Positions 1-64,000 of a DNA stretch of 64,000 bases are shown piece by piece. The stretch comes from Nitrospira sp. ND1 (GTDB lineage: Bacteria > Nitrospirota > Nitrospiria > Nitrospirales > Nitrospiraceae): contig NZ_FWEX01000006.1 of NCBI RefSeq assembly GCF_900170025.1, positions 2,943,236-3,007,235 of the forward strand, written 5' to 3'. Each line of letters opens with the position of its first letter. The first letter of the stretch is position 1. Both the position numbers and the translations under genes were made by a program. The notes below the pieces were generated by a model that saw nothing but the letters and a program-made list of their open reading frames with translations, was not told where the DNA came from and did not search any database.

Positions 1-2
1 GC

Positions 3-251
3 GCGGAAAAGCAGGGCTATTATCGTTTGCAGTGTGACCAGCATGAGTTCATGCAGTCCTTCTTCCTCCCTGTCTGGAATCCGTACCATGCAGTGGTGAA
101 GGATGACGGATCGTTCGAACTCCCTGGCGTGCCGGCCGGTAAGCACAAAGTGGTGGTTTGGCATCCCTTTGTCGGCAAGGGCAAGCTGAACGAGTTTGAA
201 GTCGAAGTTGCAGAGGGTGGAACGGCTAACTTGAAGGCTGAAATCAAGTAG
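3..251 (+). CDS. C-terminal part of a carboxypeptidase-regulatory-like (cupredoxin-neighbour) protein, 5' truncated
   Basis: The reading frame is already open at the window edge and ends at TAG 249-251, so this is the last 82 residues of a longer protein. The visible part has CDQHEFM followed by a beta-sandwich pattern (DGSFELPGVPAGKHKVVVWH). This resembles the Ig-like fold of carboxypeptidase regulatory-like domains often found beside cytochrome c genes in chemolithotrophs. The Cys/His-rich CDQHEFM could bind metal, but that is inference. A strong terminator follows at 285-324. Its start and upstream partners lie outside the window, so no function is assigned beyond the domain. Confidence 0.6.
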   Translation, partial: AEKQGYYRLQCDQHEFMQSFFLPVWNPYHAVVKDDGSFELPGVPAGKHKVVVWHPFVGKGKLNEFEVEVAEGGTANLKAEIK

Positions 252-284
252 TCTCGTTTTTAACGGCGGGATAGCTCGCTGACT

Positions 285-324
285 GAGGGGCAGTGGTTCA
301 CATCGGACCACTGCCTCTTTTGTT
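285..324 (+). terminator. Rho-independent terminator after the first gene
   Basis: Inverted repeat with left arm GGGGCAGTGGT (287-297) and right arm ACCACTGCCTC (307-317), a 9-nt loop, followed by a T-rich tract (TTTTGTTTG). It lies 35 nt after the stop of the truncated first gene. The remaining intergenic DNA up to 533 shows no convincing gene. Confidence 0.75.
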
Positions 325-533
325 TGTGTCGCACCATGGGCGATCTTCCTCTTCATCACATCATGTGTTCCGGCCTCTGAGTCCATCGATTTCATCAGCA
401 TCATCCAGCCGGCCAATCCGCGTCGTTATTGGTTTTCAGGGGTTGTTCCCTGCCCGCCACTCGCCTTGCGTTTCCCTTTCTGAACTGGGTAAGATGCCAA
501 ATTTCAACACCACATTATCTGAGTGGGTGATCT

Positions 534-1523
534 GTGCCTCGTGAATTGTCTCTCGCCGAAGTGTTCCAGTTAGGGTACTACTGGGAAACAAAAATTCTTT
601 TGACAGCCGTGAAGTTAGACGTCTTTTCGGTGCTGGATGGACGCGGCCGTACCGCCTCTGAAGCGGCCGAGAAACTCGGCGCCGATGTGCGGGCGCTGGA
701 GTTACTTCTGAATGCGCTGGTGGCGATCAGGCTTTTGTCGAAGACCGGCGATCTCTATGCCAATACGCCGGTAGCCACGACGCATCTCGTCAAGCACGGG
801 CCGCAATATATCGGGCACTTGCTGCTGTTGCATGATGCCGAATGGGGCAATTGGGGCAAGCTGGAGGAGGCCGTGAAAACAGGCCGATCGCCGGTTACGC
901 AACATGTCTTCGAGACGGATCCCGCGCTTGGCGCCAATGTGTTGTCCGTCTTGCACCGGATCGGGCAACAAAGTGGCCCAGATTTGGCGAAACGCCTTGC
1001 GCTTGGCCAGGCACGGACGATGCTCGATCTCGGGGGCGGGGCCGGAACCAACGCCATTGCATTTTGTCAGGTGTACCCGCAACTTTCGGCGGCGGTCTTC
1101 GATCTGCAAACGACGCTCCCATTGACCGAACGGACCGTGAAGGACGCGGGGCTTGAAGGCAGGATTTCCCTGAAGGCCGGTGACTTCAACCGCGATTCGT
1201 TGGGTGGCCCCTATGACGTGGTGTTGATGTCCGATATCCTTCACTATCAGGATCTGGCAACCAATGCCGCGCTGGTGAAGAAAATCTATAGCCATCTGAA
1301 TCCCGGTGGACGCTTGATCATCAAAGACCGGTTCTTGGATGCCTCGGGTACGAGCCCTGCCTGGACGGCGGCGTTTGCCGTCCATATTCTCGTCAATACT
1401 GAACAAGGCGCCTGCTACCGCACCGCAGAAGCCATGCAGTGGATGCACGATGGGGGATATGTCTCGGTTGAGGAAATCGAGCGGACGGCGGTGGTGCAAG
1501 GTGTTCGGCCAAGTGTCGGGTAA
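534..1523 (+). CDS. SAM-dependent O-methyltransferase family protein
   Basis: 329 residues, GTG start. The N-terminal part (about residues 10-90) is a helical dimerisation/winged-helix region typical of class I plant-type and acetylserotonin-like O-methyltransferases. The SAM-binding motif I is visible as LDLGGGAGTNA near residues 164-174, with an acidic motif II (VFDLQTT) after strand 2 and VLMSDILHYQD as the post-IV region. The C-terminal part has NPGGRLIIKDRFLD, a common motif. The substrate cannot be told from sequence; quinone- or small-phenol-type acceptors are common in the family. It is followed after 8 nt by the DUF420 membrane gene, so the two may be co-transcribed. A 265-residue antisense reading frame is a shadow. 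Confidence 0.75.
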   Translation: MPRELSLAEVFQLGYYWETKILLTAVKLDVFSVLDGRGRTASEAAEKLGADVRALELLLNALVAIRLLSKTGDLYANTPVATTHLVKHGPQYIGHLLLLHDAEWGNWGKLEEAVKTGRSPVTQHVFETDPALGANVLSVLHRIGQQSGPDLAKRLALGQARTMLDLGGGAGTNAIAFCQVYPQLSAAVFDLQTTLPLTERTVKDAGLEGRISLKAGDFNRDSLGGPYDVVLMSDILHYQDLATNAALVKKIYSHLNPGGRLIIKDRFLDASGTSPAWTAAFAVHILVNTEQGACYRTAEAMQWMHDGGYVSVEEIERTAVVQGVRPSVG

Positions 1524-1531
1524 GATGTACC

Positions 1532-2248
1532 ATGTTTGAATTTTTGCGTCAGCCGGGATTCTTCGGCACCCATGCGACGATGGGGGCCGATCTCAGTCAG
1601 TTGATGGCCACGCTGTTCACCGGCCTCTTCATCATCGGATGGTTGCAGGCCAAGCAGCATCGTGGACATCACCATCACTGGCTCATGTTGGGCGGGATGG
1701 TGACCATGGTCGGATTCTTCACCGCCTACTATCTGTTTCGGCAGTTGGGGGTGTTGGCGTTCGAAGGAAAAGAAGGGTTCGGGGGTTCCCAGGCCCTATA
1801 CGACTACGTGTTCATCCCTGTGCTGACAATACATATCATTCTGGTGATCATCGGGTTGGTCATGGCCGTGTACATGATTGTGCTGGGGTTCCGTTCGCAG
1901 CAATTTCTGAGCGGCGCACGGGTGCTGAGTGCCGCTCGGCTGCTGACATCGTGGAAAAAGGTGAGCCTGATATTTGCGGCGCTCCTGGCGGTGGTGATGC
2001 TGTTATTCGGAACACGCGTCATGTCTGCCGGGTTTTCCATGCGAAAGCTGGAGGTCTATATCGGGTTTCTCACCCTGGTCGCGATCGTGTTTGCAGTGGA
2101 GATGGGCATTCAACGGATCTGGCCTGATGGCGGGCAGCGGCACCGCGCCCTCGGCCGTTTCACCATGATCGTCTACTGTATCCTCTTTCTGACCGGAACC
2201 TTTACCTATGCCATGTTGTACATCCTCTATCCCGGGAAAATCGGGTAG
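1532..2248 (+). CDS. DUF420-type integral membrane protein
   Basis: 238 residues with about six hydrophobic helices. The opening GTHATMGADLSQLMATLF and the following histidine-rich loop (KQHRGHHHHW, about residues 42-51) fit the DUF420 family, small membrane proteins often encoded near cytochrome oxidase or haem-handling genes. The His cluster between helices 1 and 2 could be a haem or metal site (inference). It lies immediately upstream of a PCP-reductase-domain gene and the first bd-like oxidase operon, in the same direction. Function is not established. Confidence 0.7.
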   Translation: MFEFLRQPGFFGTHATMGADLSQLMATLFTGLFIIGWLQAKQHRGHHHHWLMLGGMVTMVGFFTAYYLFRQLGVLAFEGKEGFGGSQALYDYVFIPVLTIHIILVIIGLVMAVYMIVLGFRSQQFLSGARVLSAARLLTSWKKVSLIFAALLAVVMLLFGTRVMSAGFSMRKLEVYIGFLTLVAIVFAVEMGIQRIWPDGGQRHRALGRFTMIVYCILFLTGTFTYAMLYILYPGKIG

Positions 2249-2283
2249 GAACGTCGAGCGGAGATGAAGAGCTGAGGGCCGAT

Positions 2284-2784
2284 ATGCTTGTGTGCGGGTG
2301 CGGCGGATGGATGCATACCGAGGGTGTTGAGGAGCGCATCTCCCGTGAGGGCGATCCCACGTGGTTTGTCCGTTCGGAGTGTCGGCCCTGCCAGTGGGTA
2401 GTGGGGGTCGATGTGCCGGTGGGACAGGTCGATGGGTTGGTCGATCGTCTGATGTGGACTGATGATGCCCGGCATCGGCTGGATCGTGTTCCTCCCTATG
2501 CCGTTCCAGTCCTGCGTGAACTGGTGGAAGGGTTTGCCCGGACCAGACGGCAGCGAGTGATTACCTACGAATTGATCGATCAGGCGAAAACGGGCGATAT
2601 GGTCTCATGGGACCCGGATGCAGAGCAGCGCCTCGCCAATGTGCCGGCGCCGGTTCGGGCCATGGCGCGCGTTGAGTTGGAACGAACGGCGGTGGATCGT
2701 GGTGAACGCTCTGTGACCGTCGCGCTGATGGAAGAAGTGAAGGCGCGATATTTCGGCATGGCGGCTCAGCGCGATGACGCGTAA
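2284..2784 (+). CDS. PCP reductase-domain protein with two tandem copies of the small helical domain
   Basis: 166 residues. The C-terminal half (DAEQRLANVPAPVRAMARVE, from about residue 109) has the DAExRLxxVPxxxR pattern of the small C-terminal domain of light-independent protochlorophyllide reductase subunit B. A weaker copy precedes it (DARHRLDRVPPYAVPVLRE, about residue 61). The N-terminus has Cys pairs (CGC near residue 4 and CRPC near residue 33) that may bind metal. Nothing else here suggests photosynthesis; in non-phototrophs the isolated domain is of unknown function. It sits between the DUF420 gene and a membrane gene. Confidence 0.65.
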   Translation: MLVCGCGGWMHTEGVEERISREGDPTWFVRSECRPCQWVVGVDVPVGQVDGLVDRLMWTDDARHRLDRVPPYAVPVLRELVEGFARTRRQRVITYELIDQAKTGDMVSWDPDAEQRLANVPAPVRAMARVELERTAVDRGERSVTVALMEEVKARYFGMAAQRDDA

Positions 2785-2860
2785 ATGCTAAGGCGGCTCT
2801 TGCGCGGAGCCCACGGCGTCGCTCCCGCGCCCCACATCATTGTGCTTGGCGACTGACAAC

Positions 2861-3946
2861 ATGTTGCACCGATTGGCACTGCGAGTCCTTCCAAGTTTGA
2901 CGCTGGCCGTCACCGAAGATTCGGTTCGAACAAGAAAGCGCCTGGTCATGTTTGTCCCGGGGCTGGTGGCGTTTGCGGTGTACCGGGCGGCGAAGCATGG
3001 CATGTCGCTGGCAGAGCCGGTGACGCTGCTGCTCTTGAGTGGCCTGGTGTCGCTGGTGACGGCGATCTGTGCCTATCGCGTCGGTCGAGGGGTGCCGTTT
3101 GCGCAACTAGTGAGCGCGGATGGAGCCAGACGTATCGGATGGATTCTTGCCTGGATCGGTTTTGTGTATGGAGTGCAGTTGTCGCTGCTCGTGCTGGCGC
3201 TACTCTGGCTCGTTGGATATGACTATGCCAAGCATCCCGATGGCCCGGCCATGATGGCGATGATTATTCCCAGTACGGCGGTCGCGCGCGATGCATTTGA
3301 GATCGGGTATGTGCGATGGCTTGAAGCCAGCGGGCGGCCGTTCGTCACGTTTCCTGATGGCGCGGGGCTTCGTGCCCTGCTGGCGCGAGTGACGCCGGCC
3401 CTGGCGGGGTGGGTGGCGGCAGGGGTTGCCGGTTGTGTGAGTCTCTCGCTGCTTCTGGCGGCGCTCGTTAGCGGTGACATGGCCGTGTTGGCGCAAGGCG
3501 CTGTCGTGACGATGGCGGCGGGAACGGTCGGTCTCTTGGCATTTTTCGCCGGGCAAGGAAATGGGGCAGCCTGGACGGCCGGATTGTCCTCGACCCGCTG
3601 GAATGAATTGGTGAAGTTTTGGTGGTGGCCCGGGCTGGCCTTCGCCTCGACCTACTATCTGGTGTTGGTCGGCGGTTGTCTGTATGTGTTGAAACAGCCG
3701 ATGAGTTCACCCGGACTCTTCGCTGGCGTCGCCGGCCTCGTCGGTGGCGTGATGGCGCTGTACTGCTATTACCTGGGACATCGGCGGGATATCGAAAATC
3801 GTCAGCCTGGAGGAGTGCCCAGCGCCTTGTTGCGCTGCCCATTCGTCATGGGCATTCTCGGCAAGTCCCGCGAAGCCATTGCTGGTACGGCATTGAGTGG
3901 ATCTGCGGCTGTCTTTGACAAGAACAGCCAGAGAGCGTCGTCATGA
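2861..3946 (+). CDS. Polytopic membrane protein of unknown function
   Basis: About 361 residues from the ATG at 2861; a GTG at 2840 in the same frame is also possible, and neither has a clear Shine-Dalgarno. It has seven to eight strongly hydrophobic segments with short charged loops. I see no recognised domain and no haem-binding Cys motif. Its stop overlaps the start of the first bd-like oxidase gene by 4 nt (ATGA at 3943-3946), so translational coupling and a role in assembly of, or as partner to, that oxidase are likely inferences. A YIP1-like fold is possible but unproven. Confidence 0.6.
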   Translation: MLHRLALRVLPSLTLAVTEDSVRTRKRLVMFVPGLVAFAVYRAAKHGMSLAEPVTLLLLSGLVSLVTAICAYRVGRGVPFAQLVSADGARRIGWILAWIGFVYGVQLSLLVLALLWLVGYDYAKHPDGPAMMAMIIPSTAVARDAFEIGYVRWLEASGRPFVTFPDGAGLRALLARVTPALAGWVAAGVAGCVSLSLLLAALVSGDMAVLAQGAVVTMAAGTVGLLAFFAGQGNGAAWTAGLSSTRWNELVKFWWWPGLAFASTYYLVLVGGCLYVLKQPMSSPGLFAGVAGLVGGVMALYCYYLGHRRDIENRQPGGVPSALLRCPFVMGILGKSREAIAGTALSGSAAVFDKNSQRASS

Positions 3947-5811
3947 TTAAACGCCTTCCGCTTCCGTCCGTGATCCTGTTGTTGCTGTCCGGGTTGCTGG
4001 TGGCCGCGAGTGTTCTGCTGCTGAGTCCGCCATCGCTGGTGGCCGCCGACCCCTCCGCAGATGTGTATTTCCATACGCCCGGAGTTCCGGACGGTCCTTC
4101 GGCGCCGACGGCGAATGAGAACCACTATCCGCAAGTCGGGTCACTCGATAGCCGGTTGTTGATGTGGTTTATCATCCAGCAGCATACCTACTTCGGTGGT
4201 TTTGTCCTGGCCCTACCGATCTTTTGCGTCCTCTTGGAATTTCTGGGGTTGGTCGCGAGGAATCCCGCGATGGCCGTGCGTTATGACGGGTTGGCGCAAG
4301 ATCTGTTGAAGGTGGCGCTGCTCGCGCTTTCCGTGACCGCAGCGGTGGGGAGCGTGATGCTGACGATGTTCATCACGCTGTACCCCAGCTTCATGCAATA
4401 CATGGGAGGCACCTTCAAGGTCATGATGCCTCTCTATGCGCTGGTGTTTGTCGGGACGACGTTTCTCACGATCGCGTACTACTACAGTTGGGATCGGATG
4501 GCAGCGCCGGGGTCGAAGTGGGTCCACCTGTCGATCGGCGTGCTTGCGGTGGTGTTCGGCACGTCGCTGCTGTTATTAGCCAATGCCTGGTCCGCCTTCA
4601 TGATGGCGCCGTCCGGCGTCGACGGGCAGGGACGGTATTTGGGGAATCCCTGGCATTTACTTCGCTCGGCACTCTGGAATCCCCTGAACTTGCATCGATT
4701 CCTCGCGGACATCATGTCGGGTGGCGCGGTCGTCCTGGCCTATGCCTGTTATCGGTTCTTTTCCGGCAAGAGTCAGGAGGAGCGGGCTTATTACGATTGG
4801 GTCGGCTATGTGTTCTTGTTTGTGACGGTCTGCGCCTTGTTGCCGATGCCGTTCGCCGGTTATTGGTTGATGCGTTCCGTCTATGCGTACAGTCAAAGCA
4901 TGGGCGTCACGATGATGGGCGGGTTGCTGACCTGGCTCTTCGTGGTGCAGGCGCTGTTGATCGGCGCCCTCTTTCTTGGCGTGAATTACTATCTCTGGCA
5001 GAGCATGGGACGGATTCGCGGCGGTGAGCGTTATCAGCCCTACTATCAATATCTCCTGCTCGCGCTGACGGGTTGTCTGTTTATCTGGTTGACGCCTCAC
5101 ACCATTTTGATGACCGGGACGGAAGTCAAAGCCATGGGCGGGGCGCAGCATCCGGTCATCGGAAACTACGGCGTCATGTCGTCGAAGAACGGCGCGGTCA
5201 ACGTGATGATCTGCATCACCGCCTTGAGTTACATCTTTTATCGACGCGCAAATCGGACGATGACGATCTCATGGGCCAAAGCGGGAAATGTCATCCTGGG
5301 GGCCCTGTTCGGTTTCGGAACGGCGCACATCATCGGCTTATCGGTCTATGGATTTTATCTTCCCGCCAGTCTCCGCGTCGGGTTGTCCGGCCCGCAGGCC
5401 GTCACCACGTTGCTCGTGGTCACGCTGGGTTTGCTGCTGAACCGACGTATGTTGCGTGGTGCAACAATCCACGGTCCTGTACAGTGGGGCCAGATTTCGG
5501 TTCGCGGAATGGTTGGCTTGTTCGGGTTGGCGGCGGCGTTTACCTGGGTGATGGGGTTGATGGGGTATATCCGCTCTTCGGGCCGGTTGGCTTGGCACGT
5601 CAACGAGTTGATGCCGGATACGTCCCCCTGGGCGTTTACGCCATCGCTTGGATTCGCCGCAAAAATGGTCACGATCAACATGGCCCTGTTTTGGGGGGCG
5701 GTATTCTTCCTATTTTGGGTCTGTCAGCGCGGGCAGCAGCCGGTGATGCATGAAGATGTGAGCGCGGAGAAGGAGGCAGGCTTTCTGCCGTCTCCGTCTC
5801 ATGAGGGATAA
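3943..5811 (+). CDS. Cytochrome bd-like oxidase subunit I homologue (copy 1)
   Basis: 622 residues: an N-terminal hydrophobic signal/anchor (about 7-30), a periplasmic stretch, then about 13 transmembrane helices. It is clearly paralogous to the protein at 9341-11260 along its whole length. Shared features include QQHxYxG (His81 here), a WHLLRSALWNPLNLHR block (His251), YWLMRxVYAYxQxMG and PHTILMTxxELKAMGG. The first His and the NPxxxH block recall the haem b ligands of quinol oxidase subunit I, but length and overall sequence are far from canonical CydA. Nitrospira is known to carry several such bd-like proteins, one of which has been proposed as the terminal oxidase. No CydB gene is adjacent. 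It is start-coupled to the preceding membrane gene. Confidence 0.7.
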   Translation: MIKRLPLPSVILLLLSGLLVAASVLLLSPPSLVAADPSADVYFHTPGVPDGPSAPTANENHYPQVGSLDSRLLMWFIIQQHTYFGGFVLALPIFCVLLEFLGLVARNPAMAVRYDGLAQDLLKVALLALSVTAAVGSVMLTMFITLYPSFMQYMGGTFKVMMPLYALVFVGTTFLTIAYYYSWDRMAAPGSKWVHLSIGVLAVVFGTSLLLLANAWSAFMMAPSGVDGQGRYLGNPWHLLRSALWNPLNLHRFLADIMSGGAVVLAYACYRFFSGKSQEERAYYDWVGYVFLFVTVCALLPMPFAGYWLMRSVYAYSQSMGVTMMGGLLTWLFVVQALLIGALFLGVNYYLWQSMGRIRGGERYQPYYQYLLLALTGCLFIWLTPHTILMTGTEVKAMGGAQHPVIGNYGVMSSKNGAVNVMICITALSYIFYRRANRTMTISWAKAGNVILGALFGFGTAHIIGLSVYGFYLPASLRVGLSGPQAVTTLLVVTLGLLLNRRMLRGATIHGPVQWGQISVRGMVGLFGLAAAFTWVMGLMGYIRSSGRLAWHVNELMPDTSPWAFTPSLGFAAKMVTINMALFWGAVFFLFWVCQRGQQPVMHEDVSAEKEAGFLPSPSHEG

Positions 5812-5834
5812 GGACGGTGATGAGGGAATGTGAG

Positions 5835-6497
5835 ATGGCTATGAAGATGTTTGTCGCGGCAATAGGGCTGTTGGGTGTGGTGGGATTGTGCAGTGTGATG
5901 GGAGTTGGCGCTCCGGCCTATGCAAACGAAGCCGGAGTGTTGGTGCTGGAAGATTTTCAGTCGGCAGATCAGGACGGATTTCCGATCGATTGGCAGCATG
6001 AGAATCAGCGTAGTCAGGCCAAGGGGCGCGATGCCTACAAGATCCAATCGCAAGACGGGAAAAAATTTCTCGCGGCCAAGGATGCAGGACAGCGTGTGAA
6101 GAAACGCAAGATCGACTGGGACCCGAAGGTCTATCCGGTGCTGACCTGGCGCTGGCGTCTCCATAAGGCTCCCAGCGGTTCGGAGCCGATTGCGGCACTC
6201 TATGCTTCGCTGGATACGGATCTCATGTTTATTCCGGTGTTTACGAAATACATCTGGAGCGCCGGAAAGCCGGAAGGGACGTTCGTTGAGGGCGGGATGT
6301 TTAGCGGATCAGAATTGGTGGTGCAGAGCGGAGTGCTTCCGGTCGGGGAGTGGGTGGAAGAGCGGGTCAACGTGTACGAAGATTTTAAGCGTATTCATAA
6401 GCACGAGCCGGCTGAGAAGGCCTGGGGTATTTCGTTGTTTGCGGGGCCCGGTGTGGAAATCGATTTTGGGACAGTTACGGTGAGTTCGGGCAAGTGA
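5835..6497 (+). CDS. Exported DUF3047-like protein
   Basis: About 220 residues from ATG 5835, chosen because AGGGA lies 8 nt upstream and a classic Sec signal peptide starts there (hydrophobic core, cleavage after APAYA near residue 30). The in-frame GTG 5817 and ATG 5820 are alternatives. The mature part is beta-rich, with VLTWRWRLHKAP and a late GISLFAGPGVEIDFG, which matches the DUF3047 pattern. The role is unknown; it is likely periplasmic. It follows the bd-like oxidase gene by 23 nt and is probably in the same operon. Confidence 0.6.
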   Translation: MAMKMFVAAIGLLGVVGLCSVMGVGAPAYANEAGVLVLEDFQSADQDGFPIDWQHENQRSQAKGRDAYKIQSQDGKKFLAAKDAGQRVKKRKIDWDPKVYPVLTWRWRLHKAPSGSEPIAALYASLDTDLMFIPVFTKYIWSAGKPEGTFVEGGMFSGSELVVQSGVLPVGEWVEERVNVYEDFKRIHKHEPAEKAWGISLFAGPGVEIDFGTVTVSSGK

Positions 6498-6531
6498 GTG
6501 TTGGGGGAACTCCCTTTCGTAGAAGGTCATC

Positions 6532-6933
6532 ATGGCAGGGATGAATCCACCATCGACCAGGGTGTTGCTTGAAGTGGCATTTGGTGCGGTGGTGATGGGC
6601 ACGGTCGGTGCGTTGATCGGAGCAATTCTTGGCGGCTCGTCCATTCCATTGGCTTCGGGATTGGGATTGGCGTTGGGCGCGGTGGTTGGGTTTCTCGGCG
6701 GGCGCCGCTTCCTGGTCAGTATCCTGGTCGGTACGGTACTCGGTGGCCTGTTGGCGTGGTTTATTGCCGGAATTGAGAAGGTCTCGTTCGGGGCAGGGGC
6801 CGGCGCGGCGATGGGGGGATTTCTCGGCGTGCAGATTTCGATGTTGTTGGATGTGCGGGCAGCGAGAAAGGCTGCGGCACTGGAAGCGAGTAGTGACGAG
6901 GCTTCGGCTGACTCGGCGGTTATTAAATCCTGA
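6532..6933 (+). CDS. Small glycine-rich membrane protein
   Basis: 133 residues with four predicted hydrophobic segments rich in Gly and Ala (for example GAVVMGTVGALIGAILGG), ending in a charged Ala/Glu tail. The ATG at 6532 is preceded by AGAAGG. No specific family is recognised. Its position between the DUF3047 gene and two FGE-like genes in one direction suggests an operon member. The GxxxG-rich helices could support oligomerisation (inference). Confidence 0.55.
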   Translation: MAGMNPPSTRVLLEVAFGAVVMGTVGALIGAILGGSSIPLASGLGLALGAVVGFLGGRRFLVSILVGTVLGGLLAWFIAGIEKVSFGAGAGAAMGGFLGVQISMLLDVRAARKAAALEASSDEASADSAVIKS

Positions 6934-6948
6934 GGTGCGAGTAACGAG

Positions 6949-7863
6949 ATGGAAAATAGGGGTGTGCTGATCGGGTCGATCATCTTTGTGTTCGGGTCGT
7001 TTATTTTGATGATTGGCGGGCTGGTCTACGAATCCTATAAGGCGAAGCAGTTGCGCCAGCAGGTGCTTTCGATCACCACGGAGGTCAAGCCGGTCGCCGT
7101 GGCCGCCGCGCAGGACTTCTCGATGTATAAGACGCTTGTCGGCGATGACGGCCGTGACATGGTGCAGGTTTCTGAAGGGCCGTTTGTGATGGGTAGCCGT
7201 GACAACGATAGTGATCCGGATGAAAAGCCTGAGCACCAGGTATATCTGAAAGCATATTTTCTGGATAGGCACGAGGTCACGCAGGATGCCTATGATCGCT
7301 TTGCCAGGATGACGAAGCGAATCAAGCGAAAGATCGAAGTGTTCGAAGAGGATCCTGTCAAATTGCTGAAACCTGAATATCCGATGATTGCTGTGACGTG
7401 GGACGATGCAGAGGCCTATTGCAAATGGGCCGGCAAGCGGTTGCCGACGGAAGCGGAGTGGGAGAAGGCCGCTCGCGGAGAAGGGAAGCGTCGCTATGCC
7501 TGGGGTGATGAGTTTGTGGTGGGATACGCGAACATCGATGGAAATGAGGACGGATTTCGTTATCTGGCTCCCCCGGGGTCGTTCGAGTCGGGACGCAGTC
7601 CCTACGGAATCTACGATATGACGGGTAACGTCGGTGAGTGGGTCGCGGATTTTTACGACGAAAATTCGTATCGGGGCTCTCCGTATCGTGACCCGAAGGG
7701 GCCTGACCAGGGCGAGCAGCGTGTTATCCGTGGCGGTTCCTGGCGGGAAACCAAGCGAAATGTGCGTTCGTCAAAGCGATTTCAGGCAAAACCGTGGCGA
7801 CATGACATAACGGTCGGCTTTCGCTGCGCGAAAGACATCGAGGCCGATGTGGTCGTTAAGTAG
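6949..7863 (+). CDS. Membrane-anchored formylglycine-generating-enzyme-like (SUMF1) protein, copy 1
   Basis: 304 residues: one N-terminal transmembrane anchor (about 5-27), then an FGE/SUMF1 domain from about residue 65. Family marks are FVMGSRDNDSDPDEKPEH, FLDRHEVTQDAYDRF, VTWDDAEAYCKWAGKRLPTE, AEWEKAARG, GNVGEWVADFY, RVIRGGSW and a final VGFRCA. The Cys pair that acts in sulfatase-activating FGE is not seen between RVIRGGSW and VGFRCA, so a true sulfatase-modifying activity is unlikely. Such domains are also used as structural or ligand-binding modules. It is followed 11 nt later by a paralogue. Confidence 0.8.
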   Translation: MENRGVLIGSIIFVFGSFILMIGGLVYESYKAKQLRQQVLSITTEVKPVAVAAAQDFSMYKTLVGDDGRDMVQVSEGPFVMGSRDNDSDPDEKPEHQVYLKAYFLDRHEVTQDAYDRFARMTKRIKRKIEVFEEDPVKLLKPEYPMIAVTWDDAEAYCKWAGKRLPTEAEWEKAARGEGKRRYAWGDEFVVGYANIDGNEDGFRYLAPPGSFESGRSPYGIYDMTGNVGEWVADFYDENSYRGSPYRDPKGPDQGEQRVIRGGSWRETKRNVRSSKRFQAKPWRHDITVGFRCAKDIEADVVVK

Positions 7864-7874
7864 TCTGTATCGGC

Positions 7875-8828
7875 ATGCTCGAAACGCGATTCAAAGTGAT
7901 TTTTCTTCTGGTGGTGCTGTTTGCCGCCAGCTTGCCCGTCATTGCGATTCTTCGAGGGACGGTATCCACTCCGTTTGAAGCTGAGCCTCGGCCGGCCGAA
8001 CAGGATCAGGGAGCCTCCAATCCTGAGCTGGCCTCCGCTGAGGAACCTCTTGAAGAAGAGCTCGTTGTGATTCCTGCGGGGCCGTTTATCTTCGGGACCA
8101 ACCGGGGCGGGTTTGATGAGCAGCCTGAGCGGACGATTTATCTCGACCAGTTTCTGATTGATCGCTACGAGGTGACTAACGCGCAATATGCTGCGTTTGT
8201 GAAGGCAACGGGGCATCGAAAGTCCGGACCTCCCTCACGGTATGCGAAAAATACGCTGCGTATGCGAGGTGTGAATCAGCCTGCGGTCTATGTCTCCTGG
8301 GAGGACGCGAAAGCCTATTGCGAGTGGCGTGGAAGGCGGTTGCCTTCTGAGGCGGAGTGGGAGAAGGCCATGCGCGGGCCCGATGGTCGCCTGTGGCCAT
8401 GGGGAAACGTTGAAGTGCCGAACGCGGCGAATTGGGCTCGCGTGGACGATGGGTTTGAGGTGGCGGCGCCGGTGGGGCGGGTGAAGAGTGACGCCAGTCC
8501 CTATGGGGTTATGGATGGTGCGGGCAATGTTATGGAATGGGTGAACGATTGGTACCTTGAGGGGGCCTATGCTGCGGCTTCAGAGCGCAATCCGGAAAGT
8601 CCTGAATACGGAACCTATAAGGTGTTGCGCGGGGCTGCCTATACCAGTTCGGGGTCTGATTTACGCATTACCGCGCGCAGCAAGATGATGCTGGATTTTC
8701 GGGATGAAACAATCGGCTTTCGTTGCGCTCAATCAAGTGCAGAGAATGGCCGGTCGTCTGGAGGCGTGGGGCCGGAGAAAATCATAGGAAATCGAAGTAG
8801 TAGAGGATCAGAAACACGGCCAAAATGA
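7875..8828 (+). CDS. Membrane-anchored FGE-like (SUMF1) protein, copy 2
   Basis: 317 residues with an N-terminal anchor (about 7-26), an acidic linker, and an FGE-like domain from about residue 70. Marks include VVIPAGPFIFGTNRGGFDEQ, FLIDRYEVTNAQYAAFV, VSWEDAKAYCEWRGRRLPSE, AEWEKAMRG, GNVMEWVNDWY, VLRGAAY and IGFRCAQ. The catalytic Cys pair of copper-dependent FGE is again absent. The 3' end overlaps by 47 nt a convergent miniprotein gene on the opposite strand (8886-8782), so the Ser/Gly/Arg-rich tail after residue 290 may not be conserved. Confidence 0.78.
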   Translation: MLETRFKVIFLLVVLFAASLPVIAILRGTVSTPFEAEPRPAEQDQGASNPELASAEEPLEEELVVIPAGPFIFGTNRGGFDEQPERTIYLDQFLIDRYEVTNAQYAAFVKATGHRKSGPPSRYAKNTLRMRGVNQPAVYVSWEDAKAYCEWRGRRLPSEAEWEKAMRGPDGRLWPWGNVEVPNAANWARVDDGFEVAAPVGRVKSDASPYGVMDGAGNVMEWVNDWYLEGAYAAASERNPESPEYGTYKVLRGAAYTSSGSDLRITARSKMMLDFRDETIGFRCAQSSAENGRSSGGVGPEKIIGNRSSRGSETRPK

Positions 8829-8886
8829 TATTGACAACCATTCCAGCCAAAACTATAATGTCGAACACTTTTGAATTTTTAGCCAT
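8782..8886 (-). CDS. 34-residue single-helix membrane miniprotein
   Basis: A short frame from ATG (8886-8884) to TGA at 8784-8782. It has a good Shine-Dalgarno (AAAGGG, 6 nt before the ATG), a short basic N-terminus (MAKNSK) and one continuous hydrophobic helix (about residues 8-29) ending in an aromatic patch (YYFDF). It is divergent from two further miniprotein genes and the bd-like oxidase 2 gene, with about 100 nt between start codons. It overlaps the end of the FGE-like gene on the other strand. A role as a small oxidase subunit or assembly factor, comparable to CydX or CcoQ-type peptides, is inference. Confidence 0.55.
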   Translation of the reverse strand: MAKNSKVFDIIVLAGMVVNIILAVFLILYYFDFL

Positions 8887-8987
8887 AAAAATCCCTTTAA
8901 AAATCATGTGCGTGAGGGATTTTGATTAACACAGCGTAGTTGGTGTGTCAATTCAAAATACGTACTTAAACCGTTGGGAGAATCAAG

Positions 8988-9104
8988 ATGGAAGCTGCTC
9001 AGGATGACGTCCAAGTTAAGATCGGAAAAATGATTTTCTACATCACCCTGGCAGTGAGTCTTTGGTTTTTTTACTGGTTCGGCGGGATTCAGTGCCCTTG
9101 CTGA
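8988..9104 (+). CDS. 38-residue single-helix membrane miniprotein with C-terminal CPC
   Basis: ATG 8988 to TGA 9102-9104, with GGGAG about 7 nt upstream. It has a charged N-terminus (EAAQDDVQVK), a transmembrane helix (about 15-31, rich in Trp/Phe/Tyr) and the C-terminal tail GGIQCPC. The terminal Cys-Pro-Cys is notable and could bind metal or haem, or form a disulphide on the outer face. It lies 237 nt before the bd-like oxidase 2 gene in the same direction. No family is recognised. Confidence 0.6.
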   Translation: MEAAQDDVQVKIGKMIFYITLAVSLWFFYWFGGIQCPC

Positions 9105-9154
9105 TCCGGTATTCTGGCCTGGGAAATTGTTTATCAAGTTGAGGGGGGTTTGAG

Positions 9155-9277
9155 ATGGGCCAAACAATTGTGTATGTCGTCGTATCCGTTTTGATCTGCG
9201 TCTCGTTTTTTGCAGCGGTTGATCATTTTCTGATGGACGCGCAGGGTTTGGACTTTTGGTATCTCCTTCGAAAGTAA
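9155..9277 (+). CDS. 40-residue single-helix membrane miniprotein
   Basis: ATG 9155 to TAA 9275-9277, preceded by a G-rich Shine-Dalgarno (GAGGGGGG, about 6 nt away). Hydrophobic helix at about residues 4-22 (TIVYVVVSVLICVSFFAAV), then a DHFLMDAQGLDFWYLLRK tail. The helix-then-charged-tail layout is similar in general form to SecE or CcoQ-like small subunits. I do not assign a family. It lies 50 nt after the 38-residue gene and 63 nt before the bd-like oxidase 2 start, so the three are probably co-transcribed. Confidence 0.6.
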   Translation: MGQTIVYVVVSVLICVSFFAAVDHFLMDAQGLDFWYLLRK

Positions 9278-9340
9278 TCATTCGGAGGGTAGGGCTTTGA
9301 AGTTGTTGTTCACATACGCGATGTATCAAGGAGGTAACCC

Positions 9341-11260
9341 ATGGGCTCTGTAACCCGCACGAAGTTGATGTCGATCATGGCGCTAGGCGCAATGATCGGC
9401 CTCCTCCTCTTGCCTATTCTGGTTGCGATCCCTGCCCTTGCTAGCGACGGTGGCGCTCCTGCTGCCGGCGTGAAGAAAGAGGGTGGTGACGCAAAGGTTG
9501 AGAAGGGTAAGGACGTTTATTACAAGACGGAAGGTATTGTCTCGGGCCCACCGGCTCCTAAGACAACGGACAGCGAGAAGGACTATCCTCGATACAATTT
9601 CGAGAGTCGCGTCCTGCTCTGGTTTGCCAACCAGCAGCACCTTTACTATGGTAGCTTCGTCTTGGCTGTTCCTATTTTCTGTATGGTCATCGAATTTATG
9701 GGGGTCGTGACCAAAGATAAGGCGATGGCTAAGCGGTATGATCAGCTGGCGTACGACTTTATTAAGATCAGTCTGACGGCCTACTCTCTGACGGCCATCT
9801 TGGGCGGAATTCTGATCTTTACCTTCCTGACTCTCTATCCAGCCTTCTTCCAGTATCTCTCGGGTATCTTTAGGCCGGTCATGCATATTTATGCATTGAT
9901 GTTCGTGGCCGAAAGCGGAACTCTCTACATTTACTATTATGGCTGGGACAAGATGAAGGAGGGGTTCCTGAAATGGATTCACCTCAGCATGTCCGTCGTC
10001 CTGAACGTCATCGGTACGATCTTGATGTTCCTGGCGAATTCATGGATCGGCTTCATGATGTCTCCTGCCGGCGTTGACGAGCAGGGCCGGTATCTCGGTA
10101 ATATCTGGCACGTGATCCACACCGCGTTGTGGAACCCGCTCAATCTCCATCGCATTCTCGGTAACATGGCCTTCGGTGGTGGTGTCGTGGCGGCCTATGC
10201 GGCCTATCGGTTCTTGTCGGCTAAGACCGATGAGGAGCGTGCTCACTACGATTGGATGGGTTACATCGCGATGGCTCTCGGTGTGGCGTTCCTGATTCCG
10301 TTGCCATTCGCGGGTTATTGGTTGATGCGTGAGGTCTATGCCTATCGGCAGCAGATGGGTATCACCTTGATGGGCGGATTGTTGGCTTGGTTGTTCATCA
10401 TTCAGGCAACCATGATCGGAATTCTGTTCTTGAGCACCAACTACTATCTCTGGCAAGCGCTTGGCCGGATGCGTGGTGCGGAAAAATATCAGCGCTACAT
10501 TAAGTATCTCGTGTTCCTGCTCACGTGCGGATACCTGGTCTTTATTACGCCGCATACCATCGTTATGACTCCCGCCGAGTTGAAGGCGATGGGTGGCCAG
10601 CAGCATCCAGTGCTGGGTAACTATGGCGTGATGTCGGCCAAAAACGGCGGCATCAATGTCATTATCACGACAACCGTGTTGAGCTTCGTGTGGTATATGC
10701 GAGGCAATAAGGTTTCGACGGTGTCGTGGTCGAAGTTCGGCAATATCTTCATGGGCTGTTTCTTCTTCTTTGCGTACCTCAACATCATTATGTTGGCTGT
10801 GTACGGCTACTATATTCCGGCGAACGTACGCGTCGGCTTGTCCGTTCCGCAGGTGGCTACTACGCTGTCGTGCCTGTTCTTCATGTTCGCGCTTAACAGC
10901 GTCATGATGAAGGGTGCCAAACAGATGGGACCGATTGAGTGGGGTAAGATTTCTGCCCGGTCTCAATACGCGCTCATCATGTTGGCCACGGCTTTCACGT
11001 GGATGATGGGTCTGATGGGATACATCCGATCCTCTGTCCGCCTGTTCTGGCACGTCAATGAAATTATGCGTGACAATTCACCTTGGGCCTACACCCATAC
11101 GGTGGGCTTCGCTGCGAACATGATTTCGGCCAACGTGCTGTTCTTCTGGATTTCAATTATGTTCGTGTTTTGGTTAGGGGCCCTTGGTGCTAAGAAGGCA
11201 CCGGCCGAGGCGAAGGCAGCTGTGCCTGGCAGGGCGGCAGCACCAGCAGTTGGTCACTAA
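9341..11260 (+). CDS. Cytochrome bd-like oxidase subunit I homologue (copy 2, cytochrome c-linked unit)
   Basis: 639 residues, start fixed by a perfect AAGGAGG 6 nt upstream. N-terminal signal/anchor (about 12-35), a periplasmic Lys/Ala-rich stretch, then about 13 helices. It matches copy 1 (3943-5811) throughout and shares QQHxYxG (His100), the HTALWNPLNLHR block (His270), YWLMREVYAYRQQMG, PHTIVMTPAELKAMGG and GYIRSSxRLxWHVNE. These His positions are candidate haem ligands. Unlike canonical cytochrome bd there is no cydB; instead two cytochrome c genes and an NxrC-like gene follow. Inference: a cytochrome c-oxidising or quinone-linked oxidase of the type described as bd-like in Nitrospira. 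Oxygen reduction is not shown by sequence alone. Confidence 0.75.
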   Translation: MGSVTRTKLMSIMALGAMIGLLLLPILVAIPALASDGGAPAAGVKKEGGDAKVEKGKDVYYKTEGIVSGPPAPKTTDSEKDYPRYNFESRVLLWFANQQHLYYGSFVLAVPIFCMVIEFMGVVTKDKAMAKRYDQLAYDFIKISLTAYSLTAILGGILIFTFLTLYPAFFQYLSGIFRPVMHIYALMFVAESGTLYIYYYGWDKMKEGFLKWIHLSMSVVLNVIGTILMFLANSWIGFMMSPAGVDEQGRYLGNIWHVIHTALWNPLNLHRILGNMAFGGGVVAAYAAYRFLSAKTDEERAHYDWMGYIAMALGVAFLIPLPFAGYWLMREVYAYRQQMGITLMGGLLAWLFIIQATMIGILFLSTNYYLWQALGRMRGAEKYQRYIKYLVFLLTCGYLVFITPHTIVMTPAELKAMGGQQHPVLGNYGVMSAKNGGINVIITTTVLSFVWYMRGNKVSTVSWSKFGNIFMGCFFFFAYLNIIMLAVYGYYIPANVRVGLSVPQVATTLSCLFFMFALNSVMMKGAKQMGPIEWGKISARSQYALIMLATAFTWMMGLMGYIRSSVRLFWHVNEIMRDNSPWAYTHTVGFAANMISANVLFFWISIMFVFWLGALGAKKAPAEAKAAVPGRAAAPAVGH

Positions 11261-11296
11261 TCAAAGCGCAAGAAATGAATCAATGAGGGAGGGTGT

Positions 11297-11337
11297 CTGG
11301 CTATCGCGTAGCCAGAGCCTTCCCCTCCTGCAGGAGG
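11297..11337 (+). promoter_or_regulatory. Hairpin pair masking the Shine-Dalgarno of the dihaem cytochrome gene
   Basis: Two inverted repeats lie between bd-like oxidase 2 and the next gene: CTGGCTA/TAGCCAG (11297-11303 with 11309-11315) and a 14-nt perfect palindrome CCTCCTGCAGGAGG (11324-11337). The right arm of the second is the AGGAGG ribosome-binding site of the GTG start at 11346. In RNA a 5-bp stem with a UGCA loop would hide it. Translational tuning of cytochrome versus oxidase is inference. Confidence 0.45.
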
Positions 11338-11345
11338 TTTGAGCT

Positions 11346-12659
11346 GTGATTGAACTCATTAAAGCGGCCGTAGCGATGGGCTGGCCTGCATTAGGGATTC
11401 TTGTGGCCCTAATGTTTTATTTTAAGGCCTCCATTTCGGATCCTGTTGCCAATAAGCGTGCGGTATTCAAGACATTCATCGGCACTATTGGCGCCATGCT
11501 TCTTTTTATGGCTATCGCCAATTACAAGATGAATTTCTTCGAAGAGTCCAGGCTTTTGCCCGTGTCTTTGGTTCTGATTACGTCTATGACGTTCATGATG
11601 GCGCTCTATTTCACGAATATCAGCGCCTTGCTGAAAATCGGCGGATTCATGTTCTTCATCGCCGCCGCTCTCTCAGGATATGGGAACTGGTTGCCCCAGG
11701 TTGAGGGTGGATTTCCGCCCATCGAAGAAAAGAAAGACTTCAGCAACATGCCCCAGACGGAGCTTGCTGACGAGGGCGAGAAGATTATTTTCGGTGGAGT
11801 CGGTCAGAATAAGGTTCAGGGCGCAATTGGTAAGGGCCAGTGTCCGCTCTGCCATGCTTTCCACAAGGGTATGTTGGGCGAGCGTGCACCAAACTTAGAT
11901 GGACTCCCAGAGCGTGCAGGGACACAGATCGAAGATCCTCGCTATCATAAGGGGAACGCTGCTGCTCGCGATTCCGATCAAAAGGAAGCATTTCCTGGGT
12001 CAGGAACGGCCGAGAATGGGCAGGAGTATATTGCTGAGTCGCATGCGTGTCCAAGCTGTTTCGTGGTTGCTGGTTATGGCGTGAAGGGAACCAATGACAA
12101 GGTTAGCCCGATGCCGTCTATCCATAAGCCACCGATCTCTTTGTCTTTGCCTGAGCTGGCCGCGGTAGACACCTGGTTATATATGAGGGAAGGGCGAGAC
12201 GCCCCTGGTTTTGACGAGATTGTCAAATCCTATGAAAAGTTCATCCCGGAATCGGATCGTCCAAAACCACCAACAGAAGGTGATGCAAAGCCTGGCGCCA
12301 GCGCCTTGATGGCGGACGGAACCGAACCAGTCGATCAGATTTTTGCAAAGGGACAATGTGTCGCGTGCCATACGATTCCTGGAATCGCTGGAGCGACCGG
12401 CACGATTGGTCCGAAGTTGGTCGAGGGAACGAATGCTCCACTGCGCATTAAAGACAAGGATTACAAGGGGAAGGCGAAAAGCGTTCCTGACTACATCATG
12501 GAATCCATTGTCGAGCCTAGTGCTTACGTTGTGAAGGGATTCCCCGACAACACCATGCCTAAGGTGTTCGGGCAAAAGCTTAGCGCCGGCGCCCTCAAGA
12601 AACTTGTAGATTACCTCTCGCAGGTACAGGAAGGGAAAGAGCCACCCAAGGCCTCCTAA
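11346..12659 (+). CDS. Membrane-anchored cytochrome c with two CxxCH sites and one CxxCF
   Basis: 437 residues from GTG 11346 (AGGAGG 8 nt upstream). The N-terminal third has four hydrophobic helices (about residues 5-115), followed by a periplasmic part with two cytochrome c-like domains. Haem c motifs are CPLCH at residues 166-170 and CVACH at 338-342. A third motif at residues 235-239 reads CPSCF, lacking the axial His, so it probably binds no ordinary haem c. Candidate distal Met ligands occur after each CxxCH (for example NTMPKVFG after the second). It follows bd-like oxidase 2 and precedes a second membrane cytochrome; together they likely pass electrons to or from that oxidase. Confidence 0.78.
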   Translation: MIELIKAAVAMGWPALGILVALMFYFKASISDPVANKRAVFKTFIGTIGAMLLFMAIANYKMNFFEESRLLPVSLVLITSMTFMMALYFTNISALLKIGGFMFFIAAALSGYGNWLPQVEGGFPPIEEKKDFSNMPQTELADEGEKIIFGGVGQNKVQGAIGKGQCPLCHAFHKGMLGERAPNLDGLPERAGTQIEDPRYHKGNAAARDSDQKEAFPGSGTAENGQEYIAESHACPSCFVVAGYGVKGTNDKVSPMPSIHKPPISLSLPELAAVDTWLYMREGRDAPGFDEIVKSYEKFIPESDRPKPPTEGDAKPGASALMADGTEPVDQIFAKGQCVACHTIPGIAGATGTIGPKLVEGTNAPLRIKDKDYKGKAKSVPDYIMESIVEPSAYVVKGFPDNTMPKVFGQKLSAGALKKLVDYLSQVQEGKEPPKAS

Positions 12660-12707
12660 CTGCGATGGGTATCTGGTTGCTACTGCGGAAGAAAGGGAGA
12701 TGAGGAC

Positions 12708-13745
12708 ATGAAAGCATTAATGTCGGTCGTGGCATTGATCGGCGTCCTGGGGTTGCTCATGTTGATCGGAATGATCTTCGGAGTGGTGCCCTCGAACACC
12801 GTCAGGCTCGTTGAGGGCTACATGCCCATGCAGGTACTGAGTGAGCTGGCCATCTTCGTGGCTGGGTTCACCGGCCTGAGTTATCTAGCCAACTCAATGG
12901 GAATTGCCTTCCCCCGGTTTTGGCAGGGTGTGTTGTTTTGGGCTTTTATCCAAGCCTATCTCAAGTTCCGTATCTATCCACCGATTCCATTTAGCGTTCG
13001 TGCCATGTACGGAACCGTATCGTTCGTAGCCGTGTTCATGTGGGTGTCGGCCAACGAAGAGGATTGGAAGAAATTCCGTCAGCCGATTCTCAATGTTTTG
13101 GATGCCAACACTGGATTCCATAAGGCACTCAGGACGATGTATCTCATTCTCTTACCGATTCTTATCGGCGGATTCTCATTCATGACCATGAAGCCGAGTG
13201 TGGATGAGCCGATTGAGCTCCGGACGGTACATCCGGCACCTCCAGCTAGCACGAAGGTGCACGGCAAGACCTACACCCTGCAAACGTCACAGAATCCGTA
13301 TCGGGTGAATCTCGAGGGCAAGTATGACCAGGCGTACAGCAATAAGCTGATCGTCGAACAGGGGATGGGACGACTGATGGCACCCAATGCCAACCCATGG
13401 GATGACAAGGCTGAAGGGTATCTGAAGTATGTTCGGGAAGGCGGCGAAATATTCTTCCAGAATTGTCACTTCTGTCACGGCGACAATTTGAACGGTCGCG
13501 GTCTCCATGCCTTTGCGTTCAATCCGATTCCCGCTAACTTCACAGACCCGGGAACGATTGCACAGTTACAGGAAACCTTCATTTTCTGGCGCGTAGCTAA
13601 GGGCGGAATTGGTTTGCCGAACGAAGGATTCCCGTGGGCCTCGGTTATGCCACCATGGGAACAGCACCTGACGACGGATGAAATTTGGAAGGTGATCCTG
13701 TTCGAGTATTGGCACACGGGATACTATCCTCGGACATGGGACTAA
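12708..13745 (+). CDS. Membrane-anchored monohaem cytochrome c
   Basis: 345 residues, start supported by AAGGGAG upstream. Four to five hydrophobic helices (about residues 3-160), then a periplasmic cytochrome c domain with one CHFCH site (253-257). It is followed by HGDNLNGRG and a candidate Met ligand in WASVMPPWE, a pattern of class I cytochromes in alternative-complex or NXR-type chains. It lies 48 nt after the dihaem cytochrome gene and 47 nt before the NxrC-like gene. With the preceding protein it forms a plausible membrane electron conduit. Confidence 0.75.
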   Translation: MKALMSVVALIGVLGLLMLIGMIFGVVPSNTVRLVEGYMPMQVLSELAIFVAGFTGLSYLANSMGIAFPRFWQGVLFWAFIQAYLKFRIYPPIPFSVRAMYGTVSFVAVFMWVSANEEDWKKFRQPILNVLDANTGFHKALRTMYLILLPILIGGFSFMTMKPSVDEPIELRTVHPAPPASTKVHGKTYTLQTSQNPYRVNLEGKYDQAYSNKLIVEQGMGRLMAPNANPWDDKAEGYLKYVREGGEIFFQNCHFCHGDNLNGRGLHAFAFNPIPANFTDPGTIAQLQETFIFWRVAKGGIGLPNEGFPWASVMPPWEQHLTTDEIWKVILFEYWHTGYYPRTWD

Positions 13746-13792
13746 TCCTGAATCTTACAAACAACCTGGGAGAACAGGTGGTGAGGTTAACA

Positions 13793-15577
13793 ATGAGCAA
13801 ACTTCGTATGAACGTAAAGGCGACGCCGATTTTCGGAGCAGCCTTAGGGGCCCTTATCCTCTCCGCGAGTGCGGTTGGGCTGGGCCATGCTGGAGATCTT
13901 CCGGAAGGCTTTTCAAAAGGGGAGTTGGCACCTGCTCCTCCCGCCGAGATGATCGAAGCTGGAAAGCGTGTCTATTTCACCAAGTGTGTCTGGTGTCACG
14001 GCGTGGATGGTGCTGGTGATGGGCCAGGTGCCGATCGTCTGTGGCCACGACCGAGAAATTTCAACCAGGGCACATTCAAAATCCGTCACACAGCGAGCGG
14101 AGAGTTGCCCCTGTTCAATTACAACGAGAAGACTCCTGATTCTGGGAAGAATGACCTGCTCGATACGGTTACGCATGGTCTCCCCGGTTCCGCCATGCCA
14201 CCGTGGGAAGGTATCTTGACCGAGGAGCAGCGGCTTCAGGTTTTGTCGTTTGTCACGACTCAGTTGGTCAAGGATCGAAAGTTTACTGACAAGCAGTCTG
14301 AGACACAGACGATTCTTCAACTTGGAACCATCAAACCTGCTGAGCCGACTGAAGAGAGCATTAAGAAGGGCGCCCAGCTGATTGTCGATAAGAAATGTAT
14401 TGAGTGCCATGGTGTGGAAGGGCGTGGGGATGGAAATGCTTTCAATTTGAAAGATGACTGGGGCTTTTCAATTCAACCGGCCGATTGGCACAAGTGTTGG
14501 AACTTCCGTGGGAGTCGCCAAGATCCTTATAATGTGCGGAATATTTTCCGTACCTTCTCCACGGGTGTAAACGGGACGCCAATGCCGTCATTCGCGGATA
14601 GCACGTCCGTTGAAGACCGTTGGAGCATTGCGAACTTCGTAAACTCGTTGTGTGAGCGCGATGCCGAGGGTAAGCCTCTTGGCATTGATCCTTTGACCGA
14701 CAAGCCGAAGATCAACTTCGTTGTTCCTTCTGCTCCAGTCGAGGGTGAAATTTCGAACGATCCCGAGAATGAGATGTGGAAGAAGCAGGGCCGTCGTTAT
14801 GTTGCGATGGGCGGTCAGATCACCCACAAGCCTCGTAACTTCGTCAATCGTATCGATGATATCTGGGTCAAGTCGTTGTACAACGAGAAAAACGTGGTGT
14901 ATCTGATCCAGTGGGATGACCGGACGAAGAGTGTCGCCGAGGGGAAACTTCCTTGGGCGCCTACTCAAGTCAATGTTGAGAACTTTGGTGTGAAGGAGCA
15001 AGCGCCTAAGACCGGAGAAGAAGGGTCAATTGCTGCTGCTCAGAACAATTATGCCGTCTATAACGATGGCATCGCGTTCCAATTCCCGATCAAGTGGCAA
15101 GAGATTCCTGCCCCGTTCAAGCCACGATATTTGTGGGGGGATGCGAAGTTCAACGCCGACATTCTGAAGTGGGAGGCGGATGGTTCTCTCCGGTCCTTTA
15201 AGGGGACTGGTTGGGATCAGGACTTTGAAGAACGTGATGACTTCGAAGAAAAAGTTAAGTTGTTGAAGTCAGAGTGGAAGAACGGACAGTGGACTGTCAT
15301 GATCTCCCGTCCGCTGAAGGGCGACAAGGATGATTATGATGAGTACACGCGGTTCGACATCGGTAAGTACATTCCGATGGTCTTCTTTGCCTGGGACGGA
15401 CACAACGGAGATGCGGGACGGAAGATGGCCGTATCGGCCTTCTATTACACGATCTTGCAGCCTCCGATTCCACAGGAAGTGTATATTTACCCAGCGGTTA
15501 TCGCAGTTGGCGTGGTGTTTTTGGAAGGCTGGATGCTGACCCGCCGAGCCAACAAGAAGAAGGGTAAGGTCCTCTAA
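13793..15577 (+). CDS. NxrC-like (ethylbenzene dehydrogenase gamma-type) protein fused to two cytochrome c domains
   Basis: 594 residues from ATG 13793, where a signal peptide begins (hydrophobic core about 14-34); the longer upstream frame would overlap the previous gene. Order: signal peptide, cytochrome c domain with CVWCH (65-69), second domain with CIECH (202-206), a haem-b-type domain of the DMSO-reductase gamma family from about residue 320, and a C-terminal transmembrane helix (about 565-583). The domain keeps the late AWDGHN...RKM stretch that holds the Lys ligand in NxrC and EbdC. It has no CMG motif at the place of the Met ligand. It closes the operon before a terminator. Confidence 0.75.
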   Translation: MSKLRMNVKATPIFGAALGALILSASAVGLGHAGDLPEGFSKGELAPAPPAEMIEAGKRVYFTKCVWCHGVDGAGDGPGADRLWPRPRNFNQGTFKIRHTASGELPLFNYNEKTPDSGKNDLLDTVTHGLPGSAMPPWEGILTEEQRLQVLSFVTTQLVKDRKFTDKQSETQTILQLGTIKPAEPTEESIKKGAQLIVDKKCIECHGVEGRGDGNAFNLKDDWGFSIQPADWHKCWNFRGSRQDPYNVRNIFRTFSTGVNGTPMPSFADSTSVEDRWSIANFVNSLCERDAEGKPLGIDPLTDKPKINFVVPSAPVEGEISNDPENEMWKKQGRRYVAMGGQITHKPRNFVNRIDDIWVKSLYNEKNVVYLIQWDDRTKSVAEGKLPWAPTQVNVENFGVKEQAPKTGEEGSIAAAQNNYAVYNDGIAFQFPIKWQEIPAPFKPRYLWGDAKFNADILKWEADGSLRSFKGTGWDQDFEERDDFEEKVKLLKSEWKNGQWTVMISRPLKGDKDDYDEYTRFDIGKYIPMVFFAWDGHNGDAGRKMAVSAFYYTILQPPIPQEVYIYPAVIAVGVVFLEGWMLTRRANKKKGKVL

Positions 15578-15605
15578 GTCGATACTCGAGCTAGAGGTGG
15601 TGTCG

Positions 15606-15639
15606 CGAGGGGGTGGGGAAACTCACCCCCTCGTTTTTT
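15606..15639 (+). terminator. Rho-independent terminator of the bd-like oxidase/cytochrome operon
   Basis: Perfect 10-bp stem CGAGGGGGTG (15606-15615) with CACCCCCTCG (15624-15633), an 8-nt loop and six T residues. It lies 29 nt after the NxrC-like stop and before mobA, marking the end of the respiratory operon. Confidence 0.92.
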
Positions 15640-15669
15640 ATGTGACTAGGATTTGGGGACTACATTGGG

Positions 15670-16290
15670 ATGAGCGAGCGCACCCTAGTCGATGTCACCG
15701 GGGTCCTCATTGCCGGTGGAAAGAGCCTGCGCATGGGGCGGGACAAACGCTTCCTGAAGGTGAACGGAGAGAGTGTCTTTGACCGGACGCTCTCTCTATT
15801 AATGGATACTTTCGTTGAGACGGTGGTTGTCCTCGCTGAACCAATCGAGTCACTGGAGGTTCGTGGCTGTCGAGTTGTCTATGATGTTATCCCGAACGCA
15901 GGTAGTTTGGGTGGTCTGTATACCGGGCTGTTAGCGGCCTCACAGCCGAGGATATTTGCCGTGGCCTGTGATATGCCATTTCTTCATGCCGAGGTGATTC
16001 GTTACATGGTCTCCTGTGATGAAACGGCCGATGTCGTTGTCGCGGAACTCGAGGGACAGTTCCAACCAATGCACGCAGTGTATTCCAAACGGTGCGCCGA
16101 ATTTCTCAAGGCGATGGCTGAACGTCAAAACTTGAAGATCCAGACACTGTATCGAAGTGAAGCATTACGAGTTGCGGTGTTAGGAGCGAATGCCCTGTCA
16201 TCTCTTGGGGTTGGTCTTCGTTCATTTCAGAATATCAATACGCCCGAAGATTTAGCACTCGCCAACGCACCGATATCTGACAAACCGTGA
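15670..16290 (+). CDS. mobA: Molybdenum cofactor guanylyltransferase
   Basis: 206 residues. It has the nucleotidyltransferase signature GVLIAGGKSLRMGRDK (about residues 11-26) with the GG and RMGxDK residues that bind GTP. AGSLGGLYTGL and AVACDMPFLHAE (the Asp of the metal site) follow, as in MobA. It joins GMP to Mo-molybdopterin to make the MGD form needed by DMSO-reductase-family enzymes, including NxrA further along this window. It overlaps the next gene by 4 nt (GTGA at 16287-16290). Confidence 0.9.
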   Translation: MSERTLVDVTGVLIAGGKSLRMGRDKRFLKVNGESVFDRTLSLLMDTFVETVVVLAEPIESLEVRGCRVVYDVIPNAGSLGGLYTGLLAASQPRIFAVACDMPFLHAEVIRYMVSCDETADVVVAELEGQFQPMHAVYSKRCAEFLKAMAERQNLKIQTLYRSEALRVAVLGANALSSLGVGLRSFQNINTPEDLALANAPISDKP

Positions 16291-17321
16291 CGAGCCAGGT
16301 TCCACAGGGCGGCAGCAAGCGTGGGGTGCTAGTCATTCACCCTGGGGCCCTAGGTGATGTGCTCTTGTCCCGCCCTGCTTTATGCGCAGTCCGGCACCAG
16401 TTTCCTCACCATGAGATTGCGTTTTTGGCCGGACAGTCCGTGGGAGCGCTCTTGTGTGGAGCTGGGGAAGTTGATCGAGTTTTCCCTCTTGAATCGTCAT
16501 ATTTGAGTGGACTATGGGCTGGGCCGGACAGCCTTTGTTCAGAATTTAGGGCATGGCTTGGCAATTGCGATATTGCAGTCGGATGGCTTCCGGACGCAGA
16601 AGGGGCCCTCTCGGCTACACTTCGGGCCTCGGGTGTTCAGTATGTCTGCCTGCAATCTGCTGCATCTACCGATCTGTGTGCCGAACACCAAGCGTCGCGG
16701 TATCTTGATGCCATTCAACTGAGCGGGACTAGTCAGCTAGTCGGTACTCCACTCGTTCTCTCTCCGGCTATTCGCGAACGCAGCAGGCTCGTTCTTCAGG
16801 CACTTATTCAAGAGAATCGGCACACGGTGGTGGTGATTCACCCGGGGAGCGGGAGCCCCCATAAGTGTTTAGATGCACGGCTTCTCGTGCCCGTGATTGA
16901 GTGGTTGTTCCAGGCCGACATGGCTCCCCTATTGCTGGAAGGCCCGTCTGATCGTGAGGCTGTGGAGCGCGTCCTCGCGACTATAAAGGTCGACGTGCCG
17001 GTCATCCGTGGGCTGGCTTTGTCCACAATGGCAGGGGTGCTGTCGCATGCGAAACTCTATGTGGGACACGATTCTGGCGTGACGCACCTCGCCGCTGCCT
17101 TGTCGGTTCCTACGATTGCTTGTTTTGGTCCTACTGATTCACGTCGTTGGGCTCCGCTTGGTCGCGCCGTGTCGATTGTATCTGGAGCGCCCTGTACCTG
17201 CCGGACTTGGAGTGCCGTGGCAGAGTGCCGTGAGCGCGTGTGTCTTCAGATCGCTCCGGAGCGCATCATTGAGGTCTGCCGACTGTTATTGTCAGAGCGA
17301 CGGACGGTTCCTGCCACCTAA
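16287..17321 (+). CDS. Glycosyltransferase family 9 (heptosyltransferase-like) protein
   Basis: 344 residues, GTG start overlapping the mobA stop. Family 9 features are VLVIHPGALGDVLLSRPAL at the N-terminus, VVVIHPGSGSPHKC at the start of the C-terminal Rossmann-like domain, and YVGHDSGVTHLAAALSVP followed by CFGPTD near the end (nucleotide-sugar binding). ADP-heptose is the usual donor in lipopolysaccharide core synthesis; the exact donor and acceptor are not known here. Coupling to mobA appears to be positional rather than functional. Confidence 0.85.
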   Translation: MTSQVPQGGSKRGVLVIHPGALGDVLLSRPALCAVRHQFPHHEIAFLAGQSVGALLCGAGEVDRVFPLESSYLSGLWAGPDSLCSEFRAWLGNCDIAVGWLPDAEGALSATLRASGVQYVCLQSAASTDLCAEHQASRYLDAIQLSGTSQLVGTPLVLSPAIRERSRLVLQALIQENRHTVVVIHPGSGSPHKCLDARLLVPVIEWLFQADMAPLLLEGPSDREAVERVLATIKVDVPVIRGLALSTMAGVLSHAKLYVGHDSGVTHLAAALSVPTIACFGPTDSRRWAPLGRAVSIVSGAPCTCRTWSAVAECRERVCLQIAPERIIEVCRLLLSERRTVPAT

Positions 17322-17405
17322 CTCGCGATCTTGTCTCTCATGTCATGGTGTGTTAGATTCCCAGTTTGATTTTCGCTGTTTCCACGCAGACTTAGAGGGG
17401 TTTTT

Positions 17406-19160
17406 GTGACTCAGAGTGTGGTGCAAGACAAGGTTAGTCAGGCGTTGGTCGGGGCGCTTCGATCGGCGCAGCAACGAGGGGTGCTCAAGCTGGAGCAGAT
17501 GCCGATGGTCAACCTCGAAGCCCCGAAGCGGCCCGAGTGGGGTGATGTGTCGTGCACCGTCGCCATGTCTTTATCTGCATCGGAGCGCCGCCCTCCGTTT
17601 GAAATCGCCCAAATTATTATCGATCACATCGAGCAGCGGGATGCATTGTTCAGTCGTGCGGAAATCGCACGACCGGGCTTTTTGAATCTGACGGTCAAGC
17701 GAGAGCTCTGGATGGATGTTCTGCGCGAGATTGAAGCGCAGGGCGAGCGGTATGGCCACAGCCAAGTGGGGCAGGGACGGCGAGTGCTCGTGGAGTATGT
17801 CAGCGCCAATCCGACCGGGCCGTTGCATGTCGGGCATGGCCGCGGTGCTGCTGTGGGGCAAGCGCTAGTCCGTCTCTTATGCGCTACCGGACATGATGTC
17901 GTCAGTGAGTACTACATTAACGATGCTGGCCGGCAGATGAAGTTGCTAGGCCTGTCGGTTCTGGCGCGGTACCGGGAGGCTTGTGGGCAGACGGTGTCCT
18001 TTCCTGAAGACGGGTATCATGGCGGGTACATTCGCACAGTCGCCGAGCATGTGAAGGCGGAACAGGGCGCGGCGCTGCTCTCCCTTCCCGCTGCTGATGC
18101 GGAACAACGGAGTAGGGAGTTCGCGTATCGTGAATTACTGGCACTCATTCGTCAGGATCTGGAGATGTTCGGGATCGCCTTTGAGTCCTGGTTAAGTGAA
18201 GCCTCGTTGTTGTCGTCCGGCGCCGTGGAGCAGGTACTGAGCGAGCTGAGAGCCAGGGACCTCTTGTTCGATCAGGAGGGCGCGCAATGGTTTCGATCGT
18301 CGGCGTTCGGTGATGAAAAGGATCGGGTGGTCCGCAAGCAGGAGGGGGACTATACCTATCTGGCGTCCGACATCGCCTACCATCGAGATAAGTTGCGACG
18401 GGGCTTTGATCTCCTGGTCGATGTGTGGGGCGCCGACCATCATGGGTATATTCCGAGGATGCAGGCGGTCGTGCAGGCCTATGGCCACCCGAAGGAGCGA
18501 CTGAGGGTCGTGCTGGTGCAGATGGTGAATCTCCTTCGTGGAGGCCAGAAGGTCGAGATGTCCAAGCGGTCCGGAGAGTTCATCACGCTGCGTGAGGTGA
18601 TGGACGAGGTCGGGGCGGATGCCGCCAAATTTTTCTTTCTCATGCGCGATTCCAGTACGCATCTGGATTTCGATTTGGAATTAGCCAAGCAGCAATCGCA
18701 AGAGAACCCGGTCTACTACGTGCAATATGTGCATGCGCGGATTGCCAGTCTCCGGCGTGTGGCGGCTTCGCGGGGCATTGCTTGTCCCCTTCCGAGTCAG
18801 GCCGATCTCAATGTATTGGAAGATCCTGATGAACTCGCGCTCATTCGGAAACTGTCGGCGTTCCCGGTGGTGTTGCAGGCGAGTGCCGTGGAGTTAGAGC
18901 CGCATCGAATGGCCTACTATCTTCGTGAGTTGGCCGGCATGGTGCACCCCTTTTATAACAAGCACCGGATTTTACCTCCGGCACCAGACAGCGAGGCAGC
19001 AGCCGCCTTATCCACTGAGCAGTCCGGCTCCTCAGGCCGGGCAACTGAGGTGATGACGCCGGGCCTGACGGGTGCCCGGCTGGCACTGATGTGGGCCGTG
19101 CAGCAGGTGGTCCGAAACGGGTTGAACGTGTTGGGCGTGTCAGCCCCAGAGCAGATGTAG
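17406..19160 (+). CDS. argS: Arginyl-tRNA synthetase
   Basis: 584 residues, GTG start. Class I synthetase features: an N-terminal additional domain (about 1-105), ANPTGPLHVGHGRGA containing the HIGH-type HVGH, EYYINDAGRQM, the KMSKS-like EMSKRSGEF, and a C-terminal helical anticodon-binding DALR-type domain with LRELAGMVHPFYNKHRIL. It charges tRNA-Arg with arginine. The last third contains an extra Ser/Ala-rich insertion before the closing GARLALMWAVQQVVRNGL. Confidence 0.95.
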   Translation: MTQSVVQDKVSQALVGALRSAQQRGVLKLEQMPMVNLEAPKRPEWGDVSCTVAMSLSASERRPPFEIAQIIIDHIEQRDALFSRAEIARPGFLNLTVKRELWMDVLREIEAQGERYGHSQVGQGRRVLVEYVSANPTGPLHVGHGRGAAVGQALVRLLCATGHDVVSEYYINDAGRQMKLLGLSVLARYREACGQTVSFPEDGYHGGYIRTVAEHVKAEQGAALLSLPAADAEQRSREFAYRELLALIRQDLEMFGIAFESWLSEASLLSSGAVEQVLSELRARDLLFDQEGAQWFRSSAFGDEKDRVVRKQEGDYTYLASDIAYHRDKLRRGFDLLVDVWGADHHGYIPRMQAVVQAYGHPKERLRVVLVQMVNLLRGGQKVEMSKRSGEFITLREVMDEVGADAAKFFFLMRDSSTHLDFDLELAKQQSQENPVYYVQYVHARIASLRRVAASRGIACPLPSQADLNVLEDPDELALIRKLSAFPVVLQASAVELEPHRMAYYLRELAGMVHPFYNKHRILPPAPDSEAAAALSTEQSGSSGRATEVMTPGLTGARLALMWAVQQVVRNGLNVLGVSAPEQM

Positions 19161-19173
19161 GACTGCCGATCCC

Positions 19174-20331
19174 ATGTTAACCTTCCGCATCACCCATGAA
19201 GAATCCGGCGGACGCGCGCGCGTCGGCGTGTTGACCACCGCCCGCAGTGAGATCGCGACACCGGCGTTTATGCCGGTCGGCTCGCTGGGCAATGTGCGCA
19301 GTGTCGATGGAGAGGAATTGCTCAAGATGGGGTATGGACTCATCTTGAATAACGCCTATCACCTGTACCTTCGTCCCGGACATAAAGTGGTGGAGGAGTT
19401 GGGCGGGGTGCATGGGTTTACGGCATGGCCCGGCGCTATTCTCACCGATAGCGGTGGGTTCCAGGTCTTTAGTTTGGCAAAGTTTTGCAAGATTTCCGAT
19501 GAAGGCGTGATGTTTCAATCCCATATCGATGGGTCGTCGCGGTTTATCAGTCCGGAAACCTCCATTGAAATTCAGGAAGCCTTAGGCGCGGACATCATTA
19601 TGGCGTTCGATCATGTCGTGGCATTGCCGTCCTCCCTGGATCAGGTTCGTGATGCCTCCAAGCGGACGTCGCTGTGGGCGCGACGGTGCGTCAGTGCCAA
19701 ACGGCGGACGGATCAATCGTTGTTCGGGATCGTTCAGGGCGGCCTGGATGCCGGCTTGCGGGTGGAGTCGGCGCGTGATCTGGTCTCGGTGGGGTTTGAC
19801 GGATATGCCGTCGGTGGGTTGTCGGTGGGCGAAGACAAAGCCGACATGTATGGCATGTTGGATGTCACGGTGCCCGAGTTGCCGTCGGCCAAGCCTCGTT
19901 ATTTGATGGGCGTGGGCATGCCCGAGGATCTGGTTGAAGGGGTGGCGCGCGGGATCGATATGTTCGATTGCGTCGTGCCGTCGCGTCACGGCCGCACAGG
20001 CTGGTTGTTTACCTCGTTCGGGCGTGTGGTGATCAAGCAGGCTCGGTATGCGCGTGATGAGCAGCCTATCGATCCGGCTTGCCGGTGTCCGGTGTGCACG
20101 CGGTACACCAGGGCGTACTTGCACCACTTGTTCGGCGTAAAAGAAATGTTGGGCGCCCGGCTGAATACGATTCACAACTTATGGTTTTTCGCGAAGTTGA
20201 TGGAGGAGATCCGGAGCGCCGTGCGAGGCGGAACCTTTCAGGAGTTTCGCCGTGAGTTTCATCGGACGTATGTTGTAGATCGGCCGGCAGATGATGGTCG
20301 ATCGGACATTCAGAGTACGAACGGTTCTTAA
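19174..20331 (+). CDS. tgt: Queuine (preQ1) tRNA-ribosyltransferase
   Basis: 385 residues, 13 nt after argS. TGT marks: ATPAFMPVGSLGNVR, NNAYHLYLRPG, LTDSGGFQVFSLAK, MAFDHV with the substrate-binding Asp, GIVQGG, YAVGGLSVGE, and the active-site Asp in MFDCVVPSRHGRTG. The Zn site CRCPVCTRYTRAYLHHLF is intact. It exchanges guanine-34 for preQ1 in GUN-anticodon tRNAs. The tgt-yajC-secD-secF order is common in bacteria. Confidence 0.96.
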   Translation: MLTFRITHEESGGRARVGVLTTARSEIATPAFMPVGSLGNVRSVDGEELLKMGYGLILNNAYHLYLRPGHKVVEELGGVHGFTAWPGAILTDSGGFQVFSLAKFCKISDEGVMFQSHIDGSSRFISPETSIEIQEALGADIIMAFDHVVALPSSLDQVRDASKRTSLWARRCVSAKRRTDQSLFGIVQGGLDAGLRVESARDLVSVGFDGYAVGGLSVGEDKADMYGMLDVTVPELPSAKPRYLMGVGMPEDLVEGVARGIDMFDCVVPSRHGRTGWLFTSFGRVVIKQARYARDEQPIDPACRCPVCTRYTRAYLHHLFGVKEMLGARLNTIHNLWFFAKLMEEIRSAVRGGTFQEFRREFHRTYVVDRPADDGRSDIQSTNGS

Positions 20332-20354
20332 CGGCGGCACAGGCGGGGGACATT

Positions 20355-20675
20355 ATGTGGGATTCGGTGGCATGGGCGCAGGGAACATCAGGGAGCACAG
20401 GCGCAGGAGGGGGTCTCCTCTCGCTGGTTCCGTTCGTCCTCATTTTCGTCATTTTCTATTTCATGCTGATTCTGCCGCAGCAAAAACGCAGGAAGCAGGC
20501 GGACACTATGCTGGCTGCTCTTAAGAAGGGCGACAAGGTGGTCACGGCCTCCGGAATCTGGGGGACCATTACCAATTTGGGGAAAGACACGGTGACGCTC
20601 CAGATCGCGGACACGACTAAAATCAAAATTCAGAAAGAGCATATCGCTCGGCTGCGCGGTGAAGAAGAAGACTGA
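20355..20675 (+). CDS. yajC: Preprotein translocase subunit YajC
   Basis: 106 residues: a short N-terminus, one transmembrane helix (VPFVLIFVIFYFMLILPQQK, about residues 25-44) and a small cytoplasmic domain with KKGDKVVTASGIWGTI, typical of YajC. It associates with SecDF to support Sec export. It lies between tgt and secD, as in many bacteria. ATG 20355 gives the usual family length. Confidence 0.93.
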   Translation: MWDSVAWAQGTSGSTGAGGGLLSLVPFVLIFVIFYFMLILPQQKRRKQADTMLAALKKGDKVVTASGIWGTITNLGKDTVTLQIADTTKIKIQKEHIARLRGEEED

Positions 20676-20710
20676 CGCACGCGACGGAGACGGGAAGGAT
20701 TGGCGCACGT

Positions 20711-22360
20711 ATGAAAAAAGTCGGCGGACGGTTGTTAGCCCTAGTGACGATGGTGGTCGCCTCGATCATCTTTTTCTTGCCCTCATACCAACCTCTGTAC
20801 AAGGAACTGCCGCGGTGGGTGCGTGAGGTCCTGCCGGACAAGGGCATCACCCTGGGGTTGGATTTGCAGGGCGGCATTCACCTGGTGTTGGAGGTGGAGG
20901 AAGATCGGGCCGTCGAGATTGCCGTCGAGCGGACGGCGGCGGGGCTCCAGGATCTGTTAGTGGAAAAGAAAATCCCGGCGGAGTCGGTGAAACGTACCGG
21001 TTCGTCGCAGATCACCATCGGATTTCACAATGCCGAATTGAAGGCGCAGGTCCAGAAGCTGTTGGACGATTTCCCGACCTATGTGGAGGTGGAGTCGGCC
21101 GGGTCTGCAAACAAGGTCGTCTGGGAGTTGCGGGATGCGGAGATCAAGCGCATCAAGGACTCCGCCATCAATCAGGCGTTGGAGACAATCCGGAATCGCA
21201 TCGACCAGTTCGGTGTGGCAGAGCCGTTGATTCAGCGACAGGGGCTCAAGCAGGTGGTCGTCCAGTTACCCGGTATCAAAGACGCCAAGCTTGCCAAGGA
21301 CCTCATCAAACAGACCGCGCTGCTCGAGTTCAAATTGTTGGACGATGAGAATCAGCTCAAGCTGGATTTGCCCGGCCGAATTCAGAAGGGCAAGGAGCGC
21401 GAGGACGCCTTCCTGAAGCAGGTCGAGGGGAAAGTGCCGGAAGGCGACCAGATTCTGTTCGAGCGGATCGTCGAAAAGGACAGCGGGCAGGAATGGTTGG
21501 CGCCCTATCTGGTGAAAAAGCGGGTGATGCTGGCCGGCGACGTGTTGAGCGATGCGCGGGTCTCCATCGGCCAGTTCAATGAACCCTACGTGTCCGTGAC
21601 GTTCGATGCGAAGGGCGCGCGGGAGTTCGACCGTATCACGGGCGAGAACGTGAAGAAGCGCATGGCGATCGTGCTCGACAATACCATCTATTCAGCACCG
21701 GTCATTCAGGAACGCATCAGCGGGGGGCGGGCTCAGATCACCGGGACGTTTTCGATGGAAGAAGCGAACAACCTGTCGATCGTGTTGCGCGCCGGGGCGT
21801 TGCCTGCACCGCTTAAGATCATCCAGGACCTGACCGTCGGTCCGTCTCTCGGGCAGGATTCCATCGAAAAAGGTGTGAAGGCTACCCTCTTTGCGGGCCT
21901 CCTTGTGATCGTGTTCATGGCCCTGTATTACCGCCTATCCGGCGTGATCGCAAACTTTGCGCTCTTGCTGAACCTGATCTGTCTGATCGGGGCTCTCGCG
22001 GGGCTGAACGCCACGCTGACCCTGCCGGGCATTGCCGGTATCATTCTGACCATCGGTATGGGTGTGGACTCGAACGTGTTGATTTTCGAGCGCATCCGCG
22101 AAGAACTTCGGCAGGGGAAGGCTGTTCGGGTGGCGATCGATGCGGGATACGACAAGGCGTTGCTGACGATTGTGGACTCGCACGTGACGACGTTGATCAC
22201 CGGGTTCGCCCTGTTTCTCTTCGGTACCGGGCCGATCAAAGGCTTTGCCGTGACGCTCTGCCTCGGTATCGCGATCAACCTCTTTACGGCGCTGGTCGGG
22301 ACCAAAGTGGTGTTCGACCTGTTCAATCAGCGCAGGAAAATTGAGCAGCTCAGTATCTAG
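20711..22360 (+). CDS. secD: Protein translocase subunit SecD
   Basis: 549 residues: one N-terminal helix, a large periplasmic domain (about 30-370), then five helices. SecD marks: LDLQGGIHLVLEV, RIDQFGVAEPLIQRQG, GRAQITGTFSMEEA, RAGALPAPLKI, and MGVDSNVLIFERIREELRQGK in the membrane region carrying the conserved Asp and Arg of the proton path. It drives proton-motive-force-linked release of exported proteins. It is encoded 35 nt after yajC and 12 nt before secF. Confidence 0.96.
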   Translation: MKKVGGRLLALVTMVVASIIFFLPSYQPLYKELPRWVREVLPDKGITLGLDLQGGIHLVLEVEEDRAVEIAVERTAAGLQDLLVEKKIPAESVKRTGSSQITIGFHNAELKAQVQKLLDDFPTYVEVESAGSANKVVWELRDAEIKRIKDSAINQALETIRNRIDQFGVAEPLIQRQGLKQVVVQLPGIKDAKLAKDLIKQTALLEFKLLDDENQLKLDLPGRIQKGKEREDAFLKQVEGKVPEGDQILFERIVEKDSGQEWLAPYLVKKRVMLAGDVLSDARVSIGQFNEPYVSVTFDAKGAREFDRITGENVKKRMAIVLDNTIYSAPVIQERISGGRAQITGTFSMEEANNLSIVLRAGALPAPLKIIQDLTVGPSLGQDSIEKGVKATLFAGLLVIVFMALYYRLSGVIANFALLLNLICLIGALAGLNATLTLPGIAGIILTIGMGVDSNVLIFERIREELRQGKAVRVAIDAGYDKALLTIVDSHVTTLITGFALFLFGTGPIKGFAVTLCLGIAINLFTALVGTKVVFDLFNQRRKIEQLSI

Positions 22361-22372
22361 GAAGGAGCCGGC

Positions 22373-23290
22373 ATGTTCGAGATTTTGGGGAAGACGAATA
22401 TCGATTTCATGGGGAAGCGGTCTATCACGTTTGCGATCTCCGGCATCCTTGCGTTTCTGGGTCTCATCGCGGTGCTTCAAATCGCGCGCGGCGCGGCGAA
22501 TCTGGGAATCGACTTCGCCGGCGGGACGGCGGTGCAGTTGAAGTTCGAGCAAGCGATGAAGATCGACGAGGCGAGACGTGCTCTGGAAAATAACGGTCTG
22601 GGGTCGGCGGAGTTGCAGGAGTTCACTCAAGACAACAAGTTGCTCATCCGTGTGAAGGCGTCGACGACGATCGAGGAGAAGGTCGCCGAACGGGTCATGG
22701 CAGTGTTCAGCAAAGAATTCCCCGCCAACAAGTTTGTGGTGGATTCCAGCATGGAAATCGGTCCGACGATCGGGAAGAAACTCCAGGAAGATGCGATGAT
22801 CGCGGTCCTCATTTCGTTCGTCGGAATCGTACTCTACATTGCGGTCCGGTTTGAGTTGCGATTCGGTGTGGCGGCCGCGTTGGCGACATTCCATGATGTG
22901 CTGGCTGTGCTGGGTGTCTTTTATCTGCTGGATAAAGAGATCACGCTGCTGGTGATTACGGCGTTGCTGACCTTGGCAGGGTATTCGTTGACGGATACCG
23001 TCGTCGTCTTCGATCGTATCCGTGAGAATTTGCGGACGCGTCGGCGTGAGGATGAAGCAACGATCATCAACCAGGCTATCAATCAGGTCCTAAGCCGCAC
23101 CATCGTCACCAGTTTGACCGTGGTCATCGTGCTCATTCCGCTGGTGCTCGCAGGCGCCGAAGTGTTGCACGATTTCTCCCTGGCATTACTCGGGGGCGTG
23201 ATGTTCGGAACCTATTCATCGGTCTTCGTGGCGAGCCCGTTGTTGCTGCTGTGGCCCGGCAGTGCCGGGGGGCTCATGAAGCGTCGCTAA
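22373..23290 (+). CDS. secF: Protein translocase subunit SecF
   Basis: 305 residues with AGGAAGGAG 5 nt before the ATG. SecF marks: an N-terminal helix followed by LGIDFAGGTAVQLKF, then GPTIGKKLQEDA, FELRFGVAAALATFHDV and the late YSLTDTVVVFDRIRENLR. Six predicted helices. It forms the SecDF complex with the preceding gene product. Confidence 0.96.
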   Translation: MFEILGKTNIDFMGKRSITFAISGILAFLGLIAVLQIARGAANLGIDFAGGTAVQLKFEQAMKIDEARRALENNGLGSAELQEFTQDNKLLIRVKASTTIEEKVAERVMAVFSKEFPANKFVVDSSMEIGPTIGKKLQEDAMIAVLISFVGIVLYIAVRFELRFGVAAALATFHDVLAVLGVFYLLDKEITLLVITALLTLAGYSLTDTVVVFDRIRENLRTRRREDEATIINQAINQVLSRTIVTSLTVVIVLIPLVLAGAEVLHDFSLALLGGVMFGTYSSVFVASPLLLLWPGSAGGLMKRR

Positions 23291-23365
23291 GCTCGGGTCG
23301 TCCGAGCCTGGGCTGAGGCCTGTCTATTATCGTAAGAGGGCCGTTTGTCGGGGTAAGCCGCACCC

Positions 23366-26300
23366 ATGCTGTTCTGGAGCCGGTCTCACAGTCTCCAGCG
23401 AAAGATCATCACGGCCATCGTGATGGTCGGCCTCCTGCCGTTGTGCCTCTCACTCGTCCTCACCTACATCGAAGAACGCCGAGCGCTTCGGGAAACGATC
23501 GGGGCCAACTTTAAAGAGGTGGCGGTCGAGGCTGCCCGGCGAATTGAGATGCAGGTGACGCGCGGCGTCAACGAGGCGCAGCAACTCGCCGCCACACCCT
23601 TCCTGCGCACCTCGGTGACCGAATCCAATCGCACCTACCTGGACAAGGACGAAAAAACCGTCCAGTCTATGATCAAAGCCTGGCAACAACGGTGGCGTCA
23701 ACGGGACAAGCAGAGCGAGTTTCCGCTGTTCATCAACCGGATTGTGACCAACTATTTGATTCGATGGCACGATATCCGCAAGGCCGACTACGTGGGAATT
23801 TTTGTGACGGACAACCGCGGCGCCCTGGTGGTGAGTTCGATCCCGCAGGTCGAGTATTACCATGGCAAGGCGGCGTGGTGGCAGGCGGTCATGAAGCGCG
23901 GAACGGGCAAGGTGTTTGTCAGCGATATCTTCTTCGACCCTGCCTTCGGCACCCACGTGGTCAATGTGTCGGCCCCGATCATCGACGATGAACAACATGT
24001 GACGATCGGTGCGGTCACGGTCCTGTTACGGCGGGATACCCTGTTTCATTCCGTGTCGGAAGCCACAGTGGGGCACACTGGGCATGCCATGTTGTTCAAT
24101 TCGGACGGTGTTCCATTGATCTGTCCGGTTCTGGCGCCGGAAGAACATGCGGTGAAGCCTGAGCTGGTGAGCGCCATCAGCGCGAGTCCTGCGGGATGGA
24201 CCACGCTGGCCAATGATTCGCACGGGGGACAGAATTCGATCGTGGGGTTTGCGCCGGTTCGACTGGGGACTGAATTGACGCCGGATAGCCTGGGTGGCAA
24301 GCGCTGGGTGACATTTGTACGGCAGGACCCGGCCGAGTCCTATGCGCCGCTCTCGCGGCTCGTCGTGCAAGTGACGGTATATGGGCTGGGGGTGTTCGGT
24401 GTCCTGTTACTCACGGGCCTGACCGTCGCGCGACGCATCGCCCGTCCGATCGGACTGTTGCATGAAGGAGTGCAGCGGATCGGAAGCGGACGGTTGGATC
24501 AGCAGCTGGATCTCAAGACCGGCGATGAAATCGAACAACTGGCCGACGCCTTCAATAAGATGGCGGCGAACCTGCGCATCTCGTTCGAACAGATCGAGCA
24601 GCGGATGGAAGATGTCCGCCGGCTGGAGGCGCGGTATCGCGATCTCATCGAACATTCCCCGGAGATGATCTATCAGTTGAACAAGGCCGGCCAGTTTGTG
24701 CATGTCAATAAGACCGGTCTGGACAAGCTCGGCTATTCCCTGGAGGAGATGCTTCAGATGCGCCTTTGGGATCTCGTTCCCAAGGGCCGTGAGGCGGAGG
24801 TGTTGGCCTATCTGGAGCGGTTGGTCTCGCAGGGGCGCAGCACGATAGAGACCGTGTTTGTGGCCGGGGACGGCCACCCGATCGACGTGGAAATTCATGC
24901 GACGGCTCTATTCGAAAGCGGTGGCGGTCTGGTTCACTCGCGCGCGTTTGTCCGCGATGTCACGGAGCGGCGGCTGTTGGAGGCGCAAATCCATCAGTAC
25001 ACGACCAGACTGGAACAGGCGGTCAACGAGCGCACCCGGCAACTGGTGGCCTCGCAAGAACGGTATAAGGCATTGTTCGACCTGGTGGCGGATTCGGTGT
25101 TTATGGTGGGGGAGGACGGCGTGATTGTGGCCGTCAACAAACGGGAAGAGCAGGCGCTGGGCTACTCGGAGCAACAGGTCGTCGGAAGCAGTATTCTCAA
25201 CGTGGTCGAACCGGTTCACCATGACGAGATGCGGGTGTTGTTGGAAAAGATCCGCGCGGGCGAGCGCCAGGTGCCGACCCAGGAAATCACCGTGCGCGAT
25301 GCCACCGGCAGGGAAACGCCGGTGGAGATGGACCTGATTCTGGTGCGCGGCAGCGACCATACCTGGGTCATGGTCCAGTTGCGCGACATCACCGACCGGA
25401 AACGTCTTGAGCGGCAGATGCATACCTACCAGCAGGAGCTGGAAGCGAAGGTCAGCGAGCGAACCCGCGAGATCGAAGAAACCAAGCAGTATCTTGAGAA
25501 CCTCCTGGAGAACGCCAATGACGTCATTTACACGCTCGATAGCGAGCAGTGTTTCACGTATGTGAACAGCAAGGTGCTGGCGTGGGGTTATGCCAAGGAA
25601 GATCTGTTGGGGCGGCCGTATCTGGGGTTACTGTCGAAACGGCATCGTGGGCGCCGGTTGAAATCGACGCTGGATATCGGTGTAAAACAGGTCTATGAGG
25701 TCGAAGTGTTGACGAAGGCCGGCGAGCCGCGTTCCGTGATGGTCAGCGTCTCCCCGCTTCATGGCGTGGAGGGGGAGATCCTAGGCGTGCTGGGAATTGC
25801 CCGCGATATGACGGACACGAAGAAGCTGGAGCAACAAATCAGAAACTCCGAGAAGCTGGCGTCGGTAGGAAAACTGGCTGCGGGTGTTGCGCACGAGATC
25901 AACAACCCACTCGGGGGCATTCTTAATTGTCTGTACAATATGCGGAAGGGAACCCTGTCGCCGTCCAGGCAGGAGGAGTACCTGGCGTCGATGGAGGATG
26001 GACTGCGGCGGGTGCAACGAATCGTCCGGCAACTGCTCGATTTCTCGCAGCAACACAATCCGGAACTCGCACTGGCTGATATCAATCAAGTTGTCAATCG
26101 GGTATTGCTGTTGACGGACCACCTGTTTGTCCCCCACCGTGTGCAGCTGGAGACGGCGCTGTCGCCCGACATCCCGGAGTTGATGATCGATCGGCATATG
26201 ATGGAGCAGGTGTTGATGAATCTTGTGTTGAACGCCATTCAAGCGATGCGGACCGGTGGAGTCCTGACCATCCGTACGTCGATGGACGAGGCCCACTGCC

Positions 26301-26542
26301 TGGTTCGGATTCAGGATTCAGGCTGCGGCATTTCCTCCTCGGTGTTGCCGCGGATTTTCGATCCCTTCTTCACCACGAAGAATGAAGGAGAGGGCACCGG
26401 GCTTGGCCTGTCCGTCAGCCTGGGTATTGTGGAGCGGCATGGAGGAAGGATTTTTGTCGAGAGCGAAGTCGGCAAAGGGACCACCTTTACCGTCTCTATT
26501 CCGCTTGCGACGGAACGGCACGCCATCGGGAGGTTTTCGTGA
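23366..26542 (+). CDS. Membrane sensor histidine kinase with HAMP and three PAS domains
   Basis: 1058 residues. Order: transmembrane helix (about 12-32), a large periplasmic double-Cache-like sensor (about 33-330), a second helix (about 335-355), HAMP (about 355-410), three PAS regions (about 430-550, 565-690 and 705-815) separated by coiled-coil linkers, HisKA with the phosphorylated His843 in GVAHEINNPLGG, and HATPase_c with NLVLNAIQAM, DSGCGI and GTGLGLSVSLGIV. It overlaps the following regulator gene by 4 nt, so the two form a two-component pair. The signal sensed is unknown. Confidence 0.92.
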   Translation: MLFWSRSHSLQRKIITAIVMVGLLPLCLSLVLTYIEERRALRETIGANFKEVAVEAARRIEMQVTRGVNEAQQLAATPFLRTSVTESNRTYLDKDEKTVQSMIKAWQQRWRQRDKQSEFPLFINRIVTNYLIRWHDIRKADYVGIFVTDNRGALVVSSIPQVEYYHGKAAWWQAVMKRGTGKVFVSDIFFDPAFGTHVVNVSAPIIDDEQHVTIGAVTVLLRRDTLFHSVSEATVGHTGHAMLFNSDGVPLICPVLAPEEHAVKPELVSAISASPAGWTTLANDSHGGQNSIVGFAPVRLGTELTPDSLGGKRWVTFVRQDPAESYAPLSRLVVQVTVYGLGVFGVLLLTGLTVARRIARPIGLLHEGVQRIGSGRLDQQLDLKTGDEIEQLADAFNKMAANLRISFEQIEQRMEDVRRLEARYRDLIEHSPEMIYQLNKAGQFVHVNKTGLDKLGYSLEEMLQMRLWDLVPKGREAEVLAYLERLVSQGRSTIETVFVAGDGHPIDVEIHATALFESGGGLVHSRAFVRDVTERRLLEAQIHQYTTRLEQAVNERTRQLVASQERYKALFDLVADSVFMVGEDGVIVAVNKREEQALGYSEQQVVGSSILNVVEPVHHDEMRVLLEKIRAGERQVPTQEITVRDATGRETPVEMDLILVRGSDHTWVMVQLRDITDRKRLERQMHTYQQELEAKVSERTREIEETKQYLENLLENANDVIYTLDSEQCFTYVNSKVLAWGYAKEDLLGRPYLGLLSKRHRGRRLKSTLDIGVKQVYEVEVLTKAGEPRSVMVSVSPLHGVEGEILGVLGIARDMTDTKKLEQQIRNSEKLASVGKLAAGVAHEINNPLGGILNCLYNMRKGTLSPSRQEEYLASMEDGLRRVQRIVRQLLDFSQQHNPELALADINQVVNRVLLLTDHLFVPHRVQLETALSPDIPELMIDRHMMEQVLMNLVLNAIQAMRTGGVLTIRTSMDEAHCLVRIQDSGCGISSSVLPRIFDPFFTTKNEGEGTGLGLSVSLGIVERHGGRIFVESEVGKGTTFTVSIPLATERHAIGRFS

Positions 26543-27990
26543 AGGGCCTCAAAGTACTAATCGTTGATGATGAGCCGTTGATGCGGTTGTCCATGCTGGA
26601 TGCTTTGGAGGGCATCGGCTGTGAGGTCATGGCGGCCGCCACTGGAACAGAAGGGCTGACGATCCTGGGCACGCGTCAGTTTGATATCGTGATTACCGAC
26701 CTGCGCCTTCCCGGCGCCGACGGACTGACGATTTTGAAGGCCTGCAAGGAGCGGAGCCCGACGACGGAAGTGATCCTGATTACGGCCCATGGGTCGGTGG
26801 ATACGGCGGTCGGTGCGATCAAGCTGGGTGCATACGACTACATCACCAAGCCGTTTCAAATGGACGAGCTGCTGCTGATTGTCGAGCGTGTCGGGAAAAT
26901 TCTTGGATTGCGACGGGAAAATCTTGAATTGAAAGAGGTGCTGGAAGACCGGTTTAGTTTCGGCGGGATCCTCGGGTGCAATCATCAGATGCGGGCCCTG
27001 CTGGAGAAGATCAAGTTAGTGGCCGCAACCGATTCGCCGGTGTCGATTGTCGGGGAGCGCGGGACGGGTAAGGAGTTGGTAGCCCATGCCATTCATTTGA
27101 ATAGTCCCCGGCGCGATCAGCCCCTGATCAAGGTCTGTTGCGCGGACCTTCCCGAGGCGCTCCTGGAGGCAGAGTTATTCGGGCATGAAAAGGGCGCGTT
27201 TCCCGGGGCGCTGCGCCAACGACGTGGACGGTTCGAATTGGCGCACAAGGGAACCCTGCTTATTGATGATATCGATGCGGTCTCTCCAAATGTGCAGGCA
27301 AGGGTGTGGCGCGTGCTTCAGAATCGGCGATTCGAGCGTGTCGGCGGGCGCGAACACATCGAGGTGGACGTCCGGATCGTGTGTGCGTCCAAGGATGATC
27401 TGAAGGGGATGGCTTACCAGGGACGGTTCCACAAAGAACTCTCCGATCAGCTCACGGCCGTGCAGATCGTTGTGCCGCCATTGCGCGAGCGGCGGGAAGA
27501 TGTGCTGGTGATCGCCGAGTATATGCTGGAGGCGAGGTCGGCGGCTCTGGGCAAATCTCTCGACGGGTTTGCGCAGCCGAGTCGTGATCTGCTCCTGCAC
27601 TATTCGTTTCCCGGCAATGTCGGTGAACTGGAGCAGATGGTGGACCGAGCCGCCGCCTTGGGGCGGGACGGGGAATCGTTACAGCCGTGGGACCTGTGTG
27701 GCTTCCAGACCTGTCCCTATCTCGGCGGGTCACCTCAAGCAGGTTGCGGTTTTTGTTCGGAAGGACTGACGGCGATGGGTGAGAAGCCGGAGTCCACGGC
27801 TCCTGCCACGCTCGCGACGGCACGGGAGGCATTCGAGCGGGACTATATTGCCGCAGTTTTGAAACAGGTAGACGGCAGCCGGACGAATGCCGCCACGATC
27901 CTGGGAGTATCCCGAAAAGCCTTGTGGGACAAATGTAAGCGGTACGGTCTCTCCTCCGCCAAGGGTGAGGCGGAGGAGAAGGATGAGTAG
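26539..27990 (+). CDS. NtrC-type response regulator with altered sigma-54 contact loop
   Basis: 483 residues, GTG start overlapping the kinase stop. Receiver domain with DDEP at the N-terminus and phosphoacceptor Asp54 (ITDLRLPG). AAA+ domain with Walker A GERGTGKE, but the sigma-54 contact loop reads GAFPGA (219-224) instead of GAFTGA, and Walker B reads LLIDDID instead of LFLDEIG. A Cys-rich insertion (CGFQTC plus CGFC, about residues 394-416) precedes a Fis-type helix-turn-helix (GSRTNAATILGVSRKALWDK). ATP-driven sigma-54 activation may therefore be lost or changed (inference). Confidence 0.88.
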   Translation: MKGLKVLIVDDEPLMRLSMLDALEGIGCEVMAAATGTEGLTILGTRQFDIVITDLRLPGADGLTILKACKERSPTTEVILITAHGSVDTAVGAIKLGAYDYITKPFQMDELLLIVERVGKILGLRRENLELKEVLEDRFSFGGILGCNHQMRALLEKIKLVAATDSPVSIVGERGTGKELVAHAIHLNSPRRDQPLIKVCCADLPEALLEAELFGHEKGAFPGALRQRRGRFELAHKGTLLIDDIDAVSPNVQARVWRVLQNRRFERVGGREHIEVDVRIVCASKDDLKGMAYQGRFHKELSDQLTAVQIVVPPLRERREDVLVIAEYMLEARSAALGKSLDGFAQPSRDLLLHYSFPGNVGELEQMVDRAAALGRDGESLQPWDLCGFQTCPYLGGSPQAGCGFCSEGLTAMGEKPESTAPATLATAREAFERDYIAAVLKQVDGSRTNAATILGVSRKALWDKCKRYGLSSAKGEAEEKDE

Positions 27991-27991
27991 G

Positions 27992-29101
27992 TTACTCGGC
28001 GGGCTCCACGCCACCTTCCCAGAGCTTCACCGTGCGATCCCAGGAGGCGCTGGCCAGGCGTAGTCCGTCCGGCGAGAGGGCGATACCGCGTACCGCTCCG
28101 CCATGGGTCTTGTCGGTCCGGAAATTTCGGCCTGTGGCGATGTCCCAGAAGCGGATCGTGTTGTCATCCCCTGCACTGATGAGCACTTTTCCGTCTGGCG
28201 AGACCACTAACGACCGAACCCATCCATTATGCCCGCGCACGACGCGCAGTTCGTTCATCGTCGGCATCTCGAAAAAGCGGATTGTGTTGTCACGGCTGCC
28301 GGTGATCAGCATTTTGGCATCCGGCGTAAAGACCATCGCGCCGATCCAGTACTCCATCGGCTTCTGAAATCCTCCGTCGTCTTCGATGAAAAAGCCGCGG
28401 GTCTCCGTTGAGTCTTCGGCTGATTCTTCCCAATGGCCGTTATGGAGGATTTTTTCCTCTCCGCTCGGGAGCACCTCCCAGATTCTGATTTTGCCGATGT
28501 CGGACCCGCTGGCAAGGTGCACGCCATCCGGGGAAAATGCCACACAGACCGACCAGTGGTGATCGTATTGGTCTTTTCCCAGCAGGGTCATGAGGTCGGT
28601 GCCGGTCGTGACTTCCCAGATCTTGATGTCTTTATTGTGACTGCCGCGGGCCAGCATGAGGCCGTCAGGAGACAACGACAGGCTGCAGACATTGTGATCG
28701 TAGCGGGTAAATAAGAGTTTGGTCGGCTCGCCGGTTTTCGGGTTCCACAGGCGGATGGTTCGATCTTCGCTGCCTGAGGCCAGTGTGCGGCCGTCCGGCG
28801 TGAACACCAGGGCGCGAATGTCGGCGGTGTGGCCCCTCAGCGAACGCAGGAGTCGTCCAGTTTCAATGTCCCAGACGCGGACGTATCGATCGACGCCGCC
28901 ACTGACAATCGTTTGGCCATCGGGAGCGTAGGCGACGGACCAGACGCCGTGGGAGTGTCCCCGAAACGTCTTGAGTTCCCGAAGCCCTGCTTTCCAATAT
29001 TCTAAATGGTCGACGGGAGGGGGGGGCTGTGCGGTTCCGCTCTGGCTGCTTGGTTGTCCGGTTGAAGGCGCGGTCAGGGGGGCGGTCGTTTGATTGCTCA
29101 T
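27992..29101 (-). CDS. WD40 repeat protein
   Basis: About 369 residues from ATG 29101, favoured because the N-terminus becomes MSNQTTAPLTAP; an in-frame upstream start at 29173 would overlap the divergent promoter. After a Pro/Thr/Ser-rich leader there are seven WD40 blades with GHSxGVxSVAYxPDGxTIVSGG-type motifs, enough for one beta-propeller. No enzyme domain or signal peptide is seen. It probably acts as a protein-binding scaffold in the cytoplasm. It converges with the response regulator (2 nt apart) and is divergent from the NXR accessory operon. Confidence 0.85.
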   Translation of the reverse strand: MSNQTTAPLTAPSTGQPSSQSGTAQPPPPVDHLEYWKAGLRELKTFRGHSHGVWSVAYAPDGQTIVSGGVDRYVRVWDIETGRLLRSLRGHTADIRALVFTPDGRTLASGSEDRTIRLWNPKTGEPTKLLFTRYDHNVCSLSLSPDGLMLARGSHNKDIKIWEVTTGTDLMTLLGKDQYDHHWSVCVAFSPDGVHLASGSDIGKIRIWEVLPSGEEKILHNGHWEESAEDSTETRGFFIEDDGGFQKPMEYWIGAMVFTPDAKMLITGSRDNTIRFFEMPTMNELRVVRGHNGWVRSLVVSPDGKVLISAGDDNTIRFWDIATGRNFRTDKTHGGAVRGIALSPDGLRLASASWDRTVKLWEGGVEPAE

Positions 29102-29167
29102 AAAAGTTTGTGCCTCGTCGCTGTGCTGAGCGGGGGCCATCGAGCCCCGGCCGGAACCCTCAACGGT

Positions 29168-29197
29168 TTGCAAAAATCGCTAAGGGGTTTGTATAAT
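29168..29197 (+). promoter_or_regulatory. Sigma-70-type promoter for the NXR accessory operon
   Basis: TTGCAA (29168-29173) and a perfect TATAAT (29192-29197) with an 18-nt spacer, about 100 nt before the ATG at 29300. It is the best -10 element seen near this long plus-strand gene run. Position and consensus only; no start-site data. Confidence 0.6.
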
Positions 29198-29299
29198 CGG
29201 CGGTCGTTTCGATGATCGTAAGAGAACGACTGGGAGCAAGTCAAGCACAGTACCCGTGCGGGTTTCATCCCTTCACCGAACCAGAACATGTGAGGTCTT

Positions 29300-30331
29300 A
29301 TGGCAACCGGAGTAGAAGTTTCCAAGCCGTCGATGGAGATCCGTTTTCAGCCGGCCTTACTGCAGGAAGTCATCGACTCCTTTATTGAAAAGACGGAGCG
29401 GGAAGGAGATCCGACCTACTACAAAGAGTTTCATGAACTGGCCGACCCGATCTATGAAAAGTTCACGCTGGACGATCGCGAGGCCGAGTTCAAGAAGCTG
29501 TATCAGTATTTATTCGGTATCTGGGGGTTCTCCGATATCATCCGCGACGCGTTCAATGAATTCCCTGAGCTGAAGCAGCGAGTCGGAATCGTCCTGGTCA
29601 AGGGGGTGCTCAAGGAGGATCAGGAAGGGGTGGATGTCCTGCGCAAATGGGGCTCCGTCGAGCACGACCTGGCGAAGCAATTCGAGGAGAAGGGACTGAA
29701 GGGAGTCGGTATCAAGTTGATTCCGCGGCGGTTCTACGATCCGGCGTTGACGCGGTACTGTCGTCACGAACTCCTGCATATCCATGACATGCTCGACCCG
29801 GCGTTCGGGTACGATCCGGATACGCGAGTCGGACAGAATCCCGGCGAAGAAACGCTCATCCTGCACCGCTATCGTATTCTTTGGAATATCAGCGTCGATA
29901 GCCGCTTGATCGCTTCCGGGAAGGAGCCGATGCTCCAGAAGGAAGATCGTTTCAAGGAATTCCGGTCGTGGTATCGAAAGATTCCCCCGGCTCAGTTGAA
30001 ATCCGTATTTGAGGGGTTGTGGCAGACGAGCTATTTTACCCATTCCGAATTGGTGGAAATGGCCACTGACACCCTGCGCATCCTGGATCGCGCGGTGGAT
30101 GTCGAGGGCGGAGAAATTCCGGAGACCACCAATAAGGTGATGCTCATGCCGGGGTTTCCTTGTCCGCTCTGCCGGTTCCCGACGTACACCTGGGTGGAAG
30201 ATATGGAAACCAAGCTGGAAAAATATATCTTGGACTTCATCCGCGAGAACCATCCAGGCTGGGATGTCGAGTACGGGGCCTGTGATCGTTGTGTAGAAGT
30301 GTACAAGTTACGGGCCGACGGTGTGATGTAA
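29300..30331 (+). CDS. HExxH and zinc-ribbon protein, first gene of the NXR accessory run
   Basis: 343 residues, no signal peptide or membrane helix. A metalloprotease-like RHELLHIHDMLD motif (HExxH at about residues 156-160) lies mid-protein, and a C-terminal zinc-ribbon-like pair has CPLC (about 290) and CDRC (about 330). Between them is a long charged helical region. It lies upstream of a ferredoxin, a TorD-like chaperone and nxrC1, so a cytoplasmic maturation, quality-control or metal-delivery role for NXR is a reasonable inference. No named family is recognised. Confidence 0.75.
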   Translation: MATGVEVSKPSMEIRFQPALLQEVIDSFIEKTEREGDPTYYKEFHELADPIYEKFTLDDREAEFKKLYQYLFGIWGFSDIIRDAFNEFPELKQRVGIVLVKGVLKEDQEGVDVLRKWGSVEHDLAKQFEEKGLKGVGIKLIPRRFYDPALTRYCRHELLHIHDMLDPAFGYDPDTRVGQNPGEETLILHRYRILWNISVDSRLIASGKEPMLQKEDRFKEFRSWYRKIPPAQLKSVFEGLWQTSYFTHSELVEMATDTLRILDRAVDVEGGEIPETTNKVMLMPGFPCPLCRFPTYTWVEDMETKLEKYILDFIRENHPGWDVEYGACDRCVEVYKLRADGVM

Positions 30332-30343
30332 GCGAGGTGCATC

Positions 30344-30949
30344 GTGGCCGCTGATCCTAAATACGGGCGTCGTGATTTCCTGAAAGACTCCGTCGTGTCG
30401 GTGGCGAAGGCGGCGCGGGAATTTGCCGCTCATAAGGACGCGCCCCGCGAGCAACCGGCCGCGCCTGTGCGAACAGACTGGCTGCGTCCCCCGGGTGCTG
30501 TCGATGAGGCCATGTTTCTTGAACGGTGCACACGCTGTAGCGATTGCATTGAAGTATGCCCGCCGGGAGCGATCGTGAGCGATGTGGCGAACGGTACGCC
30601 GGTTATTTTTTCGAATCAGGTCGCATGCGAATTGTGCGACGATTTTCCCTGTATTGCCGCCTGTGCGACCGAGGCGCTGCTGCCGGTTGCCGATTGTTTT
30701 GACGTGCGGATGGGTGTGGCAGCGGTGTCGCACCGTGTGTGTACGGCGGGCCAGGGTTGTCATGCCTGTGTGTCAAAATGCCCTGTTGAGGCCCTCTCGA
30801 TGGATTTTCATGCGCTTCATCTGGTGGTGGCTCCAGAGCGGTGTGTCGGATGTGGTATGTGTGAGCAGATTTGCAAGACGGTCAATGATCGTATTGCGAT
30901 CAAGGTGACACCGGCAAGAAACCTGTCTGCCGGTGCGCTGGGCTACTGA
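30344..30949 (+). CDS. Four-cluster 4Fe-4S ferredoxin (NapF/NapG-like)
   Basis: 201 residues, GTG start 12 nt after the previous gene. Four Cys clusters are visible: CTRCSDCIEVCPPG, CELCDDFPCIAAC, CHACVSKCPVEA (with an extra Cys before it) and CVGCGMCEQIC, the count and spacing of NapF/NapG/MauM-type ferredoxins. The N-terminus has a twin-arginine-like YGRRDFLKDS, but the following segment is only weakly hydrophobic, so export by Tat is doubtful. Likely electron donor or maturation partner for the NXR system (inference from context). Confidence 0.82.
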   Translation: MAADPKYGRRDFLKDSVVSVAKAAREFAAHKDAPREQPAAPVRTDWLRPPGAVDEAMFLERCTRCSDCIEVCPPGAIVSDVANGTPVIFSNQVACELCDDFPCIAACATEALLPVADCFDVRMGVAAVSHRVCTAGQGCHACVSKCPVEALSMDFHALHLVVAPERCVGCGMCEQICKTVNDRIAIKVTPARNLSAGALGY

Positions 30950-31043
30950 ATAAAGTGTGTGTTTACTCGTTCCGGAATGCGAAATGATCAGGCAGAGTAG
31001 TGAAACGTCGGCACTTGCGGCAAGGGCAAAGGAGAGAGAGTTC

Positions 31044-31112
31044 ATGCTTGACATCCCTCCCTCCTTTACCTATCATACGCCTCCTGTGCCGCAGGACTCA
31101 GATGTTGCGTAG
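31044..31112 (+). CDS. Possible 22-residue leader peptide before the TorD-like gene
   Basis: ATG 31044 to TAG 31110-31112, preceded by a strong AAGGAGAG 8 nt away. It encodes MLDIPPSFTYHTPPVPQDSD and two more residues: Pro/Thr-rich, with no hydrophobic helix. Its stop overlaps a GTG in the chaperone frame (TAGTG), which could couple translation. It may be a true small protein, a leader peptide, or chance. Confidence 0.3.
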   Translation: MLDIPPSFTYHTPPVPQDSDVA

Positions 31113-31159
31113 TGTGCGAAAAAAATGCGCAACATGTTGAGGTGAGGAGCAAGATACGT

Positions 31160-32137
31160 ATGACATCGAAACAGGTCGTGCAGCCCACCTCCCCGTCCTC
31201 TACCGCAATCGCTCCCCCGCAGGCGGTCGCTATAAAAGATTCGCCCGCTGTCGAACGCGCGCTCAACCGCAGCAAAATATATCTCTTGTTTTCATGGAGT
31301 TTGTTGTATCCTGAGGACGAGGAGTTCCTGGATTATCTCCAGTGTGGTGAATTCGTTGAAGATGGACGAGCCGCATTGGACGGATTGCGTCTCGCGCTCG
31401 ATGGCATCGGCGGTGATCGGGCCAGCCAGAAAATCGCCCTGATGAAAAAACAGTTCGACCAGATCGAGAAACTGGTTTCGGCTGAGTGTGTCAATTGGCA
31501 GATCGGCGATCTTCAGACAGAGCATCGGCGGGTCTTCACCAATGTGATCACGCTGGATTGTCCGCCCTACGAAACACTGTTCGGTAACGATCACGTTTTT
31601 GCGCAGTCCCATGTGATGGGCGACATTGCAGGCTTCTACAAAGCCTTCGGCGTCGAGCTCTCAAAGGATGTGCACGAGCGTCTCGATCACCTGAGTGTCG
31701 AGCTCGAGTTCATGCATTTTCTGACCTACAAAGAATCCTATTCACGCTGCCACGATGGTATCGACAAGACCGAGATCGTGGTCGATGCGCAAAAGAAATT
31801 TATCAAGAATCATATCGGCCGATGGGTGCCGTTGTTCTGCAGAATGTTGGCGAAGAAGTCGGATACGGGCTTATTCAAGCTTATTGCCGACTGTATGTCG
31901 GAGTGGATGGATTTTGAGGTCGCCTTCCTCGGAGTGACCGTGCAACCGTACTCTGAGGCGGACTATAGACCAGCTACCTTCAATGCTCCGGAAGGTCAAA
32001 CCTACGAGTGCGGGGCGCAGGACAAGGGGAATGAGCTCAGCATGTTGCTGAGTGAGGTCGGCGCTGAGTCCTTCATGGACCAACAGACGAAAGAGAAGGG
32101 CGGCGAGAAGAGCGAAGGCCCAGTCGGGACTGCGTAG
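31160..32137 (+). CDS. TorD-family molybdoenzyme chaperone
   Basis: 325 residues from ATG 31160 (GAGGAG upstream); a GTG at 31112 would add 16 residues. It is all-helical with the TorD/DmsD/NarJ signature LQTEHRRVFTN...CPPYETLFG followed by MGDIAGFYKAFG. Such proteins bind the Tat signal of molybdenum enzymes and hold the apoprotein for cofactor insertion. The likely client is NxrA, which has a Tat signal, although the gene is about 27 kb away on the other strand. It lies directly before nxrC1. Confidence 0.85.
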   Translation: MTSKQVVQPTSPSSTAIAPPQAVAIKDSPAVERALNRSKIYLLFSWSLLYPEDEEFLDYLQCGEFVEDGRAALDGLRLALDGIGGDRASQKIALMKKQFDQIEKLVSAECVNWQIGDLQTEHRRVFTNVITLDCPPYETLFGNDHVFAQSHVMGDIAGFYKAFGVELSKDVHERLDHLSVELEFMHFLTYKESYSRCHDGIDKTEIVVDAQKKFIKNHIGRWVPLFCRMLAKKSDTGLFKLIADCMSEWMDFEVAFLGVTVQPYSEADYRPATFNAPEGQTYECGAQDKGNELSMLLSEVGAESFMDQQTKEKGGEKSEGPVGTA

Positions 32138-32236
32138 GAGTTCTCGGTTTTCGGGCAGTGCAGTATTCGGTTTTCGGCAGACGTTATACGTTCCCAGTTC
32201 TTTTTCTTATTAATCTTTCAGAGGAGGGCATACGCA

Positions 32237-33190
32237 ATGAGACTGGTGCAGACACGCAATAAGCGTTTGGTGTTTGGCATTCTGTTCTCTGCGCTGATCG
32301 TCGGCATTATGTTGACGATTGGGCAGGTGCCTCTCGCGGTCAGCCAACCGGTGACCATTCCCGTGAAGGCGATCAAGGGGGTAATCCCGATGGATGGTGC
32401 AAACCCCATCTGGGAAGGAGTGCCAGGTGTCATCATCCCATTGAGCGGCCAGACCATCACGACCCCGATGCACCCGAATATTTCGGTGAAGTCGGTGTTT
32501 GTGAAGGCGGTCAGCAATGGGAAGGATTTGGGGTTGCGCCTTGATTGGAGCGACCAGACCAAGAACGACACGGCAATCGGTCCGCAGGATTTCCGGGACC
32601 AGGCCGCCGTCATGTTCCCGGTCAACACCGCGGGAGCCCCGCCATTCCAGTGCATGGGCCAGTCAGGCGGGACGGTCAACATCTGGCGTTGGAACGCGGA
32701 GTGGCAGAAGGATCTCGGCAAGGATAGCGCTGGGATGTGGGACGTGGATGACCAATACCCTGGCATCTTCTGGGATTACTATTTCGAAGAGCCGGCTGGT
32801 GGAGTGACCTATCCGGATCGTATTGGCCGGAGCCTTGGCCCATTCAATTCCGGCATTTGGTCCGGTAACATCATGTCCGACCCGACCCTGCGCGTCAGCT
32901 CCGTCGAGGATTTGAATGCCAACGGGTTCAGCACCTTGACCACCCAGGCCCATCAGGATGTGATCGGCAATGGTGTGTGGGAGCCGTCCGGGTCCCTCAA
33001 GGGCGGTGGATACACCGGCCCGACCTGGCGTGTAGTCGTGAAGCGTTCGCTGGAGACCAGCGATGCCAACGACACCCAGTTCAAGGCAGGCGCTTCGGTG
33101 CCAATCGCCTTCGCAATCTGGGATGGTTCCAACATTGAACGAAACGGTATGAAAGCGCTCTCCACTTGGTTCACGCTGAAGTTGCCGTGA
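32237..33190 (+). CDS. nxrC: Candidate nitrite oxidoreductase gamma subunit NxrC, copy 1
   Basis: 317 residues with AGAGGAGGG before the ATG. N-terminal signal peptide or anchor (about 11-30), then a DMSO-reductase-type haem-b-binding domain of the ethylbenzene dehydrogenase gamma family. The two residues that hold haem b in EbdC have plausible equivalents: Met140 in FQCMGQ and Lys306 in GMKALSTWF. Expected role: takes electrons from NxrB on the periplasmic side and passes them to cytochrome c. It follows the TorD-like gene, and a terminator-like hairpin follows it. Confidence 0.82.
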   Translation: MRLVQTRNKRLVFGILFSALIVGIMLTIGQVPLAVSQPVTIPVKAIKGVIPMDGANPIWEGVPGVIIPLSGQTITTPMHPNISVKSVFVKAVSNGKDLGLRLDWSDQTKNDTAIGPQDFRDQAAVMFPVNTAGAPPFQCMGQSGGTVNIWRWNAEWQKDLGKDSAGMWDVDDQYPGIFWDYYFEEPAGGVTYPDRIGRSLGPFNSGIWSGNIMSDPTLRVSSVEDLNANGFSTLTTQAHQDVIGNGVWEPSGSLKGGGYTGPTWRVVVKRSLETSDANDTQFKAGASVPIAFAIWDGSNIERNGMKALSTWFTLKLP

Positions 33191-33259
33191 GCCTAGTGGC
33201 CTGAAGTGGCCAATCCTACTCCTGTGCCGGGTAGGAATCGTGTGGTGATTCGTAACAGG

Positions 33260-33310
33260 AAGGCCCCGAGTCGTTGCCAGAAATGGCAAAGTGATTCGGG
33301 GCCTTCGTGC
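33260..33310 (+). terminator. Hairpin after nxrC1
   Basis: 10-bp perfect stem AAGGCCCCGA (33260-33269) with TCGGGGCCTT (33296-33305), enclosing a second stem TTGCCA/TGGCAA. Followed by CGTGCGTTTT rather than a clean T run. Probable terminator or mRNA-end element; it separates nxrC1 from the radical-SAM gene. The rest of 33191-33466 shows no gene. Confidence 0.6.
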
Positions 33311-33466
33311 GTTTTGACGGAGAGTGCCTCAACTTCGGAGAGGCCTGAAATTTCTTGGCGTGCACAGGGTGGAGGGTTGCATTCGGACTGGAGCGGAGTG
33401 TATATACCGATACGGTGCAACTCTTCTGAAAATACTGATTTTTCTGCTTAATATAAAGATAATCCT

Positions 33467-35248
33467 ATGAAAGTTTCACTCCTGTTTCCTCCTACGTGGC
33501 ACCCATCCCAACCGTACCTCAGCCTTCCATCACTCACCGGATTCCTCACCCAAGCCGGAGTCAAAAACGTCTCTCAACGTGACCTCGGCATTGAGTTGTT
33601 GGACAAGGTTTTGACGCAATCCTTTGCGCATGGGCTCTACCAGCAGTTGGTGGACAAACAGCAAGGTCTGGAGCGAGAGCGAACCGGTGAGAGGGGGCCC
33701 GGGAGCGCAGAGCAACTTGCTCGCGTGATTGAGTCGCTTGACCGGTTTCCCTATTTGTTTGAGCGAATCGAACTGGCAAAAGAGACGCTGCGAGGTGAAG
33801 GGTTCTACGATATTGAGGCCTATCGCAATAGTCTCTTTCTGATCGATAAATGGCTTGAGGTTCTCTCCTCGCTATACTTTCCGACGCGAATGACAGTGGT
33901 CGATAACCAATTCGGCGACTATTCGATCTACTCCTCAAAAGATCTGATCAAGGCCATTCGTGACGAAGGGCAGAATCCCTATATTAGTCTCTTCCGCGAG
34001 CACGTGTTGCCTTCGCTCCTCACTGATCGTCCGGATCTGGTCGGTGTCTCGATTACAGCGACCTCGCAAATTATTCCAGGCCTCACGCTCTGTCGCCTGA
34101 TCAAGGAGCATGCTCCGGAGCTACACGTGACGGTCGGAGGAAGTATCTTCACCCGGTTGGTTGATAATCTGCGCCGCTGTCCGTGGCTCTTCGATCTCGT
34201 CGATGATTTCGTCGTGTTTGAAGGTGAAACAGCCTTGCTGGAGTTGGTGAATCAGATGGATGGCAAGCGGGATTTCAGTAAGGTCCCGAATCTGATTTAT
34301 CGTCAGAACGGTAAGATTACGGTCAATCAGCCCTTTTACTCTGAGAATATCAACCAGCTCACAGCGCCGAACTACGATGGCTTTCCGCTGGATCTGTATT
34401 TGTCCCCCGAGCCTGTCCTGCCGGTACAATTTTCACGAGGCTGCTACTACAAAGATTGCGCGTTCTGCGCCCTCACGCTGGATCACCAGAATTTCCGGCA
34501 GCGTGATCCGGGGAAGACGGTGGACGATTTGGTCTGGTTGAAAGAGCGCTATGGAGCGCAGTCCTTTTTCTTCACCGACGAATGTTTCGCCCTCTCTCCC
34601 ACCAAGCGTTTGTGCCAGCAGATGATCGATCGGCAAGTGAATGTGAAGTGGACCTGCGAGTTGCGTTTCGAGAAGAACCTCACGCGTGAATTGCTTGGCC
34701 AGATGAGGGACGCCGGCTGTTTGAAAATTGTGTTCGGCCTGGAGTCGTTCAATCAGCGAGTCATGGACTTTATGAAAAAAGGGATCAAGCAGGAGTCCGT
34801 GCGCCGGATCGTCGATGACTGCGTCGATCTTGGGATTGCCGTGCACTGCTACGTGATCGTCGGGTTCCCCACGGAAAAGGAAGAGGAAGCCCTCGATACG
34901 ATGAACTTCGTGGTGGGGAATAAGAAGCTCCACGAGTCCTACGGGTTCTCCTGTCAGCCCTGCTTGTTCGACCTGGAAAAAGAGGCGCCGATCATGAGTG
35001 ATCCGGGCAGTTACGGCATCCGTCGGATCATGCGGCCGGCGACCGAAGACCTGAGCCTGGGCTTCTTTTACGAAGTGCAGGAGGGCATGACCCCTGCTCA
35101 GGCCGAGCAACTCTATCAACAGGTTTACGAAAAAATCAGCGAAGTCGTGTGCGAATTGCCGTTTAACTATTCTATGGCCGACGGGCTGCTCTATATCGCT
35201 CGGGCCAAGTCGCAAGCGTTGCAGGTACCACAGCCGACCGGCTCTTAG
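33467..35248 (+). CDS. B12-binding-domain radical SAM protein with unusual cluster motif
   Basis: 593 residues. N-terminal B12-binding-like region (about 1-230, PTWHPSQPYLSLPSLTGFL and VGVSITATSQIIPGLTLCR), then a radical SAM barrel from about 320. The 4Fe-4S motif is C326-x4-C331-x2-C334 instead of the common Cx3Cx2C. Downstream are FFFTDECFALSP, WTCELRFEKN, IVFGLESFNQRVMDFMKKG and CYVIVGFPTEKEEE. The substrate is unknown. Its place inside the NXR accessory run suggests a role in making or changing a cofactor or peptide (inference). Confidence 0.85.
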   Translation: MKVSLLFPPTWHPSQPYLSLPSLTGFLTQAGVKNVSQRDLGIELLDKVLTQSFAHGLYQQLVDKQQGLERERTGERGPGSAEQLARVIESLDRFPYLFERIELAKETLRGEGFYDIEAYRNSLFLIDKWLEVLSSLYFPTRMTVVDNQFGDYSIYSSKDLIKAIRDEGQNPYISLFREHVLPSLLTDRPDLVGVSITATSQIIPGLTLCRLIKEHAPELHVTVGGSIFTRLVDNLRRCPWLFDLVDDFVVFEGETALLELVNQMDGKRDFSKVPNLIYRQNGKITVNQPFYSENINQLTAPNYDGFPLDLYLSPEPVLPVQFSRGCYYKDCAFCALTLDHQNFRQRDPGKTVDDLVWLKERYGAQSFFFTDECFALSPTKRLCQQMIDRQVNVKWTCELRFEKNLTRELLGQMRDAGCLKIVFGLESFNQRVMDFMKKGIKQESVRRIVDDCVDLGIAVHCYVIVGFPTEKEEEALDTMNFVVGNKKLHESYGFSCQPCLFDLEKEAPIMSDPGSYGIRRIMRPATEDLSLGFFYEVQEGMTPAQAEQLYQQVYEKISEVVCELPFNYSMADGLLYIARAKSQALQVPQPTGS

Positions 35249-35337
35249 CGTTCGTGCGGTCATCAGGGCAGGCTCCTGCCGCGTTGACCGGTTGTGGTCA
35301 GAGGATTATCATCAACGTTTTGCACAGGGGGCTGGAG

Positions 35338-36459
35338 ATGTCTGCTGTAGCCACCGCCGTTGAACGGTCAACCGGGCGGGTCGAAGATCAGGGACTGTTG
35401 TTCGAATACACCATCAAGCTGGTGTTGTTCGTCGGATTTTTCGAACTCGTCCTCTATCGCCTGGTATCCCGACTCGGCATGCATATCAGCAAGATTGCGG
35501 CCCAGCATGAGTGGGTCGGAACGATCTTCCAGTTGCTGACGTCTGTCGGCTTCGCCTTGCTGAATGTCGTCGCGATTTTTGTATTTCTGGCCCTGGTGGT
35601 TCTGCTGGTGAACAGGGCTCGCGCCAAGGGCATCACGGGGTTTAATGTCGTCACTATTCCCAGCGTGGCCCTCCTGTTGATCCTCACGGTGTCCTTTCTG
35701 ATTGTCCCGCCGGCCATGCTGGGCTCCATCGCCTACAATGTCGTGACCCTCATTGCACTCACCGCGCTGATGCTGGAGTATCTCTCCCAGCAGCAGGAGT
35801 GGTCGAAGCGAGTGATGGGCGCGGTCTATTACTTCGGCATTTCCGGATGGCTCTATTATCAAATTTTCTCCACCGCCTATGGGTGGATGGGGGTGATTGC
35901 CGCACCGCCATTTGTGTATGAAGCCAATCGTCTCGGCGAAGCGCTGATGGTGCTTGCCAGCATCCTGGTGTTCTGGGCCTATGGGCGCGGGGTGTCGTTC
36001 CGTACCAGGAATCGACAGCAGCGCCGGCGCGCGATCTGGTTCAGCGCCGTCTCGGCGGTGGTGTTCTTTGGCTTACTGTTTATGGATTATTTCCTGGGGC
36101 TCTACAACCCGGTGTTGGCCCATTCCATCCGGAAAGCCGGGGAGGGGATCAGCTGGATCTTTCAGATGGGCATGGGGTATACCTTTTACCTGCCCTTTGC
36201 CTTTTATGTCGCGGGGCTGCTCTGTTGGTCGTACACCGTAATCAGGCTCGTGACGATGGGGCGTCTTGCGGGATACGGCCTGGCGTTGATGTTTATTGCG
36301 GGCTATGCATTGCTCTTTTCCAGTTTGACCCTGATGGTGGTGCTCGGGGTGATGCTGATGACGCTTGATCGTCCCAAAGGTGCGGTGACGGAACAGGCGG
36401 CGGTGACCAGGCCACCCCTCGTCGGCACGCAGGAATCTCTCGTTGGTGGACAAATTTAA
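35338..36459 (+). CDS. Polytopic membrane protein in the NXR accessory run
   Basis: About 373 residues from ATG 35338 (GGGGGCTGGAG upstream). About nine hydrophobic segments with no CxxCH and no recognised catalytic motif. The N-terminal segment pattern (helix, short amphipathic piece, then paired helices) recalls small mechanosensitive or permease proteins, but I make no family call. It is flanked by the radical-SAM gene and a TPR gene in the same direction. Possibly an NXR complex anchor or transporter; this is not shown. Confidence 0.6.
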   Translation: MSAVATAVERSTGRVEDQGLLFEYTIKLVLFVGFFELVLYRLVSRLGMHISKIAAQHEWVGTIFQLLTSVGFALLNVVAIFVFLALVVLLVNRARAKGITGFNVVTIPSVALLLILTVSFLIVPPAMLGSIAYNVVTLIALTALMLEYLSQQQEWSKRVMGAVYYFGISGWLYYQIFSTAYGWMGVIAAPPFVYEANRLGEALMVLASILVFWAYGRGVSFRTRNRQQRRRAIWFSAVSAVVFFGLLFMDYFLGLYNPVLAHSIRKAGEGISWIFQMGMGYTFYLPFAFYVAGLLCWSYTVIRLVTMGRLAGYGLALMFIAGYALLFSSLTLMVVLGVMLMTLDRPKGAVTEQAAVTRPPLVGTQESLVGGQI

Positions 36460-36492
36460 TCTTATGAGTCACCCAGATTAGGATACGTTGTT

Positions 36493-37305
36493 ATGGATGA
36501 ACAGACACAGGCAAGCGGAGCAGAGCAGGGGAGTGCGGCGGTGGATCCCGGCGATCAACCGTTGAGCCCCGACGAAGAAATTGCGGAGATTGAAAAGTTG
36601 CTCGGTGCCGAGCCCGATGATTTTCAGGCACGGTGCAGGCTTGGGGAACTGTATTTTAGCAAAGGCCGGCTCGACGACGCACTCACCGAAGTGAAAAAAT
36701 CGATCGAGATGGCGGAGGGGCTCCGGACCGAGATGAACCGGTCGCTCGCGATGTACTACTCCAACCTCGGGACCATCTATGCCACCAAGGGTATGATCGA
36801 CGAGGCTGAAGCGGAATTCAAGCGCGCGCTCGATGTGCATGCCTACGATGTGCTTGCCCTGTTCAATCTGGGCCGCGTGCAGGCGGACAAACGAAAGTAC
36901 ATGGAGTCGAAGAATTACTACGAGCGGCTTGTCGAGATCACGCCGGATGATCCGATGGCATGGTACAATCTCGCCGGTGTGTACGTGGAACTCGACAATC
37001 CACAGGTCTCCGATTACAACACGATGGACATGGCAATCCAGTGTTATCTTCGTGTTCTGGAGTTGGATCCGAAGCATCTGGAGGCGAGCTTCAAACTGAT
37101 GGAAATCGCCCTCAATCATCGGAAGACGGATTTGGCGATCAAGGTCATGGAGAGCGCGGTGGAGCACAGCCCGGACGAGCCCCTCGCCTACTACAACTTG
37201 ATCAGCGTCTACGACAAGTGCAAGATGTTCGAGCAGGCCGAACAGGCTCGCCAGCGCTTGAAAGAACGATTCGCGAAGAAAGCCAAAGAGGGAGCCGCAT
37301 CCTGA
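36493..37305 (+). CDS. TPR repeat protein
   Basis: 270 residues, cytoplasmic, no signal peptide. About five tetratricopeptide repeats between residues 35 and 265, with W/L-G-Y-A-F-A-P type spacing (for example YYSNLGTIYATKGMIDEAEAEFKRAL and ALFNLGRVQADKRKYMESKNYYERL). TPR proteins mediate protein-protein contacts. Located just before tatA in the NXR accessory run, so it could help assembly or targeting of exported redox proteins (inference). Confidence 0.85.
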   Translation: MDEQTQASGAEQGSAAVDPGDQPLSPDEEIAEIEKLLGAEPDDFQARCRLGELYFSKGRLDDALTEVKKSIEMAEGLRTEMNRSLAMYYSNLGTIYATKGMIDEAEAEFKRALDVHAYDVLALFNLGRVQADKRKYMESKNYYERLVEITPDDPMAWYNLAGVYVELDNPQVSDYNTMDMAIQCYLRVLELDPKHLEASFKLMEIALNHRKTDLAIKVMESAVEHSPDEPLAYYNLISVYDKCKMFEQAEQARQRLKERFAKKAKEGAAS

Positions 37306-37329
37306 ACATGTGAGCAAAGGAGACACACC

Positions 37330-37623
37330 ATGTTTGGCAGTCTTGGTTTTACAGAGTTGATCCTGATCCTGTTTATTGTGCTGATTATTTTCGGGGCAGG
37401 GAAGTTGCCGCAGCTTGGCGAGGGGATCGGCAAAGCGATCAAGGGCTTCAAGAAATCCGTTCATGAGGCGGATGCGATCGAGGCTGAAGCCCAGGCGCAA
37501 GCGCAGGCTCAACAGGCCGAACCGGTTCAGGCTCAGGCTATTCAGGCCCCGCCGCCGGTGGCAATGTCCACGCCTGTCGTTGAGCAGCCGGTCGCCGCAG
37601 CGCCCCCGGCCGCGCGCGCGTAG
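37330..37623 (+). CDS. tatA: Twin-arginine translocase subunit TatA/E
   Basis: 97 residues with AAAGGAG 7 nt before the ATG. Short N-terminus [20 protein letters not shown] (transmembrane helix about 6-22), the [22 protein letters not shown] amphipathic helix typical of TatA, then a Gln/Ala/Pro-rich tail. Forms the protein-conducting part of the Tat system. A tatA inside the NXR accessory run fits the Tat signal on NxrA. No tatB or tatC is seen in the window. Confidence 0.92.
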
Positions 37624-37669
37624 CATCCTTCGACACAATGGGCCCAGCACAGAACGGATTGACACAGTT

Positions 37670-38923
37670 ATGGAAACGGACGTTCAATTAGCGGTCGGAT
37701 ACATTGAAACCTTTGCCGGAAACGGGAAGGCGCGAAGCACGGGGGACGGCAAGCGCGCTGTGAAAGCAGGCATTCCGCTGCCGCACCACGTCGCGCTGGA
37801 TCGGGACGAGCGCTGGCTGTATTTCGCCGAATCAGGCAGCGACCGGGTTCGTCGCGTCAATCTTGCGGAGGGTACCGTCCATAATTTTGCCGGGATCGGT
37901 GAGACCTGCTACAGCGGCGACGAAGGGCCTTGCGGAGAAGCCGGACTGTATCTGCCGCTGGACGTCGCCTGTGACTCTCGTAACGATCTTTATGTTTGTG
38001 ATTCCGGCAGTAACCGGATTCGAAAAATCGATCGTGAAACCGGAATTATCACCACGGTCGTGGGCACCGGTGAACATGGGTTTAATGGTGATGGCCCGGC
38101 GTTGGAAGTGAATTTGACCTGGCCCGCGGCGATCGCCTTCGACGCGGACGATGTGATGTATATCGCCGACACGCAGGCGCACCGGATTCGTCGGTACGAC
38201 TCGCGAACCGGCCTGGTGGAAACCATCGCGGGAAGCTGGACCGCGGAAGACGAAGCCCGGGAGCAGCCATTGGTGGCGCGCAACCTGGTGGTGTTGTCCG
38301 GCGATGCGATCGGCATCGACTTCAGTGACGACAACGGGTGGCTGATGCCGGTCTGTTCGGATGGGCTCAGTTTGTCGATGTACCTCGATGACGGACATCC
38401 GGCCATGGAGGCGCGGCTGTACGATATCGTCGGTATCGCCGTCGACAATGCCGGTGATGTGTATGTTGTCGACAAAGGCAGTAATCGAGTGCGCAAGATC
38501 GATCATAAGACCGGGCTGATTTCCACCCTCGCCGGTGTGTGCCGGTATGGATACGATGGAGACGGGAAGCCGGCGGCGAAGTCGATGTTGCACGCGCCGG
38601 AAGCCATTGTCTTCGATCAACACAATCATGCCTATATCTCTGACACCGGCAACCATCGGGTACGGAAGGTGGATGCGGACACGGGCTTCATCAGCACGGT
38701 GGCCGGTAACGGTGACAGCGGGTACGATGATAAGAACATGGGTGGCTGTGGCGCGGCGCGGTTTGTCGCCAAAGATGCCGCCGGCGCGCTTAAGCATGGT
38801 GATGGTCTGCTCGCCGTCGAGGCCGTGGTCAATTCTCCGGTGGGGCTGACGCTCGACACGCAGGGGTACTTGTATATCTGTGAGCGGGGTGAAAATAAGA
38901 TTCGTCGCGCCAAGCTGTGGTAA
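37670..38923 (+). CDS. NHL-repeat beta-propeller protein
   Basis: 417 residues from ATG 37670; a much longer frame upstream overlaps tatA and is not used. At least five NHL-type blades, each with IxxxAGxGxxGxxGDG and a later YVxDSGSNRxRKI. No signal peptide is seen, so a cytoplasmic location is expected unless export is atypical. Likely a six-bladed propeller for protein or ligand binding. Its role in the NXR run is unknown. Confidence 0.85.
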   Translation: METDVQLAVGYIETFAGNGKARSTGDGKRAVKAGIPLPHHVALDRDERWLYFAESGSDRVRRVNLAEGTVHNFAGIGETCYSGDEGPCGEAGLYLPLDVACDSRNDLYVCDSGSNRIRKIDRETGIITTVVGTGEHGFNGDGPALEVNLTWPAAIAFDADDVMYIADTQAHRIRRYDSRTGLVETIAGSWTAEDEAREQPLVARNLVVLSGDAIGIDFSDDNGWLMPVCSDGLSLSMYLDDGHPAMEARLYDIVGIAVDNAGDVYVVDKGSNRVRKIDHKTGLISTLAGVCRYGYDGDGKPAAKSMLHAPEAIVFDQHNHAYISDTGNHRVRKVDADTGFISTVAGNGDSGYDDKNMGGCGAARFVAKDAAGALKHGDGLLAVEAVVNSPVGLTLDTQGYLYICERGENKIRRAKLW

Positions 38924-38944
38924 TTTGGGGAACGGATTCAGCGT

Positions 38945-38974
38945 CCCGCGCACATAGCGGGTGCGGGAGTTTTT
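38945..38974 (+). terminator. Terminator-like hairpin after the NHL gene
   Basis: Imperfect stem CCCGCGCAC (38945-38953) with GTGCGGG (38961-38967), a 2-nt bulge, followed by AGTTTTTA. It lies 22 nt after the NHL stop and just before the nxrC2 start region. It may reduce rather than stop read-through into nxrC2. Confidence 0.55.
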
Positions 38975-38998
38975 ACGGTTAGCGGATTGCGTCGGGAC

Positions 38999-39841
38999 AT
39001 GAGGCGAATGACATCGGTTCACACATCCCGCACTCGGTTACTGACACTTCTCTCCAGCCTGTTCGTTCTCGCCCTCATTCTGGGCGGTCTCGGTATCCCC
39101 ATCGTCAGTTCAGAAGGCATGATCATCCGTGCACAGGCCCTCTCGGGAGACATCCCGACCGCGCCCGAAGATCCCCTCTGGCAAAAAATTTCGCCCATGA
39201 CCTTGCCATTGAGCGGCCAGGTGATCACCCGGCCGGTGTGGCCGGAGCCGACGGCCCATGCGTTGGCAGTCCGCGCCGTGCACAACGGAACCGACATCGC
39301 CTTCTTATTGGAATGGCAGGACAATACGAAAAACGATCGCTTGACGCCTGGCACCTTCCGTGACGGTGTTGCGCTGGGATTGCCGCTCGGCGATGCGCCG
39401 GCATTTTTCTGTATGGGTCAGCTCGATCATTACATCAATATTTGGCATTGGAAAGCCGATTGGCAGAGCGACATCGACCGGCGTGCTTCCAGGACCACGG
39501 AAAAAGACAAGGCGGCCAGTGGTGAACCCCGGCGCTTTGAGGTCATTCCTCGGCGGGCGTCCTCGGTGGAAGATTTGATCGGCGGCGGGTTCAGCACCCT
39601 GACCACCAAGGAGAAGCAGGGGCGCGTGCAGGGAAAAGCGACCTGGAAAGACGGCACGTGGCGAGTCGTGATGCGTCGGCCGCTGTCGAGTGAAGAGCAG
39701 GAGAATGAAGCGAAGCTGATTCCGGGTCGTATTCAGGCCGTGTCTTTTGCCGTGTGGAACGGCGAGAACAAAGAGCGTAACGGACAGAAAGCCATTGCCC
39801 CCTGGTTTCAACTCGCGCTGGATCCGACCACAAAGACGTAA
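38999..39841 (+). CDS. nxrC: Candidate nitrite oxidoreductase gamma subunit NxrC, copy 2
   Basis: 280 residues from ATG 38999 (an ATG at 39008 is also possible). Signal peptide (hydrophobic about 14-37), then the same haem-b domain as copy 1. The likely ligands are Met139 in FFCMGQ and Lys264 in GQKAIAPWF. Shared motifs with copy 1 include PLSGQ, TKNDxxxGxxxFRD, NIWxWxAxWQ and SSVEDLxxxGFSTLTT. It is shorter by a loop in the middle. Upstream of a PDZ gene and two pentahaem cytochromes, so it may use a different electron acceptor from copy 1 (inference). Confidence 0.8.
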   Translation: MRRMTSVHTSRTRLLTLLSSLFVLALILGGLGIPIVSSEGMIIRAQALSGDIPTAPEDPLWQKISPMTLPLSGQVITRPVWPEPTAHALAVRAVHNGTDIAFLLEWQDNTKNDRLTPGTFRDGVALGLPLGDAPAFFCMGQLDHYINIWHWKADWQSDIDRRASRTTEKDKAASGEPRRFEVIPRRASSVEDLIGGGFSTLTTKEKQGRVQGKATWKDGTWRVVMRRPLSSEEQENEAKLIPGRIQAVSFAVWNGENKERNGQKAIAPWFQLALDPTTKT

Positions 39842-39924
39842 TTCTTCCTGGTAGGATATGACTGTCGGCAGGACGTGCCGGTTCCGGTTCAACCTGTGCG
39901 GATGAGGCGAACCCGTTGGAGGGA

Positions 39925-40398
39925 ATGTCCAAGAAGAATCGAACGATTTTCACCAGAGCCCTTTCTCTCGGAAGGGCTCTTTGTGTGTGTGGGGCCTTGT
40001 TCACCGTGATGGGATGGGGCTTCCAGGCCGATGCGGGTACCGGTATGAACGGCGAGATGACGGCGGAGGAAGCCGTGCAACTCGGGGAAGAGTTCGGGAT
40101 CGCGGTCGGTGAAGTGGATGAAGAGGTACAGAAAGAACTCAAGTTACAGCGGCCCGAAGGCGTGGCGGTCTTTGAAGTGATCGGCAATTCGAGAGCGGAC
40201 TACGCGGGGATCAAGGTGCGGTCGGTGATCAAGGAGATCGACAAGAAGGAAGTCCGCAACCTGATCGATTTCGGGAAGGCCGTCAAGGCGGCGATGAAAG
40301 AGTGCAATTTTACCGTCGGGACCTATGAGCCGGCAGATCCGGGCGATCCGGTCGGCTGGGGCGTGAATTTTCATTTTGTCGGGTGCAAGCGGGACTAA
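39925..40398 (+). CDS. Exported small PDZ-domain protein
   Basis: 157 residues from ATG 39925 (GGAGGG just upstream). Signal peptide about 1-34 (hydrophobic core in LCVCGALFTVMGWGF, cleavage after QADA). The mature part has a PDZ-like region (GVAVFEVIGNSRADYAGIKVRSVIKEIDKKEV, about residues 80-115). No protease domain is present. It could be a periplasmic adaptor for the neighbouring NxrC2 and multihaem cytochromes. Its gene is 24 nt before the first pentahaem gene. Confidence 0.65.
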   Translation: MSKKNRTIFTRALSLGRALCVCGALFTVMGWGFQADAGTGMNGEMTAEEAVQLGEEFGIAVGEVDEEVQKELKLQRPEGVAVFEVIGNSRADYAGIKVRSVIKEIDKKEVRNLIDFGKAVKAAMKECNFTVGTYEPADPGDPVGWGVNFHFVGCKRD

Positions 40399-40422
40399 AC
40401 CCGAACCGGTCATGAGCGTAGC

Positions 40423-41730
40423 GTGAACGACAAGGGACGATCCATTCAAAAGTTGGCGATGGGTGGGGTGCTGCTGTTCATGGCACTGCTCAACATCACC
40501 TTTCATGAACGGGCGATCGCGCAGAAGACCGATGGCCAGGTACCGGCTGATTGGGTGGCGGAGATCGAAAAGATTTTCATCCGGTCGGAAGATTGCAAGC
40601 AGTGCCACGATCGTCATTACGAAGAATGGAAGGGCATGCGCGAGCAAACTCCGGACCTGAAATCGTTCGGGCGGGTCGATGCCGCCTTGTTGCATGGTAC
40701 CTCGTTCGAATCGCCGGTGTTCCGGACGGTGCTGGGGGTATGGATGCAGACCAATCCGACGATGCAGGAGCGACAACGTTGTTTGTCGTGTCATGCCCCG
40801 GCCGTGACGGTCTTCCCGCAGCATGTCGAGAAGATCAGCGCGCAAATCCTGTCAGGCAAGCCGCAGGTCGAGGGAATCGGCTGTGCGTCCTGTCATCTCA
40901 TCAACGCCGTCGAAACGACGCCGCTGCCCCCTCCAACCTACAAGGTGCAGCCGGGCGAGATGCTCTACGGTCCCTATGCCGATCCGGAAGAGAACTTGGT
41001 ACATCCGGCGACACAGTTGCCGCTGTTTCGTGGCGCGAATTTCTGCACGTCCTGCCATTTCGACAAGGTGAAGGATGTCACGCAGAAGGATTTACCCGGC
41101 GAGATTCTGCAAGGGACCATCTGCCAGGATTGCCATATGGAGCCCTCCACGGGAAGCTCCACGTCGAAACGCGGCGCCATGACCCGCGCGATCGGCCGCC
41201 ATTGGTTTCGAGGGGTTGTCATTCCAGGGACGTTGCTGAAGAACCGCAACCTGCAGGCGGAATGGATGCCGCGTATCGAGATAGACGCCACGAAATCCGG
41301 AGCGGGAGTGGAAGGCACTGTGCTGGTGAAAGTCGGCAGTCTGCCGCATAGTTTCCCCGACGGCGATCCGGTGTTGAAGCAGTTCTTCCTTGCGATCACG
41401 ATCAAGGATGCGCAAGGGAATGTGTTGGGTGAAGACACAAAACGATTCGGTCTTCCGTACGACAAGATTCTGCGCGGCCCGATTCCGGACCCGTTCATCA
41501 AGGGCGGCAATACGCGCCGTGTCCCGTTCTCTCAAACGCTGAAGGATGGCGCCGCGCCGGCGACGATTGAGGTCGTGCTCAGTTATGCATTGATCCCGGA
41601 ACCGGAAGCGGAGCTCAAGGCGAAGTATCTGGCGACTCTGGCGAACGATCAGGAGCGGGCGACCGCTAAAAAGGTCATTGAGGAATACATTCAGCCTCGT
41701 ATGCTGACCTATCGGTCCAAATCACTCTAA
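40423..41730 (+). CDS. Pentahaem cytochrome c, copy 1
   Basis: 435 residues, GTG start. N-terminal signal or anchor (about 11-33). Five CxxCH motifs: CKQCH (58-62), CLSCH, CASCH, CTSCH and CQDCH, the first four in the HAO/cytochrome c554-like spacing. The C-terminal 200 residues have no haem site but a beta-rich domain (GSLPHSFPDGDPVLKQFFLA). Likely periplasmic electron carrier. It is paralogous to the next gene, and both follow nxrC2 and a PDZ gene, which suggests a dedicated electron outlet. Confidence 0.85.
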   Translation: MNDKGRSIQKLAMGGVLLFMALLNITFHERAIAQKTDGQVPADWVAEIEKIFIRSEDCKQCHDRHYEEWKGMREQTPDLKSFGRVDAALLHGTSFESPVFRTVLGVWMQTNPTMQERQRCLSCHAPAVTVFPQHVEKISAQILSGKPQVEGIGCASCHLINAVETTPLPPPTYKVQPGEMLYGPYADPEENLVHPATQLPLFRGANFCTSCHFDKVKDVTQKDLPGEILQGTICQDCHMEPSTGSSTSKRGAMTRAIGRHWFRGVVIPGTLLKNRNLQAEWMPRIEIDATKSGAGVEGTVLVKVGSLPHSFPDGDPVLKQFFLAITIKDAQGNVLGEDTKRFGLPYDKILRGPIPDPFIKGGNTRRVPFSQTLKDGAAPATIEVVLSYALIPEPEAELKAKYLATLANDQERATAKKVIEEYIQPRMLTYRSKSL

Positions 41731-41798
41731 GCTCCCCTGCAGCGGGCCGTGCACCACAGGCAGCGAGGATTGAGTACTGTGCGAAGGAAACGCCGACG

Positions 41799-43037
41799 GT
41801 GAAGAATCGACGAGGATTGCTGCAGGGAGTCGTGATCGGCCTGGTGTTGCTGGCGGTGGCCATCACCAGCTACGGCGTGCAGCAGGGATTAGCCCAAGAT
41901 GCCAAGGCCCAGGCCACGATCGAAAAGGCTTTTCCCAGCTCAAGCAAGTGTAAGCGATGTCATGAGCGTGTGTTTGAAGAGTGGGAGACGTCGCCGCTTT
42001 CGCGTTCGATACATACGCCGACCTTCCGGGCGGCGCTCGATGCCTACCTGACCTCCTCTGCCGGGAAAGACAAAGCCCTGTGCTTTCGCTGTCATGCCCC
42101 GCATGTGCGCGAGTTTGCCGATCAGGCTCAATTGTTCGTGACTCAGGCCCAATCCGGTGAGCCATCATTGGATGGTGTGGCCTGCGTGCAATGTCATCTC
42201 ATCAAGCAGGTCGATCGGACGAAACAACCGCCTGAGCCGAAGTACGATCTCGGCAGCAAGACCATGTATGGCCCATACAAAGATTTCGCGCAGAACCTTG
42301 CGCATCAATCCATGGAATTGGGGCTCTTCCACAAGTCTGACCTCTGCTTGAATTGCCACCAGGTGGTGCCCGCTGCGGCGGACCTCGGCAAGAGTAACGA
42401 CTTGTTGGGGAATTGGGACCAGAGCAAAGCCGTGAAGTCGGGCAAGGAATGCCAGACCTGTCATATGCCTGAGCAGGTAGGGGAATCCGCCAATGGAGAA
42501 GCCAAGCGGAAGGTGGCGAATCATACGTTCCCGGGCCGCATCGGTCAGCTCAGGCAGGAAGCGGCCAAACTGGAAGTCTCGACCAAAGTAGAAGGGGAGA
42601 AAACTACCGTGACGGTAGCGGTGCAAAGCCTGGTCCCGCACAACCTGCCGACCACCCACCCCGGTTGGGCGAGCGTCGTCTTGGAATTGGATATCAAGGG
42701 CAAGAACCTGAAGACCGTGTTCAACGACAAACGCGTCTACGGCCGGACCTACGCCGACGCCAAAGGCCAGAAGACGGTGTTCGATTTTGAGGCCATCAAG
42801 GTGCTTGAAGAAACGGTCCTCAAGCCGGAAGAAAAGCGCGTGGAAACGTTTACCTTCACGACACCGAAGGACACCAAGACCTTCGACGTCGAGGCCATGC
42901 TCAGTTACGCTCCTGTGACCGGGCCATCTGCCTTTTTGCAGCGCATTGAGGCGGAATCCTCCAAGGGGGCGCAGGATCCTGTGTTTCAATCCATCCCCAT
43001 TGCGAAGTTCAGCGAGAACATTCCGGTCGCCAGGTAG
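41799..43037 (+). CDS. Pentahaem cytochrome c, copy 2
   Basis: 412 residues, GTG start with GAAGGAAAC upstream. N-terminal signal/anchor (about 9-30). Five CxxCH motifs: CKRCH (51-55), CFRCH, CVQCH, CLNCH and CQTCH. The first (ERVFEEW after the site) and third (VQCHLIKQV) match copy 1 closely (DRHYEEW; ASCHLINAV). The C-terminal beta-rich domain is also shared (SLVPHNLPTTHPGWASVVLEL). Tandem duplication is clear. Likely periplasmic multi-haem carrier. Confidence 0.85.
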   Translation: MKNRRGLLQGVVIGLVLLAVAITSYGVQQGLAQDAKAQATIEKAFPSSSKCKRCHERVFEEWETSPLSRSIHTPTFRAALDAYLTSSAGKDKALCFRCHAPHVREFADQAQLFVTQAQSGEPSLDGVACVQCHLIKQVDRTKQPPEPKYDLGSKTMYGPYKDFAQNLAHQSMELGLFHKSDLCLNCHQVVPAAADLGKSNDLLGNWDQSKAVKSGKECQTCHMPEQVGESANGEAKRKVANHTFPGRIGQLRQEAAKLEVSTKVEGEKTTVTVAVQSLVPHNLPTTHPGWASVVLELDIKGKNLKTVFNDKRVYGRTYADAKGQKTVFDFEAIKVLEETVLKPEEKRVETFTFTTPKDTKTFDVEAMLSYAPVTGPSAFLQRIEAESSKGAQDPVFQSIPIAKFSENIPVAR

Positions 43038-43126
43038 CGTTGCCCGTTATTCGTGAAGCGTATCTCGTCCAAGACCACGTGTCTTACGGTCACACGAGAG
43101 CCGAACGACGCGTCACGAAGTGCGGA

Positions 43127-43381
43127 TTACTCGGAGATGATGCTGGAACCGGGGGACTTCATCTTGAAGATCTGAATGGCGCTGTAGATACCCTTGGCCG
43201 GGTGGTTGAGGATGAGTCGTGAGTTGGTGATGTGCGTATCGATCAATTCGTACTGTCCGCCGCTGTAGTACACATCGCAGTCGTCGATCTCGCAATTCTT
43301 ATACACGTGATTGTCCAGCGCCAGCTTGGTTTTACTGAACTTTTGCTGATCGATTAAGATATATTCCGGCGCCAGTCCCAT
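43127..43381 (-). CDS. Small conserved-looking protein of unknown function
   Basis: 84 residues from ATG 43381 (an in-frame start at 43396 would add 5 residues). Pattern of alternating hydrophobic and polar residues (DNHVYKNCEIDDCDVYYSGG) suggests a short beta-helix or pentapeptide-like fold. No signal peptide. It is convergent with the pentahaem gene, 90 nt apart. No family recognised. Confidence 0.5.
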   Translation of the reverse strand: MGLAPEYILIDQQKFSKTKLALDNHVYKNCEIDDCDVYYSGGQYELIDTHITNSRLILNHPAKGIYSAIQIFKMKSPGSSIISE

Positions 43382-43500
43382 CGAGTACTCCTCCATCCGC
43401 GCGCACTATAACAAAGTCGCTGTCCTTCCGCAAACGGTGAGCTGCGAGGCTTCGGGCGAGGTGTCGTGCCTCCAACCCTTCACGCCGGCCATCTTTCGCC

Positions 43501-43529
43501 TTGATCCGATTCCGACCTCGCTATAGAAT
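43501..43529 (+). promoter_or_regulatory. Candidate sigma-70 promoter for hppA
   Basis: TTGATC (43501-43506), 17-nt spacer, TAGAAT (43524-43529). It lies about 215 nt before the hppA GTG, which would leave a long leader. The intergenic stretch 43397-43745 shows no gene on either strand; a 96-residue minus-strand frame lacks coding character. Confidence 0.4.
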
Positions 43530-43745
43530 GGCGCCACTTTCCCGCTCGTTCGCACCGTGTCTGTTGTCGGGCATGCAGTATTTCTTCCTGCTGCATTCTC
43601 AGCTCGCGATAGGTTTAGTCCACGGAGATTCTGTGACATTCGTCGACCGTTGTACGTGACTGGTTCATGTTCGCGACGGGGTATTCTCGTAGACACTTGA
43701 GCTGGATTCTCAGTTTCACCATTCTGTTAACAGGAGGAGAACACT

Positions 43746-45800
43746 GTGAGCGACTCAGCAATTGTGACCTTTGCTCTGATTGCGGCGATTGCCGGTATTG
43801 CCTATGGCCTCTATCTTGCTATGTGGGTGTTCAAGCTCAACGCGGGTAATGCGAAGATGCAGGAAATTGCGAAAGCGATTCAGGAGGGCGCCGGCGCCTA
43901 TATGAATCGCCAGTACAAGACGGTGGGCATGGTGGCGGCGGTGCTGTTCGTAGTGCTCTGGGGGGCGGGCGCCGTATCGGATAAGTTCGGAATGCTGACG
44001 GCCATCGGATTTTTAATCGGCGCCGGGGCCTCGGCACTCGCTGGTTATGTGGGTATGATCATCGCGGTCCGGGCGAACGTGCGGACGGCGCAAGCCGCAC
44101 ACAACGGCATGAATGCGGCGTTGACCGTCGCGTTCCGCGGCGGCGCGGTGACGGGGCTGTTGCTGATCGGGCTCGGCCTCTTGGCGATCACCAGTTTCTA
44201 CACACTGGCCTCGCAGATGGCCGGGCAGGAAAAGGCGATTCATGCCTTGCTCAGCCTCGGTTTCGGAGGCAGCCTGATTTCGGTGTTTGCGCGCGTCGGC
44301 GGTGGCATCTACACCAAAGCGGCCGACGTGGGCGCGGACCTGGTCGGCAAAGTGGAAGCAGGCATTCCTGAAGATGATCCTCGCAATCCGGCAGTCATCG
44401 CCGACAACGTGGGCGACAACGTCGGCGATTGCGCAGGCATGGCGGCGGACCTTTTCGAAACCTACGCGGTGACGACTGTGGCCGCGATGGTTCTCGCGTT
44501 CACAATGTTCAAGGGCGTCAGCGCGCCGATTCTGTATCCGCTCGCGTTGGGCGGTGTGACGATTTTCGCGACCATCATCGGCATTTTGTTTGTGAAGGTG
44601 AGCCCGGGCGGCGAGATCATGCCGGCCCTGTACAAGGGGTTGTTTGTGGCCGGCGGGATTGCGGCCGTGGCGTTCTACCCGATCACCTCGAAGATCATGG
44701 AGGGCGTCGGTGGGGTGAGCGGTATCAGTTATTACCTGGCGGCGTTGATGGGGCTGGCGGTAACGCTCGCATTGGTGTTCATCACCGATTATTACACGTC
44801 CAAGGACTATGCGCCGGTGAAGGATATCGCCAAGGCCAGCGAAACGGGTCATGCGACCAACATCATTGCCGGTCTGGCGGTGGGCATGCAGTCAACGTCC
44901 GCCCCGGTGATCGTCATTGGCGCGGCGATTCTCGGCAGTTATTGGATTTGCGGCGGCGCGGCGGCGGGTGGGCTCTATGGCGTCGCTGTGGCTGCGGTGT
45001 CGATGCTCTCGATGGCGGGGATCGTGGTGGCGATCGATGCGTTCGGCCCGATTACGGACAATGCCGGTGGGATCGCTGAAATGGCCCATCTGGGGAAAGA
45101 AGTGCGCGACATCACGGATCCGCTCGACGCGGTTGGGAATACGACAAAGGCGGTCACCAAGGGTTATGCGATCGGCTCTGCCGCACTCGCGGCGGTGGTC
45201 TTGTTTGCGGAGTTCGCCCGTGAGGTGGCCAAGGGGAGCCAAGCCAGCACCTTCGATCTCTCCAATCCCTTGGTACTGGTCGGGCTCTTTCTCGGGGGAA
45301 TGTTGCCGTTCATTTTCGGCGCGTTGTGTATGAAGGCGGTCGGCCAGGCGGCCGGGCTGGTTGTGGAAGAGGTTCGGCGTCAGTTCCGGACGATCAAAGG
45401 CATTATGGAAGGTACCGGAAAGCCGGAGTACGGCACCTGCGTGGATATCGTGACGCAGGCGGCGATTCAGAAGATGATGATTCCGGGGTTGATTCCCGTC
45501 GTGGCCCCGATTCTGGTGGGCGTCATCCTTGGACCACAAGCGCTTGGCGGAGTGCTGGTGGGGAGCATCGTGACGGGTCTCTTTGTGGCCATCTCCATGA
45601 CGAGCGGCGGCGGCGCCTGGGACAATGCCAAGAAGTACATCGAAGAGCAGGGCCTGAAGGGGACCGATACGCATAAGGCGGCGGTGACCGGGGACACGGT
45701 CGGCGACCCGTACAAGGATACGGCCGGGCCGGCGATCAATCCGATGATCAAAGTCATCAACATCGTGGCGCTGCTGATCGTCTCGCTCATTGTGAAATAG
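43746..45800 (+). CDS. hppA: Membrane proton-pumping pyrophosphatase
   Basis: 684 residues, GTG start with AGGAGGAG 8 nt upstream, about 16 helices. Catalytic motif [20 protein letters not shown] and the acidic [19 protein letters not shown] are intact. The residue after GNTT is Lys ([15 protein letters not shown]), the pattern linked to potassium-independent H+-pumping enzymes. It hydrolyses pyrophosphate and pumps protons outward; useful in an energy-limited nitrite oxidiser. Confidence 0.95.
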
Positions 45801-45963
45801 CTGCGGGTGTGAGGTGGGGTTGGTCGCTCGTGAGGCGTTCCAGGCGTTATGCGAGCGACTCCGTACACAATGTGCTCCTTGGCTTGACGCGTTCGACGAC
45901 CCTAGAGTAAGGTGACAAGGAGTGGGTAGTTCGAACAGGTTCTGATTGACTGGAGGTGCTCCG

Positions 45964-46161
45964 ATGGAGAAACAGGAGAGGAGACCGGAATCCAGGAAAG
46001 ACTCTCATCAGAAGGAAGAGGTCAAGCCGAATCCAAAAGTCGTCGAGTCCGGGAAAAAGATGAAAGAAGACATCGACAAGTTGGTCGATGAAATCGACGA
46101 CGTGCTCGAAAAAAATGCCGAAGAGTTCGTGAAGAACTATGTGCAAAAGGGAGGGGAGTAG
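45964..46161 (+). CDS. pup: Prokaryotic ubiquitin-like protein Pup
   Basis: 65 residues from ATG 45964 (TGGAGG about 8 nt upstream). Charged, disordered N-terminal half, then the Pup helix pattern IDKLVDEIDDVLEKNAEEFV and C-terminus NYVQKGGE. It ends in Gly-Gly-Glu, so it would not need deamidation before ligation to target lysines. Pup normally works with PafA, Dop, Mpa/ARC and a 20S proteasome; none of those genes lies in this window. The stop codon sits inside a strong terminator. Confidence 0.9.
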   Translation: MEKQERRPESRKDSHQKEEVKPNPKVVESGKKMKEDIDKLVDEIDDVLEKNAEEFVKNYVQKGGE

Positions 46162-46175
46162 TCCCCTCCCTTTTT
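46145..46175 (+). terminator. Rho-independent terminator overlapping the pup stop
   Basis: 13-bp perfect stem AAAAGGGAGGGGA (46145-46157) with TCCCCTCCCTTTT (46162-46174), 4-nt loop GTAG, T tract. The left arm codes the last Pup residues and the loop contains most of the TAG stop (46159-46161). Confidence 0.9.
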
Positions 46176-46288
46176 GTTATCCGCTCCCGGTCCTTCCCTC
46201 CTTTTTGTGCCACGACGCTTCGTCCGTTCATCAGAGGGCTGATCGTGACCCGACGCTGCGCCTCGTTCTATCCGGCGCGAGAACCCGT

Positions 46289-46317
46289 TTGACAAAAAAA
46301 TGGTGAGTCGATACCAT
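46289..46317 (+). promoter_or_regulatory. Sigma-70-type promoter before recJ
   Basis: Perfect -35 TTGACA (46289-46294), 17-nt spacer, TACCAT -10 (46312-46317), 53 nt before the recJ ATG. Good match in position and spacing. Confidence 0.6.
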
Positions 46318-46369
46318 TCCCCTTACTTCTCAGTAACTTCTGAATATTTCAGGCAAAGACAGAGGATTC

Positions 46370-48076
46370 ATGCAGGAAAAACTGTGGGTGTTTCGACCGT
46401 CTGATATCGCCTTGCAGAATAATTTGTCGCGGCAGCTCTCGATCTCGCCGGTGACGGCCTCGGTGCTCCTTGCGCGCGGTGTCACGACTTCCGATGAAGC
46501 GACCCGTTGGATGTCCGGCGTGCAGGGCGGGCTGCACGATCCATTTTTGCTCCCTGATATGGAACCGGCTGTCGAGCGGTTACATCAGGCCCTCGCTCGC
46601 CAGGAGCGGGTCTGTTTTTACGGCGATTACGATGTCGATGGGGTCTCGGCGACGAGTCTCTATCTGTCGTTCTATCAAGGTCTCGGCGGGAATGCCTGTG
46701 GCTACATTCCGCATAGGGTTCGCGAAGGCTACGGGTTGAACGAGGGGGCGGTTCGTCGCTTAGCGGAAGAGGGGATTTCGCTGCTTGTCACCTCCGACTG
46801 CGGGACGACCTCGCATCATGAGATTGCGGTCGCCAGGGAACTCGGCATGGATGTGATCGTCACGGATCATCATCAAACGGATGCCACGATGCCTGCCGCC
46901 CTTGCCGTGCTCAATCCGCACCGGCGCGATGCGATCTATCCGTTTAAAGGGCTCTGCTCGGCGGGGTTGGCGTATAAGGTGGTGTCGGCTTACCAGCAAC
47001 GGTATGGATCCGGCGACGTGGAGCCTGACTCCTGCTTGGATCTGGTCGCGTTGGCAACGGTGGCCGACATCGTGCCGCTTCAGGACGAGAATCGGATTCT
47101 GGTGCGGGAAGGCCTGACCCACATCACGCGCGGAGCCCGCGCTGGAATTCGCGCGCTCAAGCAGGTAGCCGGTATCGCGAAGGCCTGTACGAGCGAGACG
47201 ATCGGTTTCCGCCTCGGCCCCCGGTTGAATGCCGCAGGACGGCTGGATCATGCCATGCTCTGTGTACGGCTGTTGACGACGGAGTCCGATCAGGAAGCCA
47301 TGCAGATTGCCGAACAGTTGGAGCAGTTGAACCGGCAGCGGCAACAGATCGAGGAAGGCATTACCGGCGAGGCGGCGACCTATCTGCAGCAGGATGAGCC
47401 GGCCGCGGCGATCGTCTTAGGCTCGCGTGACTGGCATCTGGGTGTTGTGGGGATTGTTGCCGCTCGCTTGGTGGACCGGTTCCATCGTCCGAGCATCGTG
47501 ATGGCGATCGATGGGCAGGGCATAGGGAAGGGCTCGGCCAGGACGGTGGAGGGGTTCGATCTGTATCAGGGATTGTCCGAGTGTAAGGATCTGTTGGAGG
47601 CCTATGGCGGTCACCCGAGTGCCGCTGGACTGACGCTCAAGGAACCGCGGTTGGAGGAATTCCGCCGGCGGTTCTGTGAGGTGGTGGCTCAGTGGGCCGG
47701 GAGTGCTCGCACGGTGCCGACCCTGCACGTCGATGCCGAGGTGAAGCTGACGGATGTCAATTTTGACCTGATCCAGGAACTGGAATCCCTGCATCCCTTC
47801 GGGGCCGGCAATCCCGAACCCACCTTGGCTGTTCGCGGCCTGGATGTGGTGGACGCACGAGTCGTCGGCGAGAAGCATCTGAAGTTGCGTGTTCGGCAAG
47901 GGCGGTCATTTATCTTCGATAGCATCGGCTTTCGCATGGGCTCGTTTGAAGAGCTGGGGCTCAGGGCCGGTCGACCGGTGGACTTGGCTTTCAGCCCCGA
48001 GCGCAATCATTGGAACGGCTACGATCGAGTGCAGTTGCGTATCAAGGCCCTTCGCATGAGCGGTGAGGTGTCGTAA
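46370..48076 (+). CDS. recJ: Single-stranded-DNA-specific exonuclease RecJ
   Basis: 568 residues. DHH-family motifs: VCFYGDYDVDGVSATSLY (motif I, about 80-97), TSDCGTTSHHE, VTDHHQTD (motif III, DHH), and the C-terminal DHHA1 motif GGHPSAAGLTL. Degrades single-stranded DNA 5' to 3' in recombination and mismatch repair. Its stop is 2 nt before the relA/spoT start. Confidence 0.95.
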   Translation: MQEKLWVFRPSDIALQNNLSRQLSISPVTASVLLARGVTTSDEATRWMSGVQGGLHDPFLLPDMEPAVERLHQALARQERVCFYGDYDVDGVSATSLYLSFYQGLGGNACGYIPHRVREGYGLNEGAVRRLAEEGISLLVTSDCGTTSHHEIAVARELGMDVIVTDHHQTDATMPAALAVLNPHRRDAIYPFKGLCSAGLAYKVVSAYQQRYGSGDVEPDSCLDLVALATVADIVPLQDENRILVREGLTHITRGARAGIRALKQVAGIAKACTSETIGFRLGPRLNAAGRLDHAMLCVRLLTTESDQEAMQIAEQLEQLNRQRQQIEEGITGEAATYLQQDEPAAAIVLGSRDWHLGVVGIVAARLVDRFHRPSIVMAIDGQGIGKGSARTVEGFDLYQGLSECKDLLEAYGGHPSAAGLTLKEPRLEEFRRRFCEVVAQWAGSARTVPTLHVDAEVKLTDVNFDLIQELESLHPFGAGNPEPTLAVRGLDVVDARVVGEKHLKLRVRQGRSFIFDSIGFRMGSFEELGLRAGRPVDLAFSPERNHWNGYDRVQLRIKALRMSGEVS

Positions 48077-48078
48077 CT

Positions 48079-50262
48079 ATGCCGCACGAGACGGTGACAG
48101 AGCTGAGTCAGCTGATCGATCGGGTGAAGAGCTACAACGTCGAGGCGGACCTCGATCTTGTGCGCCGGGCTTATGATTTTTCGGCCAAGGCGCACGAAGG
48201 ACAGATGCGCCGATCCGGTGAGCCCTATTTTCGGCATCCTCTGGCGGTCGCGGGCCTGCTGACCCACTTAAAGACGGATGTCACGGCCATCGTCGCAGGC
48301 CTGCTGCACGACACGCTGGAAGATACGCTGGCTACGCCGCTTGAGTTGGAACAGCGATTCGGGAAGGACGTGGTGCATCTGGTCGACGGCGTGACCAAGA
48401 TCGGCAAGATTACCTTTCGGAACTACGAGGAAAAGCAGGCGGAAAATTTCCGCAAGATGGTCTTGTCGATGGCGGACGATATCCGCGTCGTCCTCATCAA
48501 GCTGGCGGATCGGCTCCACAACATGCGGACTCTGGAATATCTGAGCGAGGGGAAGCGGCAACAAATCGCCCAGGAGACGCTGGAGATTTATGCTCCGTTG
48601 GCCAATCGGCTGGGGATCGGTTGGATTAAGAACGAGCTGGAAGACCTCTGTCTGAAACATCTCAAGCCGGATGTCTACGAGTCGTTGCGCGTTCGGGTGG
48701 CGAAGCGGGACGAAGACCGGCAGCAGTACATCATTGAAGTCATCGACCTGGTGAAGAAGGCCATGGCCGAGGCCGGTTTGCAGGGTGAAGTCTCCGGCCG
48801 CCCCAAACACCTGTACGGCATCTACCAGAAGATGGAGAAGCAATCGATCTCATTCGAAGAGGTGTACGATCTCGCCGCGCTGCGCATCATTACCGACATC
48901 AAGATGAACTGTTATGCGCTCCTCGGTGTCATCCATTCACTGTGGCGCCCGTTGCCGGGCCGCTTCAAGGACTACATCGCGATTCCGAAATCCAACATGT
49001 ATCAGTCGTTGCACACCACCGTCGTCGGTCCCCAAGGCGAACATGTCGAGTTTCAGATTCGGACGGAGGAGATGCATCGCGTTTCTGAACAGGGCATCGC
49101 CGCACACTGGAAATACAAAGAGCACGGGCGGATCGACGAGAAAGACGGAAAGGTTTTCAGTTGGCTACGCCAGTTTGTGGAATGGAATCAGGATTTGCCG
49201 GACAATCGTCAGTTCATGGATTCGGTGAAGCTGGATCTTTTTCACGATGTCGTCTACGTCTTTACCCCCCAGGGCATGGTGAAGGAATTGCCCAAAGGCT
49301 CCACTCCGGTGGATTTTGCCTATTCCGTCCACACCGAAATCGGCGACCACTGTGTGGGGGCGAAGGTCAACGGCAAGATCGTTCCGCTGAAACACATGAT
49401 GGAAAGCGGAGATATGGTGGAGATCCTGACCGCCGCCAATCAAACGCCTCACCGGGATTGGTTGAAATTCGTCCGCACGTCGCGCGCGAAAACCAAGATC
49501 AAACATTGGATCAAGGCCGAAGAGCAATCCCGTAGCATCGAGATTGGCAAGCGGTTGTTGGAAGCCGAGTTCCGCCGGCATGGCCTGGCGCCCGCCCAGA
49601 TGATGCGGTCGGAACAGCTCCTGGCCGTGGCCAAACAGGTCGGGTATGAAACGCCGGAGGAACTGGCCGCAGCCGTCGGCTTCGGCCATGTGCCGACCTC
49701 GCAGGTGATGAGCAAAATCAATCCGCCCGTCGCGACGGAAGGACAGACGGTCGCCCCTGAGGTTCCGCCGCCGCCGAAACCGGTCACCGGACGGACCGAT
49801 GACACGGGTGTGCAGGTCAAAGGCGCGCGGGACCTGTTGATGCAACTTTCCCGTTGTTGCAATCCTGTGCCGGGCGACCGCATCTTGGGGTATATCACCA
49901 GGGGACGTGGACTCACGATTCATACCGTGGATTGTCCCAATTTGGAAGCGTTGGACTATGACAAGAACCGGCTGGTCGAAGTCGAGTGGGACCATTCCAC
50001 GCCCAGTACACACTCGGTCAAGGTCTCGGTCATCGCCGTGGACAAGACCGGAGTGCTGGCGCATGTCTCGACGGCCATCTCCGAATGTCAGGCCAATATC
50101 AGTCGGGCTGAAATTACGACCCGCGAGGATCGGAAGGCGATGCTGGATTTCATCATCGAGGTCTTGGACACCGCACATCTGGCTCGGGTGCTCAAGGCGA
50201 TTGAAAGGGTGGATGGCATCATCACCGTGCGACGTGTTCGCTCCTGGCAAGAGCGTTCCTAG
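48079..50262 (+). CDS. Bifunctional (p)ppGpp synthetase/hydrolase (RelA/SpoT type)
   Basis: 727 residues. HD hydrolase domain with HDTLEDT intact (about residues 76-82) and ADRLHNMRTLEYL, synthetase domain with YKEHG and EMHRVSEQGIAAHWKYK, TGS domain (FTPQGMVKELPKGSTPVDFAY), and a C-terminal ACT domain. Both activities look possible from residues seen. Controls the stringent response. Confidence 0.93.
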   Translation: MPHETVTELSQLIDRVKSYNVEADLDLVRRAYDFSAKAHEGQMRRSGEPYFRHPLAVAGLLTHLKTDVTAIVAGLLHDTLEDTLATPLELEQRFGKDVVHLVDGVTKIGKITFRNYEEKQAENFRKMVLSMADDIRVVLIKLADRLHNMRTLEYLSEGKRQQIAQETLEIYAPLANRLGIGWIKNELEDLCLKHLKPDVYESLRVRVAKRDEDRQQYIIEVIDLVKKAMAEAGLQGEVSGRPKHLYGIYQKMEKQSISFEEVYDLAALRIITDIKMNCYALLGVIHSLWRPLPGRFKDYIAIPKSNMYQSLHTTVVGPQGEHVEFQIRTEEMHRVSEQGIAAHWKYKEHGRIDEKDGKVFSWLRQFVEWNQDLPDNRQFMDSVKLDLFHDVVYVFTPQGMVKELPKGSTPVDFAYSVHTEIGDHCVGAKVNGKIVPLKHMMESGDMVEILTAANQTPHRDWLKFVRTSRAKTKIKHWIKAEEQSRSIEIGKRLLEAEFRRHGLAPAQMMRSEQLLAVAKQVGYETPEELAAAVGFGHVPTSQVMSKINPPVATEGQTVAPEVPPPPKPVTGRTDDTGVQVKGARDLLMQLSRCCNPVPGDRILGYITRGRGLTIHTVDCPNLEALDYDKNRLVEVEWDHSTPSTHSVKVSVIAVDKTGVLAHVSTAISECQANISRAEITTREDRKAMLDFIIEVLDTAHLARVLKAIERVDGIITVRRVRSWQERS

Positions 50263-50310
50263 CCCGAGAGGTGTTCGTGTGTTCTCCTCCCCGCATCAGG
50301 TGAGATCCGC

Positions 50311-51825
50311 ATGAGCCTCGGTCTACTGGTCGGCACGGTGATGGCGATGCTTGCCGTCATGGCCGGGGTGTTGATGGGCCTGACCTATCTGTTGGCTCGA
50401 CGCGGCAGGTCGGCGCCGCCGCTCCCGTTCTATGCCGGCGGTGTGGCACTGGTGCTCGTCACCGCCGCGTTGGTCGGCCGCAGCGAACTCGTGAGTCACA
50501 GTCCGCACTTTGTCCGGTCGGGACTCGATGTCGCGGCCTGGCTGGGCGCCTCTTTTTTTCTCTTCACGATTCTTGATGCCCTGATCATCGGCGAATGGCT
50601 GATCGAACGAGGGCAGCGCTATATCCCCGATATTGTCCGGCAGCTGCTCATCGGCGCGGAAGTGGTGGCTGCCGGAGTGTTGATCCTCTGGCTGGTCATG
50701 GGGATCAACCTCGTGGCCCTGGTGGCGTTGCCGACCGTTGCGGCGGCGATGGTCGGTGTCGCGTTGAAAGATACGCTGACGCGCTTCTTTTCCGGAATTG
50801 AGCTGGGAAAGATTGTGAAGGTGGGGGAGTGGATTACGGTGGTTGATCGTGAAGGGATGGTGACCCACATCGGCATGGAGCATGTGACGCTGCTGACTCG
50901 CGCTCAGGATCTCGTCTCGCTGCCTAACGATCTGGTGATCCAGAGCGGGGTGACGAATTTCAGCAGGCCCACCACGACGCATTTCTGTAACGTGTATGTC
51001 GATGCCGCCTATCGCACTCCGCCTGAGCAGGTCTGTGCGACGTTGCTTGAGGCGGCTGTGGCGGTGCCGGGGGTATTGCAGGATCCGAAGGCGACCGCTC
51101 TGGTCACGGCATTTAACGAATCGGCGATTCAGTATCGAATCAAATTTCCGATCAGTGATTTCGCACAGCGGGATATGATCGAGAGCCGGATGCGGACGTA
51201 CATTTGGCATGCCTTTGCGCGCAATGGAATCGAGATTCCCTTTCCACAACGTGTGCTGCATCAGACGGTCGAACCGGAGGTCGTTGCGAACGGGCAGGCG
51301 GTCGGGCGCATGGTTGCCCAACTCGCGGCGGTCGACTTTTTGGGTACGCTGGATGCCAAGCAGCTCGAAGCGTTAGCGAAAGAAGCGCGATGGGAGTCCT
51401 ACTTACCTGGCGAACGGGTTGTTCGTCAGGGGGAGCCCGGAGAGGTCCTCTACGTCATCGCTTCCGGAAAAGCTGATGTGCGGTTGGAACAGGGGGGGCT
51501 CAGTTCGACGGTGACAACGCTTGAAGCGGGGAAGTTTTTCGGCGAAATGTCTCTGTTAACTGGGGAGCCGCGTTCGGCCACGGTATCGGCCGCGACGGAA
51601 TTGTTGGTCATTGCCGTCGGGAAGCAGTCGTTGCTGCAGGTTGTTCAGGAGGATCGCCGACTGATCGAGCGCATCGGTGAAGTGGTGGCCCGTAGACAGG
51701 CGGCGACTGCGGCAGCGAAAACGCAACTGTCTCGTGAGGCAGCGGCCCTTTCGGCAGTCACACACGCACGTTCCCTCGTCGAGCGCATTCAGAACTTTTT
51801 CTGGGGTGCGCGCAAGGCGCAGTGA
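50311..51825 (+). CDS. MscS-like channel with cyclic-nucleotide-binding domain
   Basis: 504 residues: four N-terminal helices (about 3-150), an MscS beta domain (VKVGEWITVVDREGMVTHIG; SLPNDLVIQSGVTNFSRP), and a C-terminal cNMP-binding domain (about 340-470, GERVVRQGEPGEVLYVIASG). Similar to bacterial cyclic-nucleotide-gated mechanosensitive channels. Converges with the next gene, 16 nt apart. Confidence 0.88.
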   Translation: MSLGLLVGTVMAMLAVMAGVLMGLTYLLARRGRSAPPLPFYAGGVALVLVTAALVGRSELVSHSPHFVRSGLDVAAWLGASFFLFTILDALIIGEWLIERGQRYIPDIVRQLLIGAEVVAAGVLILWLVMGINLVALVALPTVAAAMVGVALKDTLTRFFSGIELGKIVKVGEWITVVDREGMVTHIGMEHVTLLTRAQDLVSLPNDLVIQSGVTNFSRPTTTHFCNVYVDAAYRTPPEQVCATLLEAAVAVPGVLQDPKATALVTAFNESAIQYRIKFPISDFAQRDMIESRMRTYIWHAFARNGIEIPFPQRVLHQTVEPEVVANGQAVGRMVAQLAAVDFLGTLDAKQLEALAKEARWESYLPGERVVRQGEPGEVLYVIASGKADVRLEQGGLSSTVTTLEAGKFFGEMSLLTGEPRSATVSAATELLVIAVGKQSLLQVVQEDRRLIERIGEVVARRQAATAAAKTQLSREAAALSAVTHARSLVERIQNFFWGARKAQ

Positions 51826-51841
51826 TCAGGTTGAAGGCTGG

Positions 51842-52354
51842 TCAGGGCTGTTTGAAGCTCAGTTTCATACCGCGTTGAAGCTGCAGTGCCGCCGCACGGC
51901 CCCCGCCGAGTTCCAAGACGTACAGCGCACCTTCATCCGAGTGGTACTGTGGACAGCCGTCGTCCTGTCTGGTGCAGATGGGGACGTTTCGTTCGATATG
52001 GACGATCGTTTTCTTTGCGTCCATCCAGATGATATCGAGTGGGATCTTGGTATTTTTCATCCAGAATGTCCAGGGCTGGGCGTCGCCGAAGATAAAGAGC
52101 ATGCCGCGGTCATCCGCGAGATGCTCTCGAAACATCAAACCCTGGGCACGTTTCAATGCCGTATCGGCTAATTCCGCCTGGATCAGTGTACCGGTTGGCG
52201 TTTTGACCGTAATGAGCGTATCGGCCTGCGGATCGGCGGCCAAGCTGAAGCAGGTCATACTCAGCATGGTGATACCTGTAAGGCACCACATCGCAAGTCT
52301 CAGTAGTGCCGGACAGTGTGTATTATCAAGGCGATCTGTTGTGTCGAGCGTCAC
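51842..52354 (-). CDS. Exported DUF192 protein
   Basis: 170 residues with a hydrophobic N-terminal signal segment (about 16-42, MLSMTCFSLAADPQ) and a DUF192 domain (ELADTALKRAQGLMFREHLADDRGMLFIFGDAQPWTFWMKNTKIPLD, described here in short pieces as GLMFREHL and FWMKNTKIPLDI). Function unknown; family members are small secreted beta-barrel-like proteins. Confidence 0.85.
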   Translation of the reverse strand: MTLDTTDRLDNTHCPALLRLAMWCLTGITMLSMTCFSLAADPQADTLITVKTPTGTLIQAELADTALKRAQGLMFREHLADDRGMLFIFGDAQPWTFWMKNTKIPLDIIWMDAKKTIVHIERNVPICTRQDDGCPQYHSDEGALYVLELGGGRAAALQLQRGMKLSFKQP

Positions 52355-52492
52355 GGCTGCATCCTAGCGGGCTCCTCGCGGGCCGTCAAGATACTGAACG
52401 TGTCCGGGGGCTGAGTGTGCGACGCTGTGTTGCAATTTCGTCGGCGCCTATGCCATCCTCGGCCTATTATTTGACTTGGATGGAGGCTGTTC

Positions 52493-52678
52493 ATGAAAGA
52501 AACGCGACGTGTGGTGTACATGCGAGGCGTGTTTGTCTGTCCGAAGTGCCGCCAATCATATGTGCAGGAAAAGTGGATTGAGGAGTTCAGAATTCGCTGC
52601 CACAAGTGCGACTATCGCGGAACGTTGACCCAAGTGTCCGTCGAAGAGCACATGGACGAAGAAACCGTTCGCCGGTAA
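52493..52678 (+). CDS. Small zinc-ribbon protein
   Basis: 61 residues with two CxxC pairs (CPKC near residue 16 and CHKC near residue 36) spaced as in rubredoxin/FmdB-like zinc ribbons. The upstream region is divergent from the DUF192 gene. Role unknown. Confidence 0.6.
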   Translation: MKETRRVVYMRGVFVCPKCRQSYVQEKWIEEFRIRCHKCDYRGTLTQVSVEEHMDEETVRR

Positions 52679-52820
52679 GCGCTACGGTTCTGTTGGGCGA
52701 GTTTTCCGGAGATCCAGTCCCCAATCCTCGATTCGAAAATGCGACTAGTTCATGCCAGGCCGCTCATGGCCTGGCCCAGCCGATGTCAGGGTTGTTTTCT
52801 TCTCCAGTGAGAGGTGCGTC

Positions 52821-53432
52821 ATGATTCAGCTGGGGCGAGTGCTGCTTCTGTGCGTCAGCAGTCTTCTGGCCTGGCCGATCATTGGCCGAGCGGCTGATAG
52901 CCCGCTGGCGATCAATGTGCTGGTGGCGTATCACTCTCTTTCCGGGCACACCGAGCGAATGGCCGAGGCGGTTGCAGAGGGCGCTCGATCGGGGCCCCAG
53001 ACGCATGTTGTCCTGAAGCGTGCGGGGAAAGTGACGGCTGAGGAATTATTCGCCGCCGATGCCATTGTGCTCGGGTCTCCTGTCTATTGGTCCAACATGG
53101 CCGGTGAGGTGAAGACGTTTATTGACGACTGGCAATTCAAGTTCGGCGTGTTCCCGGAATTCAAATTGAAGAACAAGGTAGGGGCTGCATTTGCAACCGG
53201 CGGCCAGATTTCCAGCGGGAAAGAGCTGACGATGCTCTCAATCCTTGCGGCGATGCTGGGGAATCAGATGATTGTCGTCAGCGGTGGTGGTGCGTTTGGC
53301 GCTTCTGCGACAACAGAAGGCGACAGTCCTGGCATTGATGCGCAAGAGCTGACTGGAGCCCGCGAGTTGGGTCGGCGGGTGGCTGACGTTGCCGGTGCGG
53401 TCAAGAGGGGATTCGAGTCACAGGGAAAATAA
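52821..53432 (+). CDS. Flavodoxin/WrbA-like protein with an N-terminal export signal
   Basis: 203 residues from ATG 52821 (GAGAGG upstream). Signal peptide about 1-24 (cleavage after GRAAD), then a flavodoxin fold with the phosphate loop YHSLSGHTERMAEAV and GSPVYWSNMAGEVKTFIDDW, as in WrbA. Export of an FMN protein is unusual; Sec export would need FMN to bind outside. A quinone reductase role is possible. Confidence 0.75.
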   Translation: MIQLGRVLLLCVSSLLAWPIIGRAADSPLAINVLVAYHSLSGHTERMAEAVAEGARSGPQTHVVLKRAGKVTAEELFAADAIVLGSPVYWSNMAGEVKTFIDDWQFKFGVFPEFKLKNKVGAAFATGGQISSGKELTMLSILAAMLGNQMIVVSGGGAFGASATTEGDSPGIDAQELTGARELGRRVADVAGAVKRGFESQGK

Positions 53433-53473
53433 TGCCGGTTCGAGCGGGCGGTGATTGCTTCCGAATCGGGATT

Positions 53474-53680
53474 CTAGGACCGCACCGGATTTTGACAGGT
53501 AGTCTCCATCTGGCTCTTCGCCAGCGACACAAGTTCGTGGATATTCTTCGCGCAACGGCCGCAGCATCCGTTATCGCGCAAGCCGAATTCAGCAACGATT
53601 TGCCTGGTGGTCAGGAAGCCCTGACGACCGGCCGCCCGCACATCTGATTCCGTTAAGCCCTTACATAAGCAGACATACAT
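53474..53680 (-). CDS. Bacterioferritin-associated ferredoxin-like 2Fe-2S protein
   Basis: 68 residues from ATG 53680, preferred because GGGAG lies at normal distance; the ATG at 53689 abuts it. The BFD motif is complete: CLC near the N-terminus (MYVCLCKGLTESD) and CCGRC about 38 residues on. These hold a 2Fe-2S cluster. In E. coli Bfd releases iron from bacterioferritin under Fur control. A Fur-like box lies upstream at 53747-53761. Confidence 0.85.
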   Translation of the reverse strand: MYVCLCKGLTESDVRAAGRQGFLTTRQIVAEFGLRDNGCCGRCAKNIHELVSLAKSQMETTCQNPVRS

Positions 53681-53746
53681 GAGTGGCATCTCCCACTGAT
53701 GATCGGTTGTCCTTGCGGGCGTCTGACGCGTTCAATTTCTCGATAC

Positions 53747-53761
53747 TGATAACTGTTCTCA
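53747..53761 (-). promoter_or_regulatory. Candidate Fur-type operator upstream of the Bfd-like gene
   Basis: On the minus strand the 15-mer TGAGAACAGTTATCA has near-dyad symmetry (one mismatch from TGATAAC-A-GTTATCA) and matches 11 of 14 defined positions of the Fur 7-1-7 consensus. It lies about 67 nt before the start at 53680. Family knowledge of Bfd regulation makes this plausible. Confidence 0.4.
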
Positions 53762-54091
53762 ACTATGGTGAGTATAGCGGTCAAATGGGGACCTGTCAAC
53801 ATCTGTACAGATACCCTCCATGATGGGGATGAGCTGCGTGTTTCCTATGGCCCGACCAGATATTGGGAAACGCAATGTATCCAAGGCTTCGCCGTGACGA
53901 TGAAACCTGGTACTGGAGGAGGAATCGGGCCGTTTCTTGGGGGGTACTAAGCAGAAGGGGGTTCTCGTGGGGTATGCAGCTTAGCCGTTGTGATCGTCTG
54001 CGCTTCGGCGCTCTTTGTTCTGCTGGGTAAGAGAAGTGCCTGAATAGGAGCAGTCGCCGGCTCTGTGAATGTCTGCCTCTTGCCTGAAAGT

Positions 54092-54178
54092 ACGAAGGCA
54101 GGAAGTTCTTTCGAACTTCCTGCCTTCGTTGTGCTGCGGTCCTTCACTGACGAGAGAAGTTGCCCTCTCTCGTCAGTG
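54092..54178 (-). terminator. Two strong hairpins downstream of nxrB
   Basis: Hairpin A: 13-bp stem, 54145-54157 with 54166-54178, 8-nt loop, 6 nt after the nxrB stop. Hairpin B: 17-bp perfect stem, 54092-54108 with 54113-54129, TTTC loop. Neither is followed by a clean U run, so they may be transcript-end stabilisers as much as terminators. The stretch 53762-54091 shows no convincing gene; a 61-residue plus-strand frame at 53765-53950 lacks support. Confidence 0.55.
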
Positions 54179-54184
54179 TGAGTC

Positions 54185-55474
54185 TTACAGCCAGTTCACG
54201 CGCTCGGCCGGCCGAATGTAGATCGGCTCTTCGACCTGAATACGCGCCACTTCCTTGCCCGACTTGTTGAAGCCCAACACGGTATCGTTGTACATGTCGA
54301 ACCGCTTCCCGTGGATCTGGGTTTCAAACACTTTCGGACCCGGAATGACATCGTACCGGAAGACGATCTGCTGGCTGGCTCTCCAGAGCTGGAGGACGGC
54401 CAACAGTTCGCGGCTGGGCACGAGGTACTTCTCGATGGCGTTATCCACGCCCGGGCCGAACATCTGCCGCGCGTAGCCTCGTGGGCTATGCCGTGGCGGA
54501 ATGTAGTAGCCGTTGGGCTCGGTGCCCCACTGCGGATACAGCGGGAGCGCCACCTGCTCCACACGAATCGTGTAGTACAGGGGATGCCAGCGGTCTTCCG
54601 CCCACAGGCCGTCTTCCCCGATGCGCATCAACGACTGCATGCGGATTTTGCCCACGCAGGCCGCCATACAACGCGTTTCCATCGGTTCGCCGCCCGTCAG
54701 CGGGTCTTTGCCTTCGATGCGCGGATAACACGCGATACACTTTTCCGAGACGCGCGTCGTGCCCCGATACATCGGCTTCTTGAACGGGCACTGTTCCACG
54801 CACTTCTTGTACCCGCGGCACCGGTTCTGGTCGATCAACACGATGCCGTCTTCCGGCCGCTTGTAGATCGCCTTGCGCGGGCAGGCTGCCAGGCAGCCCG
54901 GATAGGTGCAGTGGTTGCAGATCCGCTGCAGATAGAAGAAATACGTCTCATGCTCCGGCAAGCTGCTGCCGGAGAGACGCCACGGTTCGTCGCGCGTAAA
55001 GCCCGACTTGTCGATGTTCTCGACCAGGGCCCGCATCGAGGTCGCCGTGTCTTCATAGATGTTCACGAACCGCCATTCCTGGTCCGTGGGGATGTACCCG
55101 ATCGCCGCCTGCCCGACTTTGGCGCCGGCGTCGAAAATGGTCATTCCCTCGAACACTCCGTACGGCGCATGGTGCTTGCGTCCCACGCGGACGTTCCACA
55201 CCTGGCCGCCCGGGTTCACCTGCTCGATGAGCTGGGTGATCTTCACGTCGTAGAACTGCGGATACCCGCCGTACGGCTTGGTTTCCACGTTGTTCCACCA
55301 CATGTACTCCTGCCCCTTCGAGAAGAGCCAGGTCGACTTGTCGGCCATCGAACAGGTCTGACAAGCCAAACAGCGATTGATGTTGAACACAAAGGCAAAC
55401 TGCCACTTCGGATGCCGTTCCTCGTAGGGATACAGCATCTTCCGTCCCAGTTGCCAGTTATAGACTTCTGGCAT
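54185..55474 (-). CDS. nxrB: Nitrite oxidoreductase beta subunit
   Basis: 429 residues, minus strand, 108 nt after nxrA. Fe-S cluster motifs in order: CLACQTC (35-41), CNHCTYPGCLAACP, CRGYKKCVEQCP, and CIACYPRIEG with a later CMAACVGKIR, as in NarH-type subunits (four clusters). The site that is CxxW in NarH reads CRGY, so the fourth cluster is likely a 3Fe-4S type. No signal peptide, so it is expected to be carried out with NxrA by Tat (hitchhiker). It transfers electrons from NxrA to the gamma subunit. Confidence 0.95.
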   Translation of the reverse strand: MPEVYNWQLGRKMLYPYEERHPKWQFAFVFNINRCLACQTCSMADKSTWLFSKGQEYMWWNNVETKPYGGYPQFYDVKITQLIEQVNPGGQVWNVRVGRKHHAPYGVFEGMTIFDAGAKVGQAAIGYIPTDQEWRFVNIYEDTATSMRALVENIDKSGFTRDEPWRLSGSSLPEHETYFFYLQRICNHCTYPGCLAACPRKAIYKRPEDGIVLIDQNRCRGYKKCVEQCPFKKPMYRGTTRVSEKCIACYPRIEGKDPLTGGEPMETRCMAACVGKIRMQSLMRIGEDGLWAEDRWHPLYYTIRVEQVALPLYPQWGTEPNGYYIPPRHSPRGYARQMFGPGVDNAIEKYLVPSRELLAVLQLWRASQQIVFRYDVIPGPKVFETQIHGKRFDMYNDTVLGFNKSGKEVARIQVEEPIYIRPAERVNWL

Positions 55475-55582
55475 TGTGAATCCTCCTTCTGAACATGATC
55501 ATGTAGTTAATGGTTCGCATTCGTTTCAAGCACCGAGGACGAAGTGCCGAGAGGCGTGCCTCTCAGACTATGTACCTCTGTC

Positions 55583-58500
55583 CTAGACCTTGATCTTGAT
55601 ATGTTCACCCTTAAGCCACTTGATCATGAACTCGTTTTCCTGACCTGGCGTGAACCCGGTCCGGACTGGTTCCCACGGACCACGCGCTCCGATACCGCCG
55701 TCTTCCGCCTTGGTGATGCGGATCAAGCATTCCTTCGGAACGGTGTTGATGCCATGGTGATCGATGGCATAGCCCCACTTGAACTTCCAGGCAATCGTGT
55801 GCTTGCCGGGGAGTGAGTCGGTCTGGTGCATCGGCATCAACCAGCTTCTGGTAAACGACTGTTGAGCGCCGTACCGGAAGTTGGACTGATAGCCGGTGTC
55901 CACCGCAATGGCGCGTCCGTCTGGCCGCGTCTCGTGACCTTTCACCGACTTCGCCGTGGCCACATACGGGGCATGCTTTGCCATCGTGACGTGGTACGGA
56001 TACGCCGGGTTGTACTTGGCACGAATCATCAAACGGGACACCTTGTAGAACGGATCCGACGGCTTCCAGCCACGATAGGGCCGGTCCACCGGGTTACCGT
56101 CGACAAAGACGTAGTCGCCGTCGTTGATGCCGCGGTCTTTCGCCGCTTGCGGGTTGATGTGCAACTGGTGTTCTCCGACACCCGGTGTCCGTTTGTCCAT
56201 GCGGTACGGATCGCCGAAGTTCGACTCATAAATCTGCACCCAGTCGTTCACCGACCATTGGCTATGCACCCGGTGCCGGGTCTTGGGCGTGACGCAGTAG
56301 AACTGGTAGCCCTTTTCCCACAACGGGTTCGGATGCCGCTTGATTTCCGCCCACGGCAGCTTGATGTTTCGCACGTGCTTGTCATCATGGTGCTGCGCGG
56401 TGATCGGAATACCGTAGTCATCCGGCCGAATGAACGGATTGTTCGAGAAAATCGCATTCGGCAGATACGGGGTACACTCCGGGCCTTCCCGGTGTGAAAT
56501 GAAGTTTTCCCCGTATTCGATGGCTTCCGGCTCAATACGGTAGGTCTCGATACGACCCGACCGCGTCCACTGGGGCTTGGACTCGTTGGTCTCTTCCCAG
56601 AGCGGGTGGCGCGGATAGGTACGACCCATGACCATCCAGCCCTTTTCCGACTTCAACATGACGTCAGCGCTGTATCCGTAGCAGGTGGCGCTGGCATCCA
56701 GCATCCGCTGCGGATAGACATCGACACGGTTCATGTACACGAAGTGGAACACGCCGCGGAACCGCGCATCTCCGGTCATTTCAGCCAACTTGGCTGCGAC
56801 GCCGGCGAAGGTGTCCGCATCGTTACGGGTGTCGTACAGCGGACGGATACCACCCTTCCAGATCTGAATCCACGGATTGGAGACCGTGCCAGTCATTTCC
56901 GGATAGGTGAACTCCATCCAGGAGTTACAAGCAAACGCCACGTCGGCATGGTTGACGTCCGAGGTCATCTCGATGTCTTGCGTGACGATCATCTCGATGT
57001 TCGGATCGACGTTTTTCACCATGTCATAGTGGTGCTTGGCGTTGTTGAGAATGTTCACGTTGGTCACCCAGCGGACTTTGCTGGGGCTCGGCATGTGGGT
57101 CTTGCCGGTGAACACTTTGCGTCCGTACTTCGGCGTGTTGACGATCAAGGCCGTATCACCATGGTTCCAGTAACCGACTTCTTCACCATAGTAGTAGGAA
57201 CGGGTCTTGATCTCTTTGCCGTGCGCATTCGGATCCAGGGTCAGGTTGAAGGGATCTTCACCGGTGTGCACCGCGAGTCCCGCGCCGGACCAAGGAACGG
57301 CGTTCCAGATACCGGCCTTGTAGTTACCGGACCAGGTATGGCAGCCCGTCCCGAACTTTCCGATGTTACCGGTGATCGTCATAATGAACGCAGCCGCCCG
57401 GCCCATTTCCGTCATGTGGAAATAGTGACAGACGCCTTCGCCGTTATGCATCGCAGCCGGCTTGATCGTGCCTGAATCACGCGCCCAACGGACGATGAGG
57501 TCCTTCGGGGCACGGGTGATCTGGTGCGTGGTGTCCAGATCGTAGTCCTGCAAGTGGACCTGATACATCTGGTAGATCGACATCACGTCGATCTCGCGGC
57601 CGTTGAGCAGCTTGACTCTGAAGGTTCCGGTCAAGGCCGGATCAATGCCGCTCTCCTTGAAGTGGAAGCCGACCTGTTCCCGGTGCAGGGGAACAGCCTT
57701 CCCCTTCGCCAGGTCCCAGACCATCATACCGCCGAGCCGTTCCACCTGCTCGGGCTTCAAGGATTGGATGCGTCCCGAATAGCTCTTCGAGAAATCCGGG
57801 AACTTGTAATCCGCAATCACATCGCGCGGATCGAGATACTGGAGCGTATCCGTCCGTACGAGCAACGGCAGGTCGGTAAATTCCTTGATGTAATCGATAT
57901 CCTGCAAATTCTCATCGAAAATGATCTTTGCAGCGCCGAGGAAGTTCGCGCCATCGGTCTCCGGCCGCAGAGGAATCCAGTAGTCTGCGCGGTAGGCCGT
58001 CGGGTTGTATTCCGGCGTAATGACAACGATTCGCGCGCCGCGCTCGATCGACTCGAGCTTCCAGTGCGCTTCCGGCATCTTGTTCTCGACGAAGTTCTTA
58101 CCCCAGCTGGTGTTCAGCTTGGAGAAGCGCATGTCGGAGAGGTCGACGTCGCAATTCTGAGTCCCGTTCCAGAACGGATGGGACGGATCCTGGTCTCCGT
58201 GCCAGGTGTAGTTGGAATAGTACTTTCCGCCCTGCGCCTTATCCGCATCGACTTTGCGAATCCAGGAGTCCAGCAACGGAAGACATCCGCCGTTGAAGCG
58301 GGTGTTCATCATCTTACCGACGATGCCGAGCACCGGCATACCGGCGCGATGCTTGAACGTCCGCACGCCCGCACCCTTCATCATTTCGATCATTTCCGGA
58401 GCATAGCCCTGCTCGCGGAGACGACGGGCACCGGCTTCACCGCTGTAGCGCGTCGCGATGAGCACGGCGGCTTTGGCGACATAGGTGAAGGCCGTATCCC

Positions 58501-59026
58501 AGGAGACCCGGTTGAGGTCGTCCAGGAAGCGGCTGTCAAACTTGTACTTGCGCTTCACATCGGGCGTCAGCTCGGGGGAGCCGTCGTCCATCCACTGCTT
58601 CCAACCCTTCCGCATCAACGGACCCTTCAGACGATAGGGGCCGTACACGCGACGGTGGAAGGTGAAGCCTTTCAAGCACATGCGCGGGTTGTGCGCGAAC
58701 GTTCCGCGGTTGCCGTATAGGTCTTCATAGGTTTGGTGGTCATAGTTCTGCTCAACGCGCATGACGACGCCGTTCCGGACGAAGGCCCGGACGCGACAGC
58801 CGTGGGTGTCGTTCGGTGAGCAGCACCAGGTAAAGGATGAGTCGTACCGGTACTGGTCGTGATACACACGCTCCCAGGACCGATCCGGGTACTCACCCAG
58901 CGGGTTCCCAACCTCGATGACCGGCTGCAGCGCGGTCAACGCGAGGACTTTATCCGCCACGGCCACGGCCGCGACGGTTCCCGCCGAGATTTTGAGAAAC
59001 TGTCTCCGTGAAACGGAAACCTGCAT
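55583..59026 (-). CDS. nxrA: Nitrite oxidoreductase catalytic alpha subunit
   Basis: 1147 residues from ATG 59026 (AAGGAGG 7 nt upstream). Tat signal SRRQFLKISAG then a hydrophobic stretch (about 14-33). Type II DMSO-reductase family: N-terminal FS0 cluster site C69-x3-D73-x3-C77 with C117, then the molybdopterin domains. The block LSDMRFSKLNTSWGKN lines up with the ADWYNSSYIIAWGSN region of NarG that has the Mo-ligand Asp. Oxidises nitrite to nitrate on the periplasmic side. It is transcribed with nxrB and lies downstream of a sigma-54-type regulator gene. Confidence 0.96.
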   Translation of the reverse strand: MQVSVSRRQFLKISAGTVAAVAVADKVLALTALQPVIEVGNPLGEYPDRSWERVYHDQYRYDSSFTWCCSPNDTHGCRVRAFVRNGVVMRVEQNYDHQTYEDLYGNRGTFAHNPRMCLKGFTFHRRVYGPYRLKGPLMRKGWKQWMDDGSPELTPDVKRKYKFDSRFLDDLNRVSWDTAFTYVAKAAVLIATRYSGEAGARRLREQGYAPEMIEMMKGAGVRTFKHRAGMPVLGIVGKMMNTRFNGGCLPLLDSWIRKVDADKAQGGKYYSNYTWHGDQDPSHPFWNGTQNCDVDLSDMRFSKLNTSWGKNFVENKMPEAHWKLESIERGARIVVITPEYNPTAYRADYWIPLRPETDGANFLGAAKIIFDENLQDIDYIKEFTDLPLLVRTDTLQYLDPRDVIADYKFPDFSKSYSGRIQSLKPEQVERLGGMMVWDLAKGKAVPLHREQVGFHFKESGIDPALTGTFRVKLLNGREIDVMSIYQMYQVHLQDYDLDTTHQITRAPKDLIVRWARDSGTIKPAAMHNGEGVCHYFHMTEMGRAAAFIMTITGNIGKFGTGCHTWSGNYKAGIWNAVPWSGAGLAVHTGEDPFNLTLDPNAHGKEIKTRSYYYGEEVGYWNHGDTALIVNTPKYGRKVFTGKTHMPSPSKVRWVTNVNILNNAKHHYDMVKNVDPNIEMIVTQDIEMTSDVNHADVAFACNSWMEFTYPEMTGTVSNPWIQIWKGGIRPLYDTRNDADTFAGVAAKLAEMTGDARFRGVFHFVYMNRVDVYPQRMLDASATCYGYSADVMLKSEKGWMVMGRTYPRHPLWEETNESKPQWTRSGRIETYRIEPEAIEYGENFISHREGPECTPYLPNAIFSNNPFIRPDDYGIPITAQHHDDKHVRNIKLPWAEIKRHPNPLWEKGYQFYCVTPKTRHRVHSQWSVNDWVQIYESNFGDPYRMDKRTPGVGEHQLHINPQAAKDRGINDGDYVFVDGNPVDRPYRGWKPSDPFYKVSRLMIRAKYNPAYPYHVTMAKHAPYVATAKSVKGHETRPDGRAIAVDTGYQSNFRYGAQQSFTRSWLMPMHQTDSLPGKHTIAWKFKWGYAIDHHGINTVPKECLIRITKAEDGGIGARGPWEPVRTGFTPGQENEFMIKWLKGEHIKIKV

Positions 59027-59204
59027 AATAGCTACCTCCTTGTGAGGCACATGAGTCCCTCATGCACCTGTTCGTACAACCTCACTACACTCACGTGGAT
59101 GCAATCTTGTCTGGAGTACCTCCTTTCCGTGTGTCGAATTGGAAACATTCGCCCCTCGCAATTCGAAATTGTCGAGCGGACATTCGCTCGCGATGTAGGA
59201 GTAT

Positions 59205-59221
59205 TACAATTCACGTGCCGA
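59205..59221 (-). promoter_or_regulatory. Sigma-54-like promoter element upstream of nxrA
   Basis: On the minus strand, TCGGCACG-N4-TTGTA against consensus YTGGCACG-N4-TTGCA: the GG of the -24 box is intact; the -24 T and the -12 C are changed. It lies about 180 nt before the nxrA ATG. A sigma-54-dependent regulator gene is directly upstream. A match by eye only. Confidence 0.4.
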
Positions 59222-59392
59222 CGATGGCCAAAAATGTGGCTCCGTTTCGTCTTGGTAATGAGGCATTGAAATTAATAAAATCAATATGTTGAGATTCATC
59301 TTGGGATGGGGAAGAGAAGGGCAATGGATGACGAAAACTCAGGGGTCAGTAACTGCTGACTACTATGGGGGATGTACGGACTAAGATATTGA

Positions 59393-59420
59393 AATATAAA
59401 GATTTATCTGTGTCTGTAAA
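59393..59420 (-). promoter_or_regulatory. Sigma-70-type promoter candidate upstream of nxrA
   Basis: On the minus strand, TTTACA (59420-59415), a 16-nt spacer and TATATT (59398-59393), within a markedly AT-rich stretch (about 59250-59480). It would give a leader of about 360 nt, which passes through the sigma-54-like site. The stretch 59027-59512 shows no convincing gene; a 31-residue minus-strand frame there lacks a ribosome-binding site. Confidence 0.45.
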
Positions 59421-59455
59421 CACGGACGCGCAGGTTTATTGTTGGTTTATTCAAT

Positions 59456-59513
59456 GAAAACAATTGCTTATATTGTTTTCGCGTGGGCGGGTGTCATGCT
59501 TTGCTGACACCGC
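59456..59513 (-). terminator. Paired inverted repeats after the regulator gene
   Basis: IR1: GGTGTCA/TGACACC (59490-59496 with 59505-59511), right after the regulator stop on the minus strand. IR2: perfect 9-bp GAAAACAAT/ATTGTTTTC (59456-59464 with 59472-59480), loop 7. Either may terminate the regulator mRNA; IR2 could instead be an operator for nxrA. Confidence 0.4.
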
Positions 59514-60934
59514 TATTTTTCGTCTTTTGTATAGCGGCGCATGATCTCATGGAAGTAGGAACGTGGCAGTCCGGCGTCCTGGGCGGCATGGGTGACGTTC
59601 CCCTGATGGATCGTCAGTTTGGTCGAGATGTACCGTTGGTTGAAGGCTTCCAGTACCTGTTCCTTGGCTTTTGCATACGGCAGGTGAAGATAGTCTTCTT
59701 CGGGGGCCTCGCGCTGTCGCTCGTCTGGCACGGCGAGCATGCCGGCTACATCCGCGATACCGATGCGGTCGCCCTTGGCGAGCATGACCGCCCGTTCCAT
59801 CACGTTTCGTAATTCCCGGACATTCCCCGGCCATGGGTAAGCGACGAGCTCTGTGACGGCGGAGGGATGGAGATCCTCCACGCGTTTCGTAAACTCCTTG
59901 GCATAGCGTGCAATGAAGTGTCGGGCGAGCACGGGGATATCTTCCGTCCGTTCACGGAGAGGCGGGACGCGGATCACCATGACATTGAGGCGAAAGAACA
60001 GGTCTTTCCGGAACTCGTTCCGCTTTACCTTCTCAGCCAGGTCCTGATTGGTCGCGGCGATAAAGCGGACGTTCACCTTCCGCTGCTGGGTGCTGCCGAC
60101 CGCCCGCACTTCCCCGGCTTCCAGCACACGCAGGAGTTTCGCCTGCAGATTGGCGGGGAGGTCGCCGATTTCGTCGAGAAAGACGGTGCCGTGGCTGCCT
60201 GACTCGATCAAGCCGGTTCGGTCCGCCACTGCGCCGGTGAATGCGCCGCGGACATGGCCGAACAACTCACTCTCCACGGTGCCTTCCGAGAAGGTGGTGC
60301 AGTCGACAACCTGGAACGGGCCATCGCTATCGAGACTGCGCTCGTGAATCGCCTTGGCGATCAATTCCTTACCCGTGCCGGTTTCCCCGATGATCAGTGT
60401 GGTGGAGGGGACCCGGGCGATGGCTTCGATCATGGCCATCACGTTTCTGATCGGGGAGCTCACACCCACCAGGTTCTTGAAGGGAATGCGTGGCGCGGCA
60501 GGCTCGTCCGGTGAGGCCTGCAGGAGGATTTCCGACATGCGCATGGCCCGATGAATGCGCGCCGACAGATCCATCGTGTCGTAGGGCTTCACGATGTAGT
60601 CGAATGCTCCATGGCGCATCGCGTCAATGACCGTCTCGATCGCATGGACCCAGCTGACGATGATGACGGGGATACGCCGGTTCAGGTCCTGTACCCGCCG
60701 CAGGAGTTCGATTCCGCTCATGCCCGGCAGCCGCACGTCGGCAATGATCAGATCGATCGGTTGCTGTTGCAGCCGCTCCAGCGCGCCCTCGGCCGTGGCG
60801 TTGATGACCAGCGTGACCTGCTCATCCTCATGGCGGGGCAGTTCATGCTCGACCGTGCGCAAGAACATGTCCACGTCGCCCGCGTCGTCCTCGACCAGCA
60901 GGATCGTGAAGACTTTGTGCTTGGTGCCTGACAT
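59513..60934 (-). CDS. Sigma-54-dependent response regulator directly upstream of nxrAB
   Basis: 473 residues. Receiver domain with acidic pocket EDD (15-17) and phosphoacceptor Asp66 (IADVRLPG); AAA+ domain with Walker A GETGTGKE, an intact GAFTGA loop (HVRGAFTGAVADRTG) and Walker B VFLDEIGD; C-terminal Fis-like helix-turn-helix (TIHQGNVTHAAQDAGLPRSYF). It should activate sigma-54 promoters. No partner kinase gene lies next to it. Its location 487 nt before nxrA in the same direction suggests it controls nxrAB (inference). Confidence 0.92.
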   Translation of the reverse strand: MSGTKHKVFTILLVEDDAGDVDMFLRTVEHELPRHEDEQVTLVINATAEGALERLQQQPIDLIIADVRLPGMSGIELLRRVQDLNRRIPVIIVSWVHAIETVIDAMRHGAFDYIVKPYDTMDLSARIHRAMRMSEILLQASPDEPAAPRIPFKNLVGVSSPIRNVMAMIEAIARVPSTTLIIGETGTGKELIAKAIHERSLDSDGPFQVVDCTTFSEGTVESELFGHVRGAFTGAVADRTGLIESGSHGTVFLDEIGDLPANLQAKLLRVLEAGEVRAVGSTQQRKVNVRFIAATNQDLAEKVKRNEFRKDLFFRLNVMVIRVPPLRERTEDIPVLARHFIARYAKEFTKRVEDLHPSAVTELVAYPWPGNVRELRNVMERAVMLAKGDRIGIADVAGMLAVPDERQREAPEEDYLHLPYAKAKEQVLEAFNQRYISTKLTIHQGNVTHAAQDAGLPRSYFHEIMRRYTKDEK

Positions 60935-61123
60935 GCGTGTCTTTCTCGGAAACTCCTACAGTCCGCTCACAGCAATGGTTTTTTGATCTGGTGCGGTTCA
61001 GACTGGCCCGGGGTCGGCCATGAGTGCGTTGCGTGAATTGCTGTCCTCTGGCCCGTATCTTAGGAGGCGAAGGCGAGGCAAATCAACTCCGTGGCCCACT
61101 CCAAGCAGGGCCGTATCCCGACG

Positions 61124-62311
61124 CTATTTCTCAAAAATCAGCATGAGGTAGGCCAGGAACAGGAGCAGGTGGACGGCTCCGAGCAGGACATTGGTGCGTC
61201 TGACGGCAAAGGTCAGCATGCTGACCACGAAGGTCAGGACCAGGAGGATGGTATCGACTGTGTCGATCCCGAGAATGATGGTGGATTCAGTAAAGAAGCC
61301 GATAGCGAGGACGGCAGGAATGGTGAGGCTGATACTCGCGAGCACCGATCCAAGGAGAATATTGACGGAGCGCTGCAATTGATTGGCCAGAGCGGCCCGG
61401 ACCGCGCCAAGAGATTCGGGAGCCAGCACCAACCCGGCCACCAGCACACCGCCTAACGCGTGGGGGGCCTTCCATAGGCGAAGTGTGTAATCGATCGGTG
61501 TCGCCACATGTTCCGAGAGAATGACGAGCGGGAGCAGGTAGGCCACCAGGAGGAGTGTATGGCGCCAGACAGGTGTCTTCGGGGCCTGTTCAGTCTGATG
61601 GAGCAAGGCCATTTTTCGCTTGCTCTGGCTCCGGGGTGCCACGAAGTAGTCGCGGTGGCGCAGATTTTGAATCGCGAGAAACACACCATACAACCCCAAG
61701 GACATCACGATGAGAAAGGTGGATTGATGGGGGGAAAATGTCGGACCGGGTGAGGAAATCGTATAACTCGGCAGCACGAGCCCCAACACCGCCAGCGGGA
61801 CAATGACCGCGAGGAACGCGTTCGCCCCTTGTAGGTTGTAGGTCTGTTCGTGATACCGCAGGCCGCCGAGCAGGAGCGAGAGGCCGACCATGCCGTTCAG
61901 TACGATCATGACCACCGCAAACATGGCGTCACGCGCCAGCGACGCATTCCCGTTGCCCGTATACATAAAGGCCGTGATCATCATCACTTCGATCCCGGTG
62001 ACCGACAAGGTCAGAATCACGGTTCCCATCGGTTCGCCGAGCCGCTCTGCAAGGTGCTCCGCATGACGAAGAACGGCAAAGGCGGAGAGAATAATCACGA
62101 GCAGGAGCCAGCCGAGGATGGCGCTCAATCGAACGGGACTAGAGAGGTCGCTCAGCCACTCATGGCCATAGTGAAAGAACAGGGCGGCAGTTCCGACAGG
62201 CAGGAGCAGGAGCCACTCTCCAAGCGTCCAGCCGGTCGGCTTCGGGGTGTTGCGATTCGGGAAGTGGAGTAACGGAGATTCGTGCTGAGTGGGTGTAGTG
62301 AGTGGCAACAT
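61124..62311 (-). CDS. chaA: Calcium/cation:proton antiporter, ChaA type
   Basis: 395 residues, about eleven helices. Two repeats with the acidic motif of the CaCA superfamily: LSVTGIEVMMITAFMYTGNG in the first half and GLVLAPESLGAVRAALANQL in the second. Likely exports Ca2+ or Na+/K+ in exchange for H+. It is 41 nt downstream of the SMR gene in the same direction. Confidence 0.88.
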   Translation of the reverse strand: MLPLTTPTQHESPLLHFPNRNTPKPTGWTLGEWLLLLPVGTAALFFHYGHEWLSDLSSPVRLSAILGWLLLVIILSAFAVLRHAEHLAERLGEPMGTVILTLSVTGIEVMMITAFMYTGNGNASLARDAMFAVVMIVLNGMVGLSLLLGGLRYHEQTYNLQGANAFLAVIVPLAVLGLVLPSYTISSPGPTFSPHQSTFLIVMSLGLYGVFLAIQNLRHRDYFVAPRSQSKRKMALLHQTEQAPKTPVWRHTLLLVAYLLPLVILSEHVATPIDYTLRLWKAPHALGGVLVAGLVLAPESLGAVRAALANQLQRSVNILLGSVLASISLTIPAVLAIGFFTESTIILGIDTVDTILLVLTFVVSMLTFAVRRTNVLLGAVHLLLFLAYLMLIFEK

Positions 62312-62352
62312 GGTCTACGTGAATCCGCCAATGAACATCGCTGCCGCCTGGC

Positions 62353-62667
62353 TCAGGAAGTGCTTCTGAGTCCGATGATGCCGAGTACGATGCAGAGCAA
62401 CGAGAGCACTTTGATGGCCGAGGCAGTTTCTGCAAAGAGGACCATGCCGAGGACAGCGGTGCCTGCCGCGCCGATACCGGTCCATACCGCATACCCGGTT
62501 CCCACGGGGATTGTTTTCAAGGCGTGCGCCAGGCAGCCGAAGCTCGCTGCCATGGCGACCAATGTTCCGACTGTGGGCCACGGCCGGGTAAATCCTTCGG
62601 TGTACTTCAACCCGATGGCCCAACAGATTTCAAAGAGTCCGGCGACACACAGTAAAGTCCACGCCAT
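62353..62667 (-). CDS. sugE: SMR-family transporter, guanidinium exporter (Gdx/SugE) type
   Basis: 104 residues, four helices. The glutamate of SMR helix 1 is in GLFEICWAIGLKYTEGFTRP, and TIPVGTGYAVWTGIGAAGTAVLG is the Gdx-type helix 3 region; the pattern WAIGLKYTEGF is nearer to SugE/Gdx than to EmrE. It would export guanidinium with H+ exchange. No guanidine riboswitch was recognised in the 190 nt before it. Confidence 0.88.
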   Translation of the reverse strand: MAWTLLCVAGLFEICWAIGLKYTEGFTRPWPTVGTLVAMAASFGCLAHALKTIPVGTGYAVWTGIGAAGTAVLGMVLFAETASAIKVLSLLCIVLGIIGLRSTS

Positions 62668-62856
62668 AGTTTCGGTTACATCGACCTTCGTGACGTATGA
62701 CTTAGAGAGGGAGCATCAACGTCAACATGGAAACACTCCCAGGCTAGAGATGGTACACGATCATCTCTTCCGAGTAACCTCGGCATATCACTAGGGACAT
62801 CGAGCGGGGCGACTGAATGGAATACGGGAGACGCATTCTCAGTAGATGGACAGTCG

Positions 62857-64000
62857 TCAGCGGGCGGGTTCCGTTTCGAGCGCTGCCGGTTTATCGGGAC
62901 GATCAAGCCATTTGTACAGTACAGGCAAAACGACCAGGGTCAGGAGCGTGGAACTGACGAGCCCGCCGATGACGACCACGGCGAGGGGACGTTGGACTTC
63001 CGATCCGATCCCATGCGCGAACGCCAGCGGCATCAAACCGAGGAGGGCGACCAATGCAGTCATGAGAACAGGCCTGAGTCGAAGTGTGCAACCTTTGATG
63101 ATCGCCTCGTCGCCCTGAAGGCCATCCGCACGCAACTTGTTGAAGTAGGAGACCAGCACAATTCCGTTGAGCACCGCCACGCCGAACAAATTGATGAACC
63201 CCACGGAAGCCGGCACACTCAAATATTCACCCGTCAGCCAGAGTGCCACGATCCCGCCGATCATCGCGAACGGCAGATTCATGATGATCAGCGCCGCATG
63301 GCGGACGGAATTAAACGAGGCAAACAAGAGGATGAAGATCAAGCCGATCGTGATCGGTAAGATGATTTTTAACCGTGCCATGGCTCGCTGCATGTTTTCA
63401 AACGAGCCTCCCCAGACAAAGTGATAGCCGGCCGGTAGATGGATCTGTTCCCCGATTTTGGCTTGCGCTTCTGCAACGACGCTTTCGATGTCTCGGCCGA
63501 GGGTGTTGAACCCGACATAGATCCGGCGCTGCAGGCCCTCGCGACTGATCAATGAGGGTCCTTCTTGCAGCTCGACCGTGGCGAGATCTCCGAGCGGAAT
63601 CAGGGCACCGGAGGCCGTAGTCAGCAGGATGTTCTTAATCGTGTCGACGCTGTTTCGGTATTTTTCAGGATACCGCAAGGTCAGATCGAATCGTTTGTTT
63701 CCCTCATAGACGCGGGTTGCCGGTTCTTGCCCGATCGCCGTGGTAATAATTTCCTGAATATGGGCGACATTGATACCGTGGCGAGCGATCTTGCTGCGAT
63801 CGATGTCGATGGTGAGGTAGGTCTGGCCGAAGAGTTGTTCGACCCGCACATCGCCCACGCCCCTGACCGATGCCATGATGGTTTGAATCTTTTCCGCCGT
63901 ACTTCTCAGCACCGACAGATCGTCTCCGAGTATTTTTATGGTGGCTTCCGATCGGACGCCGGACAGCAGCTCATCCACGCGTTGTTGGATCGGTTGGCTC
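62857..64000 (-). CDS. C-terminal part of an RND heavy-metal efflux pump (CusA/CzcA type), truncated by the window
   Basis: The frame is open to the right edge, so 380 residues of the C-terminal portion are visible. PIQQRVDELLSGVRSEATIK, IYVGFNTLGRDIESVVAEAQ and GVAVLNGIVLVSYFNKLRADG fit the CusA/CzcA/HME family, with later helices ALVALLGLMPLAFAHGIGSEVQRPLA and a final VVLPVLYKWLDR. It would pump metal ions outward with a periplasmic partner and outer-membrane channel encoded outside the window. Confidence 0.9.
   Translation of the reverse strand, partial: SQPIQQRVDELLSGVRSEATIKILGDDLSVLRSTAEKIQTIMASVRGVGDVRVEQLFGQTYLTIDIDRSKIARHGINVAHIQEIITTAIGQEPATRVYEGNKRFDLTLRYPEKYRNSVDTIKNILLTTASGALIPLGDLATVELQEGPSLISREGLQRRIYVGFNTLGRDIESVVAEAQAKIGEQIHLPAGYHFVWGGSFENMQRAMARLKIILPITIGLIFILLFASFNSVRHAALIIMNLPFAMIGGIVALWLTGEYLSVPASVGFINLFGVAVLNGIVLVSYFNKLRADGLQGDEAIIKGCTLRLRPVLMTALVALLGLMPLAFAHGIGSEVQRPLAVVVIGGLVSSTLLTLVVLPVLYKWLDRPDKPAALETEPAR

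Follow-up and report, generated by a model that had tools for sequence, protein, structure and literature searches.

The window analysed here, a stretch of 64,000 nucleotides from Nitrospira sp. ND1, encodes NxrA and NxrB, two stand-alone NxrC-type proteins, and a protein in which two c-type haem domains are fused to an NxrC/EbdC-like (EB_dh) domain, hereafter the fusion. The fusion gene is the last of a run formed with a bd-like oxidase gene (9341) and two cytochrome c genes (11346 and 12708). The features are as follows.

9341..11260, + strand: bd-like oxidase subunit (Cyt_bd_oxida_I), same operon as the fusion; domain match and conserved neighbour
11346..12659, + strand: membrane cytochrome c with two CxxCH; domains, motifs and conserved neighbour
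12708..13745, + strand: membrane cytochrome c with one CxxCH; domains, motifs and conserved neighbour
13793..15577, + strand: alt_NxrC_2-type fusion of 594 aa (66.7 kDa unprocessed), with a signal peptide, two domains for c-type haem, the EB_dh domain and a membrane helix at the C-terminus
13985..13999, + strand: haem c motif 1, CVWCH; distal Met135 at 14195-14197
14396..14410, + strand: haem c motif 2, CIECH; distal Met264 at 14582-14584
14720..15460, + strand: EB_dh (NxrC/EbdC-like) domain, residues about 310-556; PF09459 E 1.7e-12
15134..15136, + strand: Trp448 codon, opposite the haem-b Met of NxrC/EbdC in alignments
15401..15403, + strand: His537 codon (WDGHN), conserved in the order, Asn/Asp elsewhere in the clade
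15422..15427, + strand: Lys544 and Met545 codons; Met545 opposite the NxrC Lys in a gapless alignment
15479..15541, + strand: membrane helix at the C-terminus, with positively charged residues after it; hydropathy, and a helix in both structure models
32237..33190, + strand: comparator, stand-alone NxrC-type protein; Met codon 32654, Lys codon 33152
38987..39841, + strand: comparator, stand-alone NxrC-type protein; Met143 codon 39413, Lys268 codon 39788
54185-55474, - strand: NxrB
55583-59050, - strand: NxrA

The EB_dh domain was recognized at the sequence level, with a PF09459 score of 48.4 bits (cut-off, 33.3). The TIGR03477 (NCBIfam) score of the fusion, 55.9 bits, is under the cut-off of 169.85, as are those of both NxrC proteins of the window (146 and 149 bits). 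The reading frame, the two CxxCH motifs (13985 and 14396) and the GRKMAV motif were as given in the original prediction, and so were CMGQ and GMKALS/GQKAIA in the two stand-alone NxrC genes. Frames are open in orthologues at 55-99% identity, which rules out a sequencing error or a pseudogene at 13793-15577. The N-terminal dihaem part matched chain 6h5l_B (E 3.4e-42). We take this 226-aa chain, which covers that part only and has no EB_dh domain, to be a Kust0458-type dihaem protein, with partner proteins that are presumably other than those of the fusion.

By its signal peptide, two CxxCH motifs, EB_dh domain, single C-terminal helix, and bd-like and two cytochrome c neighbours, the fusion agrees with the description of alt_NxrC_2. 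In N. moscoviensis, alt_NxrC_2 (NITMOv2_3640) is described in the available part of PMC6606698 as a dihaem protein of 66.8 kDa with one TMH, encoded beside bd-like_3 and two c cytochromes. Since architecture, mass and neighbours match by this published description, the 13793-15577 product is an already known protein, the alt_NxrC_2 of Nitrospira, and the question here is its haem b. The N. moscoviensis orthologue (locus L065) is 78% identical. Published statements on the Nitrospina and anammox fusions were taken from the accessible portions of PMC3578206, PMC8026999 and PMC6606698. The alt_NxrC domain of Nitrospina is described as haem-b-binding (PMC3578206), and the account of alt_NxrC_2 in the available text of PMC6606698 does not discuss the ligand. 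No discussion of the missing Met in alt_NxrC_2 was found in the accessible open-access literature, supplements and the 2010 N. defluvii genome paper aside.

A second bd-like oxidase gene (3943-5811) lies a few genes upstream of the fusion operon, and between the bd-like genes are two similar adjacent proteins (6949-7863 and 7875-8828), the latter matching the FGE-sulfatase domain. Downstream of NxrC, 40423-41730 and 41799-43037 encode adjacent five-CxxCH cytochromes, probably the two pentahaem proteins that PMC12342949, in its available part, names as conserved in nitrite oxidisers.

The haem b ligands of Kuenenia NXR-C are Met155 and Lys305, "as in EBDH" (PMC8387239, available part). Chain numbering identifies them as the CMGQ/RMGD Met and the GxK Lys, and the right residues had thus been chosen in the original prediction. 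Its claim that the 13793 protein has no Met ligand at the matching place was borne out. When the profile of the fusion clade was aligned with that of NxrC (probability 99.93, E 8.5e-36), Trp448 fell opposite the NxrC Met, the same match was obtained by multiple alignment, and the register at this position is bridged by related fusions that bear Met within the same motif, KPYF.MGD..PVNLW.W. The axial haem-b Met of the DMSO reductase type II gamma-subunit (EB_dh) class is therefore lacking in the fusion. The further claim that the Lys (GRKMAV) is kept held only in part: Lys544 is present but out of register. The GxK motif is one residue closer to WDG in all fusions than in NxrC, so that in a gapless alignment the NxrC Lys faces Met545, with Lys544 one residue earlier, and the second haem-b ligand is thus unsure. 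EbdC (2ivf_C) and Kuenenia NXR-C (7b04_C), which have a Met/Lys haem b, share the EB_dh fold with the fusion, and NxrC is homologous to it in sequence; the fusion differs from them by the replaced ligand Met and the shifted Lys, and additionally carries a membrane helix and two haem c domains.

Distribution of the fusion was analysed in 61 genomes (its own and 60 relatives), 49 of which had a match of more than 500 bits. Some of the remaining genomes are near complete (G006 and G060, 99%), indicating that absence or assembly gaps occur. The contig scan for fusions covered the best 80 of 194 relatives, which are the closest ones and all Nitrospira-type, and Nitrospina and anammox fusions lie outside this sample. 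Before the first alignment, L028 was removed because it is the same genomic location as L047, L044-L046 because they have no haem c, and L048 as a fragment; L177 (no CxxCH, contig edge) was removed before the tree. For the tree, 155 fusion rows were reduced at 88% identity to 56 non-redundant two-haem-c fusions, among which 35 Nitrospiria rows formed one clade with support of 100/100. Column statistics refer to a 35-row set picked by locus number to match this clade.

None of the 35 clade rows has Met at the ligand position (Trp, 15; Phe, 10; His, 10). The N. moscoviensis alt_NxrC_2 has Phe, and the N. defluvii fusion has Trp. On these sequences, the loss of Met is more than chance and no one-genome oddity, being common to the whole Nitrospiria fusion clade. 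Column 448 ranks 146 of 274 by entropy in the clade, and thus is no longer constrained like a ligand. As a control, the distal Met of both c haems (Met135 and Met264) is invariant across 173 aligned rows, a count that includes near-duplicates. As another, Met/Lys was found in 46 of 52 stand-alone proteins, and the remaining six have a conserved His with Lys. The Lys544 position is occupied in 34 clade rows (L043 ends before it), by Lys in 29 and by Arg in five; all 25 Trp/Phe rows of the tree set keep Lys. A Met or His elsewhere might have taken the axial place, as the original prediction allowed. Conservation pointed to no such substitute, with no His, Met or Cys column of the EB_dh domain reaching 90% in the 35-row clade. 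His537, His345 and Met545 were rejected as clade-wide replacement ligands because all three vary.

The other 21 rows of the tree have Met (14), Arg (3), His (2), Asp (1) or Gly (1). The two haem c domains described as gained by the protein are thus present but should not be taken as the cause of the Met loss, an idea weakened by these 14 Met-bearing fusions; judged from the alignments, haem b was not lost simply through the gain of haem c, since sister two-haem-c fusions mostly keep Met. Their existence suggests that fusion preceded Met loss. Outside the Nitrospiria clade, L218 and L219 have Asp and L176 has Gly in place of Met, and L173 and L174 have Arg, with the Lys replaced by Leu; the loss therefore seems to have happened more than once.

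Structure models were used for the fold. An AlphaFold model of the whole chain, built from 52 sequences, had a mean pLDDT of 54.6 with the ligand loops below 50 and was not used, and a domain model made with the two window NxrC added (pLDDT 67.8, pTM 0.67) was good for fold only, with confidence below 50 at residues 538-544 (including Lys544), too weak to judge coordination. The domain model matched 2ivf_C (Z 19.8, 2.8 Å over 193) and 7b04_O (Z 18.4, 3.3 Å over 206), followed by CBM9 (Z 13.7) and the DOMON domain of dopamine beta-hydroxylase (DBH; Z 11.1). CBM9 and DBH DOMON share the fold class without haem; they are different proteins with different roles, and their likeness to the fusion is at fold level only. 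According to the available part of PMC4846438, DBH DOMON has this fold and no haem ligands, which provides a precedent for a haem-free descendant.

Stand-alone EB_dh proteins of the alt_NxrC_1 type were also found, one of them in the same genome but outside the window (L209:8144-8977, minus strand). They have a conserved His (FAHGQ/FAHAQ) for the NxrC Met and keep the Lys (L209, L210, L211, L213, L214 and L193), and are predicted to hold a His/Lys haem b. Among loci of this type, L044-L046, L191, L193 and L210 adjoin genes like the cytochrome c gene at 12708, and L045, L046 and L210 are also near a bd-like gene.

The gene order bd-c-c-fusion is kept in all 13 loci of other Nitrospiria orders and in three of three loci of Nitrospirales family f4, with some genes cut by contig ends. 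We consider it rather probable that the fusion belongs to a bd-like oxidase complex as its periplasmic, tail-anchored cytochrome c subunit. The operon genes would form this one complex, the EB_dh domain would have no Met/Lys haem b and serve in docking or as a scaffold, and electrons would run via the two c haems. On the simplest account, the EB_dh domain descends from a haem-b-binding domain that was first fused to a dihaem cytochrome c. Once electrons could run via the c haems, it could have become a docking or scaffold module, and in the ancestral Nitrospiria fusion the axial Met would have given way to an aromatic residue (His, Phe or Trp). In the Trp448 version of the ND1 genome, EB_dh is most likely a haem-b-free, rigid module of this kind, and the two His/Met-ligated c haems would exchange electrons with the bd-like subunit and the membrane cytochromes c. 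The data agree with the earlier suggestion that haem b has possibly been lost or is bound in another way; this suggestion is partly supported, loss being the better-supported half. Counting against loss, by sequence, are the His in 10 of 35 clade rows, itself a possible ligand, and the conservation of His537 near the site within the order. The retention of Lys544 in most clade rows, and in every Trp/Phe row, means that one ligand may survive.

The His rows could also mark an intermediate. A path in two steps, from Met to His (with a His/Lys haem b, as predicted for alt_NxrC_1) and from His to Phe or Trp, has perhaps one chance in three of being right. His-bearing fusions (families f2, f4, f7, f10 and f12) might then bind haem b, and the Trp/Phe ones, including 13793-15577, would not, so that for the protein studied here this path agrees with the haem-b-free reading. 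It is favoured by the stand-alone alt_NxrC_1-type proteins, six of six having the conserved His with Lys, and by the occurrence of His in the first-branching clade rows and again in f4 and f2. However, Arg replaces Lys in 5 of the 10 His rows (one His row is cut off), and the order of changes was taken from a tree with no inferred root.

It is unlikely that haem b is still bound and held in some other way, either by Lys544 alone (five-coordinate, with Trp/Phe on the open face) or by Lys544 with a residue such as His537 or Met545. The constancy of Lys544 among the Trp/Phe rows argues for such binding, and His537 and Met545 are invariant in a 52-row Nitrospira alignment. Nevertheless, Lys544 is out of register with NxrC and is Arg in the five clade rows noted above, and other members of the clade carry Asn or Asp in place of His537. 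His537 is also present in the fusion L175, which still has Met, so it is no compensation for Met loss. In families f5, f6 and f9, Thr or Ser stands in place of Met545.

The literature proposes that the fusion is an NXR membrane anchor or gamma subunit that passes nitrite electrons on, which we judge to be improbable. Consistent with this proposal are the EB_dh homology and, in the available parts of the sources, strong transcription of alt_NxrC_2 with the nxr genes, a mass near an old 62-kDa band (PMC6606698), and the cluster reported in Nitrospina and anammox bacteria (PMC3578206). Against it, searches for NxrA gave no match above 22 bits in any of the 15 genomes of other Nitrospiria orders that bear a fusion (partial in G213, of the Met type only in G221) or in any of the four genomes of family f4, three of which carry the fusion. 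In the other three Nitrospirales families, 21 of 24 genomes gave an NxrA match, complete or fragmentary. Assembly-related misses occur (G024, 97% complete, had no NxrA match), but not on that scale. The fusion is therefore not confined to genomes with NxrA/NxrB, and the state of the Met column does not track NXR, as Phe and His are each found with and without it. UBA2166 is given in the available part of PMC12342949 as the only Nitrospirales clade without NXR; by elimination, f4 is probably UBA2166. The same source, as far as available, lists a conserved, diagnostic nitrite-oxidation gene cluster (NITMOv2_3614-3631) that leaves out NITMOv2_3640. That the fusion and its operon also occur in Nitrospiria that have no NXR speaks against an obligatory role as NXR subunit, and the fusion probably does not belong to the nitrite-oxidising enzyme. 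Its place in a bd-like oxidase operon, together with its occurrence in lineages that lack NXR, makes "form of NxrC" a doubtful label. The fusion may have a second role in nitrite oxidisers. Least probable, and in our view quite unlikely, is a Trp/Phe EB_dh whose Lys544-held, five-coordinate haem b, with the aromatic residue on its open face, would be a gas or substrate site (e.g., for NO or O2) beside the oxidase, not a relay.

Transcription of the fusion is high in a main nitrite oxidiser, and the protein has been suggested to connect NXR with the membrane. Should the EB_dh domain indeed have no Met/Lys haem b, models of the electron path through that haem would be wrong for the fusion, and "haem b subunit" would be a misleading label. 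As the fusion and the complete operon are present in Nitrospiria that lack NXR, the complex appears to be older than nitrite oxidation there and to have been at most co-opted for it. Met, His, Phe and Trp forms of a single domain occur naturally in this family, which makes haem-ligand loss directly testable.
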